From the NCBI RefSeq assembly GCF_945901735.1, contig NZ_CAMDLM010000004.1, positions 1 to 64,000 of the forward strand: 64,000 bases of DNA. Direction: 5' to 3'. Below the pieces are notes generated by a model. That model was not told where the DNA came from. It searched no databases and saw only the letters and a list, made by a program, of their open reading frames with translations. The DNA is from Limnohabitans sp. Rim8. Lineage in GTDB: Bacteria; Pseudomonadota; Gammaproteobacteria; Burkholderiales; Burkholderiaceae_C. Of the stretch, positions 1-64,000 are shown piece by piece; positions within the stretch are counted from its first letter, which is position 1, and each line of letters opens with the position of its first letter. The position numbers and the translations under genes were made by a program.

Positions 1-125
1 TCGCGGCCGAAGTAGGCTTGGATGTCCTTGCCATTGACCGTGATCTTGCCAGTGCCTTTTTTCAGAAACACGCGGGCGACGCTGGATTTGCGACGGCCTG
101 TGCCATTGTTCCATTCACCAATCAT
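1..125 (-). CDS. rpsI: 30S ribosomal protein S9 (N-terminal part)
   Basis: S9 is a small-subunit ribosomal protein whose C-terminal tail reaches the P-site tRNA. Only the first 41 codons are inside the window; the gene runs off the left edge. The visible part begins [20 protein letters not shown] and continues into a [12 protein letters not shown] segment, which is the usual S9 N-terminal fold. The start codon lies 11 nt after the rplM stop, and an AAGGAG ribosome-binding site overlaps that stop, so rplM and rpsI form the usual two-gene L13-S9 operon. Confidence 0.95.
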
Positions 126-136
126 CTCAAGGCTCC

Positions 137-568
137 TTAGATGTCCAGCACTTTGGGCTGTTGGGCGGTGTGTGGGTGCTCTGCGCCACCATACACCTTG
201 AGTTTCTTGATCATGGCGTAACCGAGTGGGCCCTTGGGCAGCATGCCTTTGACAGCCTTCTCGAGTGCGCGGCCAGGGTGTTTGGCTTGCATGTCGCGGA
301 AGTTGGTGGCAGTGATGCCCCCTGGGTAGCCGGAATGGCGGTAATAAATCTTGTCGGTCGTCTTGGTGCCCGTCACCTTGAGCTGGGCAGCATTGATGAT
401 GACTATGAAGTCACCGGTGTCGACGTGAGGCGTGTAAATGGCCTTGTGTTTGCCGCGCAAACGGAGAGCAACTTCGCTGGCTACTCTTCCGAGGACCTTG
501 TCGGTCGCGTCAATCACAAACCACTCGTGCACGACCTCAGCGGGTTTGGCGCTGAAAGTTGTTGTCAT
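137..568 (-). CDS. rplM: 50S ribosomal protein L13
   Basis: L13 is an early-assembling protein of the large ribosomal subunit. The 143-residue product has the expected family length. It contains the family signatures [13 protein letters not shown] near the N-terminus, HVDTGDF in the middle, and YRHSGYPGG followed by a [10 protein letters not shown] stretch. The reading frame stays open well upstream, but the ATG at 568 is chosen because L13 begins at the [11 protein letters not shown] segment and a GAGAA element precedes it. The gene is first in the rplM-rpsI operon and is divergent from rlmJ. Confidence 0.95.
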
Positions 569-721
569 GAGTTTTCTCTTTAAAAGAAAGGTTTGGCGGG
601 TCCTTTTCCACGGTCGGTGCTCCTCTTTTGGGAGCCTCTTAGGTGGGAATTTGCTTGGGCCTTGCGGCGGTTGGCGTCTTCGCCGCGGGACCACTGGATC
701 GCTGCGAAGCCTTCTATTATA
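569..721 (-). promoter_or_regulatory. Probable rplM-rpsI promoter and leader
   Basis: On the minus strand a perfect TATAAT lies at 721-716, roughly 145 nt before the rplM start; I do not see a convincing -35 box. The implied leader contains a small hairpin (GCTCC at 619-623 with GGAGC at 631-635). Leaders before ribosomal protein operons can carry autoregulatory sites, but nothing here proves one. The same interval must hold the rlmJ promoter on the other strand. Confidence 0.4.
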
Positions 722-765
722 CGAAAAATCAAGGACTTGCGCGTGTAATTGGTTACCATCAAGAC

Positions 766-1653
766 ATGTTCAGTTACCGACACGCTTTTCACGCGGGCAA
801 CCATGCCGATGTGCTCAAACACATCACCTTGCTCGCCACCATGCGCCACCTCATGCAAAAAGAGGCCGGCATCACCCTGATTGACACCCATGCCGGGGCC
901 GGCCTGTACCGCCTGGACGGCGATTACTCCCAAAAAGGGGCTGAGGCTGAAGACGGTTTGTTCAAGCTTTTGGCTGCTGCCGAGAAGCTCGAAGTCCTGC
1001 CTGACCCCGTGCAGGATTACCTGGAACAAATTGCCAGCTTTAACCCCAACGGGCAAGCCAAAATTTACCCTGGTTCGCCGTTTTTGATGCACAAACTGAT
1101 GCGCCACGCCTCGCGCGACCGCTTGCGGCTTTTTGAGTTGCACCCCACCGACAGCAAAGCGCTGATCGCCAACATCGCACAGCTCGAAGCCGGCCGCACC
1201 ATCACCGTCAGCCGCGAAGACGGCTTTGAGGCGCTCAAAAAAATCCTGCCGCCCCCGCCTTCGGCCACAGGCTCTAAACGGGCCATGGTGCTGATCGACC
1301 CCAGCTACGAAATCAAATCGGATTACAGCAAGGTCGCCAGCGTCATTCAGGAATACCTCAAGCGCTTTTCAACCGGCACGTATCTGGTCTGGTACCCGAT
1401 CATCCCGCGCCCCGAAGCGCACGACTTACCCAAACGCTTGCGCACCTTGGCCAACCAGTCCCAAAAGCCTTGGCTCAACGCCACACTGGCGATTGGGCGA
1501 GGTCCGGGCGACGAAGGCGGCCTGGTGGCCAGCGGCATGTTCGTCATCAACCCGCCCTTCACACTGAAAGACCAGATCCGCAAGGCTCTGGACATGGTGG
1601 GACCGGCTCTGGCTCGCGGATCGGGCAAAAACTGGGCGGTTGAATCGTCTTGA
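766..1653 (+). CDS. rlmJ: 23S rRNA (adenine-2030-N6)-methyltransferase RlmJ
   Basis: RlmJ methylates A2030 of 23S rRNA using S-adenosylmethionine. The 295-residue protein opens with the RlmJ hallmark [16 protein letters not shown] and has the AdoMet-binding motif [11 protein letters not shown] at residues 38-48. Its catalytic motif IV reads DPSYE (residues 178-182), whereas characterised RlmJ proteins have DPPYE, so the second proline is a serine here. The ATG at 766 is preferred over longer in-frame starts because it places the conserved YRHxFHAGN at the N-terminus. It is a single gene, transcribed away from rplM. Confidence 0.93.
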
Positions 1654-1670
1654 GGGGTGTTCTGAAACGA

Positions 1671-1754
1671 GCGTTTGGCGTTGGGCTTTGAGCAACGTAA
1701 GCTTGTTCAGCACTGATGTCTCTTCCGCTCAACGCTCAACCCACAACGCAAAAC
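1671..1754. repeat. Degenerate heptad repeats in inverted orientation (GCGTTGA family)
   Basis: Three 7-bp units on the plus strand (GCGTTTG, GCGTTGG, GCTTTGA at 1671-1691) are followed after a spacer by units in opposite orientation (GCTCAAC twice, CCACAAC, GCAAAAC at 1727-1754). They are variants of the GCGTTGA unit that forms the long array at 12759-12863. The opposite orientations allow a hairpin. The element fills the space between rlmJ and the paaA operator. Confidence 0.55.
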
Positions 1755-1769
1755 ACCCACCACAGCAAG

Positions 1770-1793
1770 TTAACCGACCGCACGGTCGGTTAA
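1770..1793. promoter_or_regulatory. TetR-type operator before paaA
   Basis: Two perfect 10-bp inverted arms, TTAACCGACC and GGTCGGTTAA, flank the 4-bp spacer GCAC. A TATACT that could serve as a -10 box follows at 1798-1803, so a bound protein would block the promoter. ACCGACC/GGTCGGT palindromes are the kind of site expected for TetR-family PaaR repressors of phenylacetate genes in Burkholderiales. That assignment is from general knowledge of the family; no paaR gene is visible in this window. Confidence 0.75.
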
Positions 1794-1851
1794 TGGGTAT
1801 ACTGGCACCTGCGCCGCGATCATTCCATCCTGTTTGGCGCAGGAGAAGCCC

Positions 1852-2883
1852 ATGTACACGCAATCATTCAGCGTCCCGGACGGTTCCGACGACGCCAAGT
1901 CGGTCGGTCTGAAAGCCGTCCCCACAGCCTTGAGCGCACAAAACACCGCCCTGCAAGCAGCCTTTGACGCCCGCATCGACGCCGACGGCCGCATTGAGCC
2001 CCGCGAATGGATGCCCGAGGCCTACCGCAAAACCTTGGTGCGCCAAATCAGCCAGCACGCCCACAGCGAAATTGTTGGCATGCTGCCTGAAGCCAACTGG
2101 ATCAGCCGCGCCCCGAGCCTGAAGCGCAAAACAATTTTGATCGCGAAAGTGCAAGACGAAGCCGGCCATGGCCTGTACCTGTACAGCGCCGCCGAGACCC
2201 TGGGCACCAGCCGCGACCAGATGCTGGACGGCCTGCACAGCGGCAAAGCCAAATACAGCTCCATCTTCAACTACCCCACCCTCAACTGGGCCGATGTGGG
2301 CGTGGTCGGCTGGCTGGTCGATGGCGCGGCCATCATGAACCAGGTGCCCCTGTGCCGCTGCTCTTACGGCCCTTACGCCCGGGCCATGGTGCGCGTTTGC
2401 AAAGAAGAAAGTTTCCACCAGCGCCAAGGCTACGAAGCCCTGTTGGTGATGATGCAAGGCACGGCCGAGCAAAAAGCCATGGTGCAAGACGCCGTCAACC
2501 GCTGGTGGTGGAAGTGCCTGGCCATGTTTGGCCCGCCTGACGCCGACAGCCCCAACAGCGCGCAAGGCATGCGCTGGGGCATCAAGCGCATCAGCAACGA
2601 CGACCTGCGCCAAAAATTTGTCGACGCCACCGTGCCACAAGCCAAGGTGCTGGGCGTGACCCTGCCCGACCCGGACCTGAAATGGAACGAGGCACGTGGT
2701 CAACACGACTACGGCCAGATCGACTGGGACGAGTTTTGGGCCACGGTGAATGGCAACGGGCCTTGCAACAAAGAACGCCTGGGCGCCCGCGTCAAGGCTT
2801 GGAATGACGGCGCCTGGGTGCGAGAAGCGGCTCTGGCCCATGCCAAGAAACAACAAGCACGCCAATTAAAGGAAGCCGCATGA
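1852..2883 (+). CDS. paaA: Phenylacetyl-CoA epoxidase subunit PaaA (catalytic)
   Basis: PaaA is the di-iron oxygenase subunit of the PaaABCE complex, which epoxidises the aromatic ring of phenylacetyl-CoA in the cytoplasm. The 343-residue protein shows the expected bacterial multicomponent monooxygenase-like iron ligands: Glu73 in HSEIVG, Glu103 and His106 in DEAGHG, and Glu186 with His189 in EESFH. The ATG at 1852 follows an AGGAGA ribosome-binding site; a TTG 18 nt upstream is in frame but lacks one. It is the first gene of paaABCDE, behind a palindromic operator, and its stop overlaps paaB (ATGA). Confidence 0.96.
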
Positions 2884-3188
2884 ACACCACTGCCAACACC
2901 GCCGCATTGAAAGAATGGCCCCTGTGGGAAGTTTTTGTCCGCTCCAAGCAAGGCCTGGAGCACAAGCACTGCGGCAGCCTGCACGCATCGGACTCCGAGC
3001 ACGCCCTGCAAATGGCGCGCGATGTCTACACCCGCCGCCAAGAGGGCGTGAGCATCTGGGTCGTGCCCTCCGCCAACATCTCGGCCAGCGAGCCCAACGA
3101 CAAGCCTGAGTTCTTCGACCCGGCCAGCGACAAGGTGTACCGCCACCCGACCTTTTATCAAATCCCCGACGAAGTCGGCCACATGTGA
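2880..3188 (+). CDS. paaB: Phenylacetyl-CoA epoxidase subunit PaaB
   Basis: PaaB is a small structural subunit that helps hold the PaaAC heterodimers of the ring epoxidase together. The 102-residue product has the family pattern [24 protein letters not shown] at the N-terminus (split here only for description) and ends in an [14 protein letters not shown] tail typical of PaaB. The start codon overlaps the paaA stop by four bases, indicating translational coupling. It is followed by a 55-bp gap that carries heptad repeats before paaC. Confidence 0.95.
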
Positions 3189-3197
3189 AAACGTTCG

Positions 3198-3280
3198 GCG
3201 TTCAGCGATCAGCGTTGAGCGTCAAGCACGCGACTCGTCCAATATGAACACGCTCAACACCCAACACTCAACGCCTAACG
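3198..3280. repeat. Inverted degenerate heptad arrays around the paaC start
   Basis: Four 7-bp units (GCGTTCA, GCGATCA, GCGTTGA, GCGTCAA at 3198-3225) face four units in the opposite orientation (CTCAACA, CCCAACA, CTCAACG, CCTAACG at 3253-3280). The second set lies inside the first codons of paaC. Both sets derive from the same unit as the array at 12759-12863. A hairpin between them would enclose the paaC start codon at 3244. Confidence 0.6.
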
Positions 3281-4056
3281 CGCCAGTCGACTACCTGCTG
3301 CACTTGGCCGACAACGCCCTGATCCTCGGTCAGCGCAACGCCGAATGGTGTGGGCACGGCCCCATCCTCGAAGAAGACATCGCGCTGTCCAACAACAGCC
3401 TCGACTTGATCGGCCAGGCCCGCATGCTCTACCAGCACGCGGCCACGCTGCAAGGCGGCGGTGCCACCGAAGACACGCTGGCTTATTTTCGCGAAGTGCC
3501 CGATTTCCGCAACTACACCATGTGCGAATTGCCGCACACGCCGTTGATGTCGGCCACAGCTCAGGGCGACCGCGATTTCGCCATGACCATGGCACGCAAT
3601 TTCCTCTACAGCAGCCTGATGGTGCTGGTGTGGGACCAGCTGCAAAACTCCAAAGATGCGCAGTTGGCCGCGATTGCCGCCAAGTCGCTCAAAGAAGTGC
3701 GCTACCACCTGCGCCATTCGCGCGACTGGCTGGTGCGTCTGGGCGACGGCACCGGCGAATCCCACGCCAGAGCACAAGCGGCCCTCGATCAGCTGCTGCC
3801 CTACACCCAGGAATTTTGGGCCAACAGCCTGCATGAAGCCGCCGCACTGGCCAACGGCACAGGCATCGACCTGGCCGCTTTGCGAAACGACTGGAACCAA
3901 ATCGTGAACGAGGCCCTGCAAGAGGCCACCCTGCAGCGCCCAGCCGATGGCGGCTTTGTGCCCACAGGCAAACAAGGCCTCCACTCCGAGCACCTGGGTT
4001 TCGTGTTAGCCGAAATGCAAAGCCTGGCGCGCGCTCACCCGCAAGCGACTTGGTAA
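3244..4056 (+). CDS. paaC: Phenylacetyl-CoA epoxidase subunit PaaC
   Basis: PaaC is the non-catalytic ferritin-like partner of PaaA in the phenylacetyl-CoA epoxidase. The 270-residue protein contains typical PaaC segments: LADNALILGQRNAEWCGHGP near the N-terminus, LSNNSLDLIGQAR, and EVRYHLRHSRDWLVRLGDGT in the middle. Residues 4-13 (LNTQHSTPNA) are encoded by four degenerate heptad repeats and have no counterpart I recognise in the family; conserved sequence begins around residue 15. No strong ribosome-binding site precedes the ATG at 3244, so the true start could be slightly different. It belongs to paaABCDE. Confidence 0.94.
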   Translation: MNTLNTQHSTPNAPVDYLLHLADNALILGQRNAEWCGHGPILEEDIALSNNSLDLIGQARMLYQHAATLQGGGATEDTLAYFREVPDFRNYTMCELPHTPLMSATAQGDRDFAMTMARNFLYSSLMVLVWDQLQNSKDAQLAAIAAKSLKEVRYHLRHSRDWLVRLGDGTGESHARAQAALDQLLPYTQEFWANSLHEAAALANGTGIDLAALRNDWNQIVNEALQEATLQRPADGGFVPTGKQGLHSEHLGFVLAEMQSLARAHPQATW

Positions 4057-4064
4057 GCCCAAAC

Positions 4065-4601
4065 ATGCCCCCCCTCTTTTCTCAGCCCACCACCGCCGAT
4101 GTGGCCCACGCCTGGACCCTGCTCGACAGCCTGACCGACCCGGAAATTCCGGTGGTCACTTTGCGTGAGCTGGGCATCTTGCGCGACGTGCGTGCGGGGG
4201 GCACGGGACTGGAAGTGGTCATCACGCCCACCTACAGCGGCTGCCCGGCGATGGGCCAGATCGAGGACGACGTGAAAGCCCTGCTGCAAGCGCACGGCCT
4301 GCAAGGGCGTGTCGTCACGCAGCTGGCCCCGGCCTGGACCACCGACTGGATGACTGAAGCGGCCAAGGACAAGCTGCGCGCTTATGGCATCGCCCCGCCA
4401 CATGCCTGCGCCAGCGGCGCCACAGGGGCGGCCAACGTGGTGCATTTTGCAGCCCGCGGGGCCAAGCCCGAAGTGGTGAATTGCCCGCAGTGCGGCTCGG
4501 CCAACACCACCGAAACTTCCCATTTCGGCTCCACCGCCTGCAAGGCCCTTTACCGGTGCCTGGCCTGCATGGAACCCTTCGATTACTTCAAACCTTACTG
4601 A
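4065..4601 (+). CDS. paaD: Phenylacetate degradation protein PaaD (MIP18/DUF59 family)
   Basis: PaaD is needed for a functional ring epoxidase and is thought to act in iron-sulfur or di-iron maturation, like other MIP18/DUF59 proteins. The 178-residue protein has an N-terminal DUF59 domain (LLDSLTDPEIPVVTLRELGI, then TPTYSGCPAM with its conserved cysteine). A C-terminal zinc-ribbon-like module carries CPQCGS and a later CLACMEPFDYFK. The ATG at 4065 gives the usual length; a TTG 15 nt upstream would overlap the paaC stop. It sits 8 nt after paaC and 36 nt before paaE. Confidence 0.93.
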   Translation: MPPLFSQPTTADVAHAWTLLDSLTDPEIPVVTLRELGILRDVRAGGTGLEVVITPTYSGCPAMGQIEDDVKALLQAHGLQGRVVTQLAPAWTTDWMTEAAKDKLRAYGIAPPHACASGATGAANVVHFAARGAKPEVVNCPQCGSANTTETSHFGSTACKALYRCLACMEPFDYFKPY

Positions 4602-4637
4602 GCGGCCGCAAGCCACCCAGCTTCAGAGCCTCAAGCC

Positions 4638-5741
4638 ATGTCCGCACCTCGATTCCATGAACTCCCGATCGCACGCATCAACCCGGAAGCGGCAGGCGCC
4701 GTGGCCATCACGCTGAGCGTCCCCACCGATCTGCGCAGCAGCTTCGACTTCCAGCCGGGCCAGTTTCTGACCTTGCGTGCCGACATCGGCGGCGCTGACG
4801 TGCGCCGCAGCTACTCCATCAGCTCGGCACGCAGCCAACTGCACCAGCATGGTGTGCTCGAAGTGGGCATTCGCCCGGTGCAAGGGGGCTTGTTCTCCAA
4901 CTGGGCCGCCAGCCAACTCCAAGCTGGCGATACCTTGCGCGTGATGCCACCCGATGGCCGCTTTGTGGTGCAGCGCGCCCGCGCCATCCACCGGGTGGGC
5001 TTTGCCGCAGGCTCGGGCATCACGCCCATCTTGTCCATTTTGTCGAGCACGCTGGAAGAACAGCCCGACAGCAAATTCACCTTGGTTTATGGCAACCGCC
5101 GCATGGACAGCGTGATGTACAACGAAGCGCTGCAAGACCTGAAAGACCGCTACCCCTCACGCCTGACGCTGATCCATGTCCTCTCACGCCAGGCGCAAGA
5201 AGTGCCGCTGCTCGAAGGCCGCATCGATGCGGCCAAAGTGCAGGCCATCATCGACGCCTTCTTGCCCGTGGCCAGCATGGACGAGGTGTTCGTGTGCGGA
5301 CCAGAAGCCATGATCGAAACCACCGAGCAAGCGCTGCTGAGCGCAGGCGTGAAAGCCGACCGCATTCACACAGAACGCTTCAGCTCGCCCACACTCGATG
5401 CGCTGTCGCCCGCAGCCCGCGCTCAAGCGGTGCTGGGCCAACCCGCTGAGCGCGCCAAAGGCGAAGTGCAACTCACGGTGGTGCTGGACGGCAAGCCCTA
5501 CAACATGCCCATGAACCGCAACGAAAAGATTCTGGACATCGCTTTGTCGCTGGGTCTGGACCTGCCCTACTCCTGCAAAGCCGGCGTGTGCTGCACCTGC
5601 CGCTGCAAAGTCATGGAAGGCACCACCGAGATGGAAAAGAACTTCACGCTTGAAAAGCCCGAAGTTGAACAAGGTTTCATCCTGTCCTGCCAAGCGAGAC
5701 CCACCAGCAAGCGCGTGGTGATCAGTTTCGACGAGCGCTGA
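4638..5741 (+). CDS. paaE: Phenylacetyl-CoA epoxidase reductase PaaE
   Basis: PaaE passes electrons from NADPH through FAD and a 2Fe-2S centre to the PaaA di-iron site. The 367-residue protein has an N-terminal FAD-binding domain (RRSYSISSA motif), a central nucleotide-binding domain (GSGITPILSILSS and FVCGPEAM), and a C-terminal plant-type ferredoxin domain. The cluster ligands are Cys313, Cys318, Cys321 and Cys351 (CX4CX2C plus a distant Cys). It is the last gene of the paa block here; paaK, paaG, paaH, paaJ and paaZ are not nearby, so the rest of the pathway must be encoded elsewhere. Confidence 0.96.
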   Translation: MSAPRFHELPIARINPEAAGAVAITLSVPTDLRSSFDFQPGQFLTLRADIGGADVRRSYSISSARSQLHQHGVLEVGIRPVQGGLFSNWAASQLQAGDTLRVMPPDGRFVVQRARAIHRVGFAAGSGITPILSILSSTLEEQPDSKFTLVYGNRRMDSVMYNEALQDLKDRYPSRLTLIHVLSRQAQEVPLLEGRIDAAKVQAIIDAFLPVASMDEVFVCGPEAMIETTEQALLSAGVKADRIHTERFSSPTLDALSPAARAQAVLGQPAERAKGEVQLTVVLDGKPYNMPMNRNEKILDIALSLGLDLPYSCKAGVCCTCRCKVMEGTTEMEKNFTLEKPEVEQGFILSCQARPTSKRVVISFDER

Positions 5742-5800
5742 AACTCGCGCTAAAACCCGCACATCAAGTCCGCCATGGTCGCTGCGCAAAACGATGCTTA

Positions 5801-5824
5801 TCGGACCTGAAGGCCCGACCTACA
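5801..5824 (-). repeat. REP-like palindrome (GTAGGTCGGGCC type)
   Basis: Read on the minus strand this is a GTAGG-headed short palindrome in which TCGGGCCT pairs with AGGTCCGA around a tiny loop. Nearly the same sequence occurs twice, inverted, at 38541-38637. It lies between the convergent paaE and ABC-exporter genes, a typical location for REP elements, and it could also form a hairpin in transcripts from both. Confidence 0.55.
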
Positions 5825-5837
5825 GGACAACCTGGGT

Positions 5838-7676
5838 TCACTCGCTCGACTGCTGCATCGCCCACATGCTGGCGTAGCGACCTTGCTGGGCCAGCAGCTC
5901 GGCATGGTTGCCGCGCTCAATGATTTGCCCAGCCTCCATCACCAAAATTTCGTGCGCATCCACCACCGTGGACAGGCGGTGTGCAATCACCAGCGTGGTT
6001 TTGTTTTGCGCCACATTGGCCAGCTCAGCCTGGATGGCGCGTTCGTTGGCCGAATCGAGTGCCGAGGTGGCTTCGTCGAACACCAGAATTGGCGGGTCCT
6101 TGAGCAAGGTGCGCGCAATCGCCACGCGCTGCTTTTCGCCGCCTGACAATTTCAGCCCGCGTTCACCCACAGAAGTTTGGTAGCCCTTGGGCGTGGAAGC
6201 GATGAAATCGTGGATGCGGGCCGAACGTGCCGCACCCTCAATCTCATCCTGGCTGGCACCGGGGCGGCCATAAGCAATGTTGTAGGCCACGCTGTCGTTG
6301 AACAGCACCGTGTCTTGCGGCACGATACCCAAGGCTTGGCGCACGCTGTTTTGGGTGACCTGCCGAATGTCTTGCCCTGCAATGCGGATGAAGCCTTGCT
6401 GCACATCATAAAAACGGAACATCAGGCGCGCCAGCGTGGACTTGCCCGAGCCCGAAGGTCCGACCACCGCCACGGTTTTGCCAGCAGGAATCGTGAAGCT
6501 GATGTCTTTCAGGATGGGGCGGTCGCTCTCGTAAGCAAACGACACGCGGTCAAACACCACATCGGGCGCGCCTTGCCAAGCCAGCGCAGGCGCACCGGGT
6601 GCATCGGCCACTTCGCGCTCACGGTCCATCAGCACAAACATCTTTTCCAGATCGGTCAAGCTCTGCTTGATCTCGCGGTACAGCACACCCAAAAAGTTGA
6701 GCGGGATGTAAAGCTGAATCATGAAGGCGTTGATCATGACCAAATCGCCCAAGGTCATGCGCCCGGCCACCACGCCTTCGGTGGCGCGCCACAGCATGGC
6801 CACCAAAGCCGCTGCAATGATGAGTTGCTGCCCGGTGTTGAGCAAGGACAAAGAGGTTTGGGCCTTCAGGCGCGACAAGCGCAGGCGCTCCAGGCTTTCG
6901 TCATAGCGGCCCGCCTCGAATCGCTCATTGCCAAAGTATTTGACGGTTTCGTAGTTCAAGAGCGAGTCAACCGCCCGCGTGTGGGCAGCCGAATCGAACT
7001 CGTTGGCCTGCTTGCGGAATTGGGTGCGCCATTCGGTCACGCGCACGGTGAAGAAAATATAAAACACCAAGGCTGTCAACGTGATGCCTGCAAACCAAGC
7101 GTCGAACTTGACGGCCAAAATGGTCAGCACCAGACCCACCTCGATCAGCGTAGGGATGACGCTGTAGAGCGAATACGAAATCAGCGACTCGATGCCGCGC
7201 ACGCCGCGCTCAATGTCGCGCGTCATGCCCCCGGTCTGTCGCGCCAAATGAAAGCGCAGACTTAAAGCGTGCAAGTGCTCGAAGGTTTCCAGGGCGATGC
7301 TGCGCGAAGCGCCTTGGGTGGCTTTGGCAAACACCAATTCGCGCAACTCGGTGAAGGCCGAGGTCAGCAAACGCAAAGCGCCATAAGCCACCAGCAGCGC
7401 CACCGGCACGACCAACACCGCTTGCGCGTCGCCGGGCTTGAGGTTCATGGCATCGACCAACTCCTTGAGCAGCAGGGGCACACTGACGTTGGCCAGCTTG
7501 GCACACACCATGAGGCTCAGGGCAATCACCACGCGCCATTTGTATTGCCACAGGTAGGGCAAGAGGCGAGAGAGGGTTTTCCAGTCGTTGCCAGGCGGCG
7601 TTTGAGTCGCAGCGCCGGGCTTGGCGCCCGAGGCATGGGGAGAAGCAGGGGCAGCGGTTTCGCCGTGGTGGCGCAT
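5838..7676 (-). CDS. Atm1/ABCB7-type ABC exporter, fused permease and ATPase
   Basis: This is a half-size ABC exporter of the heavy-metal tolerance/Atm1 family, whose studied members export glutathione-bound metals or iron-sulfur precursors across the inner membrane. The roughly 612-residue protein has a six-helix membrane domain in its first half and an ATPase domain in its last third, with Walker A GPSGSGKS, signature LSGGEKQR and Walker B ILVFDEATSALD. The NYETVKYFGNE segment in the membrane domain is typical of Atm1 homologues. The ATG at 7676 is used; an in-frame TTG lies three codons upstream. Its start is only 40 bp from the divergent thioesterase gene. The actual cargo cannot be told from sequence. 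Confidence 0.9.
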   Translation of the reverse strand: MRHHGETAAPASPHASGAKPGAATQTPPGNDWKTLSRLLPYLWQYKWRVVIALSLMVCAKLANVSVPLLLKELVDAMNLKPGDAQAVLVVPVALLVAYGALRLLTSAFTELRELVFAKATQGASRSIALETFEHLHALSLRFHLARQTGGMTRDIERGVRGIESLISYSLYSVIPTLIEVGLVLTILAVKFDAWFAGITLTALVFYIFFTVRVTEWRTQFRKQANEFDSAAHTRAVDSLLNYETVKYFGNERFEAGRYDESLERLRLSRLKAQTSLSLLNTGQQLIIAAALVAMLWRATEGVVAGRMTLGDLVMINAFMIQLYIPLNFLGVLYREIKQSLTDLEKMFVLMDREREVADAPGAPALAWQGAPDVVFDRVSFAYESDRPILKDISFTIPAGKTVAVVGPSGSGKSTLARLMFRFYDVQQGFIRIAGQDIRQVTQNSVRQALGIVPQDTVLFNDSVAYNIAYGRPGASQDEIEGAARSARIHDFIASTPKGYQTSVGERGLKLSGGEKQRVAIARTLLKDPPILVFDEATSALDSANERAIQAELANVAQNKTTLVIAHRLSTVVDAHEILVMEAGQIIERGNHAELLAQQGRYASMWAMQQSSE

Positions 7677-7716
7677 AAAGGACAATCCAATTCAACGATA
7701 ACCACCGATTGTGCCC

Positions 7717-8127
7717 ATGTCTGAAACCCAACGCCCCAACACTGTGTCTTTGCCCACTGACCAAGAGCTGGTCCTCAAGGTCATCCCCATGCCCGCCGAC
7801 TGCAATGCCAGCGGCGACATTTTTGGCGGCTGGGTCATGGCGCAGGTCGACTTGGCCGGTGCTGTGTTGCCCGCCCGGCGTGTGCGAGGACGCATGGTCA
7901 CCGTGGCGGTGAACGAGTTCATCTTCAAACAAGCCGTCAAAGTGGGCGACATCCTGTCCTTTTTCTCACGCATCGTCCGGGTGGGTCGCACCTCGGTCAC
8001 CGTCAAGGTGGAGGTCTTTGCCGAACGATTTCAATTGCAAGGCCAGTACATCAAGGTCACCGAAGCGAACCTGACCTATGTGGCGGTGGACGACCAAGGC
8101 AAGCCCAGGCCCGTGCCGGCCGAGTGA
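7717..8127 (+). CDS. YciA-like acyl-CoA thioesterase (hotdog fold)
   Basis: The protein should hydrolyse acyl-CoA to free acid and CoA. The 136-residue product has the YciA/cytosolic thioesterase layout: PADCNASGDIFGGWVMAQVDLAG contains the catalytic Asp of the GDxFGG motif, and VAVNEFIFKQAVKVGD follows in the middle of the hotdog fold. The ATG at 7717 is preferred over a GTG two codons upstream. It is divergent from the ABC exporter and convergent with a second, unrelated thioesterase, with 13 bp between the two 3' ends. Confidence 0.88.
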   Translation: MSETQRPNTVSLPTDQELVLKVIPMPADCNASGDIFGGWVMAQVDLAGAVLPARRVRGRMVTVAVNEFIFKQAVKVGDILSFFSRIVRVGRTSVTVKVEVFAERFQLQGQYIKVTEANLTYVAVDDQGKPRPVPAE

Positions 8128-8140
8128 ATCGCTGCGGCAC

Positions 8141-8623
8141 TCAGGACACAATGTAAGCCGCAGCACCGGTGGACATCAAGGTCCCATCGGGTCCGCAAAA
8201 CTCCATGCGGGACGAGCCTACACGCGAACCCACGCGCAGGGCATGGGCCGTGATGGTGAAGTGCGCACCGATGCCGGGGCGCAGATAGTCCACCCGCAAG
8301 TCGATGGTGCCCAGCTTGGCAAAGCGCTCCAGGCGCTCGGCGGGCGGCTCGTCCATGTGTTTGGCAGCCTGCGCCGCCATCACGGCTGCGCTGCCAATGG
8401 CGTCCAGCACCGCGCTGATGACGCCGCCGTGGATTCGGTTGTAGGCGAAGTGCCCGACCAGCTCAGGCCGCATGTCGATGCGGGCCTCCACCCCTTCGGG
8501 TGACACCTTGACCAGTTTCAGGCCCAGAGTTTGGTTGAAAACGATTTTTTCTTCGTAGATCTGGCGAAAGCCTTCGATGTACTCGGGTTCCAGAACGACG
8601 GGGGTGTTTGGGCAATGGGGCAT
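8141..8623 (-). CDS. PaaI/YigI-type hotdog thioesterase
   Basis: The 160-residue product belongs to the PaaI-like branch of hotdog thioesterases. It shows the HGGVISAVLDAIGSAA helix, in which the Asn-Arg-Ile-His-Gly-Gly stretch forms the substrate pocket, and a DLRVDYLRPG strand near the middle. Proteins of this branch hydrolyse medium-chain or aromatic acyl-CoA esters; the exact substrate is unknown here. The ATG at 8623 is used, with an overlapping TTG one codon upstream as the alternative. A REP-like element separates it from the enoyl-CoA hydratase operon, so it is probably transcribed on its own or by read-through. Confidence 0.82.
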   Translation of the reverse strand: MPHCPNTPVVLEPEYIEGFRQIYEEKIVFNQTLGLKLVKVSPEGVEARIDMRPELVGHFAYNRIHGGVISAVLDAIGSAAVMAAQAAKHMDEPPAERLERFAKLGTIDLRVDYLRPGIGAHFTITAHALRVGSRVGSSRMEFCGPDGTLMSTGAAAYIVS

Positions 8624-8720
8624 CAAGTGATTTTATCGATGGCCGCGCAGCCGGGGTGATCGGCGTCTGGGCAGGTTCCCTATCGCCGTCTGGGACCACA
8701 AAAAGGCCCTGCCACCCGCT

Positions 8721-8776
8721 GCAGGAGCGGTCTATGACCGCGATGGAACTGATCGCGGTCATAGGACCGCTCCTAC
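8721..8776. repeat. REP-like inverted repeat (GTAGGAGCGGTC type)
   Basis: Two 24-25 bp arms, 8721-8744 and 8752-8776, form a near-perfect inverted repeat around a 7-bp loop. Read on the minus strand the element starts GTAGGAGCGG, the head typical of bacterial REP palindromes, and each arm holds a smaller GACCGC/GCGGTC palindrome. It lies between the enoyl-CoA hydratase stop and the downstream thioesterase start on the same strand and could act as a transcript-end hairpin. No REP-associated transposase is visible in the window. Confidence 0.8.
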
Positions 8777-8786
8777 GGGGCAAGCT

Positions 8787-9548
8787 TCAAAGCTTGGAAA
8801 AATCGGGCTTGCGCTTTTCCATGAAAGCACCAAAGGCTTCCTTGGCGGCGGGTTCGCGCAGCATGCGGCCAAAGCTTTGGCCTTCTTCGTCCATTTTTTG
8901 CAGCACGGCCTGCTGGTCGCCTTTCATCAAGCGCTTGGTGGCGATGAGTGATGACAAGGGTTTCGCGGCCAATTTGCGGGCCTGTGCTTGGGCATAGCCG
9001 TTGACTTCGGTGGGTGGCACAACGCGGTTGACCAGGCCAACTTCTTGCGCGGCTTCGGCAAAAAAGGGCTCGCCCATGAGCAAGGCCTCTGCGGCGCGGT
9101 GGTAACCAAACATTTTGGGGGCCAACAAGCTCGAAGCAGCCTCGGGGCACAAGCCCAGGTTGACAAAAGGCATGGAGAACGCCGCGTTGTCGCCGGCGTA
9201 GACCAGGTCGCAATGGAACAGCATGGTGGTGCCGATGCCCACCGCAGGCCCTGCCACGGCGGCGAGCAGCGGCTTTTCGAAGGTGGCGATGCCACGCAAG
9301 AAACGGAACACGGGCGACTCTTGCGTGCTGGGCGGCTGGCTCAGAAAGTCACCAATGTCATTGCCTGCACTGAAGATGCTTTCGTGCCCCTGAAACACCA
9401 CCACACGCACGCTGGGGTCAGCCCCGGCCTGCGCCACCGCATCGGCCATGGCCGCGTACATGGTCGAGTTGATGGAGTTTTTCTTGTCCAGGCGGTTGAA
9501 AGTGATGGTCATCACCCCCGCGTCAATGTGTGTCAGGATGTCAGACAT
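8787..9548 (-). CDS. Enoyl-CoA hydratase/isomerase family protein
   Basis: This crotonase-fold protein of 253 residues should act on an enoyl-CoA thioester. The oxyanion-hole segment reads IFSAGNDIGDF, and the second conserved block GPAVGIGTTMLFHCDLVYA is intact. The segment FVNLGLCPEAASSLL has a Glu in the PE position found in delta3-delta2-enoyl-CoA isomerases of the ECI2/PECI type, so isomerase activity is at least as likely as hydration. The ATG at 9548 follows an AAGGAA site. It is the last gene of a TetR-acyl-CoA dehydrogenase-DUF2147-hydratase run, consistent with beta-oxidation. Confidence 0.87.
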   Translation of the reverse strand: MSDILTHIDAGVMTITFNRLDKKNSINSTMYAAMADAVAQAGADPSVRVVVFQGHESIFSAGNDIGDFLSQPPSTQESPVFRFLRGIATFEKPLLAAVAGPAVGIGTTMLFHCDLVYAGDNAAFSMPFVNLGLCPEAASSLLAPKMFGYHRAAEALLMGEPFFAEAAQEVGLVNRVVPPTEVNGYAQAQARKLAAKPLSSLIATKRLMKGDQQAVLQKMDEEGQSFGRMLREPAAKEAFGAFMEKRKPDFSKL

Positions 9549-9585
9549 GGTGTTCCTTGTGGTGTGTCGTACGGGGCGAGAGGGC

Positions 9586-10029
9586 TTACTGCACCCGAAT
9601 CCAAGTTTGGGTACGCCCCAACATGGGGGCACCGATGTAGCCGCGAACTTCCAGCTTTTTGCCGCCGTCGATGGGGGTCAGCCGCAGGCTGTAGTTTTTG
9701 CCGTTCTCGGGATCAAGAATTTTCCCACCCTCCCACACCGCTTTGCCGTCACCTTGTTGACCGCCTCGGATGATTTCCATGCCGATTTTGGGCTTGTCTT
9801 TGCGGTCGTCAGTGCACAAATTGCAATTCGGGTCGGTGTTGGGGTTGTTTTGCAGTGCGCGCTCCACCACGCCGGAGAGACCCGCACTGGCCGTTTGGGT
9901 GATGCGGATCTCTGCTTTGGGCTGCTTACTCTCATCGTCGATGCTGCGCCACAGGCCCACCGGGCTCATTTGGGCGTGGGCAGCCAGACTCAGCAGGCCA
10001 GCGCTCAGGGTCAAAATGGTTTTGATCAT
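9586..10029 (-). CDS. Secreted DUF2147 protein
   Basis: The 147-residue product begins with a typical signal peptide (MIKTILTLSAGLLSLAAHAQ) and continues as a DUF2147 domain. Family features seen are the SPVGLWRSIDD start of the mature part, a paired-cysteine loop DPNCNLCTDDRKDKP, and a GKNYSLRL strand. DUF2147 proteins are predicted periplasmic and their role is not established. An AGGAGGA site precedes the chosen ATG. Its place between an acyl-CoA dehydrogenase and an enoyl-CoA hydratase is odd for a secreted protein, but the same pairing of DUF2147 with fatty-acid genes may simply reflect operon insertion. Confidence 0.85.
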   Translation of the reverse strand: MIKTILTLSAGLLSLAAHAQMSPVGLWRSIDDESKQPKAEIRITQTASAGLSGVVERALQNNPNTDPNCNLCTDDRKDKPKIGMEIIRGGQQGDGKAVWEGGKILDPENGKNYSLRLTPIDGGKKLEVRGYIGAPMLGRTQTWIRVQ

Positions 10030-10064
10030 GGGGGAGTCCTCCTGATTCGGTTGCAGGGGTGAGG

Positions 10065-11876
10065 TCAAGCCAATGCGGCGTCGGTGTCCATCAGCACATC
10101 GCTGCCGGCCCTGATGCGGCGCATCAAGCTGGAGGTTTCGGGCATCAGGCGGGTGAAGTAAAAACGCGCGGTTTGCAGCTTGGCTTGGTAGAACGGATCG
10201 GGGCGTTGCGCCTCTTCTTCCGCCTCAGCCAGTTTGACCAGCGCAATTTGCGCCGAACGGGCCCAAAAGTAACCGAGCACCAAGTGCCCCACCACGCGCA
10301 GGTAGTCCACCGCCGCAGCACCCACTTCGTCGGCGTTGCTCATGGCTTTCATGCCGACTTCACCGGTCAGCTGCGTGAGCTTTTGGCCCAAATCGGCCAA
10401 GGGCTTGATGAACTCACCCATGGCTTCATTGGCCATTTCGGCCTTGACCAGTTGCTCGACCAGTTTGCCGAACTTCTTGAGGGTGGCACCCTGGTTGCCC
10501 AGCACCTTGCGGCCCAGCAAATCCAGCGATTGGATGGTGTTGGTGCCTTCATAAATCATGTTGATGCGGGAGTCGCGCACGAACTGCTCCATGCCCCACT
10601 CCTTGATGTAGCCGTGGCCGCCAAAAACTTGCTGGCAGGCCGATGTCGCCTCCCAGGCGTTGTCGGTGGTGAAGGCTTTGACGATGGGCGTGAGCAAGGC
10701 CACGACTTCGGCAGCCTCGGCCCGCACGGCCTCGTCGGGGTGATGGAGCTCTTTGTCGAGCAGCAAGGCGCAGTAGCAAGCGAGGGCGCGGCCGCCCTCG
10801 GCGTAGGCCTTCGCGGTCATCAGCATGCGGCGCACATCCGGGTGCACGATGATCGGGTCGGCCGGTTTACCGGGTGCCTTGACGCCCGTGAGCGAGCGCA
10901 TTTGAACGCGGTCTTTGGCATAGACCAAAGCATTTTGGTAGGCCACTTCGGTCAGGCCCAGCGACTGGTTGCCCACGCCCAGGCGGGCCGCGTTCATCAT
11001 GACGAACATGGCGGCCAGGCCTTTGTTGGGCGGGCCCACCAGGGTGCCCACGGCTTCGTCCAACACCATTTGGCAAGTGGCGTTGCCGTGGATGCCCATC
11101 TTGTGCTCCAGGCCACCGCAGTAAATGCCGTTGCGCTCGCCCATACTGCCGTCGGCCGCCACGTTGAATTTGGGTACGATGAAGAGGCTGATGCCTTTGC
11201 TGCCGACAGGCGCATCGGGCAAACGGGCCAACACCAAGTGCACGATGTTGGGGGCCAGATCGTGCTCACCTGCGCTGATGAAAATCTTTTGGCCACTGAG
11301 CTTGTAACTGCCGTCGGCCTGAGGCTCGGCCTTGGTGCGCAAGAGCCCCAAGTCGGTGCCGCAATGCGGCTCGGTCAGGCACATGGTGCCGGTCCACTCG
11401 CCGCTGGTCATCTTGGGCAGGTACAGGGCTTTTTGCTCAGGCGTGCCGTGCGCGTGCAAGCACTCATAAGCACCGTGACTCAAGCCGGGGTACATGGTCC
11501 AAGCTTGGTTGGACGAATTGAGCATCTCATAAAAACACTGGTTGACCACAAACGGCAAGCCTTGCCCGCCAAACGCTGGGTCGCAGCTCAGCGAGGGCCA
11601 GCCACCGGCCACATATTGCGCATAGGCTTCTTTGAAGCCATCGGGCGCTTTGACTTCGTGTGTGTCGCGGTTGAGTTGGCAGCCTTGAGTGTCACCTGAA
11701 ATATTCAGGGGAAAGACCACCTCGGCGGCAAACTTGCCCCCTTCTTCCAGCACCGCGTTGATGATGTCGGCATCGGTCTCGGCGTGTTTGGGCAAGGCTT
11801 TGAGTTCGGCGCTCACGTTGAGCAACTCGTGCAAGACAAACTGCATGTCGCGAAGTGGGGGGGTGTAAACGGGCAT
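10065..11876 (-). CDS. Acyl-CoA dehydrogenase with C-terminal extension (DmdC-like size)
   Basis: This FAD-dependent acyl-CoA dehydrogenase of 603 residues oxidises an acyl-CoA to the enoyl-CoA. It has the flavin-binding segments TMCLTEPHCGTDLG and KIFISAGEHD, the FGGHGYIKEWGMEQFVRD helix, and the catalytic YEGTNTIQ glutamate near residue 440. A further domain of about 150 residues extends beyond the usual end. That domain layout is shared with 3-methylthiopropionyl-CoA dehydrogenase (DmdC) and with uncharacterised medium/long-chain enzymes, so the substrate is open. It is co-directional with and 47 bp downstream of the TetR gene, which probably controls it. Confidence 0.88.
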   Translation of the reverse strand: MPVYTPPLRDMQFVLHELLNVSAELKALPKHAETDADIINAVLEEGGKFAAEVVFPLNISGDTQGCQLNRDTHEVKAPDGFKEAYAQYVAGGWPSLSCDPAFGGQGLPFVVNQCFYEMLNSSNQAWTMYPGLSHGAYECLHAHGTPEQKALYLPKMTSGEWTGTMCLTEPHCGTDLGLLRTKAEPQADGSYKLSGQKIFISAGEHDLAPNIVHLVLARLPDAPVGSKGISLFIVPKFNVAADGSMGERNGIYCGGLEHKMGIHGNATCQMVLDEAVGTLVGPPNKGLAAMFVMMNAARLGVGNQSLGLTEVAYQNALVYAKDRVQMRSLTGVKAPGKPADPIIVHPDVRRMLMTAKAYAEGGRALACYCALLLDKELHHPDEAVRAEAAEVVALLTPIVKAFTTDNAWEATSACQQVFGGHGYIKEWGMEQFVRDSRINMIYEGTNTIQSLDLLGRKVLGNQGATLKKFGKLVEQLVKAEMANEAMGEFIKPLADLGQKLTQLTGEVGMKAMSNADEVGAAAVDYLRVVGHLVLGYFWARSAQIALVKLAEAEEEAQRPDPFYQAKLQTARFYFTRLMPETSSLMRRIRAGSDVLMDTDAALA

Positions 11877-11923
11877 GGGAAACTCCTTGAACCGGTGGGC
11901 AATGCTTGGGGAATTGGGAAAAA

Positions 11924-12670
11924 TCAGTCGTTCGCAGGCTTGCGTCGCGCCTTGGGCACGGCAGCGAGCTTGTGTGACTTGGCCACGCTGGCAGGCGCAG
12001 GCAGGGCAGGTGTACCGGTGCCGGCGTAGCGGGTCAGGATGTGCTGAAAGCCTTGGCGTGCGCGGTCAGTCGCACTGGGGTTGCGCAAAAAGCGGGCCTC
12101 GTAATGCAGCGCTAGGATCAGACCATGGATTTCAAAAGCGATCTGGTGCGCATCGGATGCGCGGCTGAGCTGGCCTTCGACCTGGGCGAGCTCCACAGCC
12201 CGGCGCAAAGCGGTTTGCCAAGTGGCCACCGAAGAGGCCAGCGCGTCGCGCACCGGGCCGGTGCGGTCGTCAAATTCGACCGCCCCGCTGATGTAAATGC
12301 AGCCCGAATCAATCTCAGCCGAGGTCTGCACCATCCAGTTGTCAAACAAGGCCTGCAATCTCGATACGCCGCGCGGTTTTTGCATGGCGGCGTAAAACAC
12401 CTCAGACTCGAATCGGTCGTGGTATTGACGGATGACAGAGATCTGCAGCTCTTCGCGCGAGCCGAAGTGAGCAAATACGCCCGATTTGCTCATGCCCGTG
12501 ACTTCGGCCACCGCCCCAATCGACAGGCCTTCCAGACCGATTTGTGCAGCCAATCCCAAGGCAGCATCAATGATGGCAGCCTTGGTTTGCTGGCCTTTGA
12601 TCAGCACACGGCGGCCATTTTCGGCAGCGGGTGAAAGCTCGGTTTCGCGCGGGATTGGGGTGTCGGTCAT
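11924..12670 (-). CDS. TetR/AcrR-family repressor
   Basis: The 248-residue protein has an N-terminal TetR helix-turn-helix (about residues 50-75, LSIGAVAEVTGMSKSGVFAHFG) and a C-terminal ligand-binding domain of the YcdC/TetR_C type (SGCIYISGAVEFDDR region). The ATG at 12670 is chosen because it lies just inside a palindromic operator and puts the HTH at the expected distance. An upstream in-frame start would bury the operator in the gene. It leads the operon with acyl-CoA dehydrogenase, DUF2147 and enoyl-CoA hydratase genes, and probably represses itself and them until an acyl-CoA ligand binds. Confidence 0.88.
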   Translation of the reverse strand: MTDTPIPRETELSPAAENGRRVLIKGQQTKAAIIDAALGLAAQIGLEGLSIGAVAEVTGMSKSGVFAHFGSREELQISVIRQYHDRFESEVFYAAMQKPRGVSRLQALFDNWMVQTSAEIDSGCIYISGAVEFDDRTGPVRDALASSVATWQTALRRAVELAQVEGQLSRASDAHQIAFEIHGLILALHYEARFLRNPSATDRARQGFQHILTRYAGTGTPALPAPASVAKSHKLAAVPKARRKPAND

Positions 12671-12683
12671 GGTGCACCAAAAA

Positions 12684-12697
12684 AGAACGATCGTTCT
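12684..12697. promoter_or_regulatory. Autoregulatory operator of the TetR gene
   Basis: AGAACGATCGTTCT is a perfect 14-bp palindrome located 13 bp before the tetR start. A weaker outer pair (GGTGCA and TGCACC) flanks it. The position over the likely promoter is what a self-repressing TetR protein needs. I see no second copy of this 14-mer elsewhere in the window. Confidence 0.72.
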
Positions 12698-12758
12698 ATT
12701 TTGCACCAATTTTCCGCCACACACGCATGCACCCGCCCAAATCAGGGTAAATCAGGGG

Positions 12759-12863
12759 GCGTTGAGCGTTGAGCGTTGAGCGTTGAGCGTTGAGCGTTGA
12801 GCGTTGAGCGTTGAGCGTTGAGCGTTGAGCGTTGAGCGTTGAGCGTTGAGCGTTGAGCGTTGA
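12759..12863. repeat. Perfect 15-copy heptad tandem repeat (GCGTTGA)n
   Basis: Fifteen uninterrupted identical copies of the 7-bp unit GCGTTGA occupy 105 bp, followed by degraded units (GCGTTTG, GCTTTTG, GCGTTGC) to about 12884. A short inverted copy (CGCTCAACGCT) sits at 12915-12925 near the aroK 3' end. The array lies in the untranslated space between the tetR operator and aroK. Seven is not a multiple of three, and no gene crosses it. Perfect arrays of this kind usually vary in copy number between strains. Confidence 0.97.
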
Positions 12864-12929
12864 GCGTTTGGCTTTTGGCGTTGCGCGGCGAACACTAGAC
12901 CCGACATGCCTCTCGCCTCTCGCTCAACG

Positions 12930-13469
12930 CTACGGCCCAGCCTGATCTCTCAGCGGCAAATGTCCCGCCAACTCAAGCTGCATGCAAATCATATTGACCA
13001 GCATGGCCACCGAAGGGCGGCCAGTTTCGATGACAAAGTGCGCCGCGTCTCGGTACAGTGGGTCACGCGATTCAAACAAGGTGCGCAAACGGCTGAGCGG
13101 ATCGTCCACTTGAAGCAAAGGGCGGGCGGTGTCATGGCGCACGCGCCGAAATACATCTTCCGGTGTGGAGCGCAAGTAGATCACCTGGCCACGTTCATGC
13201 ATGTGCCGTCGATTGGCTTCGCGCAGAACGGCACCGCCCCCCGTGGCGATCACGCCTTGCTGCGTTTGGGTCAACTCGTCAATCACCTGCTGCTCCAGAT
13301 TCCGAAAACTGTCCTCCCCCTCGCGAGCAAAAAACTCCCGGATCGAGCAGCCCAGACGGTGCTCGATCTCATGGTCGGAATCGACAAACGGCTGACCAAG
13401 ACGGCGCGCCAACTGGCGGCCAATGGTGGTTTTGCCCGAGCCGGGAAGGCCCACAAAGATGATGATCAA
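12930..13469 (-). CDS. aroK: Shikimate kinase
   Basis: AroK phosphorylates shikimate with ATP in the aromatic amino acid pathway. The protein has the P-loop GLPGSGKTT at its N-terminus, [11 protein letters not shown] with the metal- and shikimate-binding Asp, a GGGAVL loop, and the lid segment [16 protein letters not shown] at 13469 is proposed as start, giving a 180-residue protein that begins [13 protein letters not shown] as in relatives; a GTG at 13574 would add 35 unconserved residues. It follows pilQ, as it does in many proteobacteria, but the usual partner aroB is absent downstream, where a repeat array lies. Confidence 0.92.
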
Positions 13470-13622
13470 AGGAATTCTCTTGCAGAAAAAATCAGCGTCA
13501 GCCCCCAAGCTCGGGGCCTGGGGATCGCGGCCTGCAAGTGTATTCGACGCGGTTTGGGCGCTGCTCCCAATCACACGCTCATGTCACAAGTCAAGGGAAC
13601 AGCGCGAAGACCGTCGCGAACA

Positions 13623-15080
13623 TCAAGGCTGCTCAGTCGCCGGACCATCGGCCATGACGCGGGGCGTCAAAAAAATCAGCAACTCGCTTTTGCGCAGGGA
13701 CTTGTCGCGGTTCTTGAACAACCAGCCCAAGCCCGGCACATCCCCCAGGCCCGGCACCTTGGCTTCGTTGTTGCGGTCGGTCTCCTCAAAAATGCCACCC
13801 AACACCACGGTGCCACCGTCCTCAACGCGCACCTGGGTCTTGACGTGCTTGGTGTTGATGGCAAAACCGGCCGGGGTGAGCTGGCCCACGCTGTCGCGGT
13901 TGACGTCCACCTCCAGCACCACCGAGCCGTCTGGGGTGATTTGTGGCGTGACCTCCAGCTTCAGGTTGGCCTTGCGGAAGGTGATCGAGGTCGCGCCACT
14001 GGCCGATGCGGTCTGGTACGGCAATTCGGTGCCTTGCTCGATCAAGGCCTTGGTTTGGTCGGCTGTGACCACCCGCGGGCGCGAGACCACCTTGCCCCGG
14101 CCATCGGCTTCCAGCGCGGAGATTTCCACGTTGATGAACCGATCGGCCGCCGCGTTGAACAAGGACACTGCAAAACTGGCTGGCGCATTCAATGTCTGCC
14201 CAGCCAAGCCCGCAGGCAGCTTGACCTGGTTGCCGGTCACCACCCCCGCGCCCGTCTCAGCATTGCCCGCCCCCAAAGCCAGGGTGTTTGCCCGCTGGTT
14301 CACACGCAAGGGCACCGCCAAGCCAGCCCCCAATCGCACGCCCAGCGATTGTCCGAACTGGTCGTCGGCCTCGACAATGCGAGCTTCGATCAGCACCTGT
14401 CGCACGGGAATGTCCAGCTGCAGCAACAGTTTTTGCACCTCTGTCAGTCGCTGCGGCAAGTCGGAAATGAACAATTGGTTGGTGCGCGGCTCTGCCAGAA
14501 CACTGCCCCGGCTGCTGAGCCAGCGGCCACCTCCCGATCCGGCCCCTTGCAAGCGCTGAGCGACATCCGTGGCCCGGGCATATTGCAAACGCATGCTCAT
14601 CGTCTGCAGCGGGCTCACAGACTCCAGCGCGGCTTGGGCTTCCAGTTGCATTTTTTCGCGCTGGGACCATTCCCCCTGCGGCGCCACCCACAGCACACGC
14701 CCATCCTGACGAGAAGCCAGTCCCTTGGACTGCAACACAATTTGCAGGGCTTGCGGCCAAGGCACATCGGTCAGCCGAACCGTCACCTGGCCCTTCACAC
14801 TGTCGGTGGCCACCAAATTCAAGCCGGTGAACTCGGCAAAGACCTGCAGCAAGGTGGTGATCTCAACATTCTGAAAATTCAGGCTGATGGGCCGAAGATC
14901 ATCGGCGGCGCCCGATGCGAGGGCACTCTTCAAAGCGGGAGCTTCAATTCCAATCTTCGGACTGGCCTGCTGCGGGGTTTGCGCTGCCACACCAGGCGCC
15001 ATGCAAAAACACAAACAACACTGTGCGGCAAGCCACATCGGGCTTTTGCAAGCGCTCAAAGGAAGTGCACTGGATCTCAT
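13623..15080 (-). CDS. pilQ: Secretin PilQ (short form)
   Basis: PilQ forms the outer-membrane channel through which type IV pili pass. The 485-residue protein has a signal peptide ending near VAAQ, an STN/N0-like domain (ISLNFQNVEITTLLQVFAEF, about residues 65-90), a secretin N1 domain, and a complete C-terminal secretin domain with VEDGGTVVLGGIFEE and VPGLGDVPGLGWLFKN. Typical PilQ proteins are near 700 residues because they carry N-terminal AMIN domains, which bind peptidoglycan; these are missing here. The start overlaps the upstream pilO-pilP fusion by four bases. Confidence 0.9.
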   Translation of the reverse strand: MRSSALPLSACKSPMWLAAQCCLCFCMAPGVAAQTPQQASPKIGIEAPALKSALASGAADDLRPISLNFQNVEITTLLQVFAEFTGLNLVATDSVKGQVTVRLTDVPWPQALQIVLQSKGLASRQDGRVLWVAPQGEWSQREKMQLEAQAALESVSPLQTMSMRLQYARATDVAQRLQGAGSGGGRWLSSRGSVLAEPRTNQLFISDLPQRLTEVQKLLLQLDIPVRQVLIEARIVEADDQFGQSLGVRLGAGLAVPLRVNQRANTLALGAGNAETGAGVVTGNQVKLPAGLAGQTLNAPASFAVSLFNAAADRFINVEISALEADGRGKVVSRPRVVTADQTKALIEQGTELPYQTASASGATSITFRKANLKLEVTPQITPDGSVVLEVDVNRDSVGQLTPAGFAINTKHVKTQVRVEDGGTVVLGGIFEETDRNNEAKVPGLGDVPGLGWLFKNRDKSLRKSELLIFLTPRVMADGPATEQP

Positions 15081-16156
15081 GGCGTTGCCTTTTCCAAACC
15101 AATCACCTGCATCGGACCTTGCCCAGCGCGCAAATGCACCTCCCGGGCATGAATGCTTTGCACCACATGACCTTGCGTACCGATGCGCTGGCCCACTCGG
15201 GCAGGCACCCAATGTGGTCCAGCCATCAAAATCAGCTGCGCTTCATGCGCATGCCGCCAAATGCCCGCCAGACGCACTTGCTCAAAGGGCCAATCGGCAG
15301 GGTCAGGCGAAAGCAGCGCTGTTTGCACAACCGAAGTGCGGTTCTCTTGCGGTGAGGTCAGGGAGGGCACGCCAGCCCCGGTGAGCCTGAACAGCGGGCC
15401 CTCGTCCTGTAAGTTCGGGGCCGCCACAGAAGAGGCCACGATGGGCACAGGCGTTGTCACAAAGACAGGGCCACCTGCCCTGGCTCGCCATCCGACAGGG
15501 GCAGGACCGGGAAACAAGGCCCCAGGCGCCATCGCTGAGCCCCCACCCGGCATACTCGTTGCCGGAGAAAGCCACAGGCGCATCACGGCTTCGATGGCCA
15601 CCCCGCCCCCCTGGGGAGTGATGCGCAACCGCTCAATGGCCCAGATTGGGCCGCGCGCGTTCATGGCTGCCCAAACGGCCACCCAATCGTCAAATCGGGC
15701 CTGCAACCGCAACGCCACGGCCTGGCTGGGCCAAGCGCCCATGGGGCTGGCTGGCTCAGGTCGCAAAGACAACAAACGCACGCCGTGTTGCGCGAACAAG
15801 CGCTCGAGTTGTGGCCAAACTGCGGACTGCGTGCCTTGGACAGGCCACCAAGCCATGACCGGTGGCGGGCCCGCTGGAGCCGTCAAGTCGGTGTGGGCTC
15901 CAGGCCCATGGCTAGCCTGCTTTTGCTGCGCCAGAAGTTGCGCCCGCAGGTCTTGTAGCTGAGCCTGACTTTCCCACAAAGCGTCCAAGGCTTGGAGTTG
16001 CCCGTTGCCTACCCCCAGCAAACCCAGCCCAAATCCGGCCAGTGCAAATGCCCAGCGGCGTGCCAACCAGCGCCACCGGTCGCGCCAAAGGCTGGGCCAA
16101 CCCAGCCGCCAAGCAGGGGCCAAGGCACGCCAGGTCAATGCTCGGGGTCGACTCAT
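15077..16156 (-). CDS. PilO-PilP fusion protein
   Basis: In type IV pilus machines PilO is an inner-membrane protein and PilP a lipoprotein that links it to PilQ. Here one 359-residue frame seems to hold both. Residues 34-51 form a membrane helix, 52-85 a short coiled coil, and 100-197 a PilO-like ferredoxin fold. A proline/alanine-rich linker covers about 198-285. Residues 286-345 resemble the PilP beta domain (WPFEQVRLAGIW, then VPARVGQRIGTQGHVVQSIH). No lipobox precedes the PilP-like part, so it would be anchored by the PilO helix. It overlaps pilN and pilQ by four bases on each side. Confidence 0.75.
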   Translation of the reverse strand: MSRPRALTWRALAPAWRLGWPSLWRDRWRWLARRWAFALAGFGLGLLGVGNGQLQALDALWESQAQLQDLRAQLLAQQKQASHGPGAHTDLTAPAGPPPVMAWWPVQGTQSAVWPQLERLFAQHGVRLLSLRPEPASPMGAWPSQAVALRLQARFDDWVAVWAAMNARGPIWAIERLRITPQGGGVAIEAVMRLWLSPATSMPGGGSAMAPGALFPGPAPVGWRARAGGPVFVTTPVPIVASSVAAPNLQDEGPLFRLTGAGVPSLTSPQENRTSVVQTALLSPDPADWPFEQVRLAGIWRHAHEAQLILMAGPHWVPARVGQRIGTQGHVVQSIHAREVHLRAGQGPMQVIGLEKATP

Positions 16157-16788
16157 GGTTGCGCCCTGCCGGGCTCGGCCTCTCGCCGATTGATGCCAGG
16201 CGCTGCGGCAACGCGGCCTGTCCCCAACTGCGGCCAATGGGCCTGCCAGACAAACTCCTGCGTCGCCGGTGGGGCTGCGTTGTCAGCACCCGCCGAATTC
16301 AGCAGGCTGACCAGCGTCCAGGCTGGGTCCCGTGCAGGGTCAACCAGTGGGACAGACAAGCGCGCTTGGGCCTGCGCCATTCTCTGCAAATTGATCGCCT
16401 GGCCGTGCAACTCCAGGCTTTGTGAATCGAGCTGAAAGCGCAACAACTGCACCGAGTCCGGGCCGGCCTCCTGCAGCAAGGCCTGATGCAAGTCCTCCCA
16501 GGCCTGTAACTCCACCTTCAGCGCTTGAACATGTGCGGCTTGCTGCTGCCATGTGGTGTGCTGCGCTTGCCGAGCCTTGTCTGTCGCCAACTGGGTTTGC
16601 ACCTGCTTCAAGCGGGACTGCAGCAGGGCAACTTCTTGCGCCAGATGCAGCCGTTGTTCCTGTACCCCCGCCATTCCCAATAAGGCCGCCAGGCCCCCCA
16701 CCACCAAACCGGCCAAGGAGGTCCACCTGCGGTGAAGTCTTCGACGCTGCCTCGCCAAAGCAGGGTACTGCAAAAGGTTGAAGGCCAT
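16153..16788 (-). CDS. pilN: Type IV pilus inner-membrane protein PilN
   Basis: PilN pairs with PilO and binds PilM through its short cytoplasmic N-terminus. The 211-residue protein starts MAFNLLQYPALARQRRR, in which the FNLL element is the usual PilM-binding motif. A membrane helix follows at about 24-41, then a long coiled coil (43-115), then a small periplasmic domain. Family length is close to 190-210. The start lies 2 bp after the pilM stop, and the stop overlaps the next gene, so the whole block is one operon. Confidence 0.88.
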   Translation of the reverse strand: MAFNLLQYPALARQRRRLHRRWTSLAGLVVGGLAALLGMAGVQEQRLHLAQEVALLQSRLKQVQTQLATDKARQAQHTTWQQQAAHVQALKVELQAWEDLHQALLQEAGPDSVQLLRFQLDSQSLELHGQAINLQRMAQAQARLSVPLVDPARDPAWTLVSLLNSAGADNAAPPATQEFVWQAHWPQLGTGRVAAAPGINRREAEPGRAQP

Positions 16789-16790
16789 CG

Positions 16791-17525
16791 TCACAGCCAG
16801 GCTTTGAGCGCCAGACCCGAGGCCACCAGGCGGGGCCCGGCGTTCGATTGCAGGGCCTGCTTCAACAAAACATCCCATTCCACAGGCGCCCTGCCCAAGC
16901 CTTGCCGTTGACCCAGTTCCTGATCCAAAGTTAAATCGAATTGCCAGTCTTGCGGGGCTTGCGTGAGCAAACTGTCCAGACCCCCCTTGAGATGGCTCAC
17001 CGCCCGATGGGCTGCGCACCAAGCGGGCTCGACGCTGTCGAGCTGCCAACCGGCCCTGCGCACCGCGTCCTTGAGCGCCAAAATGTGCACCTGATCGCAA
17101 CCCACCCAATTCACGCGGGTCAGCAAGCCCTGGCTCACCGGGTCGGCTTCAAAATCAAAATTGACCTCATCTGGCGCCAAACCCAGCACCTGTGCCACTT
17201 CCAGCTGCACCTCGCTAGCCCAGTCATCGCGGGGCAACTGTGCAGGCAACTCCAGGACCCCCGCCATCACCTTGTCTTCCGCCAAGGCCACAGAAACCTG
17301 CTGGCGCGCCCGCACGCCCACCCGCCTCAATCCTTCAGTGAATCCAAAAGCAGCGTGATCCGAGCCCGTGGGAATGATTTTTTCCATCGCTTGCACGCGA
17401 ACACCCACCACTTTGTGAAATGACAAGCCCATCAAGGCCCAATCCTGGCCATCCGAGGCCAAGCCCCAGGCCCGCCGCACCCGAAGACGGGCCAGTTGCT
17501 GCCAAAACCGAGACCAAGATGGCAT
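16791..17525 (-). CDS. pilM: Type IV pilus assembly protein PilM (shortened)
   Basis: PilM is an actin-like cytoplasmic protein that caps the PilN-PilO platform. This version has 244 residues, while typical PilM has about 350. The segments VGVRVQAMEKIIPTG, RQQVSVALAEDKVMAGVLELP and VQLEVAQVLGLAPDEVNFDFE match the front half of the family, and a later LALKAWL end matches its close. The ATP-binding glycine motifs of the actin fold are hard to find, so nucleotide binding is doubtful. A strong AGGAGG site supports the ATG at 17525. It leads the pilMN(OP)Q operon, divergent from PBP1A. Confidence 0.82.
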   Translation of the reverse strand: MPSWSRFWQQLARLRVRRAWGLASDGQDWALMGLSFHKVVGVRVQAMEKIIPTGSDHAAFGFTEGLRRVGVRARQQVSVALAEDKVMAGVLELPAQLPRDDWASEVQLEVAQVLGLAPDEVNFDFEADPVSQGLLTRVNWVGCDQVHILALKDAVRRAGWQLDSVEPAWCAAHRAVSHLKGGLDSLLTQAPQDWQFDLTLDQELGQRQGLGRAPVEWDVLLKQALQSNAGPRLVASGLALKAWL

Positions 17526-17710
17526 GATCCTCCTTGTCCAAGCCAAAGATGGCTTGTGTTGCCAAGTTTTGTAACATGATTTTGCTGGAAGAACAATCTA
17601 TTTTTATATTTAAAGTATTCATATTTCAAAATTTGACACTGTGCTGGCGCGCAGGATTTTTATAATGCAATGCGCCTGGTCATCCGCTGGCCGCACCCAC
17701 CCCAAGCCCT
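17526..17710. promoter_or_regulatory. Divergent promoter region between pilM and mrcA
   Basis: This AT-rich interval separates two divergent operons. On the plus strand a perfect TATAAT stands at 17661-17666, and a perfect TTGACA at 17633-17638. They are 22 bp apart, more than the usual 16-18, so the TATAAT may work with a poor -35 instead. On the minus strand TTGAAA followed after about 15 bp by TATAAA offers a candidate for pilM. The assignment of either promoter is tentative. Confidence 0.4.
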
Positions 17711-20101
17711 ATGCCCCATCAAGACACTGCACCGGACACCCGCCAAAGAGCCCCCAAAACCAAGCCCCCCGCTTCCAGCGCTTGGGGCTGGCTGGTCAAG
17801 TTGAGCTTGTGGGCCATGGGATTGCTTGCAGCAGGCTTGTTTTGTTTGCTGATGGTGGTGGGCGTGGCCATGGTAACGGCCTTCCCCAACTTGCCTGACA
17901 TCTCGGACCTGGCCAACTACAAGCCCAAACTGCCCCTGCGCGTGTTCACCGCCGATGGTCAGTTGATGGGTGAATTTGGCGAAGAGCGCCGCAACCTCAC
18001 GCCCATCCAAGACATCCCAAAAATCATGAAGTACGCGGTGCTGTCCATTGAGGACAACCGCTTTTACGACCATGGCGGCGTGGACTACCTGGGCATTTTG
18101 CGTGCGGGCATCGCCAACATCGGGCGTTTGAAAAGCCAAGGCGCTTCCACCATCACCATGCAGGTGGCGCGCAACGTCTACTTGTCTTCCGAAAAAACCT
18201 ACACCCGCAAGATCTACGAAATTTTGCTGACCTACAAACTGGAACACCTGTTGACCAAGGACCAGATTCTGGAGATCTACATGAACCAGATCTTCCTGGG
18301 CAACCGAGCCTATGGTTTTGCCTCGGCGGCAGAAACTTACTTCGGCAAATCGCTCAAAAACATCTCCATTGCCGAAGCGGCCATGCTGGCCGGATTGCCC
18401 AAAGCGCCCTCGACTTTCAACCCCATCGCCAACCCCAAACGTGCCCGTTCACGCCAGCTCTACATCATCGAGCGCATGGAAGAAAACGGCTACATCACCG
18501 CGCAACAGGCTGCGCAAGCCAAAGCCGAGCCTTTGGCCTTGAAATCATCGGGCAACAAAAAAACCCTACACGCCGAGTTTGTCGCAGAAACGGTCAGGCA
18601 AATGGTCTTCGCCCAATACGGGCAGGACACCTACACCCGTGGGCTGAACGTTTACACCACCATTCAGTCGCAGGACCAAATGGCGGCCTACCAGGCGTTG
18701 CGCCAGGGCCTGATGGACTACGAGCGCCGCCAAGTTTACCGTGGACCTGAAAAATTCATCAACCTGCCCAACAACCCCAAACTGGCCGAAGACCTGATTG
18801 ACGATACCCTGGAAGACCACCCGGACAACGGCGATGTGGTGTCAGCGGTCGTGCTGGAGGCATCCCCTAAAAAAGTCGTGGTGGTCCGACAAAACAGCGA
18901 ACAAATCACCATCACAGGTGATGGCCTCAATCCAGTCCAATCGGGCCTGTCAGACAAAGCCCCAGAGGCCAAACGCATACGCAAAGGAGCTGTAGTCCGC
19001 ATTGTTCAACTGCCTAAGGGCCAGTGGGAGCTGACCCAATTGCCGGAAGTCGAAGGCGCTTTTGTGGCTTTGACGCCGCAAACTGGCGCCATCCGAGCCC
19101 TGGTCGGCGGCTTTGACTTTGCCAAGAACAAGTTCAACCACGTCACCCAGGCCTGGCGGCAGCCAGGCTCCAGTTTCAAACCCTTCATTTATTCCGCCGC
19201 GCTGGAAAAAGGCATCTCGCCTGCGACCATGATCAACGATGCGCCCTTGTTTTTTGATGGGGGTGTGACCGGTGGCCAGCCCTGGGAGCCCAAAAACTAC
19301 GATGGCAAGTTTGATGGCCCCATGAGCTTGCGCACCGGCTTGGCCAAGTCCAAAAACATGGTCTCCATTCGCGTGCTGCAATCGGTGGGCACCCGCCCGG
19401 CACAAGAGTGGGTCACCCGCTTTGGCTTTGACGCGGACAAACACCCACCCTACCTGACCATGGCCTTGGGCGCAGGCTCGGTCACGGTCATGCAAATGGC
19501 CACGGGCTATTCGGTTTTTGCCAACGGGGGCTACCGGGTCAGCCCCCATTTGATCAACCGCATCACCGACTACAAGGACCGTTTGTTGGTCGACAGCCCT
19601 GCCCCTGAAATCGATGACACGTCAAAACGTGCGATTCCCCAGCGCAACGCTTTTGTCATGAACAACCTGTTGCAGGAAGTGACCCGCTCCGGCACGGCCG
19701 CCCGCGCACAAGCGACACTCAAACGGCCGGACATTTACGGCAAAACCGGCACCACCAACGATGCCATGGACGCCTGGTTTGCGGGCTACCACAGCCAAAT
19801 CGCCGCCGTGGTCTGGATCGGTTACGACACACCCCGCAAACTCGGCGACCGAGAAACCGGGGGCGGTCTGAGCTTGCCTGTCTGGATCAAGTACATGGAA
19901 ACCGCCTTGCGGGCCCTGCCCATCACCGAGCCCACGCCTGCAGAGGGTTTGGTCCAAATCGGGGGCGAATGGTTTTATTCGGAATTTTCAGGCAACAACG
20001 GCATTGCGTCACTGGGCGGCAACAGCGACACCAGTGGCCAAGCAGACGCCATGCAACCGCAAGAAGAGCGCAAGCGAATACTCGACCTGTTCAGAAATTG
20101 A
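17711..20101 (+). CDS. mrcA: Penicillin-binding protein 1A (bifunctional transglycosylase/transpeptidase)
   Basis: PBP1A polymerises and cross-links peptidoglycan at the outer face of the inner membrane. The 796-residue protein has one N-terminal membrane helix (about residues 28-55) and a glycosyltransferase domain with the catalytic Glu in SIEDNRFYDHGG and the later GASTITMQVARN. An OB-like insert follows. The transpeptidase domain has SxxK in PGSSFKPF, SxN in KSKNMVS and KTGTT. Length and domain order match the family. It is divergent from pilMN(OP)Q, the same arrangement as ponA in many pseudomonads and betaproteobacteria. Confidence 0.96.
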   Translation: MPHQDTAPDTRQRAPKTKPPASSAWGWLVKLSLWAMGLLAAGLFCLLMVVGVAMVTAFPNLPDISDLANYKPKLPLRVFTADGQLMGEFGEERRNLTPIQDIPKIMKYAVLSIEDNRFYDHGGVDYLGILRAGIANIGRLKSQGASTITMQVARNVYLSSEKTYTRKIYEILLTYKLEHLLTKDQILEIYMNQIFLGNRAYGFASAAETYFGKSLKNISIAEAAMLAGLPKAPSTFNPIANPKRARSRQLYIIERMEENGYITAQQAAQAKAEPLALKSSGNKKTLHAEFVAETVRQMVFAQYGQDTYTRGLNVYTTIQSQDQMAAYQALRQGLMDYERRQVYRGPEKFINLPNNPKLAEDLIDDTLEDHPDNGDVVSAVVLEASPKKVVVVRQNSEQITITGDGLNPVQSGLSDKAPEAKRIRKGAVVRIVQLPKGQWELTQLPEVEGAFVALTPQTGAIRALVGGFDFAKNKFNHVTQAWRQPGSSFKPFIYSAALEKGISPATMINDAPLFFDGGVTGGQPWEPKNYDGKFDGPMSLRTGLAKSKNMVSIRVLQSVGTRPAQEWVTRFGFDADKHPPYLTMALGAGSVTVMQMATGYSVFANGGYRVSPHLINRITDYKDRLLVDSPAPEIDDTSKRAIPQRNAFVMNNLLQEVTRSGTAARAQATLKRPDIYGKTGTTNDAMDAWFAGYHSQIAAVVWIGYDTPRKLGDRETGGGLSLPVWIKYMETALRALPITEPTPAEGLVQIGGEWFYSEFSGNNGIASLGGNSDTSGQADAMQPQEERKRILDLFRN

Positions 20102-20143
20102 AGCCCTTGAAGGCTTGACACACGAAGCCAATGGCCCAAATGC

Positions 20144-20473
20144 TCATGGACTGAACGTCAAGCTTTGTCCTGATTGTTCCGAGGCATATCGCGACAGGCT
20201 CTGCCAAAACTCACCCTGGCCCTTGGTGTCTTGCCAGTGCGCGCCGTCAAATTTGTAATGAAAACCGCCGCAGCGGGCCGCCAGCCACACTTCATGCAGG
20301 GGCTTTTGCAGGTTGATCACGATCTGGCTGCGGTTGGGGAACGTCAAAGTGACCATGCCGCCCACCCGTTGGTTGTCCACGTCGGCATCGGTGTCGTCGT
20401 TCAGACGATCACAGCTGATCTCTACGCCCGTCAGCAGGCGTTCAGCTTGGTCCAGAAATTCAAGGTCGGTCAT
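20144..20473 (-). CDS. cyaY: Frataxin-like iron donor CyaY
   Basis: CyaY binds iron and modulates iron-sulfur cluster assembly on IscS/IscU. The 109-residue protein has the expected frataxin fold pattern: an acidic first helix ending [22 protein letters not shown], then the [27 protein letters not shown] strand set, and a closing [10 protein letters not shown] helix. It lies only 12 bp from the divergent lptM start, so the two promoters must overlap each other's coding regions. It is convergent with mrcA. Confidence 0.95.
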
Positions 20474-20485
20474 TACAATCGCAGC

Positions 20486-20728
20486 ATGTTGAAGGTGATG
20501 AAGATTCTAGTCATGCTGCATGCCCTTGTTGGCGGTGCGGCCGTATTGAGCGCTTGCGGTCAACGGGGCCCGCTGGTCCTGCCCAGCACGCCGGCTTCGG
20601 CCGGGCGCGCCACCTTGCCCCAAACACTGAACCCGCTGCACTCGCCCCCCAAGGCCTCGCCAAGCGCGCCTGCGCCCGCTGGCCAAGCCACCACACCGCA
20701 ACCGATTCCTGCTGCAACGCCTCGATAA
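20486..20728 (+). CDS. lptM: Small lipoprotein LptM-like (upstream of lysA)
   Basis: This 80-residue protein has a signal peptide and the lipobox LSAC at residues 21-24, followed by GQRGPLVLP, the short motif shared by the LptM/YifL family. In enterobacteria LptM stabilises the LptDE lipopolysaccharide translocon at the outer membrane; the same role is inferred here. The remainder is proline- and alanine-rich and poorly conserved. The gene sits 79 bp before lysA on the same strand, its usual neighbour. The ATG at 20486 is favoured because it puts the lipobox about 20 residues in. Confidence 0.85.
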
Positions 20729-20807
20729 CGAGCACAGACCCAAGCTCAAGCCCCGTTGACACCTGCCTACTTGACATCCCTTTTTTTTCCCCGAGCATCC
20801 TTAACCC

Positions 20808-22085
20808 ATGACCTCTAACACCGCGCTCCCAGGACAACCTCACATCGCCTATGCGGGCGACCAGCTGCATGTGGAGGGCGCGGCGCTGTCTCAACTGGCC
20901 CGCGAACACGGCACGCCCTTGTTCGTCTATTCCAAGGCCGCCATGCTCGCGGCCCTGGCCGCCTACCAGCGCGGCTTTGCCGGCCGCCAGGCGCAAATTT
21001 GCTACGCCATGAAGGCCAATTCCAGCCTGGCCATCTTGCAGGTGTTTGCCGAGGCCGGTTGTGGCTTTGACATCGTCTCGGGCGGCGAACTGGCCCGCGT
21101 GCTGGCCGCAGGCGGCGACCCGGCCAAGGTGATTTTTTCGGGCGTGGGCAAAACCCGCGCTGAAATGAAACAAGCCTTGCAAGTGGGCATTGGCTGCTTC
21201 AACGTGGAAAGTGAGGCCGAACTCGATGTGTTGAGCGAGGTGGCCATGGGTCTGGGCAAACAAGCCCCGGTCAGCCTGCGCGTCAACCCTAATGTGGACC
21301 CCAAAACCCACCCCTACATCTCGACCGGCCTCAAAGGCAACAAATTCGGCATCGCCCATGAAGAAGCCCTGCGCGCCTACCGCCATGCGGCCAGCCTGCC
21401 GGGCCTGAAGGTGGTGGGCATCGACTGCCACATCGGCTCACAAATCACCGACAGCACACCCTATCTGGACGCCATGGACCGGGTGCTGGACCTGGTGGCC
21501 GAGGTCGAGTCAGCGGGCATTCCGATCCACCACATCGACTTTGGCGGCGGTCTGGGCATCAACTACAACGGCGACACCCCGCCCGAAGCCGATGCGCTGT
21601 GGGCACAGCTGCTGACCAAACTTGATGCCCGAGGTTACGGCCAGCGCCAACTCATGATCGAACCGGGTCGCTCACTTGTGGGCAACGCGGGCGTGTGCCT
21701 GACCGAAGTGCTGTACCTCAAGCCCGGAGAGCAAAAGAATTTCTGCATCGTCGACGCCGCCATGAACGACCTGCCCCGCCCGGCCATGTACCAGGCTTTC
21801 CACCAGATCGTGCCCGTGACACCCCGCCCGGGCGATGGCGTGGTGTACGACGTGGTCGGTCCGGTCTGCGAAAGCGGCGACTGGATCGGCCACGACCGCC
21901 AGATGCAGGTAGCAGCGGGTGACGTGCTCGCCGTGTTGTCGGCAGGTGCTTACTGCATGAGCATGGCCAGCAACTACAACACCCGAGGCCGCGCAGCAGA
22001 AATTCTGGTGGACGGCACAAAGGCCCACCTGATTCGCCAACGCGAATCGGCGTTTGACACCTTTGCGTTGGAGCAGCTCGTCTAG
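20808..22085 (+). CDS. lysA: Diaminopimelate decarboxylase
   Basis: LysA makes lysine from meso-diaminopimelate using pyridoxal phosphate. The 425-residue protein carries the PLP lysine in ICYAMKANSS (Lys69), the HIGSQI and FGGGLGI phosphate-binding segments, and the substrate-binding GPVCESGDW near the C-terminus, where the Cys belongs to the dimer active site. Length matches the family. It follows lptM and precedes the convergent msrQ gene, with 46 bp between the two ends. Confidence 0.96.
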   Translation: MTSNTALPGQPHIAYAGDQLHVEGAALSQLAREHGTPLFVYSKAAMLAALAAYQRGFAGRQAQICYAMKANSSLAILQVFAEAGCGFDIVSGGELARVLAAGGDPAKVIFSGVGKTRAEMKQALQVGIGCFNVESEAELDVLSEVAMGLGKQAPVSLRVNPNVDPKTHPYISTGLKGNKFGIAHEEALRAYRHAASLPGLKVVGIDCHIGSQITDSTPYLDAMDRVLDLVAEVESAGIPIHHIDFGGGLGINYNGDTPPEADALWAQLLTKLDARGYGQRQLMIEPGRSLVGNAGVCLTEVLYLKPGEQKNFCIVDAAMNDLPRPAMYQAFHQIVPVTPRPGDGVVYDVVGPVCESGDWIGHDRQMQVAAGDVLAVLSAGAYCMSMASNYNTRGRAAEILVDGTKAHLIRQRESAFDTFALEQLV

Positions 22086-22131
22086 AAAGCGACTGAACCC
22101 TCAAGACGATGCACAGCGTGTGAGCGGGCAC

Positions 22132-22731
22132 TTAGGGTCGTCGCACTGACCGCAGCAAGCGCCAGCCCAGCAAACCCGCCAAGATGCCGCCATACACCAG
22201 CACCTCGTCAAAGTCCTGCTTGCCCGCGCGCATCCACCAAAAGTGCAGCACGGCCAGCACGGCCACCGCATAAACACCCCGGTGCAGCATTTGCCAGCGC
22301 TTGCCGCCCAGCCAACGCACAGCGCGGTTGAACGAGGTGGCGGCCAGTGCCAGCAAAATCACAAAAGCACTGAAACCCAACCAAATGAAGGGGCGCTTGA
22401 AGATGTCTTGCAGCGTGTCGGCCAGGTCAAAACCCATGTCGAACCAGGCGTAGCACATCAGATGCAGGCTGGCGTAGCCAAACACCAGCAATCCCAGCAG
22501 ACGCCGAAAACGCAGCAGTTCGGGCCAGCCCAGCAGAACGCGCAAAGGGGTGACTGCCAGCACCAGGCACAGGCTGCGCAGCGTCCAGTCGCCCGTGGCG
22601 CGGATCAGGGCTTCGGCGGGGTTGGGGCCGAGCTGGTCCTGCAGGGTTTGCGCCAGCAACCAGGCCAAGGGCAGGCAGCCCAGCACCAAAAGGGCCCACC
22701 AAGCGGCGGGATGACGCAGCGCCGCCCTCAT
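22132..22731 (-). CDS. msrQ: Heme-binding membrane subunit MsrQ
   Basis: MsrQ is an inner-membrane b-type cytochrome that delivers electrons to the periplasmic methionine sulfoxide reductase MsrP. The 199-residue protein has about six hydrophobic helices and conserved histidines in LHLMCYAWFD, QMLHRGVYAVAVLAVLHFWW and similar helices, as expected for the ferric-reductase-like family. It lies 28 bp downstream of msrP on the same strand, so the two are co-transcribed. Confidence 0.93.
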   Translation of the reverse strand: MRAALRHPAAWWALLVLGCLPLAWLLAQTLQDQLGPNPAEALIRATGDWTLRSLCLVLAVTPLRVLLGWPELLRFRRLLGLLVFGYASLHLMCYAWFDMGFDLADTLQDIFKRPFIWLGFSAFVILLALAATSFNRAVRWLGGKRWQMLHRGVYAVAVLAVLHFWWMRAGKQDFDEVLVYGGILAGLLGWRLLRSVRRP

Positions 22732-22759
22732 GCCCTCAAGACTTTGACCCGCAGCGGCA

Positions 22760-23755
22760 TCAGAAGAACTTTTTCAGGTCCATGCCAGCATAAAGCTGAC
22801 CGACCTGTGTCTCGTAGCCATTGAACATGAGCGTCTTGCGCTTCTTGGCCAGCAAACCGTCTTCGCCGATGCGCCGCTCGGTGGCCTGGCTCCAGCGTGG
22901 GTGGTCCACATTCGGGTTCACGTTGGAATAAAAACCATACTCCTGAGGCGCAGATTTCTCCCAGGAGATGACCGGCTGCTTGTCCGTGAAGCGGATCTTG
23001 ACCAGGCTCTTGCTGCTCTTAAAGCCGTACTTCCAGGGCACCACCAGACGCAGGGGTGCACCGTTTTGCTTGGGCATCACCTCGCCATACATGCCAAAGG
23101 CCAGCAAAGTCAGGGGGTGCATGGCCTCGTCCATGCGCAAGCCTTCGAGATAAGGCCAATCGAGCACACTCGAGCGCAAACCCGGCATGGTCTTGGGGTC
23201 AGCCTGGGTGACGAACTCCACAAACTTGGCACCCGGCAGGGGCTCCACGCGCCGGATCAGATCGGCCAGCGAGTAACCGATCCAGGGGATCACCATCGAC
23301 CACCCTTCCACGCAGCGCAAGCGGTAAATGCGCTCTTCCATGGCGCCCCACTTCAGCAGGTCTTCCAAGTTCACGCGGGCGGGCTTCTTCACCAAGCCCT
23401 CGATCTCCACGCTCCAGGGATCGGTCATGAGTGTGTGGGCCCGCTTGGCCGGGTCGGACTTGTCGGTGCCGAACTCATAAAAGTTGTTGTACGTGGCGGC
23501 ATCTTTGTAGGGGGTGAGCTTGTCCATGACCACGGCACCCGCCATCTTGGTGGGCACCGACGCCAGGGGCGGCAGCTGGCCGGGCCGGGCCATTTGAGCT
23601 TGGGCGTCGCGCAGCCCCCAGCCCGCCAAAGCCACGCCCGCCGAGCCCGCGGCGAGCTGTCGCATGAGGTCGCGGCGGGATTGGTAAGCCGCCTGGGGGG
23701 TGATGTCGCTGGGCACAGGGTGCAAAAAACCCGATGAAGAAGAGCGGATGATCAT
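22760..23755 (-). CDS. msrP: Periplasmic methionine sulfoxide reductase, molybdenum subunit MsrP
   Basis: MsrP repairs oxidised methionines in envelope proteins. The 331-residue precursor has a Tat signal ([10 protein letters not shown] at 26-35) and a sulfite-oxidase-type molybdopterin domain with the Mo-ligating Cys148 in [10 protein letters not shown]. Further family motifs are [16 protein letters not shown] and the [16 protein letters not shown] stretch near the end. The ATG at 23755 sets the twin arginines at the usual distance; longer in-frame starts are not supported. It is first in the msrPQ pair and divergent from an orphan receiver gene. Confidence 0.95.
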
Positions 23756-23983
23756 GTGATGGACCTGATGGTGAATTACCTCGTGTTCATTGTGAACGGT
23801 CCCAATCACTTTTGCACAAAGGGGCCAAAAGTCCCGCAACAAGAGACAAGCCATGCCCCACTGTCGACCGACAGGCCTCGGCATTGGACGTCGCCAAACT
23901 GCGGCCAGTTCCAGGCTCTGGCCACACGCCAAGGCCTTTGAGCGGTCGTTAAAATCAAGTACCACCTTGTTTTTTGAAGCCCC

Positions 23984-24364
23984 ATGTCCAACCCAGCCCT
24001 GATCGAAGTGGTCGATGACGATCCAGACATCCGGCGCATGCTGCAGCTGGTGTTGGAGGCCCGTGGCTTCAAAGTCCGCACCCACGACGGCGCCCATGCT
24101 TACCTGGCAGCCGAGCCGGTGACCGAGCGGCGTGTGATGTTGCTCGATGTGCGCATGCCCAAAATGACGGGCGTGGAACTCCAAGCCCAAATGGTCCAAG
24201 CAGGCAACCGCGTTCCGGTGATTTTCATGAGCGGCGAGAGCCTGCCCCATGAAACACTGGCCGCGCAGCAATCGAACGCGGTCACCTTTTTATGGAAGCC
24301 CTTCAGAACCGAGGTCCTGCTCAATGCCGTAACCCACGGACTGACGCTTTACGACCAGCTGTGA
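23984..24364 (+). CDS. Stand-alone response-regulator receiver domain (FixJ-like)
   Basis: The 126-residue protein is a single receiver domain with no output domain. The phosphorylation site is Asp55 in VMLLDVRMP, the acidic pocket lies at Asp11-Asp13 (VVDDDPD), and the conserved Lys105 is in LWKPF. The sequence style ([12 protein letters not shown]) is that of FixJ/NarL-type receivers. No kinase gene is adjacent; neighbours are msrP (divergent) and ccsB (convergent). It may pass a phosphoryl group or sequester a partner, but no function can be assigned. Confidence 0.85.
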
Positions 24365-24413
24365 GTCGGAGGGCCCCAGGCCATTTCTGACTTGAGCAAC
24401 ATCGCCCCTGAAG

Positions 24414-25724
24414 TCACAGCGTGCCGTAGCTGTGCAAGCCGCTCAGAAACATGTTAACCCCGAGGAAGGCAAAAGTCGTGATGCCCAGGCCCGCCAAAGC
24501 CCACCAAGCGGCCACGGTGCCGCGCAGGCCCTTCATCAGGCGCATGTGCAGCCAGGCGGCGTAGTTGAGCCAGACAATCAGGGCCCAGGTTTCTTTCGGG
24601 TCCCAGCTCCAGTAACCGCCCCAGGCCTCTGCCGCCCACAAAGCGCCCAGCACGGTGGCGATGGTGAAGAAGGCAAAGCCCACGGCGATCGATTTGTACA
24701 TCACATCGTCGAGGATTTCAAAAGATGGCAGGCGCTCGGCGATGCGTCGGCGGCCCAACAAAATGCCTGCCACGATGAAGGCGGACACCCCAAAATAAAC
24801 CATCCAGTAGCTGCTGGTCTGGTCGTTGGCGGATTGGCGGAACACCACCGGCTCAAAACACAACACGATGCCCAACAACCACAAGGGGGCCAGTTTGTAC
24901 CAACGTGTCTCGCCAGCGGTTTGCTTGATCAGGTAGGCAAAAGCCACCATCGCGGCCAGGGCAAAGGTGCCATAACCAATGAAGTTGGCCGGCACATGGA
25001 TCTTCATCCACCAGCTCTTGAGGGCAGGCACCAAGGGCTGAATGGCATGCGCCTCACGCACCAGCGTGTACCAGAGCAAAAAGCCCACCGCTGCACTCAC
25101 CACCAACATGACAAACGCACCCAAAGCGCGGGTCTTGTACTGCGCCTCATAGTACAAATAGAACGCCGCCGTCATCCAGCAAAACATGATGAAAACTTCA
25201 TACAAGTTGCTGACCGGGATGTGGCCAATGTCCGGGCCCAACTGGTGGCTTTCGTACCAGCGCACCAGGGTGCCGATCAGCGCCAAGCCCACCGCCACCC
25301 AAGCCATGCGCGAGCCCAAAGACTCCATGGCATCGCCTTGCCCGCGAATGAACATGCCCGCCCAATAAAACATGGTGCTGATGAAAAACAGCAGGCTCAT
25401 CCACAAGATGGCCGACTGGCTGGACAGGAAATACTTGAGCAAAAACACCTGCTCGGACCGGGCCAAATCGCCTTGGTAGAGGTAAATGGCCAACAGCGAC
25501 AAACCCGTCACCACCAGCACCAGGGTGCGCAGCGGCCGCCAGAACCAGGCCAGCCAGATCACCGCTGGCAAAGTGCCGATCAAAATGCCTTGCTCGTACA
25601 CATCCATGGCGTGCTGGTAGCGGGTGAAGGCGAACACCGTACCCAACAACGCCAACAGAGCAAAGCCCCAATCCAGGGCCGAGCGGCTGGAAAAATAGCC
25701 GGGGTTCAAAGTCACAGTCGTCAT
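24414..25724 (-). CDS. ccsB: System II cytochrome c biogenesis protein CcsB (CcsA/ResC family)
   Basis: With ResB this protein exports heme and joins it to CXXCH motifs of c-type cytochromes. The 436-residue protein has many membrane helices and the tryptophan-rich heme-handling motif WGGYWSWDPKETWALIVW near the C-terminus, followed by the conserved His of YAAWLHMRL. The start overlaps the end of resB (ATGA), so the two subunits are translationally coupled. The nearby cytochrome c4 gene on the same strand is a likely client. Confidence 0.94.
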   Translation of the reverse strand: MTTVTLNPGYFSSRSALDWGFALLALLGTVFAFTRYQHAMDVYEQGILIGTLPAVIWLAWFWRPLRTLVLVVTGLSLLAIYLYQGDLARSEQVFLLKYFLSSQSAILWMSLLFFISTMFYWAGMFIRGQGDAMESLGSRMAWVAVGLALIGTLVRWYESHQLGPDIGHIPVSNLYEVFIMFCWMTAAFYLYYEAQYKTRALGAFVMLVVSAAVGFLLWYTLVREAHAIQPLVPALKSWWMKIHVPANFIGYGTFALAAMVAFAYLIKQTAGETRWYKLAPLWLLGIVLCFEPVVFRQSANDQTSSYWMVYFGVSAFIVAGILLGRRRIAERLPSFEILDDVMYKSIAVGFAFFTIATVLGALWAAEAWGGYWSWDPKETWALIVWLNYAAWLHMRLMKGLRGTVAAWWALAGLGITTFAFLGVNMFLSGLHSYGTL

Positions 25725-27847
25725 GGTGTTTTCTCGGAGCGGCCCAGCAAACGGGCGGTCAGTTGTTCAAATTCACGGTCTACGTCCATGGTCTTGCGGT
25801 TGGACGACAAGGCCAAGCTCGCTTGGGCACCCGCGCCCTGGGGCGACAGCCAAACCCACAGGCGACGGTCCCGAACATACAGCATGGCAAAAATACCCAT
25901 GATCAAAAAGGCACAGCCCAAGTACACGATGGACTGGCCCGGCGCTCTGGCCACCTGGAACACGCTGGCTTGCACCTGCTTGAAGTCTTTCAGCAAAAAC
26001 GTCATGGGCGCGGAGTAAAACGGCGCGTCAGACAGGGCCAGCACAGCTTGCGACATGAAGCCCTGCACTTTGTCGGCAGGCAAAGGTTGGGCTGCGGCTT
26101 GCTCGCGCGCCACGGCATCCAACTCGAGCAAGGTGCCGTTCAAAATGCGCACAAACATCTCGCCTGCGCGGGCGCGTTCGGCCTCGGGCACATTGGCCTC
26201 CAGAAAATCTGCCAAGGCCTGCAGGCCCGCTACTTTTTGGCCCTTGACTTCTTCTTTGCCTGCAAACAAGCCCAAAGCACGCTCAGCCGAATAGGCCAGT
26301 TGCTGGGTCAATTCGGGTCGTTGGGGGTCCACCGCTTGGCGGGCATAACGCTGCACCGCACGCGCACGCAGCTCGGGCGTTTCAAGGGCAGCACGCAATC
26401 GGATGAAACCGGTCAACTCGCCGTTTTCATCGGCCGGGGGGCGCAGGTAGCGGTAAGGCTCACTGGGCGCCTCGCGCATGCCCAGCAAGAACACCGGCAC
26501 GCCGTCACCTGCATCCACCGGCAACATGTAGTTGTTGTATTCACGGGCTTGGCCCGCCGCATCACGCAGTTTGTAGCTGACGCTGGGGCCCACATTGCGC
26601 AGGTCTTTGGTCTGGGTGGTTTTGTTACCCGCCCCCAAACGCTCATCGATGGCGCTGCGCAAATCCACCTTGCGCACATCCACCGCTGTGCCTGTGGGGC
26701 CTTCACCTTCCGACATGTTCTCGACATTGATGACGCGCAACCCGGTGAACTCCAAGCTCAATTTTTCGTTGCCATTGGTCAGGTCGGTGCTGCCGCCAAT
26801 GGTGCCTTCCACCTCAAAAGACTGGGTGGCCACCCCCATGGGCACGGCCTGCAGCTTGACGCTGGAGCCGCCGTCGTCAAAGCTGGACTGGTAAATGTTG
26901 ATGCCCTTGAAGCTGGCCGGGTGGTTCACCTCAACACGCGCTTCCTTTTTCTCGCCCGTGGCCTTGTCGTGGATGATGATGTCGCTGGCAAAAAGCTTGG
27001 GCATGCCCGTCGAGTAGTACTCGACGATGAATTTTTTCAGCTCAATGACAAAGGGCAGCTCCTGCAGCAAGATGCCGTTGGACTGGTTCAGGATGGCGGT
27101 GCCCGACGCGGTGTCTTCGGCCACCAACAAATTGGCGCGAAACGCCGGGTTGCGCTCGGACAGGCGGTGCTGCGCGGGCACATCGGCGATCAGGCCGCCG
27201 CCGTTGTAGATTTCCTTGCCGCCAAACCACATCTGGGCGCGAACAGCCAAGTCGCCATCGAGCAAGCCCCCCACACACACCAGCACGATGGCCGAATGCG
27301 CCGCGATGTAGCCCATTTTGTTGGCCGCACCCGCCTTGGCCGCCAGCATCCAGCCCTTGCCCGCCGGGGTGTCCCGCTCTTGCAGCTTGACCTTCCAGCC
27401 GCCCGTGGCCAGCAGGGCCCCAAGGCGCTTGGCCGCAGCCTCGGGCGTCTCGTTCAAATGGCCTTCGGCCTTGTGATGAAAAGCCTTGAGGCTTTGCTCG
27501 CGGATGTTTTCCTTGTAGTTCTTCAGGTCCACCAGAATCTTGGGCGCGTTGCGGGCAATGCACAGGCTGGTGCTGAGCACCAGGAAAGCCAAAATCAACA
27601 AGAACCACCAGGCGCTGTAAACACTGTTGAGATTGAGGGTGGCAAACAACTCGGCCCAAAACGGCCCGAACTGGTTGATGTAGTTGTTGGTTGGCTCGTT
27701 TTGCTTGAGCACCGTGCCGATCACCGAGGCGATGCAAATGATCGTCAGCAAGGAAATGGCAAACCGCATCGACGACAGCAATTCGATCACGGCCTGCCCT
27801 CGGGGCGAGCTGCGCTCGGATTCAGGGTGGGATGCAACAGTCGTCAT
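25721..27847 (-). CDS. resB: System II cytochrome c biogenesis protein ResB
   Basis: ResB is the partner of CcsB in heme delivery to apocytochrome c. The 708-residue protein has three N-terminal membrane helices (around residues 30-190), a large periplasmic domain, and a last helix near residues 640-660 (IVYLGCAFLIMGIFAMLYV). Segments such as SMRFAISLLTIICIASVIGT and KMGYIAAHSAIVLVCVGG are typical of the family. It is first of the resB-ccsB pair; about 200 bp separate it from the upstream cytochrome c4 gene. Confidence 0.93.
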   Translation of the reverse strand: MTTVASHPESERSSPRGQAVIELLSSMRFAISLLTIICIASVIGTVLKQNEPTNNYINQFGPFWAELFATLNLNSVYSAWWFLLILAFLVLSTSLCIARNAPKILVDLKNYKENIREQSLKAFHHKAEGHLNETPEAAAKRLGALLATGGWKVKLQERDTPAGKGWMLAAKAGAANKMGYIAAHSAIVLVCVGGLLDGDLAVRAQMWFGGKEIYNGGGLIADVPAQHRLSERNPAFRANLLVAEDTASGTAILNQSNGILLQELPFVIELKKFIVEYYSTGMPKLFASDIIIHDKATGEKKEARVEVNHPASFKGINIYQSSFDDGGSSVKLQAVPMGVATQSFEVEGTIGGSTDLTNGNEKLSLEFTGLRVINVENMSEGEGPTGTAVDVRKVDLRSAIDERLGAGNKTTQTKDLRNVGPSVSYKLRDAAGQAREYNNYMLPVDAGDGVPVFLLGMREAPSEPYRYLRPPADENGELTGFIRLRAALETPELRARAVQRYARQAVDPQRPELTQQLAYSAERALGLFAGKEEVKGQKVAGLQALADFLEANVPEAERARAGEMFVRILNGTLLELDAVAREQAAAQPLPADKVQGFMSQAVLALSDAPFYSAPMTFLLKDFKQVQASVFQVARAPGQSIVYLGCAFLIMGIFAMLYVRDRRLWVWLSPQGAGAQASLALSSNRKTMDVDREFEQLTARLLGRSEKTP

Positions 27848-27907
27848 GGGGTGTTCAAAAAAGAAGCCAGCATAGAAATGGCGGGACAGGGCCCGCCAGA
27901 AACGTTC

Positions 27908-27927
27908 AAGGCCGGAAAACCGGCCTT
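27908..27927. terminator. Hairpin between cytochrome c4 gene and resB
   Basis: AAGGCCGG and CCGGCCTT form a perfect 8-bp stem around AAAA. On the minus strand it lies about 120 bp after the cytochrome c4 stop and 60 bp before the resB start. No long U-run follows in either direction, so it is either a weak terminator or an mRNA-stabilising or attenuating hairpin. Confidence 0.4.
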
Positions 27928-28046
27928 GGTGCTTGTCATATCAGCCGATTCTTAATTATGTGCTAGGGCAGTGCCCTTGACCTTAAACCCCCTGAAGTTC
28001 ACAGGGCAAAACGGACACGTGCCCAGGTCATCACCCGGCCCAACAA

Positions 28047-28679
28047 TCAGCGCAGACCCGCGATGTAGTCCGACACCGCCTTGATTTCGCGGTCGTTCAT
28101 CTTGGCGGCGACCTGCGTCATTTGCAGGTTGTTCTTGCGCACGCCTTCACGGAACATCACCAATTGGCCCGCGGTGTAGTCAGCGTGCTGACCCGACAGC
28201 CGGGGGTACTGCGAAGGCATGCCCGCGCCATTGGGCGAATGGCAGCTCGCGCAAGCGGCGATTTGGCGGTCAGGGATGCCACCACGGTAAATGCGCTCAC
28301 CCCAAGCCACGGTTTCTTTGGCGTTGGCAAACCCAGGTTTGGCTTGCTTGGAAGCCAACCAGAAAGCGATGTTGCGCATGTCTTCAGGGCTGAGGGCAGC
28401 GACCATGCCGCTCATGACGGCGTTGGCACGTTTGCCCGATTTGTACTCTTGCAGTTGCTTGAGCAAATACTCAGGGTGTTGCTGGGCCAACTTCGGGTTG
28501 GCTGGCGTGCTGGAGTTGCCATCTGCCGCATGGCAAGCCACACAAGCTTGGCTGAAAATGGCTTCGCCTTTGGCCAGGTCGGGTTTGGCGGATTGCGGCG
28601 CAGGGCCGGCAGCCAAGGCAGAACCGGCCACCAAAGCGGCTGACAGGGCGGTGGTCAAGAGAGAGAAAATCGACTTCAT
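28047..28679 (-). CDS. Diheme cytochrome c4
   Basis: The protein is a periplasmic electron carrier with two c-type hemes, usually feeding terminal oxidases. The 210-residue precursor has a signal peptide (first 24 residues) and two tandem cytochrome domains with heme sites at Cys46-Cys49-His50 (CVACH) and Cys143-Cys146-His147 (CASCH). Met ligands lie in the SGMVAAL and LQMTQVAAKM regions. The ATG at 28679 is chosen so that the signal peptide begins at MKSIFS. It lies upstream of resB-ccsB, the machinery that attaches its hemes. Confidence 0.93.
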   Translation of the reverse strand: MKSIFSLLTTALSAALVAGSALAAGPAPQSAKPDLAKGEAIFSQACVACHAADGNSSTPANPKLAQQHPEYLLKQLQEYKSGKRANAVMSGMVAALSPEDMRNIAFWLASKQAKPGFANAKETVAWGERIYRGGIPDRQIAACASCHSPNGAGMPSQYPRLSGQHADYTAGQLVMFREGVRKNNLQMTQVAAKMNDREIKAVSDYIAGLR

Positions 28680-28766
28680 GGCGTAATCCAAGAGTTGGCG
28701 CAAAACCCAAGGATTCTACAATGAGGTCTGCGTCAGTTTCCTGACGGCCCAAGGTATCCCTGATTT

Positions 28767-29558
28767 ATGAGCTCCCGCCCCCATGTTCGCGTTCCTGCAA
28801 GCCCCCCCAAAGCCGCCAAAGCCAGTCCGGCCGTGGTTTCGGCGGCGCGCAACAACCCCGCAGTTGTCACGCCCATGGGCTGGATGCACACCGCCCGTTT
28901 TTTGACCACCGCCGCGCAACTGCACCACCTGCCCGCGATGGACGCGCCCGAAATCGCCTTTGTGGGCCGCTCCAACGCGGGCAAGTCCACCTGCATCAAC
29001 ACCCTGACGCAAAAAAAGCAGCTCGCCTTTGCCTCCAAAAAACCCGGCCGAACCCAGCACATCAACCTGTTCGCTTTAGGCAAACAAGGCATCACCGACA
29101 CCGTGCTGGCCGATTTGCCCGGTTACGGTTATGCCGCTGTGGCCAAGATGGACAAGTTGCGTTGGCAGCAAGTCATGGCCAACTATTTGGTCAGCCGCGA
29201 AAACCTCAAGGGCATCGTCATGATGTGCGACCCGCGCCACGGCCTGACCGAACTCGACGACATCCTGCTGGAAGTGATCCGTCCGCGTGTTGAAGAAGGC
29301 CTGAAGTTCCTGATCATCTTGACCAAAGCCGACAAGCTCACCCGCGCCGAACAAGCCAAAGCCTTGTCGATTGCGCGTCTGCAGGCCGGTGGCGGTGAAG
29401 TCAAACTTTTTTCAGCCCTGAAAAAACAAGGCGTGGACGAAGTGGCCCAACTGCTGTGGGACTGGACCCACTCGGCCGAAGACGCCGCCCCGGCTCCGGC
29501 GCACTCCGAACCACCCGAAGCAGAACCCGAAGCAGAACCCGAAGCCCTGGACGAGTGA
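28767..29558 (+). CDS. engB: Ribosome biogenesis GTPase EngB (YihA/YsxC)
   Basis: EngB is an essential GTPase that takes part in late assembly of the large ribosomal subunit. The 263-residue protein has G1 GRSNAGKS (residues 67-74), the G2 threonine in GRTQHI, G3 DLPGYG, G4 TKAD and a G5-like SALKK. It is longer than typical EngB at both ends: about 40 extra residues precede the domain, and the tail is acidic (repeated PEAE units). It is divergent from the cytochrome c4 gene and followed 50 bp later by a hydrolase. Confidence 0.94.
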   Translation: MSSRPHVRVPASPPKAAKASPAVVSAARNNPAVVTPMGWMHTARFLTTAAQLHHLPAMDAPEIAFVGRSNAGKSTCINTLTQKKQLAFASKKPGRTQHINLFALGKQGITDTVLADLPGYGYAAVAKMDKLRWQQVMANYLVSRENLKGIVMMCDPRHGLTELDDILLEVIRPRVEEGLKFLIILTKADKLTRAEQAKALSIARLQAGGGEVKLFSALKKQGVDEVAQLLWDWTHSAEDAAPAPAHSEPPEAEPEAEPEALDE

Positions 29559-29608
29559 GTCCAAGCAGTTGACAGCAACTGGATCGCCGCCACGCAAGGA
29601 GTGCCCCC

Positions 29609-30580
29609 GTGTCAACATCCCCGACCGACATTGAGACCTGGCAGCAGGACCTGCCCCACGGCATCACCCTGAGCTGCCGCGCCTGCGGCAAACGGGGCCG
29701 TCCCGTGCTGATTTTCCTGCATGGCTTTCCGGAAGCCGCCTGGGTTTGGGACCCTTTGCTGGTCCACTTTTCCAAACCCGAAAACGGCGGCTACCGCTGC
29801 GTGGCCCCCAACCTGCGCGGCTATGAACGCTCCAGCGCCCCAGAAGATGTCAAGGCCTACCGGGCCAAGCACCTGGTGCAAGACATTGTGGCCCTGATCG
29901 GCCTGGAATCGGGCCTGGCCCCATTGGCCGCTTTGGTGGCCCATGATTGGGGCGGCGCGGTGGCCTGGAGCCTGGCCAACCAGCACCCCGACCTTCTGCG
30001 CCAAATGGTCATCGTCAACTCGCCGCATCCCGGTCCTTTTCTCAAAGCCCTGCAAAGTCACGCAGCGCAACAAGCGGCCAGCGCGTACATGAACTTTCTG
30101 GTGCAGCCCGATGCGGCAGCGCAACTGGCGGCCAACGATTTTGAACGCTTGCTGGGTTTTCTGGACGGAAACGACCGTTCACTGACCTCGCTCACGCAGC
30201 CACCGGGTGACCTCACCCACGCAGCCGCCCGCTGGCTCACCCCTGAAATCAAAGAACGCTACCGGCAGACCTGGCGACATGGCCTGCAAGGTGGGCTGAA
30301 CTATTACCGGGCCTCACCCCTGCGCCCCGCTACGGCGCAAGACCCGGGCGCATCGGCGGTTCAGATCCCGCCAGAAGCCCTGCACATCGGTGTGCCCACG
30401 CTGGTGCTGTGGGCACAAGACGATGTGGCCTTGTTGCCCTGCCTGACCGAAGGCCTGGCGCAGCATGTGCCCGATCTGAAACTGGTGCCCATCGCCCAAG
30501 CCACCCACTGGGTGGTGCATGAAAAACCCGAGCAGGTGATCCGTGAAATCACCGGTTTCCTTGCGCCCTTGCTTCAATAA
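29609..30580 (+). CDS. Alpha/beta hydrolase, epoxide hydrolase-like
   Basis: The 323-residue protein has the features of soluble epoxide hydrolases and haloalkane dehalogenases: the oxyanion motif HGFPEAAWVWDP, the nucleophile elbow VAHDWGGAVAW with an aspartate nucleophile, an Asp in LWAQDDVALL, and the catalytic His in ATHWVVHEKP. An Asp nucleophile with a following Trp suggests epoxide hydrolysis, but haloacid or ester substrates cannot be excluded. It may be co-transcribed with engB. Its 3' end overlaps the convergent lpxL gene by 7 bp. Confidence 0.82.
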   Translation: MSTSPTDIETWQQDLPHGITLSCRACGKRGRPVLIFLHGFPEAAWVWDPLLVHFSKPENGGYRCVAPNLRGYERSSAPEDVKAYRAKHLVQDIVALIGLESGLAPLAALVAHDWGGAVAWSLANQHPDLLRQMVIVNSPHPGPFLKALQSHAAQQAASAYMNFLVQPDAAAQLAANDFERLLGFLDGNDRSLTSLTQPPGDLTHAAARWLTPEIKERYRQTWRHGLQGGLNYYRASPLRPATAQDPGASAVQIPPEALHIGVPTLVLWAQDDVALLPCLTEGLAQHVPDLKLVPIAQATHWVVHEKPEQVIREITGFLAPLLQ

Positions 30581-31440
30581 AAGCCCGGCTCAGCTTCGGG
30601 CCGAGTCTTGAAGCGCTTGTGCACCCAGTAATACTGCTCGGGCATGGTGCGCACCCAGTCGGCCAACAAGGCGTTCATGCGGGCGGTGTCTTGCACCAGG
30701 TCGGCGCTCGGGAAATCGGTCAGCGGCGCATGCACTGATATGTCATACCCCTGCGGCGTCATGCGCGTGACCACCGGCACCACGCGCGCACCCACCACCT
30801 TGGACAAACGCGACAGCGAAGGCACAGTGGCGGCTTGTTCGACCCCCATGAAGGGCACAAAAATAGATTCGCTGCGGCCAAAATCCATGTCAGGTGACAA
30901 GTGCAAGGGTTCGCCTTTTTTGAGGCGCGTCAAAATTTGCCGCATGCCTTCATGCCGAAAGTACGGCCGCACATTGCCCGAGCGCTCGCGCCCTTGGCGC
31001 ACCAAGGCATCGACCGCCGGATTGGACTGCCCGACAAAAATGAACGCGATCGGCCCGGGGACATCCAGGGAGACTGCCAGGCCACCGGCATCCAGCCCCA
31101 CAAAATGCGGGGCAAACACCACCAATGGCCCCGGCTGTTTCAAGGCTTGCAGATCCCCTACCCAGCGCAGGCGTTGCCGCACCAGTGCCTCAGGCGCATG
31201 CCAAAGCCAAGAACGGTCCAGCACCGACTGGCCAAACACCACAAAATGGCGGTAAGCCAGCGCCTCACGCTCCGGCTCGGACAACTCGGGCATGCACTTT
31301 TGCAAATTAATGGCCACAACGCGGCGGCGCTGACGGGCCAGGTGCCACAGCAACCAACCCAAACCATGACCCACCGCACGCAACCACGGCAACGGCATGC
31401 GCGCCAACAAACGCATAACAAAGATCAACAAATTCAGCAT
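30574..31440 (-). CDS. Lipid A biosynthesis acyltransferase, LpxL/HtrB family (copy 1)
   Basis: Members of this family add a secondary acyl chain to lipid A at the inner membrane. The 288-residue protein has an N-terminal membrane helix, the acyltransferase motif HX4D as HFVGLD (in VVFAPHFVGLDAGG), then the GQSNPAVDALVRQGRER block and the DMDFGRSESIFVPFMG motif. The C-terminal YYWVHKRFKTRPE is the family ending. The gene starts 16 bp after the stop of the second copy, so both come from one transcript. The start at 31440 leaves the hydrophobic anchor intact. Confidence 0.9.
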   Translation of the reverse strand: MLNLLIFVMRLLARMPLPWLRAVGHGLGWLLWHLARQRRRVVAINLQKCMPELSEPEREALAYRHFVVFGQSVLDRSWLWHAPEALVRQRLRWVGDLQALKQPGPLVVFAPHFVGLDAGGLAVSLDVPGPIAFIFVGQSNPAVDALVRQGRERSGNVRPYFRHEGMRQILTRLKKGEPLHLSPDMDFGRSESIFVPFMGVEQAATVPSLSRLSKVVGARVVPVVTRMTPQGYDISVHAPLTDFPSADLVQDTARMNALLADWVRTMPEQYYWVHKRFKTRPEAEPGFY

Positions 31441-31456
31441 GATTTGTGAGGGCTGC

Positions 31457-32284
31457 TCAGGTCTGCCTGGGGGTTTTGTAGCGGGCATATCCCCAGACGT
31501 ATTGCGATGGGCACTGCAGGATCAGCGACTCCATGGCCTGGTTGATCTGCACCACGGCGGTGTCCAGGTCAACCGACAGTTCGTGGCTCAGCGCCTGGGT
31601 GTGCAAGCGGTAACCGCGCCCCCAAGACAAGCGCTCGCCCCAGATGAGCACCACACGGGCGCTGGTTTGCAAGGCCAAACGCGCCGCCAAAGTCATGGTG
31701 TAAGCCGGTTGGCCAAAAAACGGGGCCCACTGGCCCATGCCCTCGGGCGGCACCTGATCAGGCAACAAACCCACGGCGCGGCCTGAGCGCAAGGCCTTGA
31801 TCATTTGGCGCACCCCCGCCAAGGTGGTGGGCACCGCCTCCAGACCGGGTCTTTGGCGGGCCAAGGTCATCACTTCTCCCAATCCGGCATGGCGCGCAGG
31901 ACGGTAAAGCACCGTCAAAGGGCCTTGCAGTTCAGAAAAGCGCAGCGCCAGTGCCTGCGCTGTGATTTCAAAACAGCCCATGTGCGGGGTCAAAAAAAGC
32001 ACCCCTTGTCCGCTGGCATAGGCGTCTAAAGCGGCGCGGTCATCGTCCCAGAACAGTGGCGGGGTTTGGCCCAACCACAAACGAGGCAACTCGGCAGACA
32101 TGCGCCCAGCCTGCCCCACAGCCCGCCACACCGTGCCCCAGTCCAAGCCCGCTTGGCGGGCATTGTCCAGAAAACGGCTTCTGTAGCTTCCCGAATAGAA
32201 CCAGGCCAGCCACCCCCCCATGCTGCCCAGCAGATGCAGTAACCACAGAGGCCAACGGGAAAAGATACGGAACCAAAAAAGCAT
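31457..32284 (-). CDS. Lipid A biosynthesis acyltransferase, LpxL/HtrB family (copy 2)
   Basis: This 275-residue paralogue is encoded first in the pair. It has an N-terminal hydrophobic segment (WPLWLLHLLGSMGGWLAWF), the HX4E form of the acyltransferase motif (HMGCFE in FLTPHMGCFEI), the PARHAGLGEVMTLARQR block, and a QVPPEGMGQWAPFFGQPAY segment in place of the DMDFG motif of copy 1. The two copies are clearly divergent, so they probably differ in acyl chain or acceptor position. The ATG at 32284 is chosen because it directly precedes the membrane anchor. In many relatives metK lies divergent here; it is not present. Confidence 0.88.
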   Translation of the reverse strand: MLFWFRIFSRWPLWLLHLLGSMGGWLAWFYSGSYRSRFLDNARQAGLDWGTVWRAVGQAGRMSAELPRLWLGQTPPLFWDDDRAALDAYASGQGVLFLTPHMGCFEITAQALALRFSELQGPLTVLYRPARHAGLGEVMTLARQRPGLEAVPTTLAGVRQMIKALRSGRAVGLLPDQVPPEGMGQWAPFFGQPAYTMTLAARLALQTSARVVLIWGERLSWGRGYRLHTQALSHELSVDLDTAVVQINQAMESLILQCPSQYVWGYARYKTPRQT

Positions 32285-32572
32285 AGGGGGGTGATTTTGC
32301 CTTGAACCGGAGACGCTGCGGCTGGCACGACAGCCAACATGTGCCGCCCGCCTTCGAAACAATGGCCCATTGGGCGCATGTCAAGGTCATCACCCACCCA
32401 TTGGTCTTGATGGGCATTCACCCGTCAATGGGGGTCTTTCTCATCGACTTGGCTCAAAAAATCAAGCTATTTAAGGGCGACATCAGCACCGACATGGTTT
32501 GCGGCGCTCTCTTGGACCGCTCAAAAGACACCGACACACCCTGCCCGCTTCGCCAGTAAAAAAGGCCCTGGA
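32285..32572. other. Interval without a convincing gene, before groES
   Basis: The stretch between the lpxL pair and the groES promoter contains one open frame on the plus strand (about 85 codons ending at 32559). I recognise no domain in it, and it has no clear ribosome-binding site or typical codon pattern. It may be the decayed remains of an earlier gene or simply spacer with the lpxL promoter on the minus strand. Confidence 0.5.
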
Positions 32573-32599
32573 CTTGAAATGTGCGAAAAAGCCCTTATC
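32573..32599 (+). promoter_or_regulatory. Sigma-32-like heat-shock promoter of groES-groEL
   Basis: CTTGAAA at 32573-32579 and CCCTTATC at 32592-32599 are separated by 12 bp. They match the heat-shock sigma factor consensus (CTTGAAA, CCCCATnT) in sequence and spacing, with two changes in the -10 part. The CIRCE operator starts immediately downstream, so transcription would begin inside it. Confidence 0.65.
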
Positions 32600-32600
32600 A

Positions 32601-32627
32601 TTAGCACTCGAAGGAGTTGAGTGCTAA
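32601..32627. promoter_or_regulatory. CIRCE operator (HrcA site)
   Basis: TTAGCACTC, nine bases, GAGTGCTAA is an exact match to the CIRCE consensus. The repressor HrcA binds it and shuts off chaperonin genes until heat shock. It stands 84 bp before the groES start. Combined with the sigma-32-like promoter this gives dual control, which is known in some betaproteobacteria. Confidence 0.97.
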
Positions 32628-32710
32628 CAACGCCCCTCCTCAGATTTCATCAACACCCTTTTTCAGGTGTTTTTGTTTTTTTAACCCTTGTTTCAAATCC
32701 AGGAGATTCC

Positions 32711-32998
32711 ATGAAACTGCGTCCTTTGGGCGATCGCGTGATCGTCAAGCGTATCGAAAGCGAAACCAAAACAGCCTCGGGCATCGTGATCCCCGATTCC
32801 GCTGCAGAAAAGCCCGATCAAGGTGAAGTCTTGGCCATCGGCCCTGGCAAAGCCAACGACAAAGGCGACATCAAAGCCCTGAGCGTGAAAGTCGGCGACC
32901 GCGTGTTGTTCGGCAAGTACAGCGGCCAGACCGTCAAGGTCGACGGCGACGAGCTGTTGGTCATGAAAGAAGAAGACCTGTTTGCGGTAGTGGAATAA
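32711..32998 (+). CDS. groES: Co-chaperonin GroES
   Basis: GroES caps the GroEL folding chamber. The 95-residue protein starts [14 protein letters not shown] and contains the mobile loop [24 protein letters not shown] and the closing [17 protein letters not shown], all at standard positions. An AGGAGA site precedes the ATG at 32711. It is the first gene of the groES-groEL operon, regulated by the heat-shock promoter and CIRCE upstream. Confidence 0.98.
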
Positions 32999-33004
32999 CT
33001 TGCG

Positions 33005-33046
33005 GGACAGCGCGAACGACGCGCGAAGCGCCCGTTCGCTCTGTCC
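33005..33046 (+). promoter_or_regulatory. Intercistronic hairpin between groES and groEL
   Basis: GGACAGCGCGAACG (33005-33018) and CGTTCGCTCTGTCC (33033-33046) pair over 13 of 14 positions. The loop is short and no U-run follows. It begins 7 bp after the groES stop and ends 33 bp before the groEL start, so it may set the ratio of the two mRNAs or stabilise one part. Confidence 0.6.
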
Positions 33047-33058
33047 TCAACCGATTAA

Positions 33059-34729
<1,671 letters not shown>

Positions 34730-34779
34730 TTGCCCTGTCTGCCTGGACTGAGGGTTTGCGCCCTCACCCAGCCAAACAT

Positions 34780-34815
34780 AAGCCCCGCAAGGTTCGCGCC
34801 TTGCGGGGCTTTTTT
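34780..34815 (+). terminator. Rho-independent terminator after groEL
   Basis: AAGCCCCGCAAGG and CCTTGCGGGGCTT form a 13-bp GC-rich stem around a six-base loop, and a run of six T follows (34810-34815). It ends the groES-groEL operon. Confidence 0.93.
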
Positions 34816-34891
34816 CATGGCGGCAGTTCTAGGCCTGCGCTGGAAGGGAGCGCTACAAACACGCGGTGCCGATCGCTCTCGCCTAAAGAGC

Positions 34892-35656
34892 TCACAGGGC
34901 CGCAGCCTCGATCTTCACCACCCAATAAGCGCCTTTATCCTGTACCGCTTGAAAGCGCACTTTTTGGCCAACTTGCAAGGCGCCAACTTGTCTCGGGTCC
35001 TTGACCTGAAACACCATGCTCATGGGCGGCATGTCCAGATTCTTGATCTCGCCGTGCTTGAGCGCCACCTTGCCCGCAGCCTTGTCGATGCGCCGCACCT
35101 CGGCTGTGGCCCAAGGCAAAGCGGCAGCGTCATCGCTTACGCGTTGCAGGCCGTCACGCTGCGCCATGCGGCGCAGCCCCGGGTAGTGTTGAAAGCTTTT
35201 CGTGCTGCCATCTTTTTTTACCAACAGCACGTCGTAGGCGTCTTTGCGGCCCTTGTACTCGGGGCCGTCCATGCCGGGACTGCCAATCGGCATGCCCGGC
35301 ACCGACAAACCCAAAGCCGCTGGCCGCTCCTTGAGCAGGCGGTGAATGTCGGCAGCGGGCACATGGCCCTCGATCACGTAGCCGCCCACGCTGGCGGTGT
35401 GGCAAGAGCCGAGCTGCTCGGGCATGCCCAGGCGCTTGCGGGCGGCGGTGTTGCCCACGTCGCGCACCTCGACCTTGAAACCGCTGGCCTGCAGGTGTTC
35501 CACCCACAAGTGGCAGCAGCCGCAGTTGGGGTCTTTCCAGACCTGCACGTTGGTGGCCTGCGCCAGCGCGGTGCGCTCAAAACCGGTGAGGGCCAACACG
35601 GCAGCCGCTGCCAGCCAATGCCGCCGAGGCAAGGTGGTGGATTGGGCATTTTTCAT
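34892..35656 (-). CDS. Secreted DUF411 protein fused to a CusF-like copper-binding domain
   Basis: The 254-residue protein has a signal peptide ending near ALAQA. A DUF411 domain follows (about residues 35-165) with Cys45, Cys47 and Cys48 in PNCGCCHLW and later GSCHTASVGGYVIEGHVP. A CusF-like OB-fold completes it (about 185-252). DUF411 and CusF proteins are both tied to periplasmic copper/silver handling. The CusF part keeps His201, Met212 and Met214, the positions of the CusF metal ligands, but the stacking tryptophan is replaced by Met209. A cupredoxin gene lies just upstream on the same strand. A role in copper binding is inferred. Confidence 0.82.
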   Translation of the reverse strand: MKNAQSTTLPRRHWLAAAAVLALTGFERTALAQATNVQVWKDPNCGCCHLWVEHLQASGFKVEVRDVGNTAARKRLGMPEQLGSCHTASVGGYVIEGHVPAADIHRLLKERPAALGLSVPGMPIGSPGMDGPEYKGRKDAYDVLLVKKDGSTKSFQHYPGLRRMAQRDGLQRVSDDAAALPWATAEVRRIDKAAGKVALKHGEIKNLDMPPMSMVFQVKDPRQVGALQVGQKVRFQAVQDKGAYWVVKIEAAAL

Positions 35657-35668
35657 GGCGTGTCTCCT

Positions 35669-36163
35669 TTACTTGACGACGATGTGGCCGATCATGCCTG
35701 CTTCAAAATGGCCGGGGATCAGGCAGGCAAATTCAAAGTTGCCTGCGCGGTTGAAGGTCCAGACGATGGTGCCTTTTTGGCCGGGGTCCACATGCGCCAT
35801 GTAGGGCTCGTCGTGTTCCATACCGGGGTGTTTTTTCATCATCTCGGCATGGGCTTTGAGCTCTTGCGGCGTGCCGATCACGATCTCGTGCAGCACCTTG
35901 CCCGCGTTCACGGCCACCAGGCGCACGGTCTCGCCCAGCTTGACCTGAATGGCCATGGGGGCAAAGCGCATGTCGTCGGTCATGCGGATCTCGATGGTGC
36001 GTTTGGCTTTTTTAAGATCGCCTGCAATGCCCCAGTCTTTTTGTTCAGCCGGGGATGCAGACTTGGCGAGGTGGTTTTGGTGGGCAGCGGGCGCATGGGC
36101 CTGCGCGAGTGGCAGGGACAACAGGCCAAGGCTCAGGATGAAGGTGTTCAATGCAGTGCTCAT
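35669..36163 (-). CDS. Periplasmic cupredoxin (plastocyanin/azurin-like)
   Basis: The 164-residue precursor has a signal peptide ending at residue 22 (LAQAHA), a histidine-containing N-terminal segment, and a cupredoxin domain. The type 1 copper ligands are present as His92, Cys147, His152 and Met157 (the CX4HX4M pattern in FACLIPGHFEAGM). Similar proteins occur beside copper-resistance genes. It precedes the DUF411-CusF gene by 12 bp, so the two form a copper operon. No regulator or efflux pump lies beside them in the window. Confidence 0.88.
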   Translation of the reverse strand: MSTALNTFILSLGLLSLPLAQAHAPAAHQNHLAKSASPAEQKDWGIAGDLKKAKRTIEIRMTDDMRFAPMAIQVKLGETVRLVAVNAGKVLHEIVIGTPQELKAHAEMMKKHPGMEHDEPYMAHVDPGQKGTIVWTFNRAGNFEFACLIPGHFEAGMIGHIVVK

Positions 36164-36390
36164 GGTTTTTCTTGATGTGTGTAGGTGGGTGCAGACGCCA
36201 CGTTTGGGGCTTCAGAGGTGCCCGTGGCCCTACACCAGGGAAGAAATCCAGCTACCGCTCTGGCCCACGGCCATGTCGGTGGTGACCTCGGGCCCGTGCG
36301 CTGTGGGGACAAGTGGCCCATTCTGGAATCATAAGCCCAGCTCCGCAAGACTCGGGGGTTAACGAACCCCAGACCGTTCATGTCTCGCTT

Positions 36391-36732
36391 TCAGACAAAA
36401 GCGTGCAAGCGGCCACGTGCGTCGTAGGTGGTCAAAAACGGTAGCGCGTTGCGCACTGACGCCTGCGTCGTGGTGATGTGAATCAGAGGCGCCGCAAAAC
36501 GGGGGCGCGCTGTATACCGGCTGGCATCGTAAGCACGACGCCGCTCAGGCTGGCTCAAAACCCTGTAGGCCTGGTTGATCCGGGCCATCTTGGCCGCCCA
36601 CAAGGCGGATGCGCCGGCTTGGCGGTCGGGATGGTAACGCTGGGCCAACGAGCGAAAAGCCGCCCGAATGACTTCGGGTTCGGCTTGTGATGTGACGCCG
36701 AGTTCAGCGTAAAGATCCATGGCGTTGTCCAT
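36391..36732 (-). CDS. Small J-domain protein
   Basis: The 113-residue product is a J-domain (residues 5-70) with the HPD motif at 34-36 in QRYHPDRQAG, followed by about 40 residues with no recognised domain. J-domain proteins stimulate the ATPase of Hsp70 partners. It lacks the Gly/Phe and zinc regions of DnaJ, so it probably serves a specialised DnaK job. An AT-rich stretch (36740-36800) upstream probably holds its promoter. The start could also be the ATG four codons in. Confidence 0.82.
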   Translation of the reverse strand: MDNAMDLYAELGVTSQAEPEVIRAAFRSLAQRYHPDRQAGASALWAAKMARINQAYRVLSQPERRRAYDASRYTARPRFAAPLIHITTTQASVRNALPFLTTYDARGRLHAFV

Positions 36733-36940
36733 GGTTGAATCATAAAATATGAATACAAATAAACTAAATAAAAATGTAATTTAAACGTATCAAAATGTTA
36801 AAACTTCAAACGCATGGCCTGCTGTCAAGGCCGGGCCCACTGCGCATCTTCATGCCTGACCACCGGGGTTCGCCTTTGGCCGCACACGAACCAGAAGACG
36901 GACCCCGGGTCAAGCCAGGGGTGATCAAGCGGGCTGAAAA

Positions 36941-38479
36941 TCAGCCCAAGCGCACGCGCTGCAACAAGGCGGCGCTCGAAGCATCCAGGCCCACCAGATC
37001 GCCTGAGGCCATGCGGGCATGGATGTCTTTAGCCAGCACTTTGCCCAGCTCCACGCCCCATTGGTCAAAGCTGTTGATGCCCCAGACCGAACCGCTCACG
37101 AACACACGGTGTTCTTGCAGCGCGATCAGTGCGCCCAAGCTGGTGGGCGTGAGTTCGTCGAGCAGCAAGAAGGTGCTGGGTCGGTTGCCGGGAAAGTGTT
37201 GGTGACCGCCTTCGTCGTCTTGGCCCAGCATCAACGCCTGGGCCTGCGCGATCGCATTGGCCAGCAGCAGTTCGTGGTGGTCGGCCAAGTTGTGCGTGGG
37301 CTTTTTCACAGCGATGAATTCCACCGGCACCACATCGGTGCCTTGGTGCAACATCTGGAAATAGGCGTGCTGCCCGTTGGTGCCCGGCTCGCCCCAGAGC
37401 ACAGGCGAGGTGCCATAAGGCAGGGCTTGGCCATGGCGGTCCACCCGCTTGCCGTTGCTCTCCATCTCCAGCTGCTGCAGGTAAGCAGGCAGGCGGCGCA
37501 AGGCGCTGTGGTAGGGCGCAATGCTTCGGCTGGTGTAATGCAAAAAGTTGCGGTACCAGACGTCCAGCAAACCCAAGCGCACCGGCAAGTTGGCCTCAAA
37601 GGGCGCTGATTGAAAATGCTGGTCCATCGCATGCGCCCCGGCCAGCAGATCCCTGAAACCCTGGGCACCGATGGCGATGGCCAAGGGCAAGCCAATGGCC
37701 GACCACAACGAATAGCGCCCGCCCACCCAGTCCCAAAATCCAAAAGTGGTGCGGATGCCACATTCGGCTGCTGCGGCCACGTTGGTGGTCAGCGCCGCAA
37801 AGTGGCGGGCCACATCGGTGCCGCCTTGCGTCCGGAACCAAGCCAGCGCCGAGCGGGCGTTGGTCATGGTCTCGAGGGTGGTGAAGGTTTTGGAGGCGAT
37901 CAGGAACAGCGTGTTCTCGGCCTTCAGGCACTTGAGCACGGCAGCCAATTCGTGCCCGTCCACATTTGACACAAAGTGAAAGCGCTTGCCCGGTATCGCC
38001 AAGTGTTGCAGCGCCAGCACCGCCATCTGCGGCCCCAGGTCTGAGCCACCAATGCCGATGTTCACCACGTCGGTGAGCTGCGCATCGGCGCGGATGCTTT
38101 CGGCATACGCCAGCATGGCCCTCAAGGTGTCGTGAACTTGCTGCAAGGGTACGGCCAGCGCACCGGGCAGCGTGCCTTCGGGCTGGCGCAGCAGCCAGTG
38201 CATCACGGCGCGGCCCTCGGTGTGGTTGATGGGCTCACCCCGGAACATGGCGTCGCGGTGCGCGGCCAGGCCGGTTTGACGGGCCAATGCTTGCAGCAGG
38301 GCTTCGGTCGCGGCATCCACATGGTTTTTGGACAGGTCGGCAAACACATGCGGGGCAGTCTGGCTCAGGGCCGGTGCCCGCTCGGCATCCAGCGCAAAAG
38401 CGCTGCGCAAATCAAAACCTGCAAAGCTCTTCGCATGGCGTTGCAAGGTTTGCCAGGCAGGTGTCAGGTTACAGCGCAT
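36941..38479 (-). CDS. pgi: Glucose-6-phosphate isomerase
   Basis: Pgi interconverts glucose 6-phosphate and fructose 6-phosphate. The 512-residue protein carries the sugar-phosphate segments NIGIGGSDLGPQM and FVSNVDGHELAAVL, the SKTFTTLETMTNA phosphate loop, GGRYSLWSAIGLPLA, and the C-terminal SFDQWGVELGK helix with the active-site lysine. The ATG at 38479 begins MRCNLTPAWQTL, the usual family start. It lies downstream of tal on the same strand, separated by a pair of REP-like elements. Confidence 0.96.
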   Translation of the reverse strand: MRCNLTPAWQTLQRHAKSFAGFDLRSAFALDAERAPALSQTAPHVFADLSKNHVDAATEALLQALARQTGLAAHRDAMFRGEPINHTEGRAVMHWLLRQPEGTLPGALAVPLQQVHDTLRAMLAYAESIRADAQLTDVVNIGIGGSDLGPQMAVLALQHLAIPGKRFHFVSNVDGHELAAVLKCLKAENTLFLIASKTFTTLETMTNARSALAWFRTQGGTDVARHFAALTTNVAAAAECGIRTTFGFWDWVGGRYSLWSAIGLPLAIAIGAQGFRDLLAGAHAMDQHFQSAPFEANLPVRLGLLDVWYRNFLHYTSRSIAPYHSALRRLPAYLQQLEMESNGKRVDRHGQALPYGTSPVLWGEPGTNGQHAYFQMLHQGTDVVPVEFIAVKKPTHNLADHHELLLANAIAQAQALMLGQDDEGGHQHFPGNRPSTFLLLDELTPTSLGALIALQEHRVFVSGSVWGINSFDQWGVELGKVLAKDIHARMASGDLVGLDASSAALLQRVRLG

Positions 38480-38540
38480 CAGGGTCTTTCTGAGATTGAA
38501 GCACCTGCAAAACAAGCGCCGACAGAGTTTACGGATGGGC

Positions 38541-38637
38541 AGGTCGGGCCTTTAGGGTCCGACATCTTTTTAGCGAAACGACATGCCCCACGGCCACGGC
38601 GCACCCACGTCCCGTCGGACCTGAAGGCACGACCTAC
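38541..38637. repeat. Inverted pair of REP-like elements
   Basis: AGGTCGGGCCTTTAGGGTCCGAC (38541-38563, given as a described unit) and its inverted relative at 38614-38637, which reads GTAGGTCGTGCC on the minus strand, are arranged head to head with 50 bp between them. Both are variants of the element at 5801-5824. The pair has the geometry of a BIME-type double REP and lies between tal and pgi, where it could affect the stability of a shared transcript. Confidence 0.7.
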
Positions 38638-38653
38638 AAGGCAGAATCGTGTT

Positions 38654-39601
38654 TCAAGCTTTCTTCATCAATTCTTCAAGTTTCACGGCATCGGCGCAAA
38701 AGGCGCGAATGCCTTCGGCCAGCTTCTCGGTGGCCATGGCGTCTTCATTGAGCGCCAAGCGAAAAATGGCTTCGTCATACTGCACAGCAGGCAAGTCCAT
38801 GCCCTGCGCCGCTGCCGCGTTGAGCGCCTGGCTCAGCGGCAGATCGGTCGCGGCCAGCTGTGCCAGCAGCTCGGGGCTGATGGTCAACAAATCACACCCG
38901 GCCAAGGCCACGATCTGACCGACATTGCGAAACGACGCGCCCATGACTTCGGTGGTGATGCCGTGCTTTTTGTAATGGTTGAAGATGGCCCGCACCGACT
39001 GCACGCCGGGGTCGTTCGCGCCTGACATCGCCGCTTCGTCCCAGGCGGCACCTGCGGACTTTTTGGTCCAGTCGTAAATGCGGCCCACAAAGGGCGAGAT
39101 CAGTTGCACCTTGGCTTGACCACAGGCCACCGCCTGGCAAAACGCAAACAGCAGCGTCAGGTTGCATCGAATGCCTTCGCGCTCCAGTTCGGCCGCCGCC
39201 TGAATGCCTTCCCAGGTCGAGGCGATCTTGATCAGCACGCGCTCGCGGGGGATGCCTTTCGCCTCGTACAGCGCCATGATGCGGCGCGCCCGCGTCAAGG
39301 TGGCGGTGGTGTCAAAACTCAAACGGGCATCGACTTCGGTCGACACGCGGCCGGGAATGGTCTTCAGAATTTCACAGCCAAAACGCACCAGCAGGTGGTC
39401 CATCACCACGTCCAGTGGCTGGCCCCGGTGAGCGGCCACGGCCTCGGCCAGCAGGGGCGCGTATTCGGGCTTTTGCACGGCCTTCAAGATCAGCGATGGG
39501 TTGGTCGTCGCATCTTGTGGCTGGAACTGCGCCAACTGCTTGAAGTCGCCGGTATCGGCCACCACGGTGGTGAATTGTTTGAGGGCGTCGAGTTGGTTCA
39601 T
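38654..39601 (-). CDS. tal: Transaldolase
   Basis: Transaldolase moves a dihydroxyacetone unit between sugar phosphates in the pentose phosphate pathway. The 315-residue protein has [12 protein letters not shown] near the N-terminus, the Schiff-base lysine in [31 protein letters not shown], and [10 protein letters not shown] with the phosphate-binding region. It is divergent from zwf, sharing an 82-bp intergenic region that contains an inverted repeat. pgi lies downstream. Confidence 0.96.
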
Positions 39602-39642
39602 GGGGGATTTTTAAAACAGACTTGAATTATTGATGAAACAAA

Positions 39643-39672
39643 GTTACATTACAAATCAATTTTTTATGTAAC
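39643..39672. promoter_or_regulatory. Inverted repeat between tal and zwf (candidate HexR site)
   Basis: GTTACAT (39643-39649) and ATGTAAC (39666-39672) form a perfect inverted pair in the AT-rich space between the divergent tal and zwf genes. A TGTAAT half site on the minus strand overlaps the first arm. HexR operators in proteobacteria have TGTAAT/ATTACA arms, and hexR itself lies after zwf. The link is plausible but unproven. Confidence 0.5.
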
Positions 39673-39683
39673 TCAAGAACAAC

Positions 39684-41147
39684 ATGGCTTTTGATCTGGT
39701 TTTCTTCGGCGGCACGGGCGATCTGGTCTGGCGCAAACTCATGCCGGCGCTGCTCCAGGCTTTTCGACACGACACCTTACCCGAAGGCGGTCGCATCATC
39801 GGCGTGGGCCGCGACGACCTGAGCGACGAGCAATACCGGCAACGAATCCAGTCACGCTTTGAGCAAGTCGAAGGCGACAAACGGCCCAACCCTGAAGAAT
39901 TTGCCCGTTTTGCCAGCCTGCTGTGCTACGTGCGCATGGACTTGTCCCAGCCCGAAGCCTACGCCGCATTGGCCAGTCGTCTGGCCGAGCGCGACACCGA
40001 CCATGTGGTGATGTATTTGTCCACCGCACCCAGCCTGTTCACCACTGTGTGCGAACAACTCGCTGCCAACGGTCTGAACACGCCCCAAACCCGCATCGTG
40101 CTGGAGAAACCGCTGGGCCACGACCTGGCCTCCAACCGATTGATCAACGAGGCGGTGGGCCGCGCTTTCAAAGAGCAACAAATCTTTCGCATCGACCACT
40201 ACCTGGGCAAGCCCGCGGTACAAAACCTGTTTGCCATGCGCTTTGGCAACGCCTTGTTTGAGCCCCTGTGGCGGCGCGAGCACATCGCCAACATCCAGAT
40301 CACCATGTCCGAAGAACTGGGCGTAGAAAAACGCGGCGGCTTTTATGAGACCACCGGCGCCTTGCGTGACATGGTGCAAAACCACGCACTCCAGCTGCTG
40401 TGTGCCATCGCCATGGAGCCACCCATCAACGCACACGCCGACGCCATCCGCGACGAGAAACTCAAAGTGTTGCGCGCCTTGAAGCGCTGGACACCCGAGA
40501 CCCTGGGCCAGCACGTCATTCGCGGCCAGTACAGCACGGGCAACACCGAAGGCAAAGCGGTGCCCGGCTACCCCGATGAGCCGGGTGTAGACCCGCAAAG
40601 CAGCACCGAAACCTTTGTGGCTCTGCGCACCGAAATCGCCAACTGGCGCTGGGCGGGCGTGCCGTTTTACATCCGCACCGGCAAGCGCATGGCCTCGCGC
40701 GAGGCGCACATCAACATCAATTTCCGCCCCACCCCGCACGAAATTTTCAAAAGCCCGGTGGGCCAGGTGAACAAATTGGTGATCCACCTGCAACCCAAAG
40801 ACGGGCTGGAGTTGCACCTGTTTGCCCAAGGCCAAAGCAAACGCGGCCAAGGCAGCGGCGGTGCAACGCTCAGCCCGGTGCACCTGGACCTGGACTTTGA
40901 CAAACGCTTTGGCAGCGAACGCGTGGGCGCTTACGAGCGCTTGCTGCTGGATGTGCTGGACGGCCGCCTGAACCTGTTTGTGCGCAGCGACGAACAAGAA
41001 GAAGCTTGGCGCTGGGTCGAGCCCATCCTCCAACACTGGAAAAACGACCCCACCGGCCCGCGCCCCTATGCCGCCGGCACCTGGGGCCCCAGCGCCGCCA
41101 GCGCCATGATCGCCCGCGACGGCTTTTGCTGGTCTGAAGAAAGCTAA
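39684..41147 (+). CDS. zwf: Glucose-6-phosphate dehydrogenase
   Basis: Zwf oxidises glucose 6-phosphate to the lactone with NADP or NAD. The 487-residue protein has the dinucleotide motif FGGTGDLVWRKLMPAL at the N-terminus (the third position of the fold is conserved), the active-site signature RIDHYLGKPAVQN, and the VPFYIRTGKRM segment. In the fingerprint the usual GASGDLAKR is GGTGDLVWR, which is common in Burkholderiales. hexR follows 13 bp later, so the two are co-transcribed. Confidence 0.96.
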   Translation: MAFDLVFFGGTGDLVWRKLMPALLQAFRHDTLPEGGRIIGVGRDDLSDEQYRQRIQSRFEQVEGDKRPNPEEFARFASLLCYVRMDLSQPEAYAALASRLAERDTDHVVMYLSTAPSLFTTVCEQLAANGLNTPQTRIVLEKPLGHDLASNRLINEAVGRAFKEQQIFRIDHYLGKPAVQNLFAMRFGNALFEPLWRREHIANIQITMSEELGVEKRGGFYETTGALRDMVQNHALQLLCAIAMEPPINAHADAIRDEKLKVLRALKRWTPETLGQHVIRGQYSTGNTEGKAVPGYPDEPGVDPQSSTETFVALRTEIANWRWAGVPFYIRTGKRMASREAHININFRPTPHEIFKSPVGQVNKLVIHLQPKDGLELHLFAQGQSKRGQGSGGATLSPVHLDLDFDKRFGSERVGAYERLLLDVLDGRLNLFVRSDEQEEAWRWVEPILQHWKNDPTGPRPYAAGTWGPSAASAMIARDGFCWSEES

Positions 41148-41160
41148 AAGGAATTCCACC

Positions 41161-42006
41161 ATGCTCGACCGAATCAAAGCCTCCCTGCCCTCGCTGGCCC
41201 CAGCCGAGCAACGCGTGGGCAAACTGGTGCTGGCCGACCCGCGTGCCTTTGCCAAACTGCCTGTGACCGAGCTGGCCGAGCGCGCCCATGTGAGCAAACC
41301 CACCGTGGTGCGCTTTTGCCGCAGCGTGGGCTACGACGGCCTGTCCGACTTCAAACTCAAACTGGCCGGCAGTGTCAGCGAAGGCGTGCCCTTCATCCAC
41401 CGCAGTGTGGACGCCGACGACAAGACCAGCGACATTGCGGTCAAAGTCATCGACAACACCGTGGCCGCGTTTTTGAAGTACCGCAACGACGCCAGTTCCT
41501 TTGCACTGGATCACGCCGCCCAAGCCCTGGCCGGCACGCAAAAGACCAACCGCCGCATTGAGTTTTATGGCGTGGGCAATTCGGGCATCGTGGCGCAAGA
41601 CGCACAGCACAAATTCTTCCGTCTGGGCGTCAACGCCATCGCCTACAGCGACGGCCACATGCAAGTCATGAGCGCCTCCATGCTCAAACCGGGCGACTGT
41701 GCGGTGATCATCTCCAACTCGGGCCGCACCCGCGACCTGATGGATGCCTGCGACATCGCCAAAAAACAAGGCGCCACCACCATCGTCATCACCGCCAGCG
41801 GCTCACCCCTGGCCAGCGCCGGGCACATCCACCTCACGGCCGATCACCCCGAGGGCTACGACAAATACAGCCCCATGGTCTCGCGGTTGCTGCACCTGCT
41901 GATCATCGACATCTTGGCCACCACAGTGGCCCTGCGGATTGGTGAAGCGCTGCAACCTGCGCTGCGCGACATGAAGAAAAACCTGAGCAGCAAGCGTTAC
42001 ACCTGA
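41161..42006 (+). CDS. hexR: HexR-like transcriptional regulator (RpiR family)
   Basis: RpiR-family HexR proteins control glucose and pentose-phosphate genes in response to a sugar phosphate. The 281-residue protein has an N-terminal HTH (about residues 35-65, ELAERAHVSKPTVVRFCRSVGYDGLSDFKLKL split over two helices) and a C-terminal SIS sugar-phosphate domain with GVGNSGIVAQDA and ISNSGRTRDLMDA. Coupling to zwf and the inverted repeat before zwf support autoregulation. The C-terminal segment contacting ligand is intact. Confidence 0.9.
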   Translation: MLDRIKASLPSLAPAEQRVGKLVLADPRAFAKLPVTELAERAHVSKPTVVRFCRSVGYDGLSDFKLKLAGSVSEGVPFIHRSVDADDKTSDIAVKVIDNTVAAFLKYRNDASSFALDHAAQALAGTQKTNRRIEFYGVGNSGIVAQDAQHKFFRLGVNAIAYSDGHMQVMSASMLKPGDCAVIISNSGRTRDLMDACDIAKKQGATTIVITASGSPLASAGHIHLTADHPEGYDKYSPMVSRLLHLLIIDILATTVALRIGEALQPALRDMKKNLSSKRYT

Positions 42007-42049
42007 AGGGGCGGGTCTGCAAGGGTTCATCGCGCCGAATCCATCAAAA

Positions 42050-42069
42050 GTCAATCTGCGCAGATTGAC
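42050..42069. terminator. Perfect 20-bp palindrome between hexR and tctE
   Basis: The sequence GTCAATCTGCGCAGATTGAC is its own reverse complement. It sits between the convergent ends of hexR and tctE, five bases from the tctE stop. No T-run follows on either side, so it is not a standard terminator. It may serve both transcripts as a hairpin, or bind a dimeric protein. Confidence 0.45.
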
Positions 42070-42073
42070 CGAC

Positions 42074-43486
42074 TCAGGCTGCAGACCAACTCAGGCGAAT
42101 GGCTGTGCCGCGCCCATCGGCAAGAGGACTGCGCGCACTGACTTGCGCCCCATGCTGGCTCGCGATTTCTTTCACAATGGCCAGGCCCAAACCACTGCCC
42201 GCAACACCCGAGGGCGCGGCGCGGTAAAAGCGCTCGAACACATGGGCCTGGTGCTCAGGCGCGATGCCCGGGCCATCGTCCTCCACTTCAAGCCAACGGT
42301 CCCCGACCCGCACCGTGATGTGTGTGCCCGCAGGACCGTGGTGAATGGCGTTGTCGATCAGGTTGCTCAAGGCCTCGTGCAGCAACAGGTCAACGCCTTG
42401 CACCTCACAACGCACCACCTGGGCCTCTAGCCCAAGGTCATCGCCCAGCTGATGGGCACGCATCAAATGCTCTTGCGTCACGCGCCGCGCCAGCGCCACC
42501 AGGTCCACCGTCTGTGGGCTGTGCATTTCGCGGGCATGCTCGACCCGCGTCATGGCCAGCAGCTGTTCGGTCAGGCGCACAGCGTCGTCGGTGGTTTGCC
42601 TGGCCGCAGACAGCAAGGCCTGCGCCTGCTCGGGCTCGGCATTGCGCTGGGCCAGCGCCAGCTGCGTTTTGAGGGCCGTGAGGGGCGTGCGCAACTGGTG
42701 CGCGGCGTTGTCCAAAAAGCGCTTGCGGATGTCGATCAAACGCCCCAGGCGGTCCAGGTAGCTGTTGAGGGTCTCGATCAGGGGCCGCAACTCGCGTGGC
42801 AAGTCCGGCGGCTGAATGGGAGAAAAGTCGTCGTCGGCCTTGTTCACCAATTGTTGGCGAAACGCCTCCAGCGGCCTGATGCCGCGCTGTACACCCCAGA
42901 CCACCAAAATTGCAGCCGCCAACAGCAACAAGCCCTGGCTGCCCAGGGTGTCCCACAAAATGTGTTGAATCAATTGCTGACGCGCCTCCATGGTTTCGGC
43001 CACGGTGATCTTGATCAGCGGCTCGCTCAGGCCCGCGTCCTCCATGACGTGCGTGAGCTGCGCCAGGCGCACGGGCTGGTTCAGGTACACCCCATCGTCA
43101 AACTGCACCAAAGCAAAGTACTTCACGGCCGACTGCGTGCGCACAGGCGCATCGGGCAAAGCCTCTACCCCCGCCAGCCAACGGCCGCCAGGGGTGGAGA
43201 CTTTGTAAAACAAACGCGAGCCGGTGTGGTTTTCAAACAAGTAACCTGCGGCCTTCATCACGTCCAGCTGCAGGAGACCATCGCGCCAAGCCAGCTCTTC
43301 AGCCAAGGTGCGCGCAGCCAGGTACAGGGATCTGTCATAGGCCTCGTTGGCCGCCTGCACCGCGTTGCCATAGCCCACCCAGGCGTTGACGCCGATCAAT
43401 GCGGCCAGCGGCAGCAAAATCCAGCTGAGCAAGCGCCTGCGCAGCGACGCCACGGCGCGGACCGGATGCGCTGGCGTGTCTGTCAT
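42074..43486 (-). CDS. tctE: Sensor histidine kinase TctE
   Basis: TctE senses tricarboxylates and phosphorylates TctD. The 470-residue protein has an N-terminal membrane helix (about residues 18-38), a periplasmic sensor domain, a second helix near 180-198, a HAMP-like linker, the dimerisation helix with His in FLDNAAHQLRTPL, and an ATPase domain with NLIDNAIHHG, VEDDGPGI and GSGLGLAIV. Its start overlaps the tctD stop (ATGA), so it is second in the tctDE operon, divergent from tctCBA. Confidence 0.92.
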   Translation of the reverse strand: MTDTPAHPVRAVASLRRRLLSWILLPLAALIGVNAWVGYGNAVQAANEAYDRSLYLAARTLAEELAWRDGLLQLDVMKAAGYLFENHTGSRLFYKVSTPGGRWLAGVEALPDAPVRTQSAVKYFALVQFDDGVYLNQPVRLAQLTHVMEDAGLSEPLIKITVAETMEARQQLIQHILWDTLGSQGLLLLAAAILVVWGVQRGIRPLEAFRQQLVNKADDDFSPIQPPDLPRELRPLIETLNSYLDRLGRLIDIRKRFLDNAAHQLRTPLTALKTQLALAQRNAEPEQAQALLSAARQTTDDAVRLTEQLLAMTRVEHAREMHSPQTVDLVALARRVTQEHLMRAHQLGDDLGLEAQVVRCEVQGVDLLLHEALSNLIDNAIHHGPAGTHITVRVGDRWLEVEDDGPGIAPEHQAHVFERFYRAAPSGVAGSGLGLAIVKEIASQHGAQVSARSPLADGRGTAIRLSWSAA

Positions 43487-44190
43487 GCGCTGCCCGAAGG
43501 CGAAGTCAGCATGTAGCCCATGCCGCGAAAGGTGGTGATCACCACTTCGGCTGGCCTCCCGTGGGATGCCGCAGAAGATTCAAGTTTTTTGCGCAGGCGG
43601 TAAATCAGCACCTCCACCGCGTCCAGGCCGGCGGCCTCCTCGGCAAACACCTCGCTGTGCAGTTGCTCTTTGCTCACGGTGCGCTGCGGCGAAGACAGCA
43701 ACACGCGCAGCGCAGCGGCTTCGCGTTGTGTCAAAGCCAGCACCTGGCCGTGCAGTTGTGCGGTGCCGTTTTCGGGCTGCATCTCCAGCGGCCCCCAGCG
43801 CAGGGCCGTGGTTTTGGCGCGGCCATGGCGGCGCAGCAAGACCTGCAAGCGCGCTTCGAGCTCGCTCAAATCAAAGGGCTTGGGCAAGTAGTCGTCGGCG
43901 CCCATGTTCAGGCCCAGCACCCGGTCCGGCACGCTGGCACGCGCCGTCAAAATCAGCACCGGCACCGCATCGCCCCGCGCACGCAAGGCTTGCAACACGC
44001 TCAGGCCGTCTGGCCCCGGCAGCTGCAAATCGAGCAGCACCGCATCAAAGCCGTGCCCCGGCTGAAGGCAGCGCTCGGCCGCATGGCCATCGGTGGCAAA
44101 GTCCACCGCCATGCCGCCCTGGCGCAAGGCGGTGCCCAGCCACAGGGCAATGTCGGGCGTGTCCTCCACCAACAAAATTCGCGGGGTCAT
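43483..44190 (-). CDS. tctD: OmpR-type response regulator TctD
   Basis: TctD activates tricarboxylate transport genes. The 235-residue protein has a receiver domain with the acidic pair VEDT, the phosphorylation Asp in VLLDLQLPG and LPKPF, followed by a winged-helix DNA-binding domain (ALTQREAAALRVLL through VLIYRLRKKLE). The ATG at 44190 is chosen as it directly precedes the receiver core; a longer in-frame extension is unlikely. It faces tctC across a 137-bp region with GGCAC/GTGCC inverted repeats that may be its binding sites. Confidence 0.93.
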   Translation of the reverse strand: MTPRILLVEDTPDIALWLGTALRQGGMAVDFATDGHAAERCLQPGHGFDAVLLDLQLPGPDGLSVLQALRARGDAVPVLILTARASVPDRVLGLNMGADDYLPKPFDLSELEARLQVLLRRHGRAKTTALRWGPLEMQPENGTAQLHGQVLALTQREAAALRVLLSSPQRTVSKEQLHSEVFAEEAAGLDAVEVLIYRLRKKLESSAASHGRPAEVVITTFRGMGYMLTSPSGSA

Positions 44191-44253
44191 CGGATGCTTG
44201 AGGGTATTCACTGAATGGATTTGACAGGTGCTTGACAGCTTGACGCTTGGCTC

Positions 44254-44290
44254 GGCACCAAAATCGTGCCATCTGCCCAAGGCACGTGCC
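44254..44290. promoter_or_regulatory. Candidate TctD operators between tctD and tctC
   Basis: GGCAC (44254-44258) and GTGCC (44266-44270) form an inverted pair, and 11 bp later the 10-bp palindrome GGCACGTGCC occupies 44281-44290. The repeated half site in the shared control region of a regulator and its target is suggestive. The link to TctD is inferred from position only. Confidence 0.4.
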
Positions 44291-44327
44291 CGGCAGTGGC
44301 TTTTTGATTTTCACACAGGAGACCTGC

Positions 44328-45302
44328 ATGTCCATTTCCAAACGCGACTTCCTGGCCCTCGGCGCTGCCGCTGGTGCTTCCATGGCCCTGCCCACTTGGG
44401 CACAAGGCAAACCCCTGTTTGACACGCTCAACATGTTCGTGCCCGCTGCCCCCGGCGGCGGCTGGGATGGCACCGCCCGCTCGATCGAACGCGCGGCCAA
44501 GGCCGCTGGCCTGGTGGGCAACATGCAGTTTGAAAACGTCGGCGGCGCCGGTGGCATGGTGGGCTTGCCCCGCTTCGTGAACCAGCGCAAAGGTCAGGGC
44601 AACATCCTGATGGTGGGCGGCTCGGTCATGATCGGCGCGGGCATCGCCAACAAGAGCCCGGTGACCATCAAAAACGTCACCCCCATTGCGCGCCTGACCG
44701 AAGAGGCTGGCGTCATCGTGGTGCCTGCAGCGGGCAAGATCAAAACCTGGAAAGAACTCGAAGCGGCCATCAAAGCCAACCCCAAAGCCGTCTCGGTGGC
44801 CGGTGGCAGCGCTGGCGGCACAGACCACTTGATTTTGGGCATGTTGATCAAAGCGCTGGGCAAAAACCCGCGTGAAGCCGCTTACGTGGCCTTTGCGGGT
44901 GGTGGCCCCGCCAATGCGGCCATTTTGGGCAACCAGGTGGTGGCGGGCATTTCCGGCTACTCCGAGTTTGAAGAGCAAATCAAAGCCGGCAAGATGATCC
45001 CTCTGGCCGTCTCGGGCAAAAGCCGCATTCCCGGCGTCAACGTCCCAACTTTGAGCGAACTGGGCATCAACGTGTCCGAATCCAACTGGCGCGGTGTGTT
45101 TGCAGCCCCTGGCATCAGCGACGCGCAGCGCAACAACTTGGTTGACTTTGTCACCCGGCTGAGCCAATCGGCCGCTTGGAAGCAAGAGCTCGAAACCCGC
45201 AAGTGGACCAACGCCTTCATGACCGAGCGCCCATTTGAGCGCGATCTGGCCAAAGACATTGCCGACAAGGAAGTGCTGATGAAAGAACTGGGCCTGGCAT
45301 GA
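44328..45302 (+). CDS. tctC: Tripartite tricarboxylate transporter substrate-binding protein TctC
   Basis: TctC binds a di- or tricarboxylate in the periplasm and hands it to TctAB. The 324-residue precursor has a signal peptide (SKRDFLALGAAAGASMALPTWAQ; only one Arg is present, so Sec export is more likely than Tat). The Bug-fold core has FVPAAPGGGWDGTARS and NVGGAGGMVGLPRF. The ATG at 44328 follows an AGGAGA site and leads tctC-tctB-tctA. Its stop overlaps tctB by four bases. Confidence 0.92.
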   Translation: MSISKRDFLALGAAAGASMALPTWAQGKPLFDTLNMFVPAAPGGGWDGTARSIERAAKAAGLVGNMQFENVGGAGGMVGLPRFVNQRKGQGNILMVGGSVMIGAGIANKSPVTIKNVTPIARLTEEAGVIVVPAAGKIKTWKELEAAIKANPKAVSVAGGSAGGTDHLILGMLIKALGKNPREAAYVAFAGGGPANAAILGNQVVAGISGYSEFEEQIKAGKMIPLAVSGKSRIPGVNVPTLSELGINVSESNWRGVFAAPGISDAQRNNLVDFVTRLSQSAAWKQELETRKWTNAFMTERPFERDLAKDIADKEVLMKELGLA

Positions 45303-45763
45303 CGCCTGTGCGCCTGGCTCTTTTGCTGTTGGCCGTGTGCGGCGTGGCGGCCTGGCAGGTCACGGTCATTCCGCCATCCCTGATGCAGATGACCGTGGGC
45401 CCGGTGCTGGCCCCAGCCGCCATCGTGGCAGCGCTCACACTGGTGGCGCTGCTCTACGGCTGGAGCGCCTGGCGCGGTCGCCAAGTGGACCTGAGCCAGG
45501 ACGCAGGGCAAGAAGCCCTGCCCGGCGCGACCACCCGGATGCTCAGCTTGCTGGGCGGTGGGGTGGCCTTCATCACGCTGGTCATTCCACTGGGTTTTGT
45601 GCTGCCGGGTACGCTGTGCGGCATGTGCATTGCGCGTGCGTTTGACGCGCCCTTCAACGGCAAGTCGCTGCTCATTTGCGGCCTGATCGCCAGCGTGTTC
45701 TGGTTTGTCTTTGCCCGCCTTCTGGGCGTAGGGCTGGGCTCGGCTTTGCCCTGGTTGTTTTGA
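45299..45763 (+). CDS. tctB: Tripartite tricarboxylate transporter small membrane subunit TctB
   Basis: TctB is the four-helix accessory membrane subunit of the TTT transporter. The 154-residue protein contains hydrophobic helices near residues 3-20, 35-55, 80-105 and 118-150, the expected layout. Sequence conservation in TctB is low, so the call rests on size, topology and position between tctC and tctA. The start overlaps the tctC stop (ATGA). Confidence 0.88.
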   Translation: MTPVRLALLLLAVCGVAAWQVTVIPPSLMQMTVGPVLAPAAIVAALTLVALLYGWSAWRGRQVDLSQDAGQEALPGATTRMLSLLGGGVAFITLVIPLGFVLPGTLCGMCIARAFDAPFNGKSLLICGLIASVFWFVFARLLGVGLGSALPWLF

Positions 45764-45790
45764 AACACGCCCTCTTCAGGAAGGCCCAAG

Positions 45791-45832
45791 CCTGAATCCT
45801 GAACGCTCAACCCCGAACGCTCATCGCTTAAC
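45791..45832. repeat. Degenerate heptad repeats between tctB and tctA
   Basis: Six 7-bp units in a row (CCTGAAT, CCTGAAC, GCTCAAC, CCCGAAC, GCTCATC, GCTTAAC) occupy this interval. They are variants of the reverse complement of GCGTTGA. A TTCAGG just upstream (45773-45778) can pair with CCTGAA. The element separates tctB from tctA within one operon. Confidence 0.55.
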
Positions 45833-45847
45833 CCCAACGGAAACCCC

Positions 45848-47344
45848 ATGGAAGCTTTTGACGCCCTGATGGGCGGCTTTGCCATTGCCTTGCAACCCAC
45901 CACCTTGTTGTGGGGCTTTGTGGGCTGCTTTATCGGCACGCTGGTGGGCGTGCTGCCAGGCATTGGCCCGGCGCTGACCATCGCTTTGCTGCTGCCCCTG
46001 ACCTACCATGTGCCCGCCACCAGCATGTTCGTCATGTTCGCGGGCATTTATTACGGCGCGGCCTATGGCGGCTCCACCACCTCCATCTTGCTCAACACCC
46101 CCGGCGAATCAGCGGCCGTGGTCACCGCGCTCGAAGGCAACAAAATGGCCAGAAACGGCCGCGCCGGACAGGCCCTGGCGACAGCGGCCATTGGCAGTTT
46201 TGTGGCCGGTACCATCGGCACCCTGGCGCTCACCTTTTTTGCCCCCTTGGTGGTCGACGCGGCGCTGGCCTTTGGCCCCGCCGAATACTTCAGCCTCATG
46301 GTGCTGTCGCTGGTGGCGGTATCAGCCGTGCTGGGCAACTCCATGCTGCGCGGCCTGGTGGCCCTCAGCCTGGGCTTGCTGCTGGGCATGGTCGGCATCG
46401 ACCTGCAAACGGGCCAACCCCGCTTCACCTTTGGCCGCCCCGAACTGCTCGATGGCATCGAAGTCACCGTGGCCGCGGTAGGCCTGTTTGCGGTGGGCGA
46501 AGCGCTTTACCTGGCCTGGCAAGGGCGCGAGTCCAAAGGCGGCGAAGTCATGAAACTCTCGGGCAGCCTGTGGATGAGCAAAAAGGACTGGGCCCGCTCG
46601 TGGAAAGCCTGGCTGCGTGGCGCTTTTTATGGTTTTCCCATCGGCGCCATGCCAGCGGGCGGGGCCGAGCTGCCCACGCTGTTGTCGTACTACACCGAGA
46701 AAAAACTCTCCAAACACCCCGAAGAATTTGGCCACGGCGCGATCGAAGGTGTGGCGGGTCCAGAAGCCGCCAACAACGCGGCCGCTGCGGGCGTGCTGAT
46801 GCCACTGCTGACCCTGGGCATCCCCACGTCGGCCACCGCGGCCATCATGCTTTCGGCCTTTGAGGGCTACGGCATTCAAACCGGCCCGCAACTCTTCAGC
46901 CAACAAGGCGGCCTGGTCTGGACCCTGATCGCCAGCCTCTACATCGGCAACGTGATCTTGCTGGTGCTCAACCTGCCGCTGGTCAGTCTGTGGGTCAAAC
47001 TGCTCAAGATCCCGCCGCCCTGGCTGTACGCGGGCATCATCGTCATCTCCACCGCTGGCGTTTATGGCGCAGGCAATTCGGTGTTCAACGTCGGCCTGCT
47101 GTTTGTCTTTGGCCTGCTGGGGTATCTGATGCGGCGCTTTGACTTCCCGGCCGCGCCCCTCATCGTGGGCCTGATCCTGGCCCCCATGGCCGAACAATCC
47201 ATGCGCCAGGCCCTGACCATCAGCCAAGGCGAATGGTCGACCTTTTTCACCCGCCCTCTGTCGGGCAGCTTGATGGCGATCTCGGTGTTGCTGCTGGTAG
47301 CTCCGACACTTTGGCGACTGTTTCGCCGCCGCGCGAAACCTTGA
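45848..47344 (+). CDS. tctA: Tripartite tricarboxylate transporter large membrane subunit TctA
   Basis: TctA is the main permease of the TTT system, with about twelve helices in 498 residues. The two family motifs are clear: [23 protein letters not shown] at about residues 27-49, and the inverted-repeat partner [20 protein letters not shown] near residue 320, both Gly/Pro hairpins that form the transport site. [15 protein letters not shown] is the first tip motif. It completes tctCBA after an 84-bp gap that contains heptad repeats. Confidence 0.95.
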
Positions 47345-47422
47345 TACGTAATAACCCGCTTCAACGACTTCTTATTTTTTGGTTAGATACGGGTTCAATT
47401 TTTACACCACGAGTCCAGAGAC

Positions 47423-48424
47423 ATGCAAGATCCCCAATCCCCTCTCATTCCCCGCCGTGATTACCTCAAATGGATGGGCGCGGCTGGCCTGGCGGCTACT
47501 GGCGTCTCGGGCCATGCCCAATCCGCCTGGCCCAGCAAGCCCATTCGCTGGATCATCCCCTTCGCATCTGGCGGGACCTCCAGCATCGTGGCCCGCGGCA
47601 TTGCGGCCCAGCTGACCAAACAATTGGGCGCCTCCTTTGTCATCGACAACAAAGGCGGCGGCGGCGGTGTGCCGGCCATGCAAGAGCTCCACCGCGCCCC
47701 GGCCGACGGCTATACCATCATCATGAGCCACATTGGCCTGATGGCGGTCAACCCCCTCATCTACCCCGACAGCGGTTACGACGTGAACAAGGACTTTGTG
47801 CCCGTGACCCTGCTGTCACGCGTGCCCAGCCTGTTTGTGGTGCACAAAGACGTGCCGGCCACCGACATGAAATCCTTGATTGCCTACGTCAAGTCCCGTC
47901 CGGGTCAGCTTAACTACGCTTCTGCAGGCAACGCCAGCGCGGGCCACTTGGCCATGGAAGCGCTCAAGCTGGCCACCGGGATGTTCATCACCCACATCCC
48001 CTACCGCGGCACAGGCCCCGCCTTGAACGACGTACTTGCGGGGCGTATTCAACTGATGTCCGCAGGTACACCAGCGCTCTTGCCACACATCAAAAGCGGC
48101 GTCCTGCGCTGCATTGCTGTGGGCACCACCGAACGCATCCCGGTTTTGCCAGACGTACCCACGGTGCAGGAGTTGGGCTTCAAGGACTTTGAAACCGTGC
48201 AGTGGTATGGCATCCATGCCCGCGCAGGCACACCGCCAGAAATTCTCTTGAAGCTGCAACAAGAGTGCGCCAAAGCCGTGAAGTCGCCTGAAGTCATGGC
48301 CCAAAACGCCGCCGAAAGCGCCATCCCTGGTGGCGGCCCCTCCAGCGAATACGCCGCCTTTGTGGCCCGTGAACAGGCACGCTGGAAAGAGGTTGTAATC
48401 AAGGCACAGATTCGGCCCGGTTGA
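47423..48424 (+). CDS. Orphan Bug-type periplasmic receptor
   Basis: Bug receptors bind small carboxylates. The 333-residue precursor has a twin-arginine signal (PRRDYLKWMGAAGLAATG) and the Bug features IRWIIPFASGGTSSIVAR near residue 40, FVIDNKGGGGG, and HIPYRGTGPALNDVLAGRIQLM in the middle. It follows tctCBA by 78 bp and may share its permease. It differs from TctC enough to expect another ligand. A strong terminator follows, so it ends the transcription unit. Confidence 0.87.
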   Translation: MQDPQSPLIPRRDYLKWMGAAGLAATGVSGHAQSAWPSKPIRWIIPFASGGTSSIVARGIAAQLTKQLGASFVIDNKGGGGGVPAMQELHRAPADGYTIIMSHIGLMAVNPLIYPDSGYDVNKDFVPVTLLSRVPSLFVVHKDVPATDMKSLIAYVKSRPGQLNYASAGNASAGHLAMEALKLATGMFITHIPYRGTGPALNDVLAGRIQLMSAGTPALLPHIKSGVLRCIAVGTTERIPVLPDVPTVQELGFKDFETVQWYGIHARAGTPPEILLKLQQECAKAVKSPEVMAQNAAESAIPGGGPSSEYAAFVAREQARWKEVVIKAQIRPG

Positions 48425-48462
48425 GTCTTGCACTGCTTGGGTGACCTACGGCCCAAAATGCC

Positions 48463-48495
48463 AACCCTTGCAGGGCAACTTGCAGGGGTTTTTTT
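48463..48495 (+). terminator. Rho-independent terminator after the orphan Bug gene
   Basis: AACCCTTGCA and TGCAGGGGTT make a 10-bp stem (one G-U pair) around an eight-base loop, followed by seven T (48489-48495). It lies 38 bp after the Bug gene stop. Confidence 0.88.
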
Positions 48496-48564
48496 GATGA
48501 GGTTCATTTACGGTTCAGTGTTTGGACGTTCTGCGACTTTGCAGCACATCCACATTCGGGGCTG

Positions 48565-49581
48565 TCAAGACAAGCGTGACCGTTGCTTTTGTACCTCCTG
48601 AAGGAGGGTTTGAGCGGTGGACCGGCGAATGTCGAAACCACTGATCAAATCAGCCCACTGGTCCATCACGCCCAGCATGCCATCGAGCCGCTGAGCGGCC
48701 CAACGCTGATCGAGCCCGCCGGTCTGCGCCAATTGCATCACATGGCTGCGCTGGATGTTCAAACCCTCACCACAAACATCCATCTGGTGCTCACCACCGG
48801 GACCCTGGCTGTACGTCAGGTCAAAACAAGGCGCCAGCTTCCACTGGCGTTGCGCGTCCATGCGGAAAGCCAAATTTTTCGGGTGGTCATCCCGGTTGTG
48901 GAACAGCACATTGAAGACAGCGCGCTCAAACGCTTTTTGTACCTCGCGCTCATCGCGCGTGATCATGCGTGTGGCCCTTAAAAAAGTCGTGTAATCCACT
49001 GCCGAGGGAATTCTGAAGTCGGCGTGCAAGAAACCAGCCAACGAATGAATCGGGACGCGTTGACCTTGCGCCAGATCGAAGCGCTCAATGCCCAGTGCAG
49101 CCTGTTTGGCACTCAAATCAAACACATGCGTGTCGGGCATATCCAAACCGCAAGCTCTGGCCAGTTGTGCATAAAACGCCTCTATGGCACAGACTTCTTT
49201 GTGCTCGCCCATGGCCTGAAACTTGACCATCCAGCCTGCCCCGGCGGTCATGGGTGTTGTGCTGATGCGAGCCGTAGCCGGATCGTAAAACACAAGTACT
49301 TTGGGCCGGGCGCCCTGCGGAGAGCCACCCAACCAGGCCAAGCGTTGCAAAGTTTCGGTCTCTGCGCCCTGCAAGACCAGAGCAGTTTCGTTGGCCAGCG
49401 CCACCAAATCCACCGTGTCGGGCAGGACATCACCCTGTGTGTCAGGCTCGTAGGTGAGCGCACCCATGCCACGGTGGCCAATGAAGCTCAAACGGTCCAG
49501 TGGTGAAACTTGTTCGGGCCGAATTCCTTGCCATTTGAAGCGCTTGTCCATCTGTCTATGGGCCAGTTTCAAAATCTTCAT
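48565..49581 (-). CDS. HipA-like Ser/Thr kinase, N-terminally shortened, without hipB
   Basis: HipA toxins are kinases that phosphorylate a tRNA synthetase and cause persistence; a HipB antitoxin normally precedes them. This 338-residue protein has the HipA core: SPLDRLSFIGHRGMGAL at residues 26-42, the Gly-rich loop GGSPQGARPKVL (85-96), the catalytic HNRDDHPKNLAF (228-239) and the CFDLTYS metal site (252-258). The usual N-terminal 80-100 residues are absent, and a TAA stands in frame two codons before the ATG. No hipB is found. It lies at the edge of the AT-rich island. It may be a remnant or a distinct short subtype. Confidence 0.8.
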   Translation of the reverse strand: MKILKLAHRQMDKRFKWQGIRPEQVSPLDRLSFIGHRGMGALTYEPDTQGDVLPDTVDLVALANETALVLQGAETETLQRLAWLGGSPQGARPKVLVFYDPATARISTTPMTAGAGWMVKFQAMGEHKEVCAIEAFYAQLARACGLDMPDTHVFDLSAKQAALGIERFDLAQGQRVPIHSLAGFLHADFRIPSAVDYTTFLRATRMITRDEREVQKAFERAVFNVLFHNRDDHPKNLAFRMDAQRQWKLAPCFDLTYSQGPGGEHQMDVCGEGLNIQRSHVMQLAQTGGLDQRWAAQRLDGMLGVMDQWADLISGFDIRRSTAQTLLQEVQKQRSRLS

Positions 49582-49734
49582 GGCGGCTTAAGGGTAATCC
49601 CTCAAAGGGATTGCTCCCTATCACATATGCAAATGCTGCTACGCTGAATGTGCAGTTGAGACTTGGAAAACATACACTTATTTCACACCATCGAAGCTTT
49701 TCAGCCTGATGGTTTTTTATGGAAATCTAAGGTG

Positions 49735-50496
49735 ATGGCACGAGCAGTCAAATCAGCTATCCGGGTGCTTGGGGTGTTGGAGTTGTTTGATCGACTTCAA
49801 CGCGAGGCATCGGTCGGCGAAATTGCGCGTGAGTTGGGTTATCCCCTTTCCAGTACATCTATGCTCTTGGCCAACCTGTTAGAGATGGGTTATTTACGAC
49901 ATGGGCCTGATCAACGCACTTATTTTCCAACGCCGCGTGTCACTGCCTTAGGCGCTTGGCTTGAGCCACTGTTGACACCTGGTGCCGAGATCATGCGCAT
50001 GATGTCGGATCTCGGTAATGAAACCGGAGAGACAATTATTTTGGCCGCACCCACGCGAGACCAAGCGCAATACGTTCATGTCGTGCCAGCGACTACAACC
50101 ATGCGAATGCATGTAGGACCAGGAACGATGCGTCCTTTATTGGCCTCAGGACTCGGCAGAGTTTTACTTTCGTCCATGCCACAAGAAAAAATCAATCTTC
50201 TGGTCATGCGCCACAACGATGGTCCTTTTGCCACTGAGGGGCGAATCAGCAACGCGGCATTGCAACGCGAATTGGCAGCCATCCGCATCAAGGGTTATGC
50301 CGTTGTATTGCGTGGCGTGACACCAGGTGCCGGACTCATTGGAATGCCACTGCCACTCGAGTTGAGTGGCCTTCCATTAGCGCTCGGTATTGGCGGATGG
50401 GCCAAAGAGATTCGTTCGAGGCAACAAGAATATTTGCAATTAATGCGTGATGCCATAGACCGACATCTTCGTCGCGACTTACGCTCAGCCTCTTGA
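49735..50496 (+). CDS. IclR-family transcriptional regulator
   Basis: IclR proteins sense small organic acids and control catabolic operons. The 253-residue protein has a winged HTH (about residues 1-65, with ASVGEIARELGYPLSSTSMLL as recognition region) and a C-terminal IclR effector domain (GETIILAAPTRDQAQYVHVV, and MRPLLASGLGRVLLS). The ATG at 49735 is preferred since the HTH starts directly with ARAVKSAIRVLGVLELF; a TTG at 49663 would add 24 unconserved residues. It leads the island genes and lies 10 bp before the iron alcohol dehydrogenase, so it likely controls the whole set. Confidence 0.88.
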   Translation: MARAVKSAIRVLGVLELFDRLQREASVGEIARELGYPLSSTSMLLANLLEMGYLRHGPDQRTYFPTPRVTALGAWLEPLLTPGAEIMRMMSDLGNETGETIILAAPTRDQAQYVHVVPATTTMRMHVGPGTMRPLLASGLGRVLLSSMPQEKINLLVMRHNDGPFATEGRISNAALQRELAAIRIKGYAVVLRGVTPGAGLIGMPLPLELSGLPLALGIGGWAKEIRSRQQEYLQLMRDAIDRHLRRDLRSAS

Positions 50497-50506
50497 AAGT
50501 AATGTA

Positions 50507-51685
50507 ATGGCCATACCACAAGCTTTTCAATTTCAGACTTCAAGGTCGATGGTTATTTCGGATATTGGATGTCTCTCTAAAATTGATGCCTGCATACAAA
50601 CCATGGGCAGCGATCGTGTGATGTTGATCTCAAGTCAACGTGCTTCACAAGGAATTGCTGCTCGCACGGTAGTTAAAGTGCTAGGCAAAAAAATTGCATG
50701 CCAATATACAAAAGTAACTCAACACTCGGGAGTTGACATCATCGAAGAAATTGTGAAGTTGGCTCAACTTCACAAGATCGATGGATTCGTTTCAGTAGGC
50801 GGCGGAAGTTGTTCAGACAGCGCTAAAGCGGCGGCTATTTTGCTGGCGGAAGGGGGAAAGTTAAAAGACCATGCCAATGTTTTTTATCCTCCCGATCGAT
50901 ATGTGCAACAGCATTTAATTCACCCCAAACTTCCAATCATTGCTATTCCACTGAGTCTTTCTGCTGCAGAGGTAACGCCTGGTTTGGGCATCCGCGATCC
51001 TCATGGACACAAGTTGGTTTTTTGGGATCCATTGGTAGTTCCACGCTTCATTTTGCTGGACGGAGAATCGTGCACTGATGTACCTGCTGAAATTTTCACA
51101 ACAACAGGGATGAATGCATTGGCTCATTGCATTGAGGGCATGTATTCGAAAGTTAGAAATCCTATTTCTGAGGCGCTTGCTGTTCAAGGAATTGCCTATT
51201 TAAAAGAAGCCTTGCCTCGAATTCAAACTTCACCGCAAGACAAAGATGCACGGAACTTGGGACTCATTGGTGCTTACTTGAGTGGTATGGTCATTAGCAA
51301 TGCGCGTGTAGGCATTCACCACGGCATTTGTCATGGCCTGGGTGCATTGGGCGGTTTATCACACGGCGTGGCTAATTCTGTTTTCTTGCCACATGCCATG
51401 CGATTTAATTTGGATGCGGCCACAGACTATTTGGCCAAGGTTGCAACGGCAATGGGTGTGGACACACACCAACTTTCAACAAAAGAAGCAGCGCTTCAAG
51501 CGATCACTGCCGTTGAAAAATTGCAATTGACATTGGGTATACCTCAAGGACTCAAAGAAGCAGGATTGGATCGATCCTTGATTCCACAACTGGCCAAAAA
51601 TGCCATGTCCGATCGGGGGTTGTATTTCAACCCCCGATTAGCCACCGAATCAGAAGTGATGCAATTGTTGGAGGCCGCTTGGTAA
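50507..51685 (+). CDS. Iron-containing alcohol dehydrogenase, maleylacetate reductase-like
   Basis: The 392-residue protein belongs to the group III metal-dependent dehydrogenases. The nucleotide loop is GGGSCSDSAKAAA, and the metal-binding part includes FILLDGESCTDVP, TTGMNALAHCIEGMYS and GIHHGICHGLGAL. The GIHHGICHGLG histidine cluster is the form seen in maleylacetate reductases, so it may reduce an unsaturated oxo acid, but aldehyde or hydroxy-acid substrates are equally possible. The stop overlaps the TTG start of the MeaB gene, giving coupled translation. Confidence 0.85.
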   Translation: MAIPQAFQFQTSRSMVISDIGCLSKIDACIQTMGSDRVMLISSQRASQGIAARTVVKVLGKKIACQYTKVTQHSGVDIIEEIVKLAQLHKIDGFVSVGGGSCSDSAKAAAILLAEGGKLKDHANVFYPPDRYVQQHLIHPKLPIIAIPLSLSAAEVTPGLGIRDPHGHKLVFWDPLVVPRFILLDGESCTDVPAEIFTTTGMNALAHCIEGMYSKVRNPISEALAVQGIAYLKEALPRIQTSPQDKDARNLGLIGAYLSGMVISNARVGIHHGICHGLGALGGLSHGVANSVFLPHAMRFNLDAATDYLAKVATAMGVDTHQLSTKEAALQAITAVEKLQLTLGIPQGLKEAGLDRSLIPQLAKNAMSDRGLYFNPRLATESEVMQLLEAAW

Positions 51686-52743
51686 CCACTGAAGTTCATC
51701 GTTTAATTGCTGATATGCAAAGCGGGAAAATTCGTGCTTTGTCCAGAGCTATATCGTGGGTTGAATCACAAACGCCACAATCGAGTGAGCTTTTAGAAAA
51801 AGTATATGCCCTCGCCAAAGCGCCTTGGGTGATCGGCATCACCGGTGTCGGTGGTGCTGGAAAAAGTTCGCTCGTACCCCACATGGCCAAATACTTTGCC
51901 AATCAAGGCCATCGTGTTGCAGTGCTGGCAGTCGATCCCTCAAGTCCGATCAGTGGTGGTGCTTTATTGGGAGACCGCATTCGAGACAATGGCGGACAAC
52001 AGCACCCGAATATATTTTTCCGCAGTGTAGCTTCGCGTGGCGGTCAAGGTGGACTTGCTACTTGCGTTTCAGACCTCACGCGCGTGGTCAGTACAGCAGG
52101 CTTTGATATTGTGTTGATTGAAACCGTTGGGGCGGGGCAGTCAGAGTTGGCTATTTTGAATGTTGCCCACACCATTGTGCTGATTCATGCCCCAGGCTTA
52201 GGAGACGATATTCAAGCTCAAAAAGCAGGTGTCATGGAAATAGCTGACGTGCTGATCGTGAACAAAGCCGACAAGCCTGGGGCTGATGATGCTGTACTGA
52301 TGCTACAGCAAGCCTTGTTACTTTCTGAAAAAAATGCACACATGCATGAGGGCTTGAACCAATTCACAAATCTGCAAGCCCACTGGCATCCACCCGTGGT
52401 TTCAACAATCGCTATTGAGGGCAAAGGGATTGTTCAAGCATGTGAACAATTGCAAGCACATTTTGCCTTTATGCAATTGGATGGAGGTTACGAAAAACGC
52501 AACCATGTCCATGTGATGAAACGCATGAACGATTACATAAAGCAATTGGTATTGGAACGTCTTGCGCATCAAATCCAAGCACCAGCAGTAAAAATAAGAA
52601 TGGAAAAAGAGTTAATAAGTGACAGGCACGATCCACTGGGAACAGCCCGTGAATTGGCTGATGCTTTTTTCCCGTCGCAAGCGACACATTCGGAGTTTTC
52701 TCAACTGTTACGTCAATCATCTCAAAAGGAAATTGCACCATGA
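51679..52743 (+). CDS. MeaB/ArgK-type GTPase chaperone of the acyl-CoA mutase
   Basis: MeaB-family GTPases load adenosylcobalamin onto acyl-CoA mutases and protect them from inactivation. The 354-residue protein has the P-loop GVGGAGKSS (residues 56-64), AVDPSSPISGGALLGDRIR, the VASRGGQGGL switch region, ETVGAGQSE and the NKAD specificity motif. The proposed start is a TTG at 51679, preceded by GGAGG at short distance and overlapping the upstream gene; the next ATG would remove conserved sequence. The stop overlaps the first Bug gene (ATGA). Confidence 0.93.
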   Translation: MVTTEVHRLIADMQSGKIRALSRAISWVESQTPQSSELLEKVYALAKAPWVIGITGVGGAGKSSLVPHMAKYFANQGHRVAVLAVDPSSPISGGALLGDRIRDNGGQQHPNIFFRSVASRGGQGGLATCVSDLTRVVSTAGFDIVLIETVGAGQSELAILNVAHTIVLIHAPGLGDDIQAQKAGVMEIADVLIVNKADKPGADDAVLMLQQALLLSEKNAHMHEGLNQFTNLQAHWHPPVVSTIAIEGKGIVQACEQLQAHFAFMQLDGGYEKRNHVHVMKRMNDYIKQLVLERLAHQIQAPAVKIRMEKELISDRHDPLGTARELADAFFPSQATHSEFSQLLRQSSQKEIAP

Positions 52744-53732
52744 ACTTCAATCAGCAATCCCAAAAGCTTGTACGTGTTTGGGGATCTATTTTTCTGGGTC
52801 TGCTTTTAAGCTTTACCAGCCTATTGAGTTTTGCGCAGGCCAATTACCCCAATCGACCGGTTCGCATCATTGTTCCATTTTCAGCAGGATCTGGAACTGA
52901 TATTTTGGCGCGTTTGGTGGCTGAGCGATTGACCAAAAGTTTGGGCCAATCGTTTGTGGTTGAAAACAAGCAAGGTGCCGATGGCATTTTGGGTACCGAT
53001 CAGATTGCCAAATCTGCACCTGATGGGTATATCTTGGGCATGGTTCCATCTAGCCCCATTGTGATGAATCCTGCTTTGTACAAATTACCATTTGATCCCA
53101 TCAAAGATTTGATACCAGTGGTTGTGATGGCTAATTTGAGTTGTGTCTTAGGCGTTCAGCCTAATTTACCCATTAAAAATGTACAAGAGTTAATTGCCTA
53201 TGCTAAGGCCAATCCCGACAAACTCAACTATGCTGCAGGTTCAACATTTACACATTTGGCCGGTGAAATGTTTAAATTCATCGGAGGTGTCAACATGACG
53301 GCTATTCCATACAAAGGAACGGCACCACAAGTAACCGCATTTTTAGGCAACGAGATTGAAGTCATTTTCGATCCGTTTTTAGCTGTTCAACACATCAAAA
53401 ATGGAAGAATTCGTCCTTTGGCCGTAACCGCTGCTAAACGATCGAGTGTTTTCCCAGACTTGCCTACACTGCAAGAAGCAGGGTTCAAGGATTATGTGGT
53501 TGAAACTTGGGTTGCCATGTTTGCGCCACCCGGTACACCCAAAGCCATTGTTGACTTGTTGCACTCGGAAGTGAACAAGATTACCGGTTCACCTGAAGTG
53601 CGTGCACGATTGGCGGACATGTCTTACGACCCCATCATTGAATCGCAAGAACAATTTACAAAACGAATTGCAGCTGACACTGCTCGATGGGCAAAAACAG
53701 TAAAAGATTCGAAGTTTCAAGTAACGAAATAA
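52740..53732 (+). CDS. Bug-type periplasmic receptor (island copy 1)
   Basis: The 330-residue precursor has a hydrophobic signal peptide (about residues 12-30, ending FAQA) and the Bug fold: VRIIVPFSAGSGTDILARLVAE, VVENKQGADGILGTDQ, and AIPYKGTAPQVTAFLGNEIEV. Its place inside the mutase operon suggests it captures the pathway's growth substrate or a close relative, but no TctA or TctB permease is encoded in the island. The protein might work with TctAB from 45.3-47.3 kb. It is followed 9 bp later by a second receptor. Confidence 0.88.
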   Translation: MNFNQQSQKLVRVWGSIFLGLLLSFTSLLSFAQANYPNRPVRIIVPFSAGSGTDILARLVAERLTKSLGQSFVVENKQGADGILGTDQIAKSAPDGYILGMVPSSPIVMNPALYKLPFDPIKDLIPVVVMANLSCVLGVQPNLPIKNVQELIAYAKANPDKLNYAAGSTFTHLAGEMFKFIGGVNMTAIPYKGTAPQVTAFLGNEIEVIFDPFLAVQHIKNGRIRPLAVTAAKRSSVFPDLPTLQEAGFKDYVVETWVAMFAPPGTPKAIVDLLHSEVNKITGSPEVRARLADMSYDPIIESQEQFTKRIAADTARWAKTVKDSKFQVTK

Positions 53733-53741
53733 GGAGTTGAC

Positions 53742-54713
53742 ATGAAAAAAATTACAAAGCGCTTGATGTTGGTTAGTGCGATGGCCTGTGCTATTTTGGG
53801 CGCAACAAATTCGTGGGCTCAAGCTTGGCCCAATAAACCCATTCGAATGGTTGTTCCTTTGGCACCTGGTGGCGGCACTGACATCGCTTCTCGCGTTGTC
53901 GCTAATTATTTATCTGAAGCTTTGGGACAACAAGTCATTATTGAAAATAAATTGGGAGCCAACGGTGTTGTGGGCGTAGACTTTGCATCTAAGGCTGCTC
54001 CTGATGGTTATACGATATTGGTTGGTTCAACCACCACCATGGCCGCCAATAATTTCATGTACAAGAATCCTACCGTTGATCCTTTAAAAGATTTTCTACC
54101 TGTCTCAATATTAGGAACAATAGAATTTGCGATGCTGGTTCCTGCCAGTTCTAACTACAATTCTTTGAAAGATTTGATCGGTGCTGCAAAAGCAAATCCA
54201 GGCAAACTCAGCTATGGATTTGGCTCTAGCGCTGCCTTGTTGTGCGGTGAAATGTTCAATGCAGCCGCTGGCATACAAATTGTCAAAGTTCCTTACAAAG
54301 GAACCCCTCAATCCCTGATTGATTTGGCAGCAGATCGGATCCAATTGGTATGCGAACCATTAGGACCAAGCCTTCCTTTGATCAAATCGGGCAAACTTCG
54401 ACCATTAGCGGTAACCAGCGTTAATCGACATGGTCTGGCTCCTGAAGTGCCCACGATGGCAGAAGCCGGTTTACCCATGGAGCACGCCACATGGGCTGGT
54501 TTCTTTGTGCCCGCCAAAACGCCCAAAGAAATTGTGACGAGACTGAGTAATGAAATTGTGAAAATAATGGGTAGAGCCGATGCACAAGAAAAAATTCGTG
54601 AAACTGGCTTTATTCCCCGTCAGATTGGTAGCGATGAATTTGGTGCTGTCCATCGAAATGATTACAGCCGCATGGAAAGAATCATTAAACAAGCTGGAAT
54701 AACTCCGGATTAA
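53742..54713 (+). CDS. Bug-type periplasmic receptor (island copy 2)
   Basis: This 323-residue precursor is a second Bug receptor in tandem, with signal peptide ending near SWAQA and the core segments IRMVVPLAPGGGTDIASRVV, IIENKLGANGVVGVD, and KVPYKGTPQSLIDLAADRIQLV. It is related to, but clearly distinct from, copy 1, which suggests duplication followed by a change of ligand. An AAGGAG site stands before the ATG. The mutase large subunit starts 10 bp after its stop. Confidence 0.88.
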   Translation: MKKITKRLMLVSAMACAILGATNSWAQAWPNKPIRMVVPLAPGGGTDIASRVVANYLSEALGQQVIIENKLGANGVVGVDFASKAAPDGYTILVGSTTTMAANNFMYKNPTVDPLKDFLPVSILGTIEFAMLVPASSNYNSLKDLIGAAKANPGKLSYGFGSSAALLCGEMFNAAAGIQIVKVPYKGTPQSLIDLAADRIQLVCEPLGPSLPLIKSGKLRPLAVTSVNRHGLAPEVPTMAEAGLPMEHATWAGFFVPAKTPKEIVTRLSNEIVKIMGRADAQEKIRETGFIPRQIGSDEFGAVHRNDYSRMERIIKQAGITPD

Positions 54714-54723
54714 GGCTCTGAAC

Positions 54724-56403
54724 ATGTCGACTTCCTCTAAATCGCTCCCGCAGACATACGATCATTGGCTATCAGAGCACTCCCAAGATCTACAAAACTC
54801 TCGAAAGAAATCGTTTGAAAGTTCAAGCGGTATTCCCGTTGATACGCTGTATACCCCTGAGCATTTGCAAAAATCGGGTTGGGACTATCAGCGTGACGTA
54901 GGCTATCCAGGTCAAGCGCCTTATACGCGCGGCTTCACACCAGGGGGCTATCGCCAACACCTTTGGAAAATGGAGATGTATGCTGGATTTGGTTCTGCTG
55001 AAGAAGCCAATGAGCGCTATCGCTATTTGATGTCGCAGGGCAGTACAGGCGGCATTTCAATTGCACTCGATTTGCCAACTCAAGTTGGGTATGACTCGGA
55101 CCATTTGATGGCCAGGGATGAAGTGGGTCAAATTGGTGTTGCTTTAACCTCATTGGACGATGTAGAGCGAGTGTTTGATGGCATACCGCTTGATCAGGTT
55201 GGACATATTTTTTCAACCGCTAATTGCATTGGTCCTATTGTTTGTGCATGGTTGTTGGCACTCTATGAAAAGCGAGGTACACCTACTGCTGACTGTATTG
55301 TTCAATTGCAAAATGATCCGATCAAAGAGTACATAGCCCGCGGCACACAATTTTTACCTATTGAATCGGCAGTGAAATTAACCACTGACATGATCGAGTA
55401 TTGTCGAACCGCTGCACCAGAATGGTTGCCTATTTCCATTTCCGGCTCTCACATGAAGCAAGCTGGTGCAACGTGCGTGCAAGAAGCAGCCTTCACCATT
55501 TGCAATGGCATTACATATGTAGAGAGCTGTTTGGCGCGCGGCATGAAGATCGATGACTTTGGCCATGTGATCGAATTGCATTTTTGCACCGAAATGGATT
55601 TCTTTGAAGAAGTTGCCAAATACCGTGCAGTTCGAAAAGTCTGGGCCAGATTGGTACGTGAGCGTTTTGGAGGCACTACGGCCAAGGCACAACACTTTCG
55701 ATTGCATGCGGCAACATCTGGCCGACCATTGACAGCGCAACAACCACTGAACAACATTGCGCGCATTACTTTACAAGCACTCGCACAAATCTTAGGTGGT
55801 TGTGAGCAAACTCGAACCGCCTCTTTTGACGAAGCGCTGGGTATACCCACGCAAGAAGCAGCACGCACATCCATCAGGGCCAATCAAATCATTGCATTTG
55901 AAACAGGAATTCCAGACACAGTCGACCCTTTGGGTGGTTCTTATTATTTAGAAAACCTCACGATTGAATACGAAAAACGGATTGACGCCATCATTGCTCA
56001 GGTTGACAAGATGGGGGGGTCATTGGTCGCTGTAAAAGATGGCTTCTTCCAACGCGCATTGGCCCAAGGTGCATACCGAGAGCAGTGCGCCGTGGAAAGT
56101 GGCGAACAAGTGGTTGTGGGTGTCAATCGTTTTCAATCAGAAGAAGGGCAACCTGTACCGACTTTCAAAGTTGATCCTGGCGCGGCCGAAAGGCAAATTG
56201 CAAAACTTAAACAAGTGCGCGCAAGCAGAGATGCTGATGCAGTTGCCAAAGGATTGCAACGCTTAAAGGAAGATTGCCTGGCAAAGCGCAACATCATGCC
56301 TGCCACATTGGAGTGTGTAAAAGCCTATGCAACCATAGGTGAAATCGCAGACGTGTGGCGCGAAGTTTTTGGTGTTTATGTTCCTGAATCGGTGAGGTTT
56401 TAA
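54724..56403 (+). CDS. Adenosylcobalamin-dependent acyl-CoA mutase, large subunit
   Basis: The enzyme moves a CoA-carboxyl (or related) group between adjacent carbons by a radical mechanism. The 559-residue protein is a stand-alone substrate domain; the B12 domain is a separate gene. By alignment to methylmalonyl-CoA mutase, Tyr86, Gln196, Arg206 and His243 occupy the places of Tyr89, Gln197, Arg207 and His244. Arg206 should hold a carboxylate, which argues against a 2-hydroxyisobutyryl- or isobutyryl-type enzyme (they have Gln there). Unusual points: RGFTPGGY (69-76) replaces RGPYATMY in the CoA channel, and Ser242 replaces the tyrosine before the catalytic histidine. The substrate is unknown; a substituted malonyl/succinyl-CoA pair is my best guess. 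Confidence 0.9.
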   Translation: MSTSSKSLPQTYDHWLSEHSQDLQNSRKKSFESSSGIPVDTLYTPEHLQKSGWDYQRDVGYPGQAPYTRGFTPGGYRQHLWKMEMYAGFGSAEEANERYRYLMSQGSTGGISIALDLPTQVGYDSDHLMARDEVGQIGVALTSLDDVERVFDGIPLDQVGHIFSTANCIGPIVCAWLLALYEKRGTPTADCIVQLQNDPIKEYIARGTQFLPIESAVKLTTDMIEYCRTAAPEWLPISISGSHMKQAGATCVQEAAFTICNGITYVESCLARGMKIDDFGHVIELHFCTEMDFFEEVAKYRAVRKVWARLVRERFGGTTAKAQHFRLHAATSGRPLTAQQPLNNIARITLQALAQILGGCEQTRTASFDEALGIPTQEAARTSIRANQIIAFETGIPDTVDPLGGSYYLENLTIEYEKRIDAIIAQVDKMGGSLVAVKDGFFQRALAQGAYREQCAVESGEQVVVGVNRFQSEEGQPVPTFKVDPGAAERQIAKLKQVRASRDADAVAKGLQRLKEDCLAKRNIMPATLECVKAYATIGEIADVWREVFGVYVPESVRF

Positions 56404-56846
56404 TGACGAACAAACAAGCAGCAGTTGGTCAGCGGCCAATTCGAGTGGTCCTGACAAAAGTAGGACTGGATGGTCATGATCGTGGCGTGAAAGTCATTGC
56501 GCAGGCCTTACGAGATGCAGGCATGGAAGTGATCTATGCTGGTCTTCGCAGAACACCTGAAGAAATTGCACGCATTGTTTTGGAAGAAGATGCGGACGTT
56601 TTAGGCCTCTCCATTTTGTCGGGCGCTGTGGTGCCTTTGACACGCCGTGTCGTTGAAGCCTTGAAGGCTCAACAATTAGAAGATGTTGTGCTGGTCGTGG
56701 GTGGCATTGTTCCTGAACCATCGCGCTTGGAACTCAATGGCATGGGCGTTACTGGTATTTTTACACCTGGCTCAAGTCTCAAAGCAATCATTGATTTTAT
56801 TCAAGCTGGCGTAGCCAACCATCGCACCTACCAGGAGTCAAAATGA
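56403..56846 (+). CDS. Adenosylcobalamin-dependent acyl-CoA mutase, B12-binding subunit
   Basis: This 147-residue protein binds the cofactor. It has the DGHDRG motif with the lower axial ligand His25, the LGLSILSGAVVPL segment and VVGGIVPEPSRLELNGMGV, followed by IFTPGSSL, all expected in mutase C-terminal domains. The ATG overlaps the large-subunit stop by one base (TAATG). Together the two subunits make a heteromeric mutase like Hcm or Icm types in architecture. Confidence 0.94.
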   Translation: MTNKQAAVGQRPIRVVLTKVGLDGHDRGVKVIAQALRDAGMEVIYAGLRRTPEEIARIVLEEDADVLGLSILSGAVVPLTRRVVEALKAQQLEDVVLVVGGIVPEPSRLELNGMGVTGIFTPGSSLKAIIDFIQAGVANHRTYQESK

Positions 56847-58000
56847 AAGGTCATGATGTTTTTATCAATGGCGTGGGCTATCACCCCTTTGGGCGGTTTC
56901 CAGAAAAAACGCTCAAGACCTTGGCAGCCACAGCTGCCCTTTCGGCTTTGGACGATGCACAAATTCAGGTCAAAGATATACAAGCTGCCTTTTGCGCCAA
57001 TGCCTATGCAGGTTTACTCAATGGACAAGAGTCCATTCGTGGCGAAACTTGGTTAAGGGGCATTGGTTTGGGCGGTGTGCCCATCATGAATGTTGAAAAC
57101 GCATGCGCCAGTGGTTCCACTGCGGTTCACATGGCTTGCATGGCTATCGCCAGTGGCAACTACGACACCGTGTTGGTCGTGGGTGCCGAAAAAATGTTTG
57201 TCGGCGATACAAGCCGCACATTGGCAGCACTTGCCAATTCTGCCGATACCGAAGTGATGAGCAATATTGGATTGCAATTTTCTGCGTTAGATGCCATTCG
57301 CGTGCGTGAAATGATGGCAGAAGAGACTTTGGGCGAAGATGATTTCGCTTGGGTCACCGTTAAAAATCACGACCATGCTTTGAGCAATCCGATAGCCCAA
57401 TACCGCAAACCATTGACCATCGAACAAGTTCAAACATCGCGCATGATTGCAGACCCCATTCGGTTGCTCATGTGCAGTGCCATTTCTGATGGCGCTGCCG
57501 CATTGGTGCTCTCACGCAAACCATCACGCGGTGGCGTTCGCGTGCGTGCGAGCGCCATGGCTTCATCACCTTGGCGACTCACACCTGACAGCACGCCTGG
57601 CCCCACAGTGGCGGCCAACAAAGCTTATGACCAAGCCTCTGTGGGTCCTCAAGACTTGGATTTGGTCGAGGTACATGATGCAGTTTCACCAGCAGAATTG
57701 ATGCATTACAGAGAATTGGGTTTGTGCGCGCACGGTGATGTTGGCAAATTTGTTGCAGAAAAAGCCAGTGCCATTGGTGGAAGATTACCCGTCAACACCA
57801 GCGGTGGCTTAAATTCTCGTGGACACCCTGTAGGTGCAACAGGCGTAGCGCAATTAATTGAATTGACTTTGCAGTTGAGAGGTGATGCAGGCGCTCGACA
57901 AGTACAAGGTGCACGCATAGCCATGGCTCACAACTCAGGTGGATGGATTGATCAAGATCCGGCTGTTAGCAGCATTCACATCTTAGAAAAAACCACATAA
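56843..58000 (+). CDS. SCP2-type thiolase or thiolase-like aldolase
   Basis: The 385-residue protein belongs to the nondecarboxylating, SCP2-like thiolases. Cys88 in NACASGS is the nucleophile; EVHDAVSPAE, SRGHPVGATG with the active-site His, and AHNSGGW follow. The last motif lacks the second catalytic cysteine of classical thiolases, as in other SCP2-type and DUF35-dependent enzymes. The next gene encodes a DUF35 protein. Such pairs include benzoylsuccinyl-CoA thiolase (BbsAB) and steroid aldolases. The enzyme here is likely to cleave a branched 3-oxo- or 3-hydroxyacyl-CoA. It overlaps the upstream gene by four bases. Confidence 0.87.
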   Translation: MKGHDVFINGVGYHPFGRFPEKTLKTLAATAALSALDDAQIQVKDIQAAFCANAYAGLLNGQESIRGETWLRGIGLGGVPIMNVENACASGSTAVHMACMAIASGNYDTVLVVGAEKMFVGDTSRTLAALANSADTEVMSNIGLQFSALDAIRVREMMAEETLGEDDFAWVTVKNHDHALSNPIAQYRKPLTIEQVQTSRMIADPIRLLMCSAISDGAAALVLSRKPSRGGVRVRASAMASSPWRLTPDSTPGPTVAANKAYDQASVGPQDLDLVEVHDAVSPAELMHYRELGLCAHGDVGKFVAEKASAIGGRLPVNTSGGLNSRGHPVGATGVAQLIELTLQLRGDAGARQVQGARIAMAHNSGGWIDQDPAVSSIHILEKTT

Positions 58001-58009
58001 AGATCGATC

Positions 58010-58396
58010 ATGGAAAAAACCAATCCTTCCCTGTTCTTTGTCGAAGGCGAAGCTCCCGGCGCGCCAGGGCTCAAAGGCTCACATTGCCCTGAATGTCAAC
58101 AAATTGTGTTGTTAGAAGTGGCTGCTTGCCCCAAATGCGGCTATCGCGAATTAGAGACTGTTTGTATAGGACAAAAAGCAACACTGGGGCAATCTTCTGA
58201 GGTTCTACATTCCACCGAGGGGTTTGAAGCGCCGTATTTCATTGGACAAATTGAAACTGCTGAGGGCCCGCATACCTTTGCGCCATTGGATGTCAAACCA
58301 GGCACACAACTCCGTGTTGGCATGCCCTTGACATTCAAACTTCATCATCGAGCCGATGGCCGGGTTGGATTTATCTACGCAGTTGGATTGGAATAA
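58010..58396 (+). CDS. DUF35 zinc-ribbon/OB-fold protein
   Basis: The 128-residue protein has an N-terminal zinc ribbon (CPEC and CPKC in residues 25-45) and a C-terminal OB-fold. DUF35 proteins form complexes with thiolase-fold enzymes and are needed for their activity in steroid and benzylsuccinate degradation. It lies 9 bp after the thiolase gene and should be its partner. Four bases later comes the CoA ligase. Confidence 0.9.
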   Translation: MEKTNPSLFFVEGEAPGAPGLKGSHCPECQQIVLLEVAACPKCGYRELETVCIGQKATLGQSSEVLHSTEGFEAPYFIGQIETAEGPHTFAPLDVKPGTQLRVGMPLTFKLHHRADGRVGFIYAVGLE

Positions 58397-58400
58397 TAGA

Positions 58401-59957
58401 ATGAATGTTGCCGATCAGCTGTACAAGTCAGCTTTACTCTATAAAGATAATATAGCTGCCAGATGTGATGATGAAACGATGACTTATGCTCAATTGGATG
58501 AGCAAAGCAATCGCTTGGCAAATGCACTTTTAGCAAATGGCCTTCATCAAGGCGATCGGGTGGCCACTTGGATTGAGAATTCGATTCGATGTATAGAAAT
58601 TGATTTTGCCCTTGCCAAGGCTGGGCTCGTTCGAGTATCTCTCAATCCAAAATTAACCCCACGAGAGGCTGCTTATATTTTTCAAGACAGCGATGCCAAA
58701 TGCATCATCTATGGTGCTTCATTTGATCAAGCCATCATAGAGTCTACTCAAGAGACGCCACTCGTACAAATCAAAATTCGTGCAAAAGAAACGAGCCCTA
58801 CCGATTTAGAAGGCAGCCATAATTATGAAAGCTTTCTAAATTCAGCTGAATCACACGCCCCTGGCATTATTGTTGATGGCGAAGATATTTATTGTTTTTT
58901 TTACACATCAGGTACAACGGGAAAACCTAAGGGCGTGATGCTCTCGCATCGATCCATTCTTCAAACTTCATTTAATTTATTGATGGAGTTGGGCCCTATT
59001 GCAGCAAATGAAAAAATATTATTGATGCAACCCTTGAGCCATGGCGCAGGATTTTTTGTGTTGCCACAATACATGAAGGGAGGATGCTGCATCATCATGC
59101 GTCATTTTGATCCTGTTCAATTGATTGATTTGGCAATCAAATATCAAGTGGAAGTGATTAAATTAATTCCCACGATGCTTCAAAGAATTTTATTGTTGCC
59201 AGATGCCAAGAAAATAAAATTACCCCATCTGCGGTACATGATATACGGCGCAAGCCCAATGCCCAACGAACCGCTCAAGTCAGCGATTGAAATTTTTGGT
59301 CCCAACAAGTTGGTTCAAATTTATGGCCAAAGTGAATGTCCAGTCACTTTGACCATTCTTCCAAGCGAAGAACACATAGCCAATCCACCTTTTCCGCAAC
59401 GCCTGCTTTCAGCAGGGCGCCCTTGGGCACCTGTTGAAATGCGGATCGTCGATGATCACATGAAGGATGTAGAAAAGGGTGGTATCGGTGAGTTGGCTTT
59501 GAAAGGACCTCACATGATGTCGGGGTATTGGAAGCGCGATGATTTGACTCAAGAAACGATCCAAAATGGGTGGCTCAAGACCAAAGACATGGGTCGAATT
59601 GATGAGCATGGATTTGTCTATTTGCTGGGTAGAAAAGATGAGATGATCATCAGTGGCGGCTACAACATAGCCCCCAGAGAAGTAGAAGATATCCTTTATC
59701 AATTCCCAGGCGTTGAGCAAGCCGCCGTGATTGGCGAAGCTGATCTTGAGTGGGGTCAGGCGGTCGTCGCGTATGTGGTGATGAACAAGGCCCATCTAGG
59801 CCATGCCAAAAATCTAATGGATTTCGGTCGTCAAGAACTGGGATTTAAAAAACCAAAGCGTATTTATATCGTCGTTGAGTTGCCAAAAAATGCAGCAGGG
59901 AAAATACAAAAAATAGCATTGAAACCCAGCATGGCTTTAGAGCAAATTGGACAATAA
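58401..59957 (+). CDS. Acyl-CoA synthetase (AMP-forming CoA ligase)
   Basis: The 518-residue protein activates a carboxylic acid with ATP and CoA. It has the P-loop YTSGTTGKPKGVM, the adenine motif YGQSECP, the hinge motif LGRKDEMIISGGYNIAPREVE and the C-terminal Lys in NAAGKIQKIAL that catalyses adenylation. The ATG at 58401 gives the usual start; a longer frame would overlap the DUF35 gene. It probably performs the first intracellular step of the pathway. Substrate residues in the acid pocket cannot be assigned by eye. Confidence 0.93.
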   Translation: MNVADQLYKSALLYKDNIAARCDDETMTYAQLDEQSNRLANALLANGLHQGDRVATWIENSIRCIEIDFALAKAGLVRVSLNPKLTPREAAYIFQDSDAKCIIYGASFDQAIIESTQETPLVQIKIRAKETSPTDLEGSHNYESFLNSAESHAPGIIVDGEDIYCFFYTSGTTGKPKGVMLSHRSILQTSFNLLMELGPIAANEKILLMQPLSHGAGFFVLPQYMKGGCCIIMRHFDPVQLIDLAIKYQVEVIKLIPTMLQRILLLPDAKKIKLPHLRYMIYGASPMPNEPLKSAIEIFGPNKLVQIYGQSECPVTLTILPSEEHIANPPFPQRLLSAGRPWAPVEMRIVDDHMKDVEKGGIGELALKGPHMMSGYWKRDDLTQETIQNGWLKTKDMGRIDEHGFVYLLGRKDEMIISGGYNIAPREVEDILYQFPGVEQAAVIGEADLEWGQAVVAYVVMNKAHLGHAKNLMDFGRQELGFKKPKRIYIVVELPKNAAGKIQKIALKPSMALEQIGQ

Positions 59958-59965
59958 GGTAGATT

Positions 59966-61279
59966 ATGCGCGACGAACTCGGAAGTTTTGTAACCCATGT
60001 GTCTTGGAAAAATTTAAACCAAGAAGCCAAAGACAAATTGTTATTGTGTTTGTTGGCCAATTTGTCAGTCGCTGTTGCTGGCTCAAGTGCCATGCGACTG
60101 CCAAAACCGCCATTACAAAAAGGACATCTTTTGCTCGATGGTGGAGAAACATCGAGTGCCCGAGAGGCCGCTTTTTACAACGCTGCATTGATGCATGCGC
60201 GAACACAGGACGATTTTCATCCGATTGGCAATTTACACATCGCGACCATTGTCATTCCTGCAATTTTTGCGCAAGCAGAACGATTGGCCTCTAGCGGTGA
60301 AGCATTTTTGGACGCGCTTGCAGCCTCATACGCCACTTCTGCTGGTCTGTCGCGCCAATTTTCACCTGTGACAACCCCAAGAGGTTTGCGCTCAACGAGT
60401 TTGTATGCCTGTATGGGCGCCGCCGTGGGTGTGGAACGATTGAAAGGCAACGATCCATTGGCCATTGCGAATACGCTGGGGTTGGCAACGCAAACCAGTT
60501 TTGGTACGACACAGTGTTGGCCTGATGGCAGTGATGAATATCAATTCCATGTCGCCAATGCAGCGAGTCAAGCCCTGTTGTGTTCTGATTTAACGCAGGC
60601 CAAAGTTTTATCGGGCAAAAGTGCTTTAGATGGACCTTATGGATTTTATTCGGCACTGATGGGTCTCAGGCCATCATTTGAATCCATCAAAAATGATTTT
60701 GAACCCAATGCTGCCATTGTAGAAACCGTACTCAAGCGATACCCAGTCAGTGGCATTTGCCAACCGGTGGTCAGATTGTCTGAACAACTGGCGTTGCAAG
60801 TCAAGGACCAAGAAATTGATAAAATTTTACTGGAAATGAATGCGTTTGAGATGAATTATCCAGGCACTCTCAAAGAAGGACCCGTATTTCATTCTTTCTC
60901 TGACAAGTTGATGAGTGCGCGGTATTGTTTAAGTTCCGTTCTTGCAGAAGGGCGGTTTAACTTTGATGCATTCTTTAGCAGCCATTATGCAAAACTGGTA
61001 CCCATAATGGCGCAGACCCATGTTATTTCTGCTTCAGATTTAGGTACGCTCAGTTGTCGCATTTCCATTCACTTGAAAAATGGCGAAATCATTCGAGATG
61101 AGTTGAAAAATGGAGGCGCTCAGCTGGCCATTAACTGGTCAAGTATTGATGAATGGGCTCGTGATTTATGGATGAGTGGAGGACGAACACCTTCCTCTTA
61201 TTCCAAAACAAGAGACGTTATTCTTGACTTGCATAACCTGCAATTGAGTGATTTAAAAAAATCCCTGTCATTAGAATAA
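59966..61279 (+). CDS. MmgE/PrpD-family protein
   Basis: Members of this family include 2-methylcitrate dehydratase, cis-aconitate decarboxylase and epimerases of iminodisuccinate. The 437-residue protein has the family N-terminal helical domain with NAALMHARTQDDFHPIGNLH (where most members have HxxDFDDT) and TTPRGLRSTSLYACMGAAVG, followed by a C-terminal alpha/beta domain. The changed segment makes prediction of the reaction unsafe. It begins 8 bp after the ligase. It is the last gene before a 196-bp gap. Confidence 0.8.
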   Translation: MRDELGSFVTHVSWKNLNQEAKDKLLLCLLANLSVAVAGSSAMRLPKPPLQKGHLLLDGGETSSAREAAFYNAALMHARTQDDFHPIGNLHIATIVIPAIFAQAERLASSGEAFLDALAASYATSAGLSRQFSPVTTPRGLRSTSLYACMGAAVGVERLKGNDPLAIANTLGLATQTSFGTTQCWPDGSDEYQFHVANAASQALLCSDLTQAKVLSGKSALDGPYGFYSALMGLRPSFESIKNDFEPNAAIVETVLKRYPVSGICQPVVRLSEQLALQVKDQEIDKILLEMNAFEMNYPGTLKEGPVFHSFSDKLMSARYCLSSVLAEGRFNFDAFFSSHYAKLVPIMAQTHVISASDLGTLSCRISIHLKNGEIIRDELKNGGAQLAINWSSIDEWARDLWMSGGRTPSSYSKTRDVILDLHNLQLSDLKKSLSLE

Positions 61280-61475
61280 ATTTTTTAGCTGACTTATCCC
61301 GTTGATTTTTTTATTCTGATAGGGACTGTTGCATGATATTCAAGAAAACCAAAATTTCCATCGCCTTGGAATTTTATTATCAATACTCAATCATCAACGC
61401 TGGCAACGAAATAATTTGAATTTCTTGGAATTTTAGCCATACATTAGATACTATCAAATAATCTCAATTCAAATC
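61280..61475. promoter_or_regulatory. Intergenic gap with repeated TTGGAATTTTA motifs
   Basis: This is the largest gap within the island. It contains a 12-bp direct repeat CTTGGAATTTTA at 61365-61376 and 61424-61435, and an imperfect palindrome AAAATTTCCA-tcgcct-TGGAATTTT at 61351-61375. The AT content suggests a promoter. It may be a second control point, for the downstream dehydrogenase genes, and possibly bound by the IclR protein. Confidence 0.4.
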
Positions 61476-62633
61476 ATGAATAATCTCTTAGATAATTTTC
61501 AATTGGCACGGTTGCCCCAAAGCTCCGATGCATTGCGAATTGAAGTCAAGCAATTTTTAAATGAAGCGATGCCAACACTCTCTGCCGACCGAAGGGCAAG
61601 GTCATGGTTTGGCTTCGATCCTGAATTCAGCCAACGATTGGCCGAGAGAGGATGGGTGGGCCTCACTCTTCCTAAGACTTATGGCGGCGCTGAGCTGGAT
61701 GCATTTTCACGGTTTGTTTTGGTTGAAGAATTGCTTTGCGCGGGCTCGCCAGTCGCAGCACATTGGATTGCCGATCGACAAAGTGGGCCACTCATTTTTA
61801 AATACGGAACAGAAAAACAAAAGTCTTTCTATTTACCTTTGATTTGCCAAGCCAAAGCATTTTTCTGCATCGGTATGAGTGAACCCAATTCGGGTTCTGA
61901 TCTTTCATCCGTGGCCACTCGTGCTGTCAAAACCGATCAAGGATGGCGTCTCAACGGTCAAAAAATCTGGACCACTAACGGACACCAGTGCCACTTTGCA
62001 ATTGCATTGGTTCGCACATCCGGCACAAGCGCTGATCGTCATGCTGGTCTGTCGCAATTTATTATTGACCTCTCCTTACCAGGTGTGACTCGAAAACCCA
62101 TTGTCGACCTAACGGGTGACCAGCATTTTTCTGAAATATTTTTTGAAAATGTGATGTTGAATGAAGATGCTTTGATTGGTGTTGAAGGTCAGGGCTGGGA
62201 TCAAGTGATTGCAGAATTGGCATTTGAGCGAAGCGGCCCAGAACGTGTTTATTCCAGCATTGTTTTGCTTGATGAGTGGATCAAATGGCTCAAACAAGGA
62301 CGGGCCACTCCGCAGCGCATTGCCATGGTAGGGAGATTCACTGTGCACCTCAGCACTTTGCGAAATATGTCGATTGCCGTCACTCACCAATTGGTGGAAG
62401 ACAAAAGTCCAGTGATTGAAGCGGCCCTTGTCAAAGACATTGCCACCGAGTTCGAACAACATATTCCGGCATTGTTAGAAGATGAAATGGGGTCAGATCC
62501 AAATGAGATCATTGATCCCAACTTGCTCCGCGCATTGGCTTATGTGAGTCAAATGGCTCCAACTTATTCCTTGCGCGGCGGCACTCGTGAAATATTGCGT
62601 GGCATGATTGCCCGTGGATTGGGTCTCAGATGA
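61476..62633 (+). CDS. Acyl-CoA dehydrogenase, larger subunit of a coupled pair
   Basis: The 385-residue protein has a full acyl-CoA dehydrogenase fold: GWVGLTLPKTYGG, the FAD-binding CIGMSEPNSGSDLSSVAT and KIWTTNGHQ, and the end SLRGGTREILRGMIARGLGLR. The end lacks the classical catalytic YEGT Glu; a possible base is the Glu in ELAFERSGPER (about residue 250), as in isovaleryl-CoA-type enzymes. Overlap with the next, weaker dehydrogenase suggests a heteromer like the alpha2-beta2 steroid enzymes. No clear ribosome-binding site precedes the ATG. Confidence 0.85.
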   Translation: MNNLLDNFQLARLPQSSDALRIEVKQFLNEAMPTLSADRRARSWFGFDPEFSQRLAERGWVGLTLPKTYGGAELDAFSRFVLVEELLCAGSPVAAHWIADRQSGPLIFKYGTEKQKSFYLPLICQAKAFFCIGMSEPNSGSDLSSVATRAVKTDQGWRLNGQKIWTTNGHQCHFAIALVRTSGTSADRHAGLSQFIIDLSLPGVTRKPIVDLTGDQHFSEIFFENVMLNEDALIGVEGQGWDQVIAELAFERSGPERVYSSIVLLDEWIKWLKQGRATPQRIAMVGRFTVHLSTLRNMSIAVTHQLVEDKSPVIEAALVKDIATEFEQHIPALLEDEMGSDPNEIIDPNLLRALAYVSQMAPTYSLRGGTREILRGMIARGLGLR

Positions 62634-63631
62634 CGAATATTTTTGTAGAAGCACTTGAACCGATACTGGCTCACCATTGCAAGACATCCGATGTACGCCG
62701 AATTGAATCCAATGATTCTGGTCATTCTCTTTTTGAAAAAATTTCTGATGCTGGTTTTTTTGAATTATTGACCGATGAATCTGATGGAGGTGCTGGCATC
62801 AGCACTCGAGATTTATTTCCAATACTACTTTTACTGGGTCAATATGCAGTTCCACTTCCGATTGCCCAGACGATTGCCGCGCGTTGGTTATGGAAAAACC
62901 ATGCGAGCATTCCAAATGGATTGATTGCTTTCGCACCTCATCACACGGTCAAGGATGAGTTGTTGATTTGCGCCAACATCCCCATGGGTAGAGTTAGCCA
63001 ATTCTTTGTTATTCAGGATCGACTCGGCTACAAAATTTTAAATTGCGCTGATGCAATCAATATTTATGACAGTGGAATTCATGGAAGTTTATTGGCAACT
63101 TTGAATTGGGAAAGCCATGCGGGTCAATTTTTTGATATCAAAAATTCGCCTACAGATCTCATGTCATTGTCGGCATCATTAAAAGCCGTCGAATTGGCTG
63201 CATCCATCAAAAAAGTTTTTGATATGACGCTTCAATACGCCAACGATCGAGTTCAATTTGGAAAATCAATTGGCAAATTTCAAGCCATTCAACATCAGCT
63301 CAGCGTGATGGCTGAACATGTCGCTGCAGCAAGCATCGCCGTGCAAGCGGCATTTGATATTGAGACTGGGCCGCCTTCACGCATGCTGAGCGCGATTGCA
63401 AAATCAAGAACGAGTGAATCGGCACAGCTGATAGCAGCAACAGCGCATGCTGTTCATGGTGCCATTGGCATTACATACGAATATGACTTGCAAATTTATA
63501 CCCGTAGACTTCACCATGCCCGCATGGCCTATGGATCCGAGTCTTATTGGAATCAATGGATTGGAGAGCAAGTGTTAGCAAGCCCATCAACTCAACTGTC
63601 CGATTTCATTCAAATGACCTCTCAGCCATGA
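62630..63631 (+). CDS. Acyl-CoA dehydrogenase, smaller subunit of a coupled pair
   Basis: This 333-residue dehydrogenase-fold protein is divergent from the norm. The N-terminal domain is recognisable (DAGFFELLTDESDGGAGIS), the middle FAD-binding motifs are poor, and the C-terminal domain keeps NDRVQFGKSIGKFQAIQHQL and GAIGITYEYDLQIYTRRL. No catalytic Glu is evident. It overlaps its partner and the following aldolase gene by four bases each. It most likely supplies structure or half an active site in a heteromer. Confidence 0.83.
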   Translation: MTNIFVEALEPILAHHCKTSDVRRIESNDSGHSLFEKISDAGFFELLTDESDGGAGISTRDLFPILLLLGQYAVPLPIAQTIAARWLWKNHASIPNGLIAFAPHHTVKDELLICANIPMGRVSQFFVIQDRLGYKILNCADAINIYDSGIHGSLLATLNWESHAGQFFDIKNSPTDLMSLSASLKAVELAASIKKVFDMTLQYANDRVQFGKSIGKFQAIQHQLSVMAEHVAAASIAVQAAFDIETGPPSRMLSAIAKSRTSESAQLIAATAHAVHGAIGITYEYDLQIYTRRLHHARMAYGSESYWNQWIGEQVLASPSTQLSDFIQMTSQP

Positions 63632-64000
63632 CCAAAACAACACAGACGCCCAATCCGCTTTGGGAAAAGTTGAAGAACGGCGAACGTGGCATCGGAACAT
63701 TTGTTTTTTCGTCTGACCCCTGCCATACAGAAATTATTCGCCACGCGGGCTTTGATTTGGTCGTCATAGACATGGAACATGCACCCCTGGAAATAGGCGA
63801 TGTTGCAGCACATGTTCGTGCTGCAAACGCAACGGGTATTTCATGTTGGGCTCGCGTGGGACACGCACAACCACAGCAGATGGGAAGATTGCTTGATCAA
63901 GGCGTACACGGAATTGTGCTGCCACATTTCGGTTTGGACATGACCCGCACGCAAGAAGTATTGAAAGCATTTCGATACGCTCCCAGTGGCACGCGCGGAA
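63628..64000 (+). CDS. HpcH/HpaI-type aldolase (N-terminal part)
   Basis: Only 124 codons are present before the window ends. The visible part has GERGIGTFVFSSDPCHTEIIRHAGFDLVVIDMEHAP, in which the Asp-Met-Glu-His stretch matches the metal/acid motif of HpcH/HpaI class II aldolases, then WARVGHAQPQQMGRLLDQGVHGIVLPHF. Such enzymes split 4-hydroxy-2-oxo acids to pyruvate and an aldehyde, or act on CoA esters (citramalyl-CoA lyase-like). The start overlaps the upstream stop (ATGA). Confidence 0.87.
   Translation, partial: MTKTTQTPNPLWEKLKNGERGIGTFVFSSDPCHTEIIRHAGFDLVVIDMEHAPLEIGDVAAHVRAANATGISCWARVGHAQPQQMGRLLDQGVHGIVLPHFGLDMTRTQEVLKAFRYAPSGTRG

Follow-up and report, generated by a model that had tools for sequence, protein, structure and literature searches.

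In this study, we describe a 14-gene operon that lies on an inserted segment of DNA in Limnohabitans sp. Rim8 and whose core is common to other bacteria. The cluster is likely to degrade an acid, and we propose, at a probability of about 0.4, that a branched polycarboxylic acid is broken down via a predicted adenosylcobalamin (AdoCbl)-dependent mutase devoid of the known coenzyme A (CoA) contacts; the rearrangement itself may be new. The folds are known, the mutase belongs to a distinct subfamily and the combination of genes is undescribed. Replacement of the CoA channel as a set, a conserved operon and a similarly altered MmgE/PrpD protein point to an undescribed reaction and pathway, and the subfamily makes it testable how B12 radical enzymes switch substrate class.

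The window, by which we mean the whole 64,000-base stretch of DNA that was analysed, was covered by a Pfam domain search of its open reading frames. All gene families listed in a preliminary description of this DNA were recovered on the plus strand and in intact frames (Table 1). As that description had largely anticipated, adjacent frames overlap or are no more than 10 bases apart, except that mmge and acad1 are separated by 196 bases. The last gene was completed from contig C4 of the same genome, which is 135,389 bases long. The MeaB-type chaperone passes the TIGR00750 equivalog cut-off (296.2 against 240.75 bits), both Pfam domains of duf35 score slightly below their cut-offs, and mutS matches K-x-G-x-D-G-H, which we take to be the motif of B12-binding subunits. 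A scan for promoters and terminators gave no excess over shuffled sequences. An adenosyltransferase gene is present in the genome, so that imported or endogenous cobalamin can probably be converted to AdoCbl.

Table 1. Coordinates of the inserted segment and of the operon genes in the window
Feature	Position	Strand	Basis or remark
Inserted segment, 16.2 kb	48412..64000, on to about contig base 64,609		Flank comparison with same-genus loci
IclR-type regulator (iclR)	49663..50496	+	IclR_C, HTH_IclR; alternative ATG start at 49,735
Iron-containing alcohol dehydrogenase family (adhFe)	50507..51685	+	Fe-ADH, ADH_Fe_C; alignment
MeaB-type GTPase chaperone (meaB)	51679..52743	+	Pfam MeaB; TIGR00750 above cut-off
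Bug/TctC receptor 1	52740..53732	+	TctC
Bug/TctC receptor 2	53742..54713	+	TctC
Mutase large subunit (mutL), switched barrel residues	54724..56403	+	PF01642 (MM_CoA_mutase), E 8.7e-177
B12-binding small subunit (mutS)	56403..56846	+	PF02310; TIGR00640 above cut-off; K-V-G-L-D-G-H motif
Thiolase	56843..58000	+	Domain match; nearest solved relative BbsB
DUF35/ChsH2-type zinc-ribbon OB-fold partner of thiolase (duf35)	58010..58396	+	Two Pfam domains, NCBIfam
AMP-binding acid-CoA ligase	58356..59957	+	AMP-binding; start at 58,401 more likely
MmgE/PrpD-type protein (mmge), altered active-site positions	59966..61279	+	MmgE_PrpD_N; alignment
Acyl-CoA dehydrogenase subunit 1 (acad1)	61476..62633	+	N-terminal and middle domains recognised
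Acyl-CoA dehydrogenase subunit 2 (acad2)	62630..63631	+	C-terminal domain recognised
HpcH/HpaI aldolase (hpch)	63628..64000, cut by window end	+	True end at contig base C4:64,428

Two findings support acquisition of the segment, in agreement with the origin suggested earlier: the site is empty in a same-genus genome, and there is a relative of low GC content. In the same-genus genome G809 (locus L038), the positions matching 48,411 and 64,610 are about 140 bp apart, which leaves 16.2 kb extra here. A search of the genus for two flanking genes covered 30 genomes, counting this one; nine others had both on one contig, and the segment was absent from all six of these nine loci that were compared. 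The insertion site is variable, with about 3.4 kb of other DNA in G801. Within the segment, GC content is low from about 49.6 kb onward: it is 0.44-0.50 in 2-kb windows from 50,001, against 0.55-0.64 in windows before 48,000 and 0.64 from C4:65,000 onward, so the deviation from surroundings of about 0.60 had been correctly noted. The low-GC relative, L006, is a betaproteobacterial MAG with a GC content of 0.43-0.49 across the 21 kb measured, and its DNA is 83% identical to that of the island over 11.7 kb and 81% identical over 3.0 kb. In L006 the dehydrogenase pair and the aldolase gene are divergent with an enoyl-CoA hydratase gene between, whereas here they come after mmge. A hydratase gene also adjoins the operon in L007 and L017; none was found within the island, and the best-matching gene on the rest of the genome shows 62% identity.

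The inserted segment is wider on both sides than the extent first given for the cluster, 49735..64000, and includes a HipA-like gene (48565-49581, minus strand; 338 residues, HipA_C domain), which lies between tripartite transporter genes and the operon and has no match in L006 or L040. The transporter genes, for a TctA permease and a TctC receptor (45848-48421), end immediately before the insertion. Since there is no permease among the 14 genes of the island, they could serve its two receptors.

The product of mutL is confidently predicted to adopt the fold of methylmalonyl-CoA mutase (MCM; PF01642); two further genes of this family are located on other contigs of the genome. Conserved positions in its closest homologues (the best 120 of 7,982 above threshold, down to 68% identity) were compared with those of seven reference mutases, of which human MCM and HCM are characterised and the other five assigned by similarity: an HCM-like protein of a Xanthobacter plasmid, an Acetoanaerobium protein, a Halopenitus protein, and the MCM-like and IcmF-like proteins of this genome, the IcmF-like one being poorly aligned in places. 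Over residues 66 to 439, both sets are conserved at 104 columns; the residue is the same at 75 of these and different at 29, with, for example, E in place of R at 84, S in place of Y at 242, A in place of Q at 330 and E in place of Q at 361. With 29 columns switched, mutL does not carry the set of barrel residues shared by the acyl-CoA mutases MCM, ICM and HCM. In the model, 9 of the 29 switched columns and 6 of the 75 kept ones fall on the eight strands of the barrel (one-sided Fisher p 0.005, in a test picked after viewing the alignment), and switched residues are found on six of the eight strands. Among the best 120 of the 7,982 homologues, E84, Y86, A114, Q196, R206, S242, H243, E284, H286, E361, Q362, R364 and A366 are constant in all 120, and H328 and A330 in 119. 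The homologues listed include mutases of 82-84% identity from Ramlibacter sp. G-1-2-2 and Hydrogenophaga sp. BPS33. Columns 79 and 282 are free to vary within the subfamily; they are aligned with Arg82 and Arg283 of MCM, which we take to be CoA contacts.

Four residues of mutL, Y86, Q196, R206 and H243, are aligned with what we number as Tyr89, Gln197, Arg207 and His244 of MCM. In contrast, Arg87, Tyr243, Gln330, Gln361 and the S-L-H-T-N stretch (MCM numbering as we assume it) are E, S, A, E and Q-T-R-T-A here. In MCM, Tyr89 and Arg207 grip the carboxylate of the substrate, so a free carboxylate would be expected on the substrate of mutL. The switched columns presumably have CoA-contact roles in the barrel of known mutases. 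Known mutases of this fold have the CoA channel mostly in common, their differences lying chiefly around the acyl group, and in the reference alignment HCM and IcmF keep most of the columns switched in mutL although their substrate has changed. This pattern suggests that the surroundings of the CoA arm were replaced as a set, with strong selection on the new form, and that residues matching those which handle the carboxylate and the radical were retained. With so many conserved residues gone, the large subunit might also be a relative without catalytic activity, its substrate site lost. This is highly improbable: positions matching catalytic residues are unchanged, the new residues do not vary in 120 of 120 (best 120 of 7,982 homologues), and a B12-binding subunit and MeaB are encoded alongside.

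Two readings of what the mutase acts on have to be weighed. We favour an early step, before ligation, at which both the mutase and the MmgE/PrpD protein would act on the imported acid. Almost as likely, the mutase uses a CoA ester formed by the ligase, its pantetheine arm held by new residues and its acyl group unusual, as in the mono-CoA ester of a branched dicarboxylic acid that is bulky or charged. This would be the simpler biochemical guess, since the operon is rich in CoA enzymes: the ligase and several acyl-CoA enzymes share it, the fold is that of the CoA mutases, and Q196 and H328 are retained. Yet switches spread over most of the barrel strands, together with unconstrained positions at the putative phosphate contacts, exceed what a new acyl pocket alone would require, and HCM and IcmF altered their substrate with most of these columns intact. 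A stronger form of the favoured early step is less likely than not: an AdoCbl mutase of the MCM fold would have given up CoA, with invariant acidic and basic residues forming a new network inside the barrel, and a free carboxylic acid would be what it rearranges. The chemistry calls for a migrating group that is unsaturated or activated in some other way, and none is indicated here. If true, this reading would define a B12 carbon-skeleton mutase of a new class, along with a new breakdown route for branched polycarboxylates.

Among known systems, the HcmAB cluster of Aquincola, with a similar set on a Xanthobacter plasmid, likewise combines a two-subunit mutase of the same fold, a MeaB-type chaperone and a ligase, and HCM is the best solved relative of mutL. 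That the operon is a form of the 2-hydroxyisobutyrate pathway (HcmAB or RcmAB with a specific ligase) is nevertheless very hard to believe: identity to HCM is about 40%, and both the pocket pair and 29 otherwise common columns differ. An HCM-type pocket is excluded for mutL, in which Y86 and A114 stand in place of an Ile and an Asp (I and D in 4r3u) that we take to be the substrate-pocket pair of HCM. The regulator is also another one, and the MmgE/PrpD protein, thiolase/DUF35 pair, dehydrogenases and receptors are extra here relative to the hcm cluster, both as observed on the Xanthobacter plasmid and as described in the accessible part of PMC7176365.

The degradation of an aryl- or alkylsuccinate via a benzylmalonyl-CoA-like intermediate, as in the anaerobic indoleacetate route (IaaGH, IaaF), is unlikely. 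Y86 and R206 would suit a dicarboxylate, the thiolase/DUF35 pair resembles BbsAB, which handles benzoylsuccinyl-CoA, and the iaa operon too is devoted to acid degradation centred on a mutase, the benzylmalonyl-CoA mutase IaaGH. In the sections of PMC8360864 at hand, however, the iaa cluster includes the CoA-transferase IaaL, and the present operon holds no CoA-transferase family; it has instead the MmgE/PrpD protein, the Fe-ADH and the dehydrogenase pair, in a comparison of gene content.

Judging from alignments, the MmgE/PrpD protein, like the mutase, is not an ordinary member of its family. Only its N-terminal domain was recognised (PF03972, E 4.5e-30), the C-terminal domain was not, and among solved structures its top match is a weak one (E 1.3e-8). 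In all 11 copies aligned (this one, nine from the 14 close loci described below, and L022), an invariant Arg is followed by T-Q-D-D, against D-F-D-D in iminodisuccinate epimerase and in the L026 family member. The active site of B. subtilis IRG1 comprises D91, H102, H151, K200, K266 and C271, according to the portion of PMC7347537 consulted. The protein has the N-terminal domain in common with cis-aconitate decarboxylase and iminodisuccinate epimerase, and all 11 copies keep a His and a Lys at the places of His102 and Lys266, but the positions matching Asp91, His151, Lys200 and Cys271 are replaced in all of them, so that the active-site set is incomplete. The His151 position alone says little, since the L026 family member also lacks its equivalent.

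For the thiolase, the nearest among solved structures is the benzoylsuccinyl-CoA thiolase BbsB (E 7.6e-60), and as in BbsAB it is paired with a small DUF35 partner. Unlike BbsAB, the two proteins fall far below both NCBIfam equivalog cut-offs: the thiolase scores 227 bits against 750 for BbsB, with six other thiolase models scoring above BbsB, and duf35 has BbsA as its sole NCBIfam match at 44.5 bits against 250. Thiolysis of a branched 3-oxoacyl-CoA is for this reason an expectation rather than a finding. acad1 shows a distant likeness to pimeloyl-CoA dehydrogenase (NCBIfam). In the alignment, the Fe-ADH has Asn at a putative metal-ligand position, which we assume to be Asp elsewhere and Asn in maleylacetate reductases; its best solved matches are aldehyde-alcohol and methanol dehydrogenases, and two chains named maleylacetate reductase are also among the matches.

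In the proposed pathway, the two receptors would hand the acid to a tripartite permease, and the MeaB-loaded mutase and the MmgE/PrpD protein would work at an early stage, while the acid is still free. A CoA ester would next be formed by the ligase, the dehydrogenase pair would introduce a double bond to be hydrated by a hydratase encoded elsewhere, the Fe-ADH would oxidise a hydroxyl group, the thiolase/DUF35 pair would cleave a branched 3-oxoacyl-CoA, and the aldolase might handle a side product. The lack of a hydratase gene in the island, and of the thiolase pair in L014, where the ligase directly follows mutS, tell against this scheme. The general idea of uptake, CoA activation, rearrangement, dehydrogenation and cleavage of a branched acid, put forward in the preliminary description, fits the gene families.

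Other genomes were scanned for the operon, one genome per species, with the mutase alignment as query, and 23 mutase loci were obtained: 14 at 68-96% identity, two at 54-57% and seven at 40-45%. The 14 close loci, with misses and cut contigs counted in, contain mutS in 14, the ligase in 14 (one partial), the thiolase in 13, duf35 in 12, mmge and meaB in 11 each, iclR and adhFe in eight each, both dehydrogenase subunits in six and an aldolase in five. The aldolase is thus the least constant member, and four of its five copies are at 32-42% identity. The combination recurs, whole or in part, in these 14 loci (mutase at least 68% identical), which argues for a conserved pathway. The families are known, as had been said, and the combination not recognised at the outset is a recurrent one with an atypical mutase and MmgE/PrpD protein. 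No description of the operon was found in the open-licence literature searched, of which PMC7176365, PMC11599936, PMC10481361, PMC8360864, PMC7347537 and PMC11814083, each available in part, are related; within these limits, the absence of an obvious described counterpart stands. Under strict settings, this genome was the only carrier among 399 genomes of the family, 398 of the phylum and 399 of the order, and the system is rare in these samples.

The mutase subfamily extends from betaproteobacteria to Actinomycetes, where the parts are present in a different order (L016). Two Bug-type receptors lie upstream of mutL in the betaproteobacterial loci; translations judged by eye point to a TRAP transporter plus two receptors in L017 and to an ABC-type receptor in L015. 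A Bacteroidales record, L018, carries proteobacterial-like genes with the TRAP transporter and operon as in L017 and is possibly a misbinned contig. L022, from a Rokubacteria MAG (57%), has the ligase, mmge, thiolase, duf35 and mutL; an AtuA-family gene and a 3-hydroxyisobutyrate-dehydrogenase-like gene, the latter directly 3' of mutL, were also seen there (3241-4599 and 11739-12677).

In the tree, the subfamily groups with two more non-canonical groups, apart from MCM and HCM, with support of 100/99 at a point where, as the program warned, long branches meet. One group consists of L021 and L023, and the other of L024, L025, L026, L028 and a second L023 copy; L027, a cut match, was excluded from the residue and tree comparisons. 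L023 carries two different non-canonical large subunits with their small subunits, divergent and back to back (9499-13573), with a thiolase gene near. In the mutases of L024, L025, L026 and L028 (41-45% identity), T-T-x-x-R-W replaces the Y-H-x-x-E of known mutases and even the His matching His244 of MCM is lost; thiolase genes lie near in L024 and L026.
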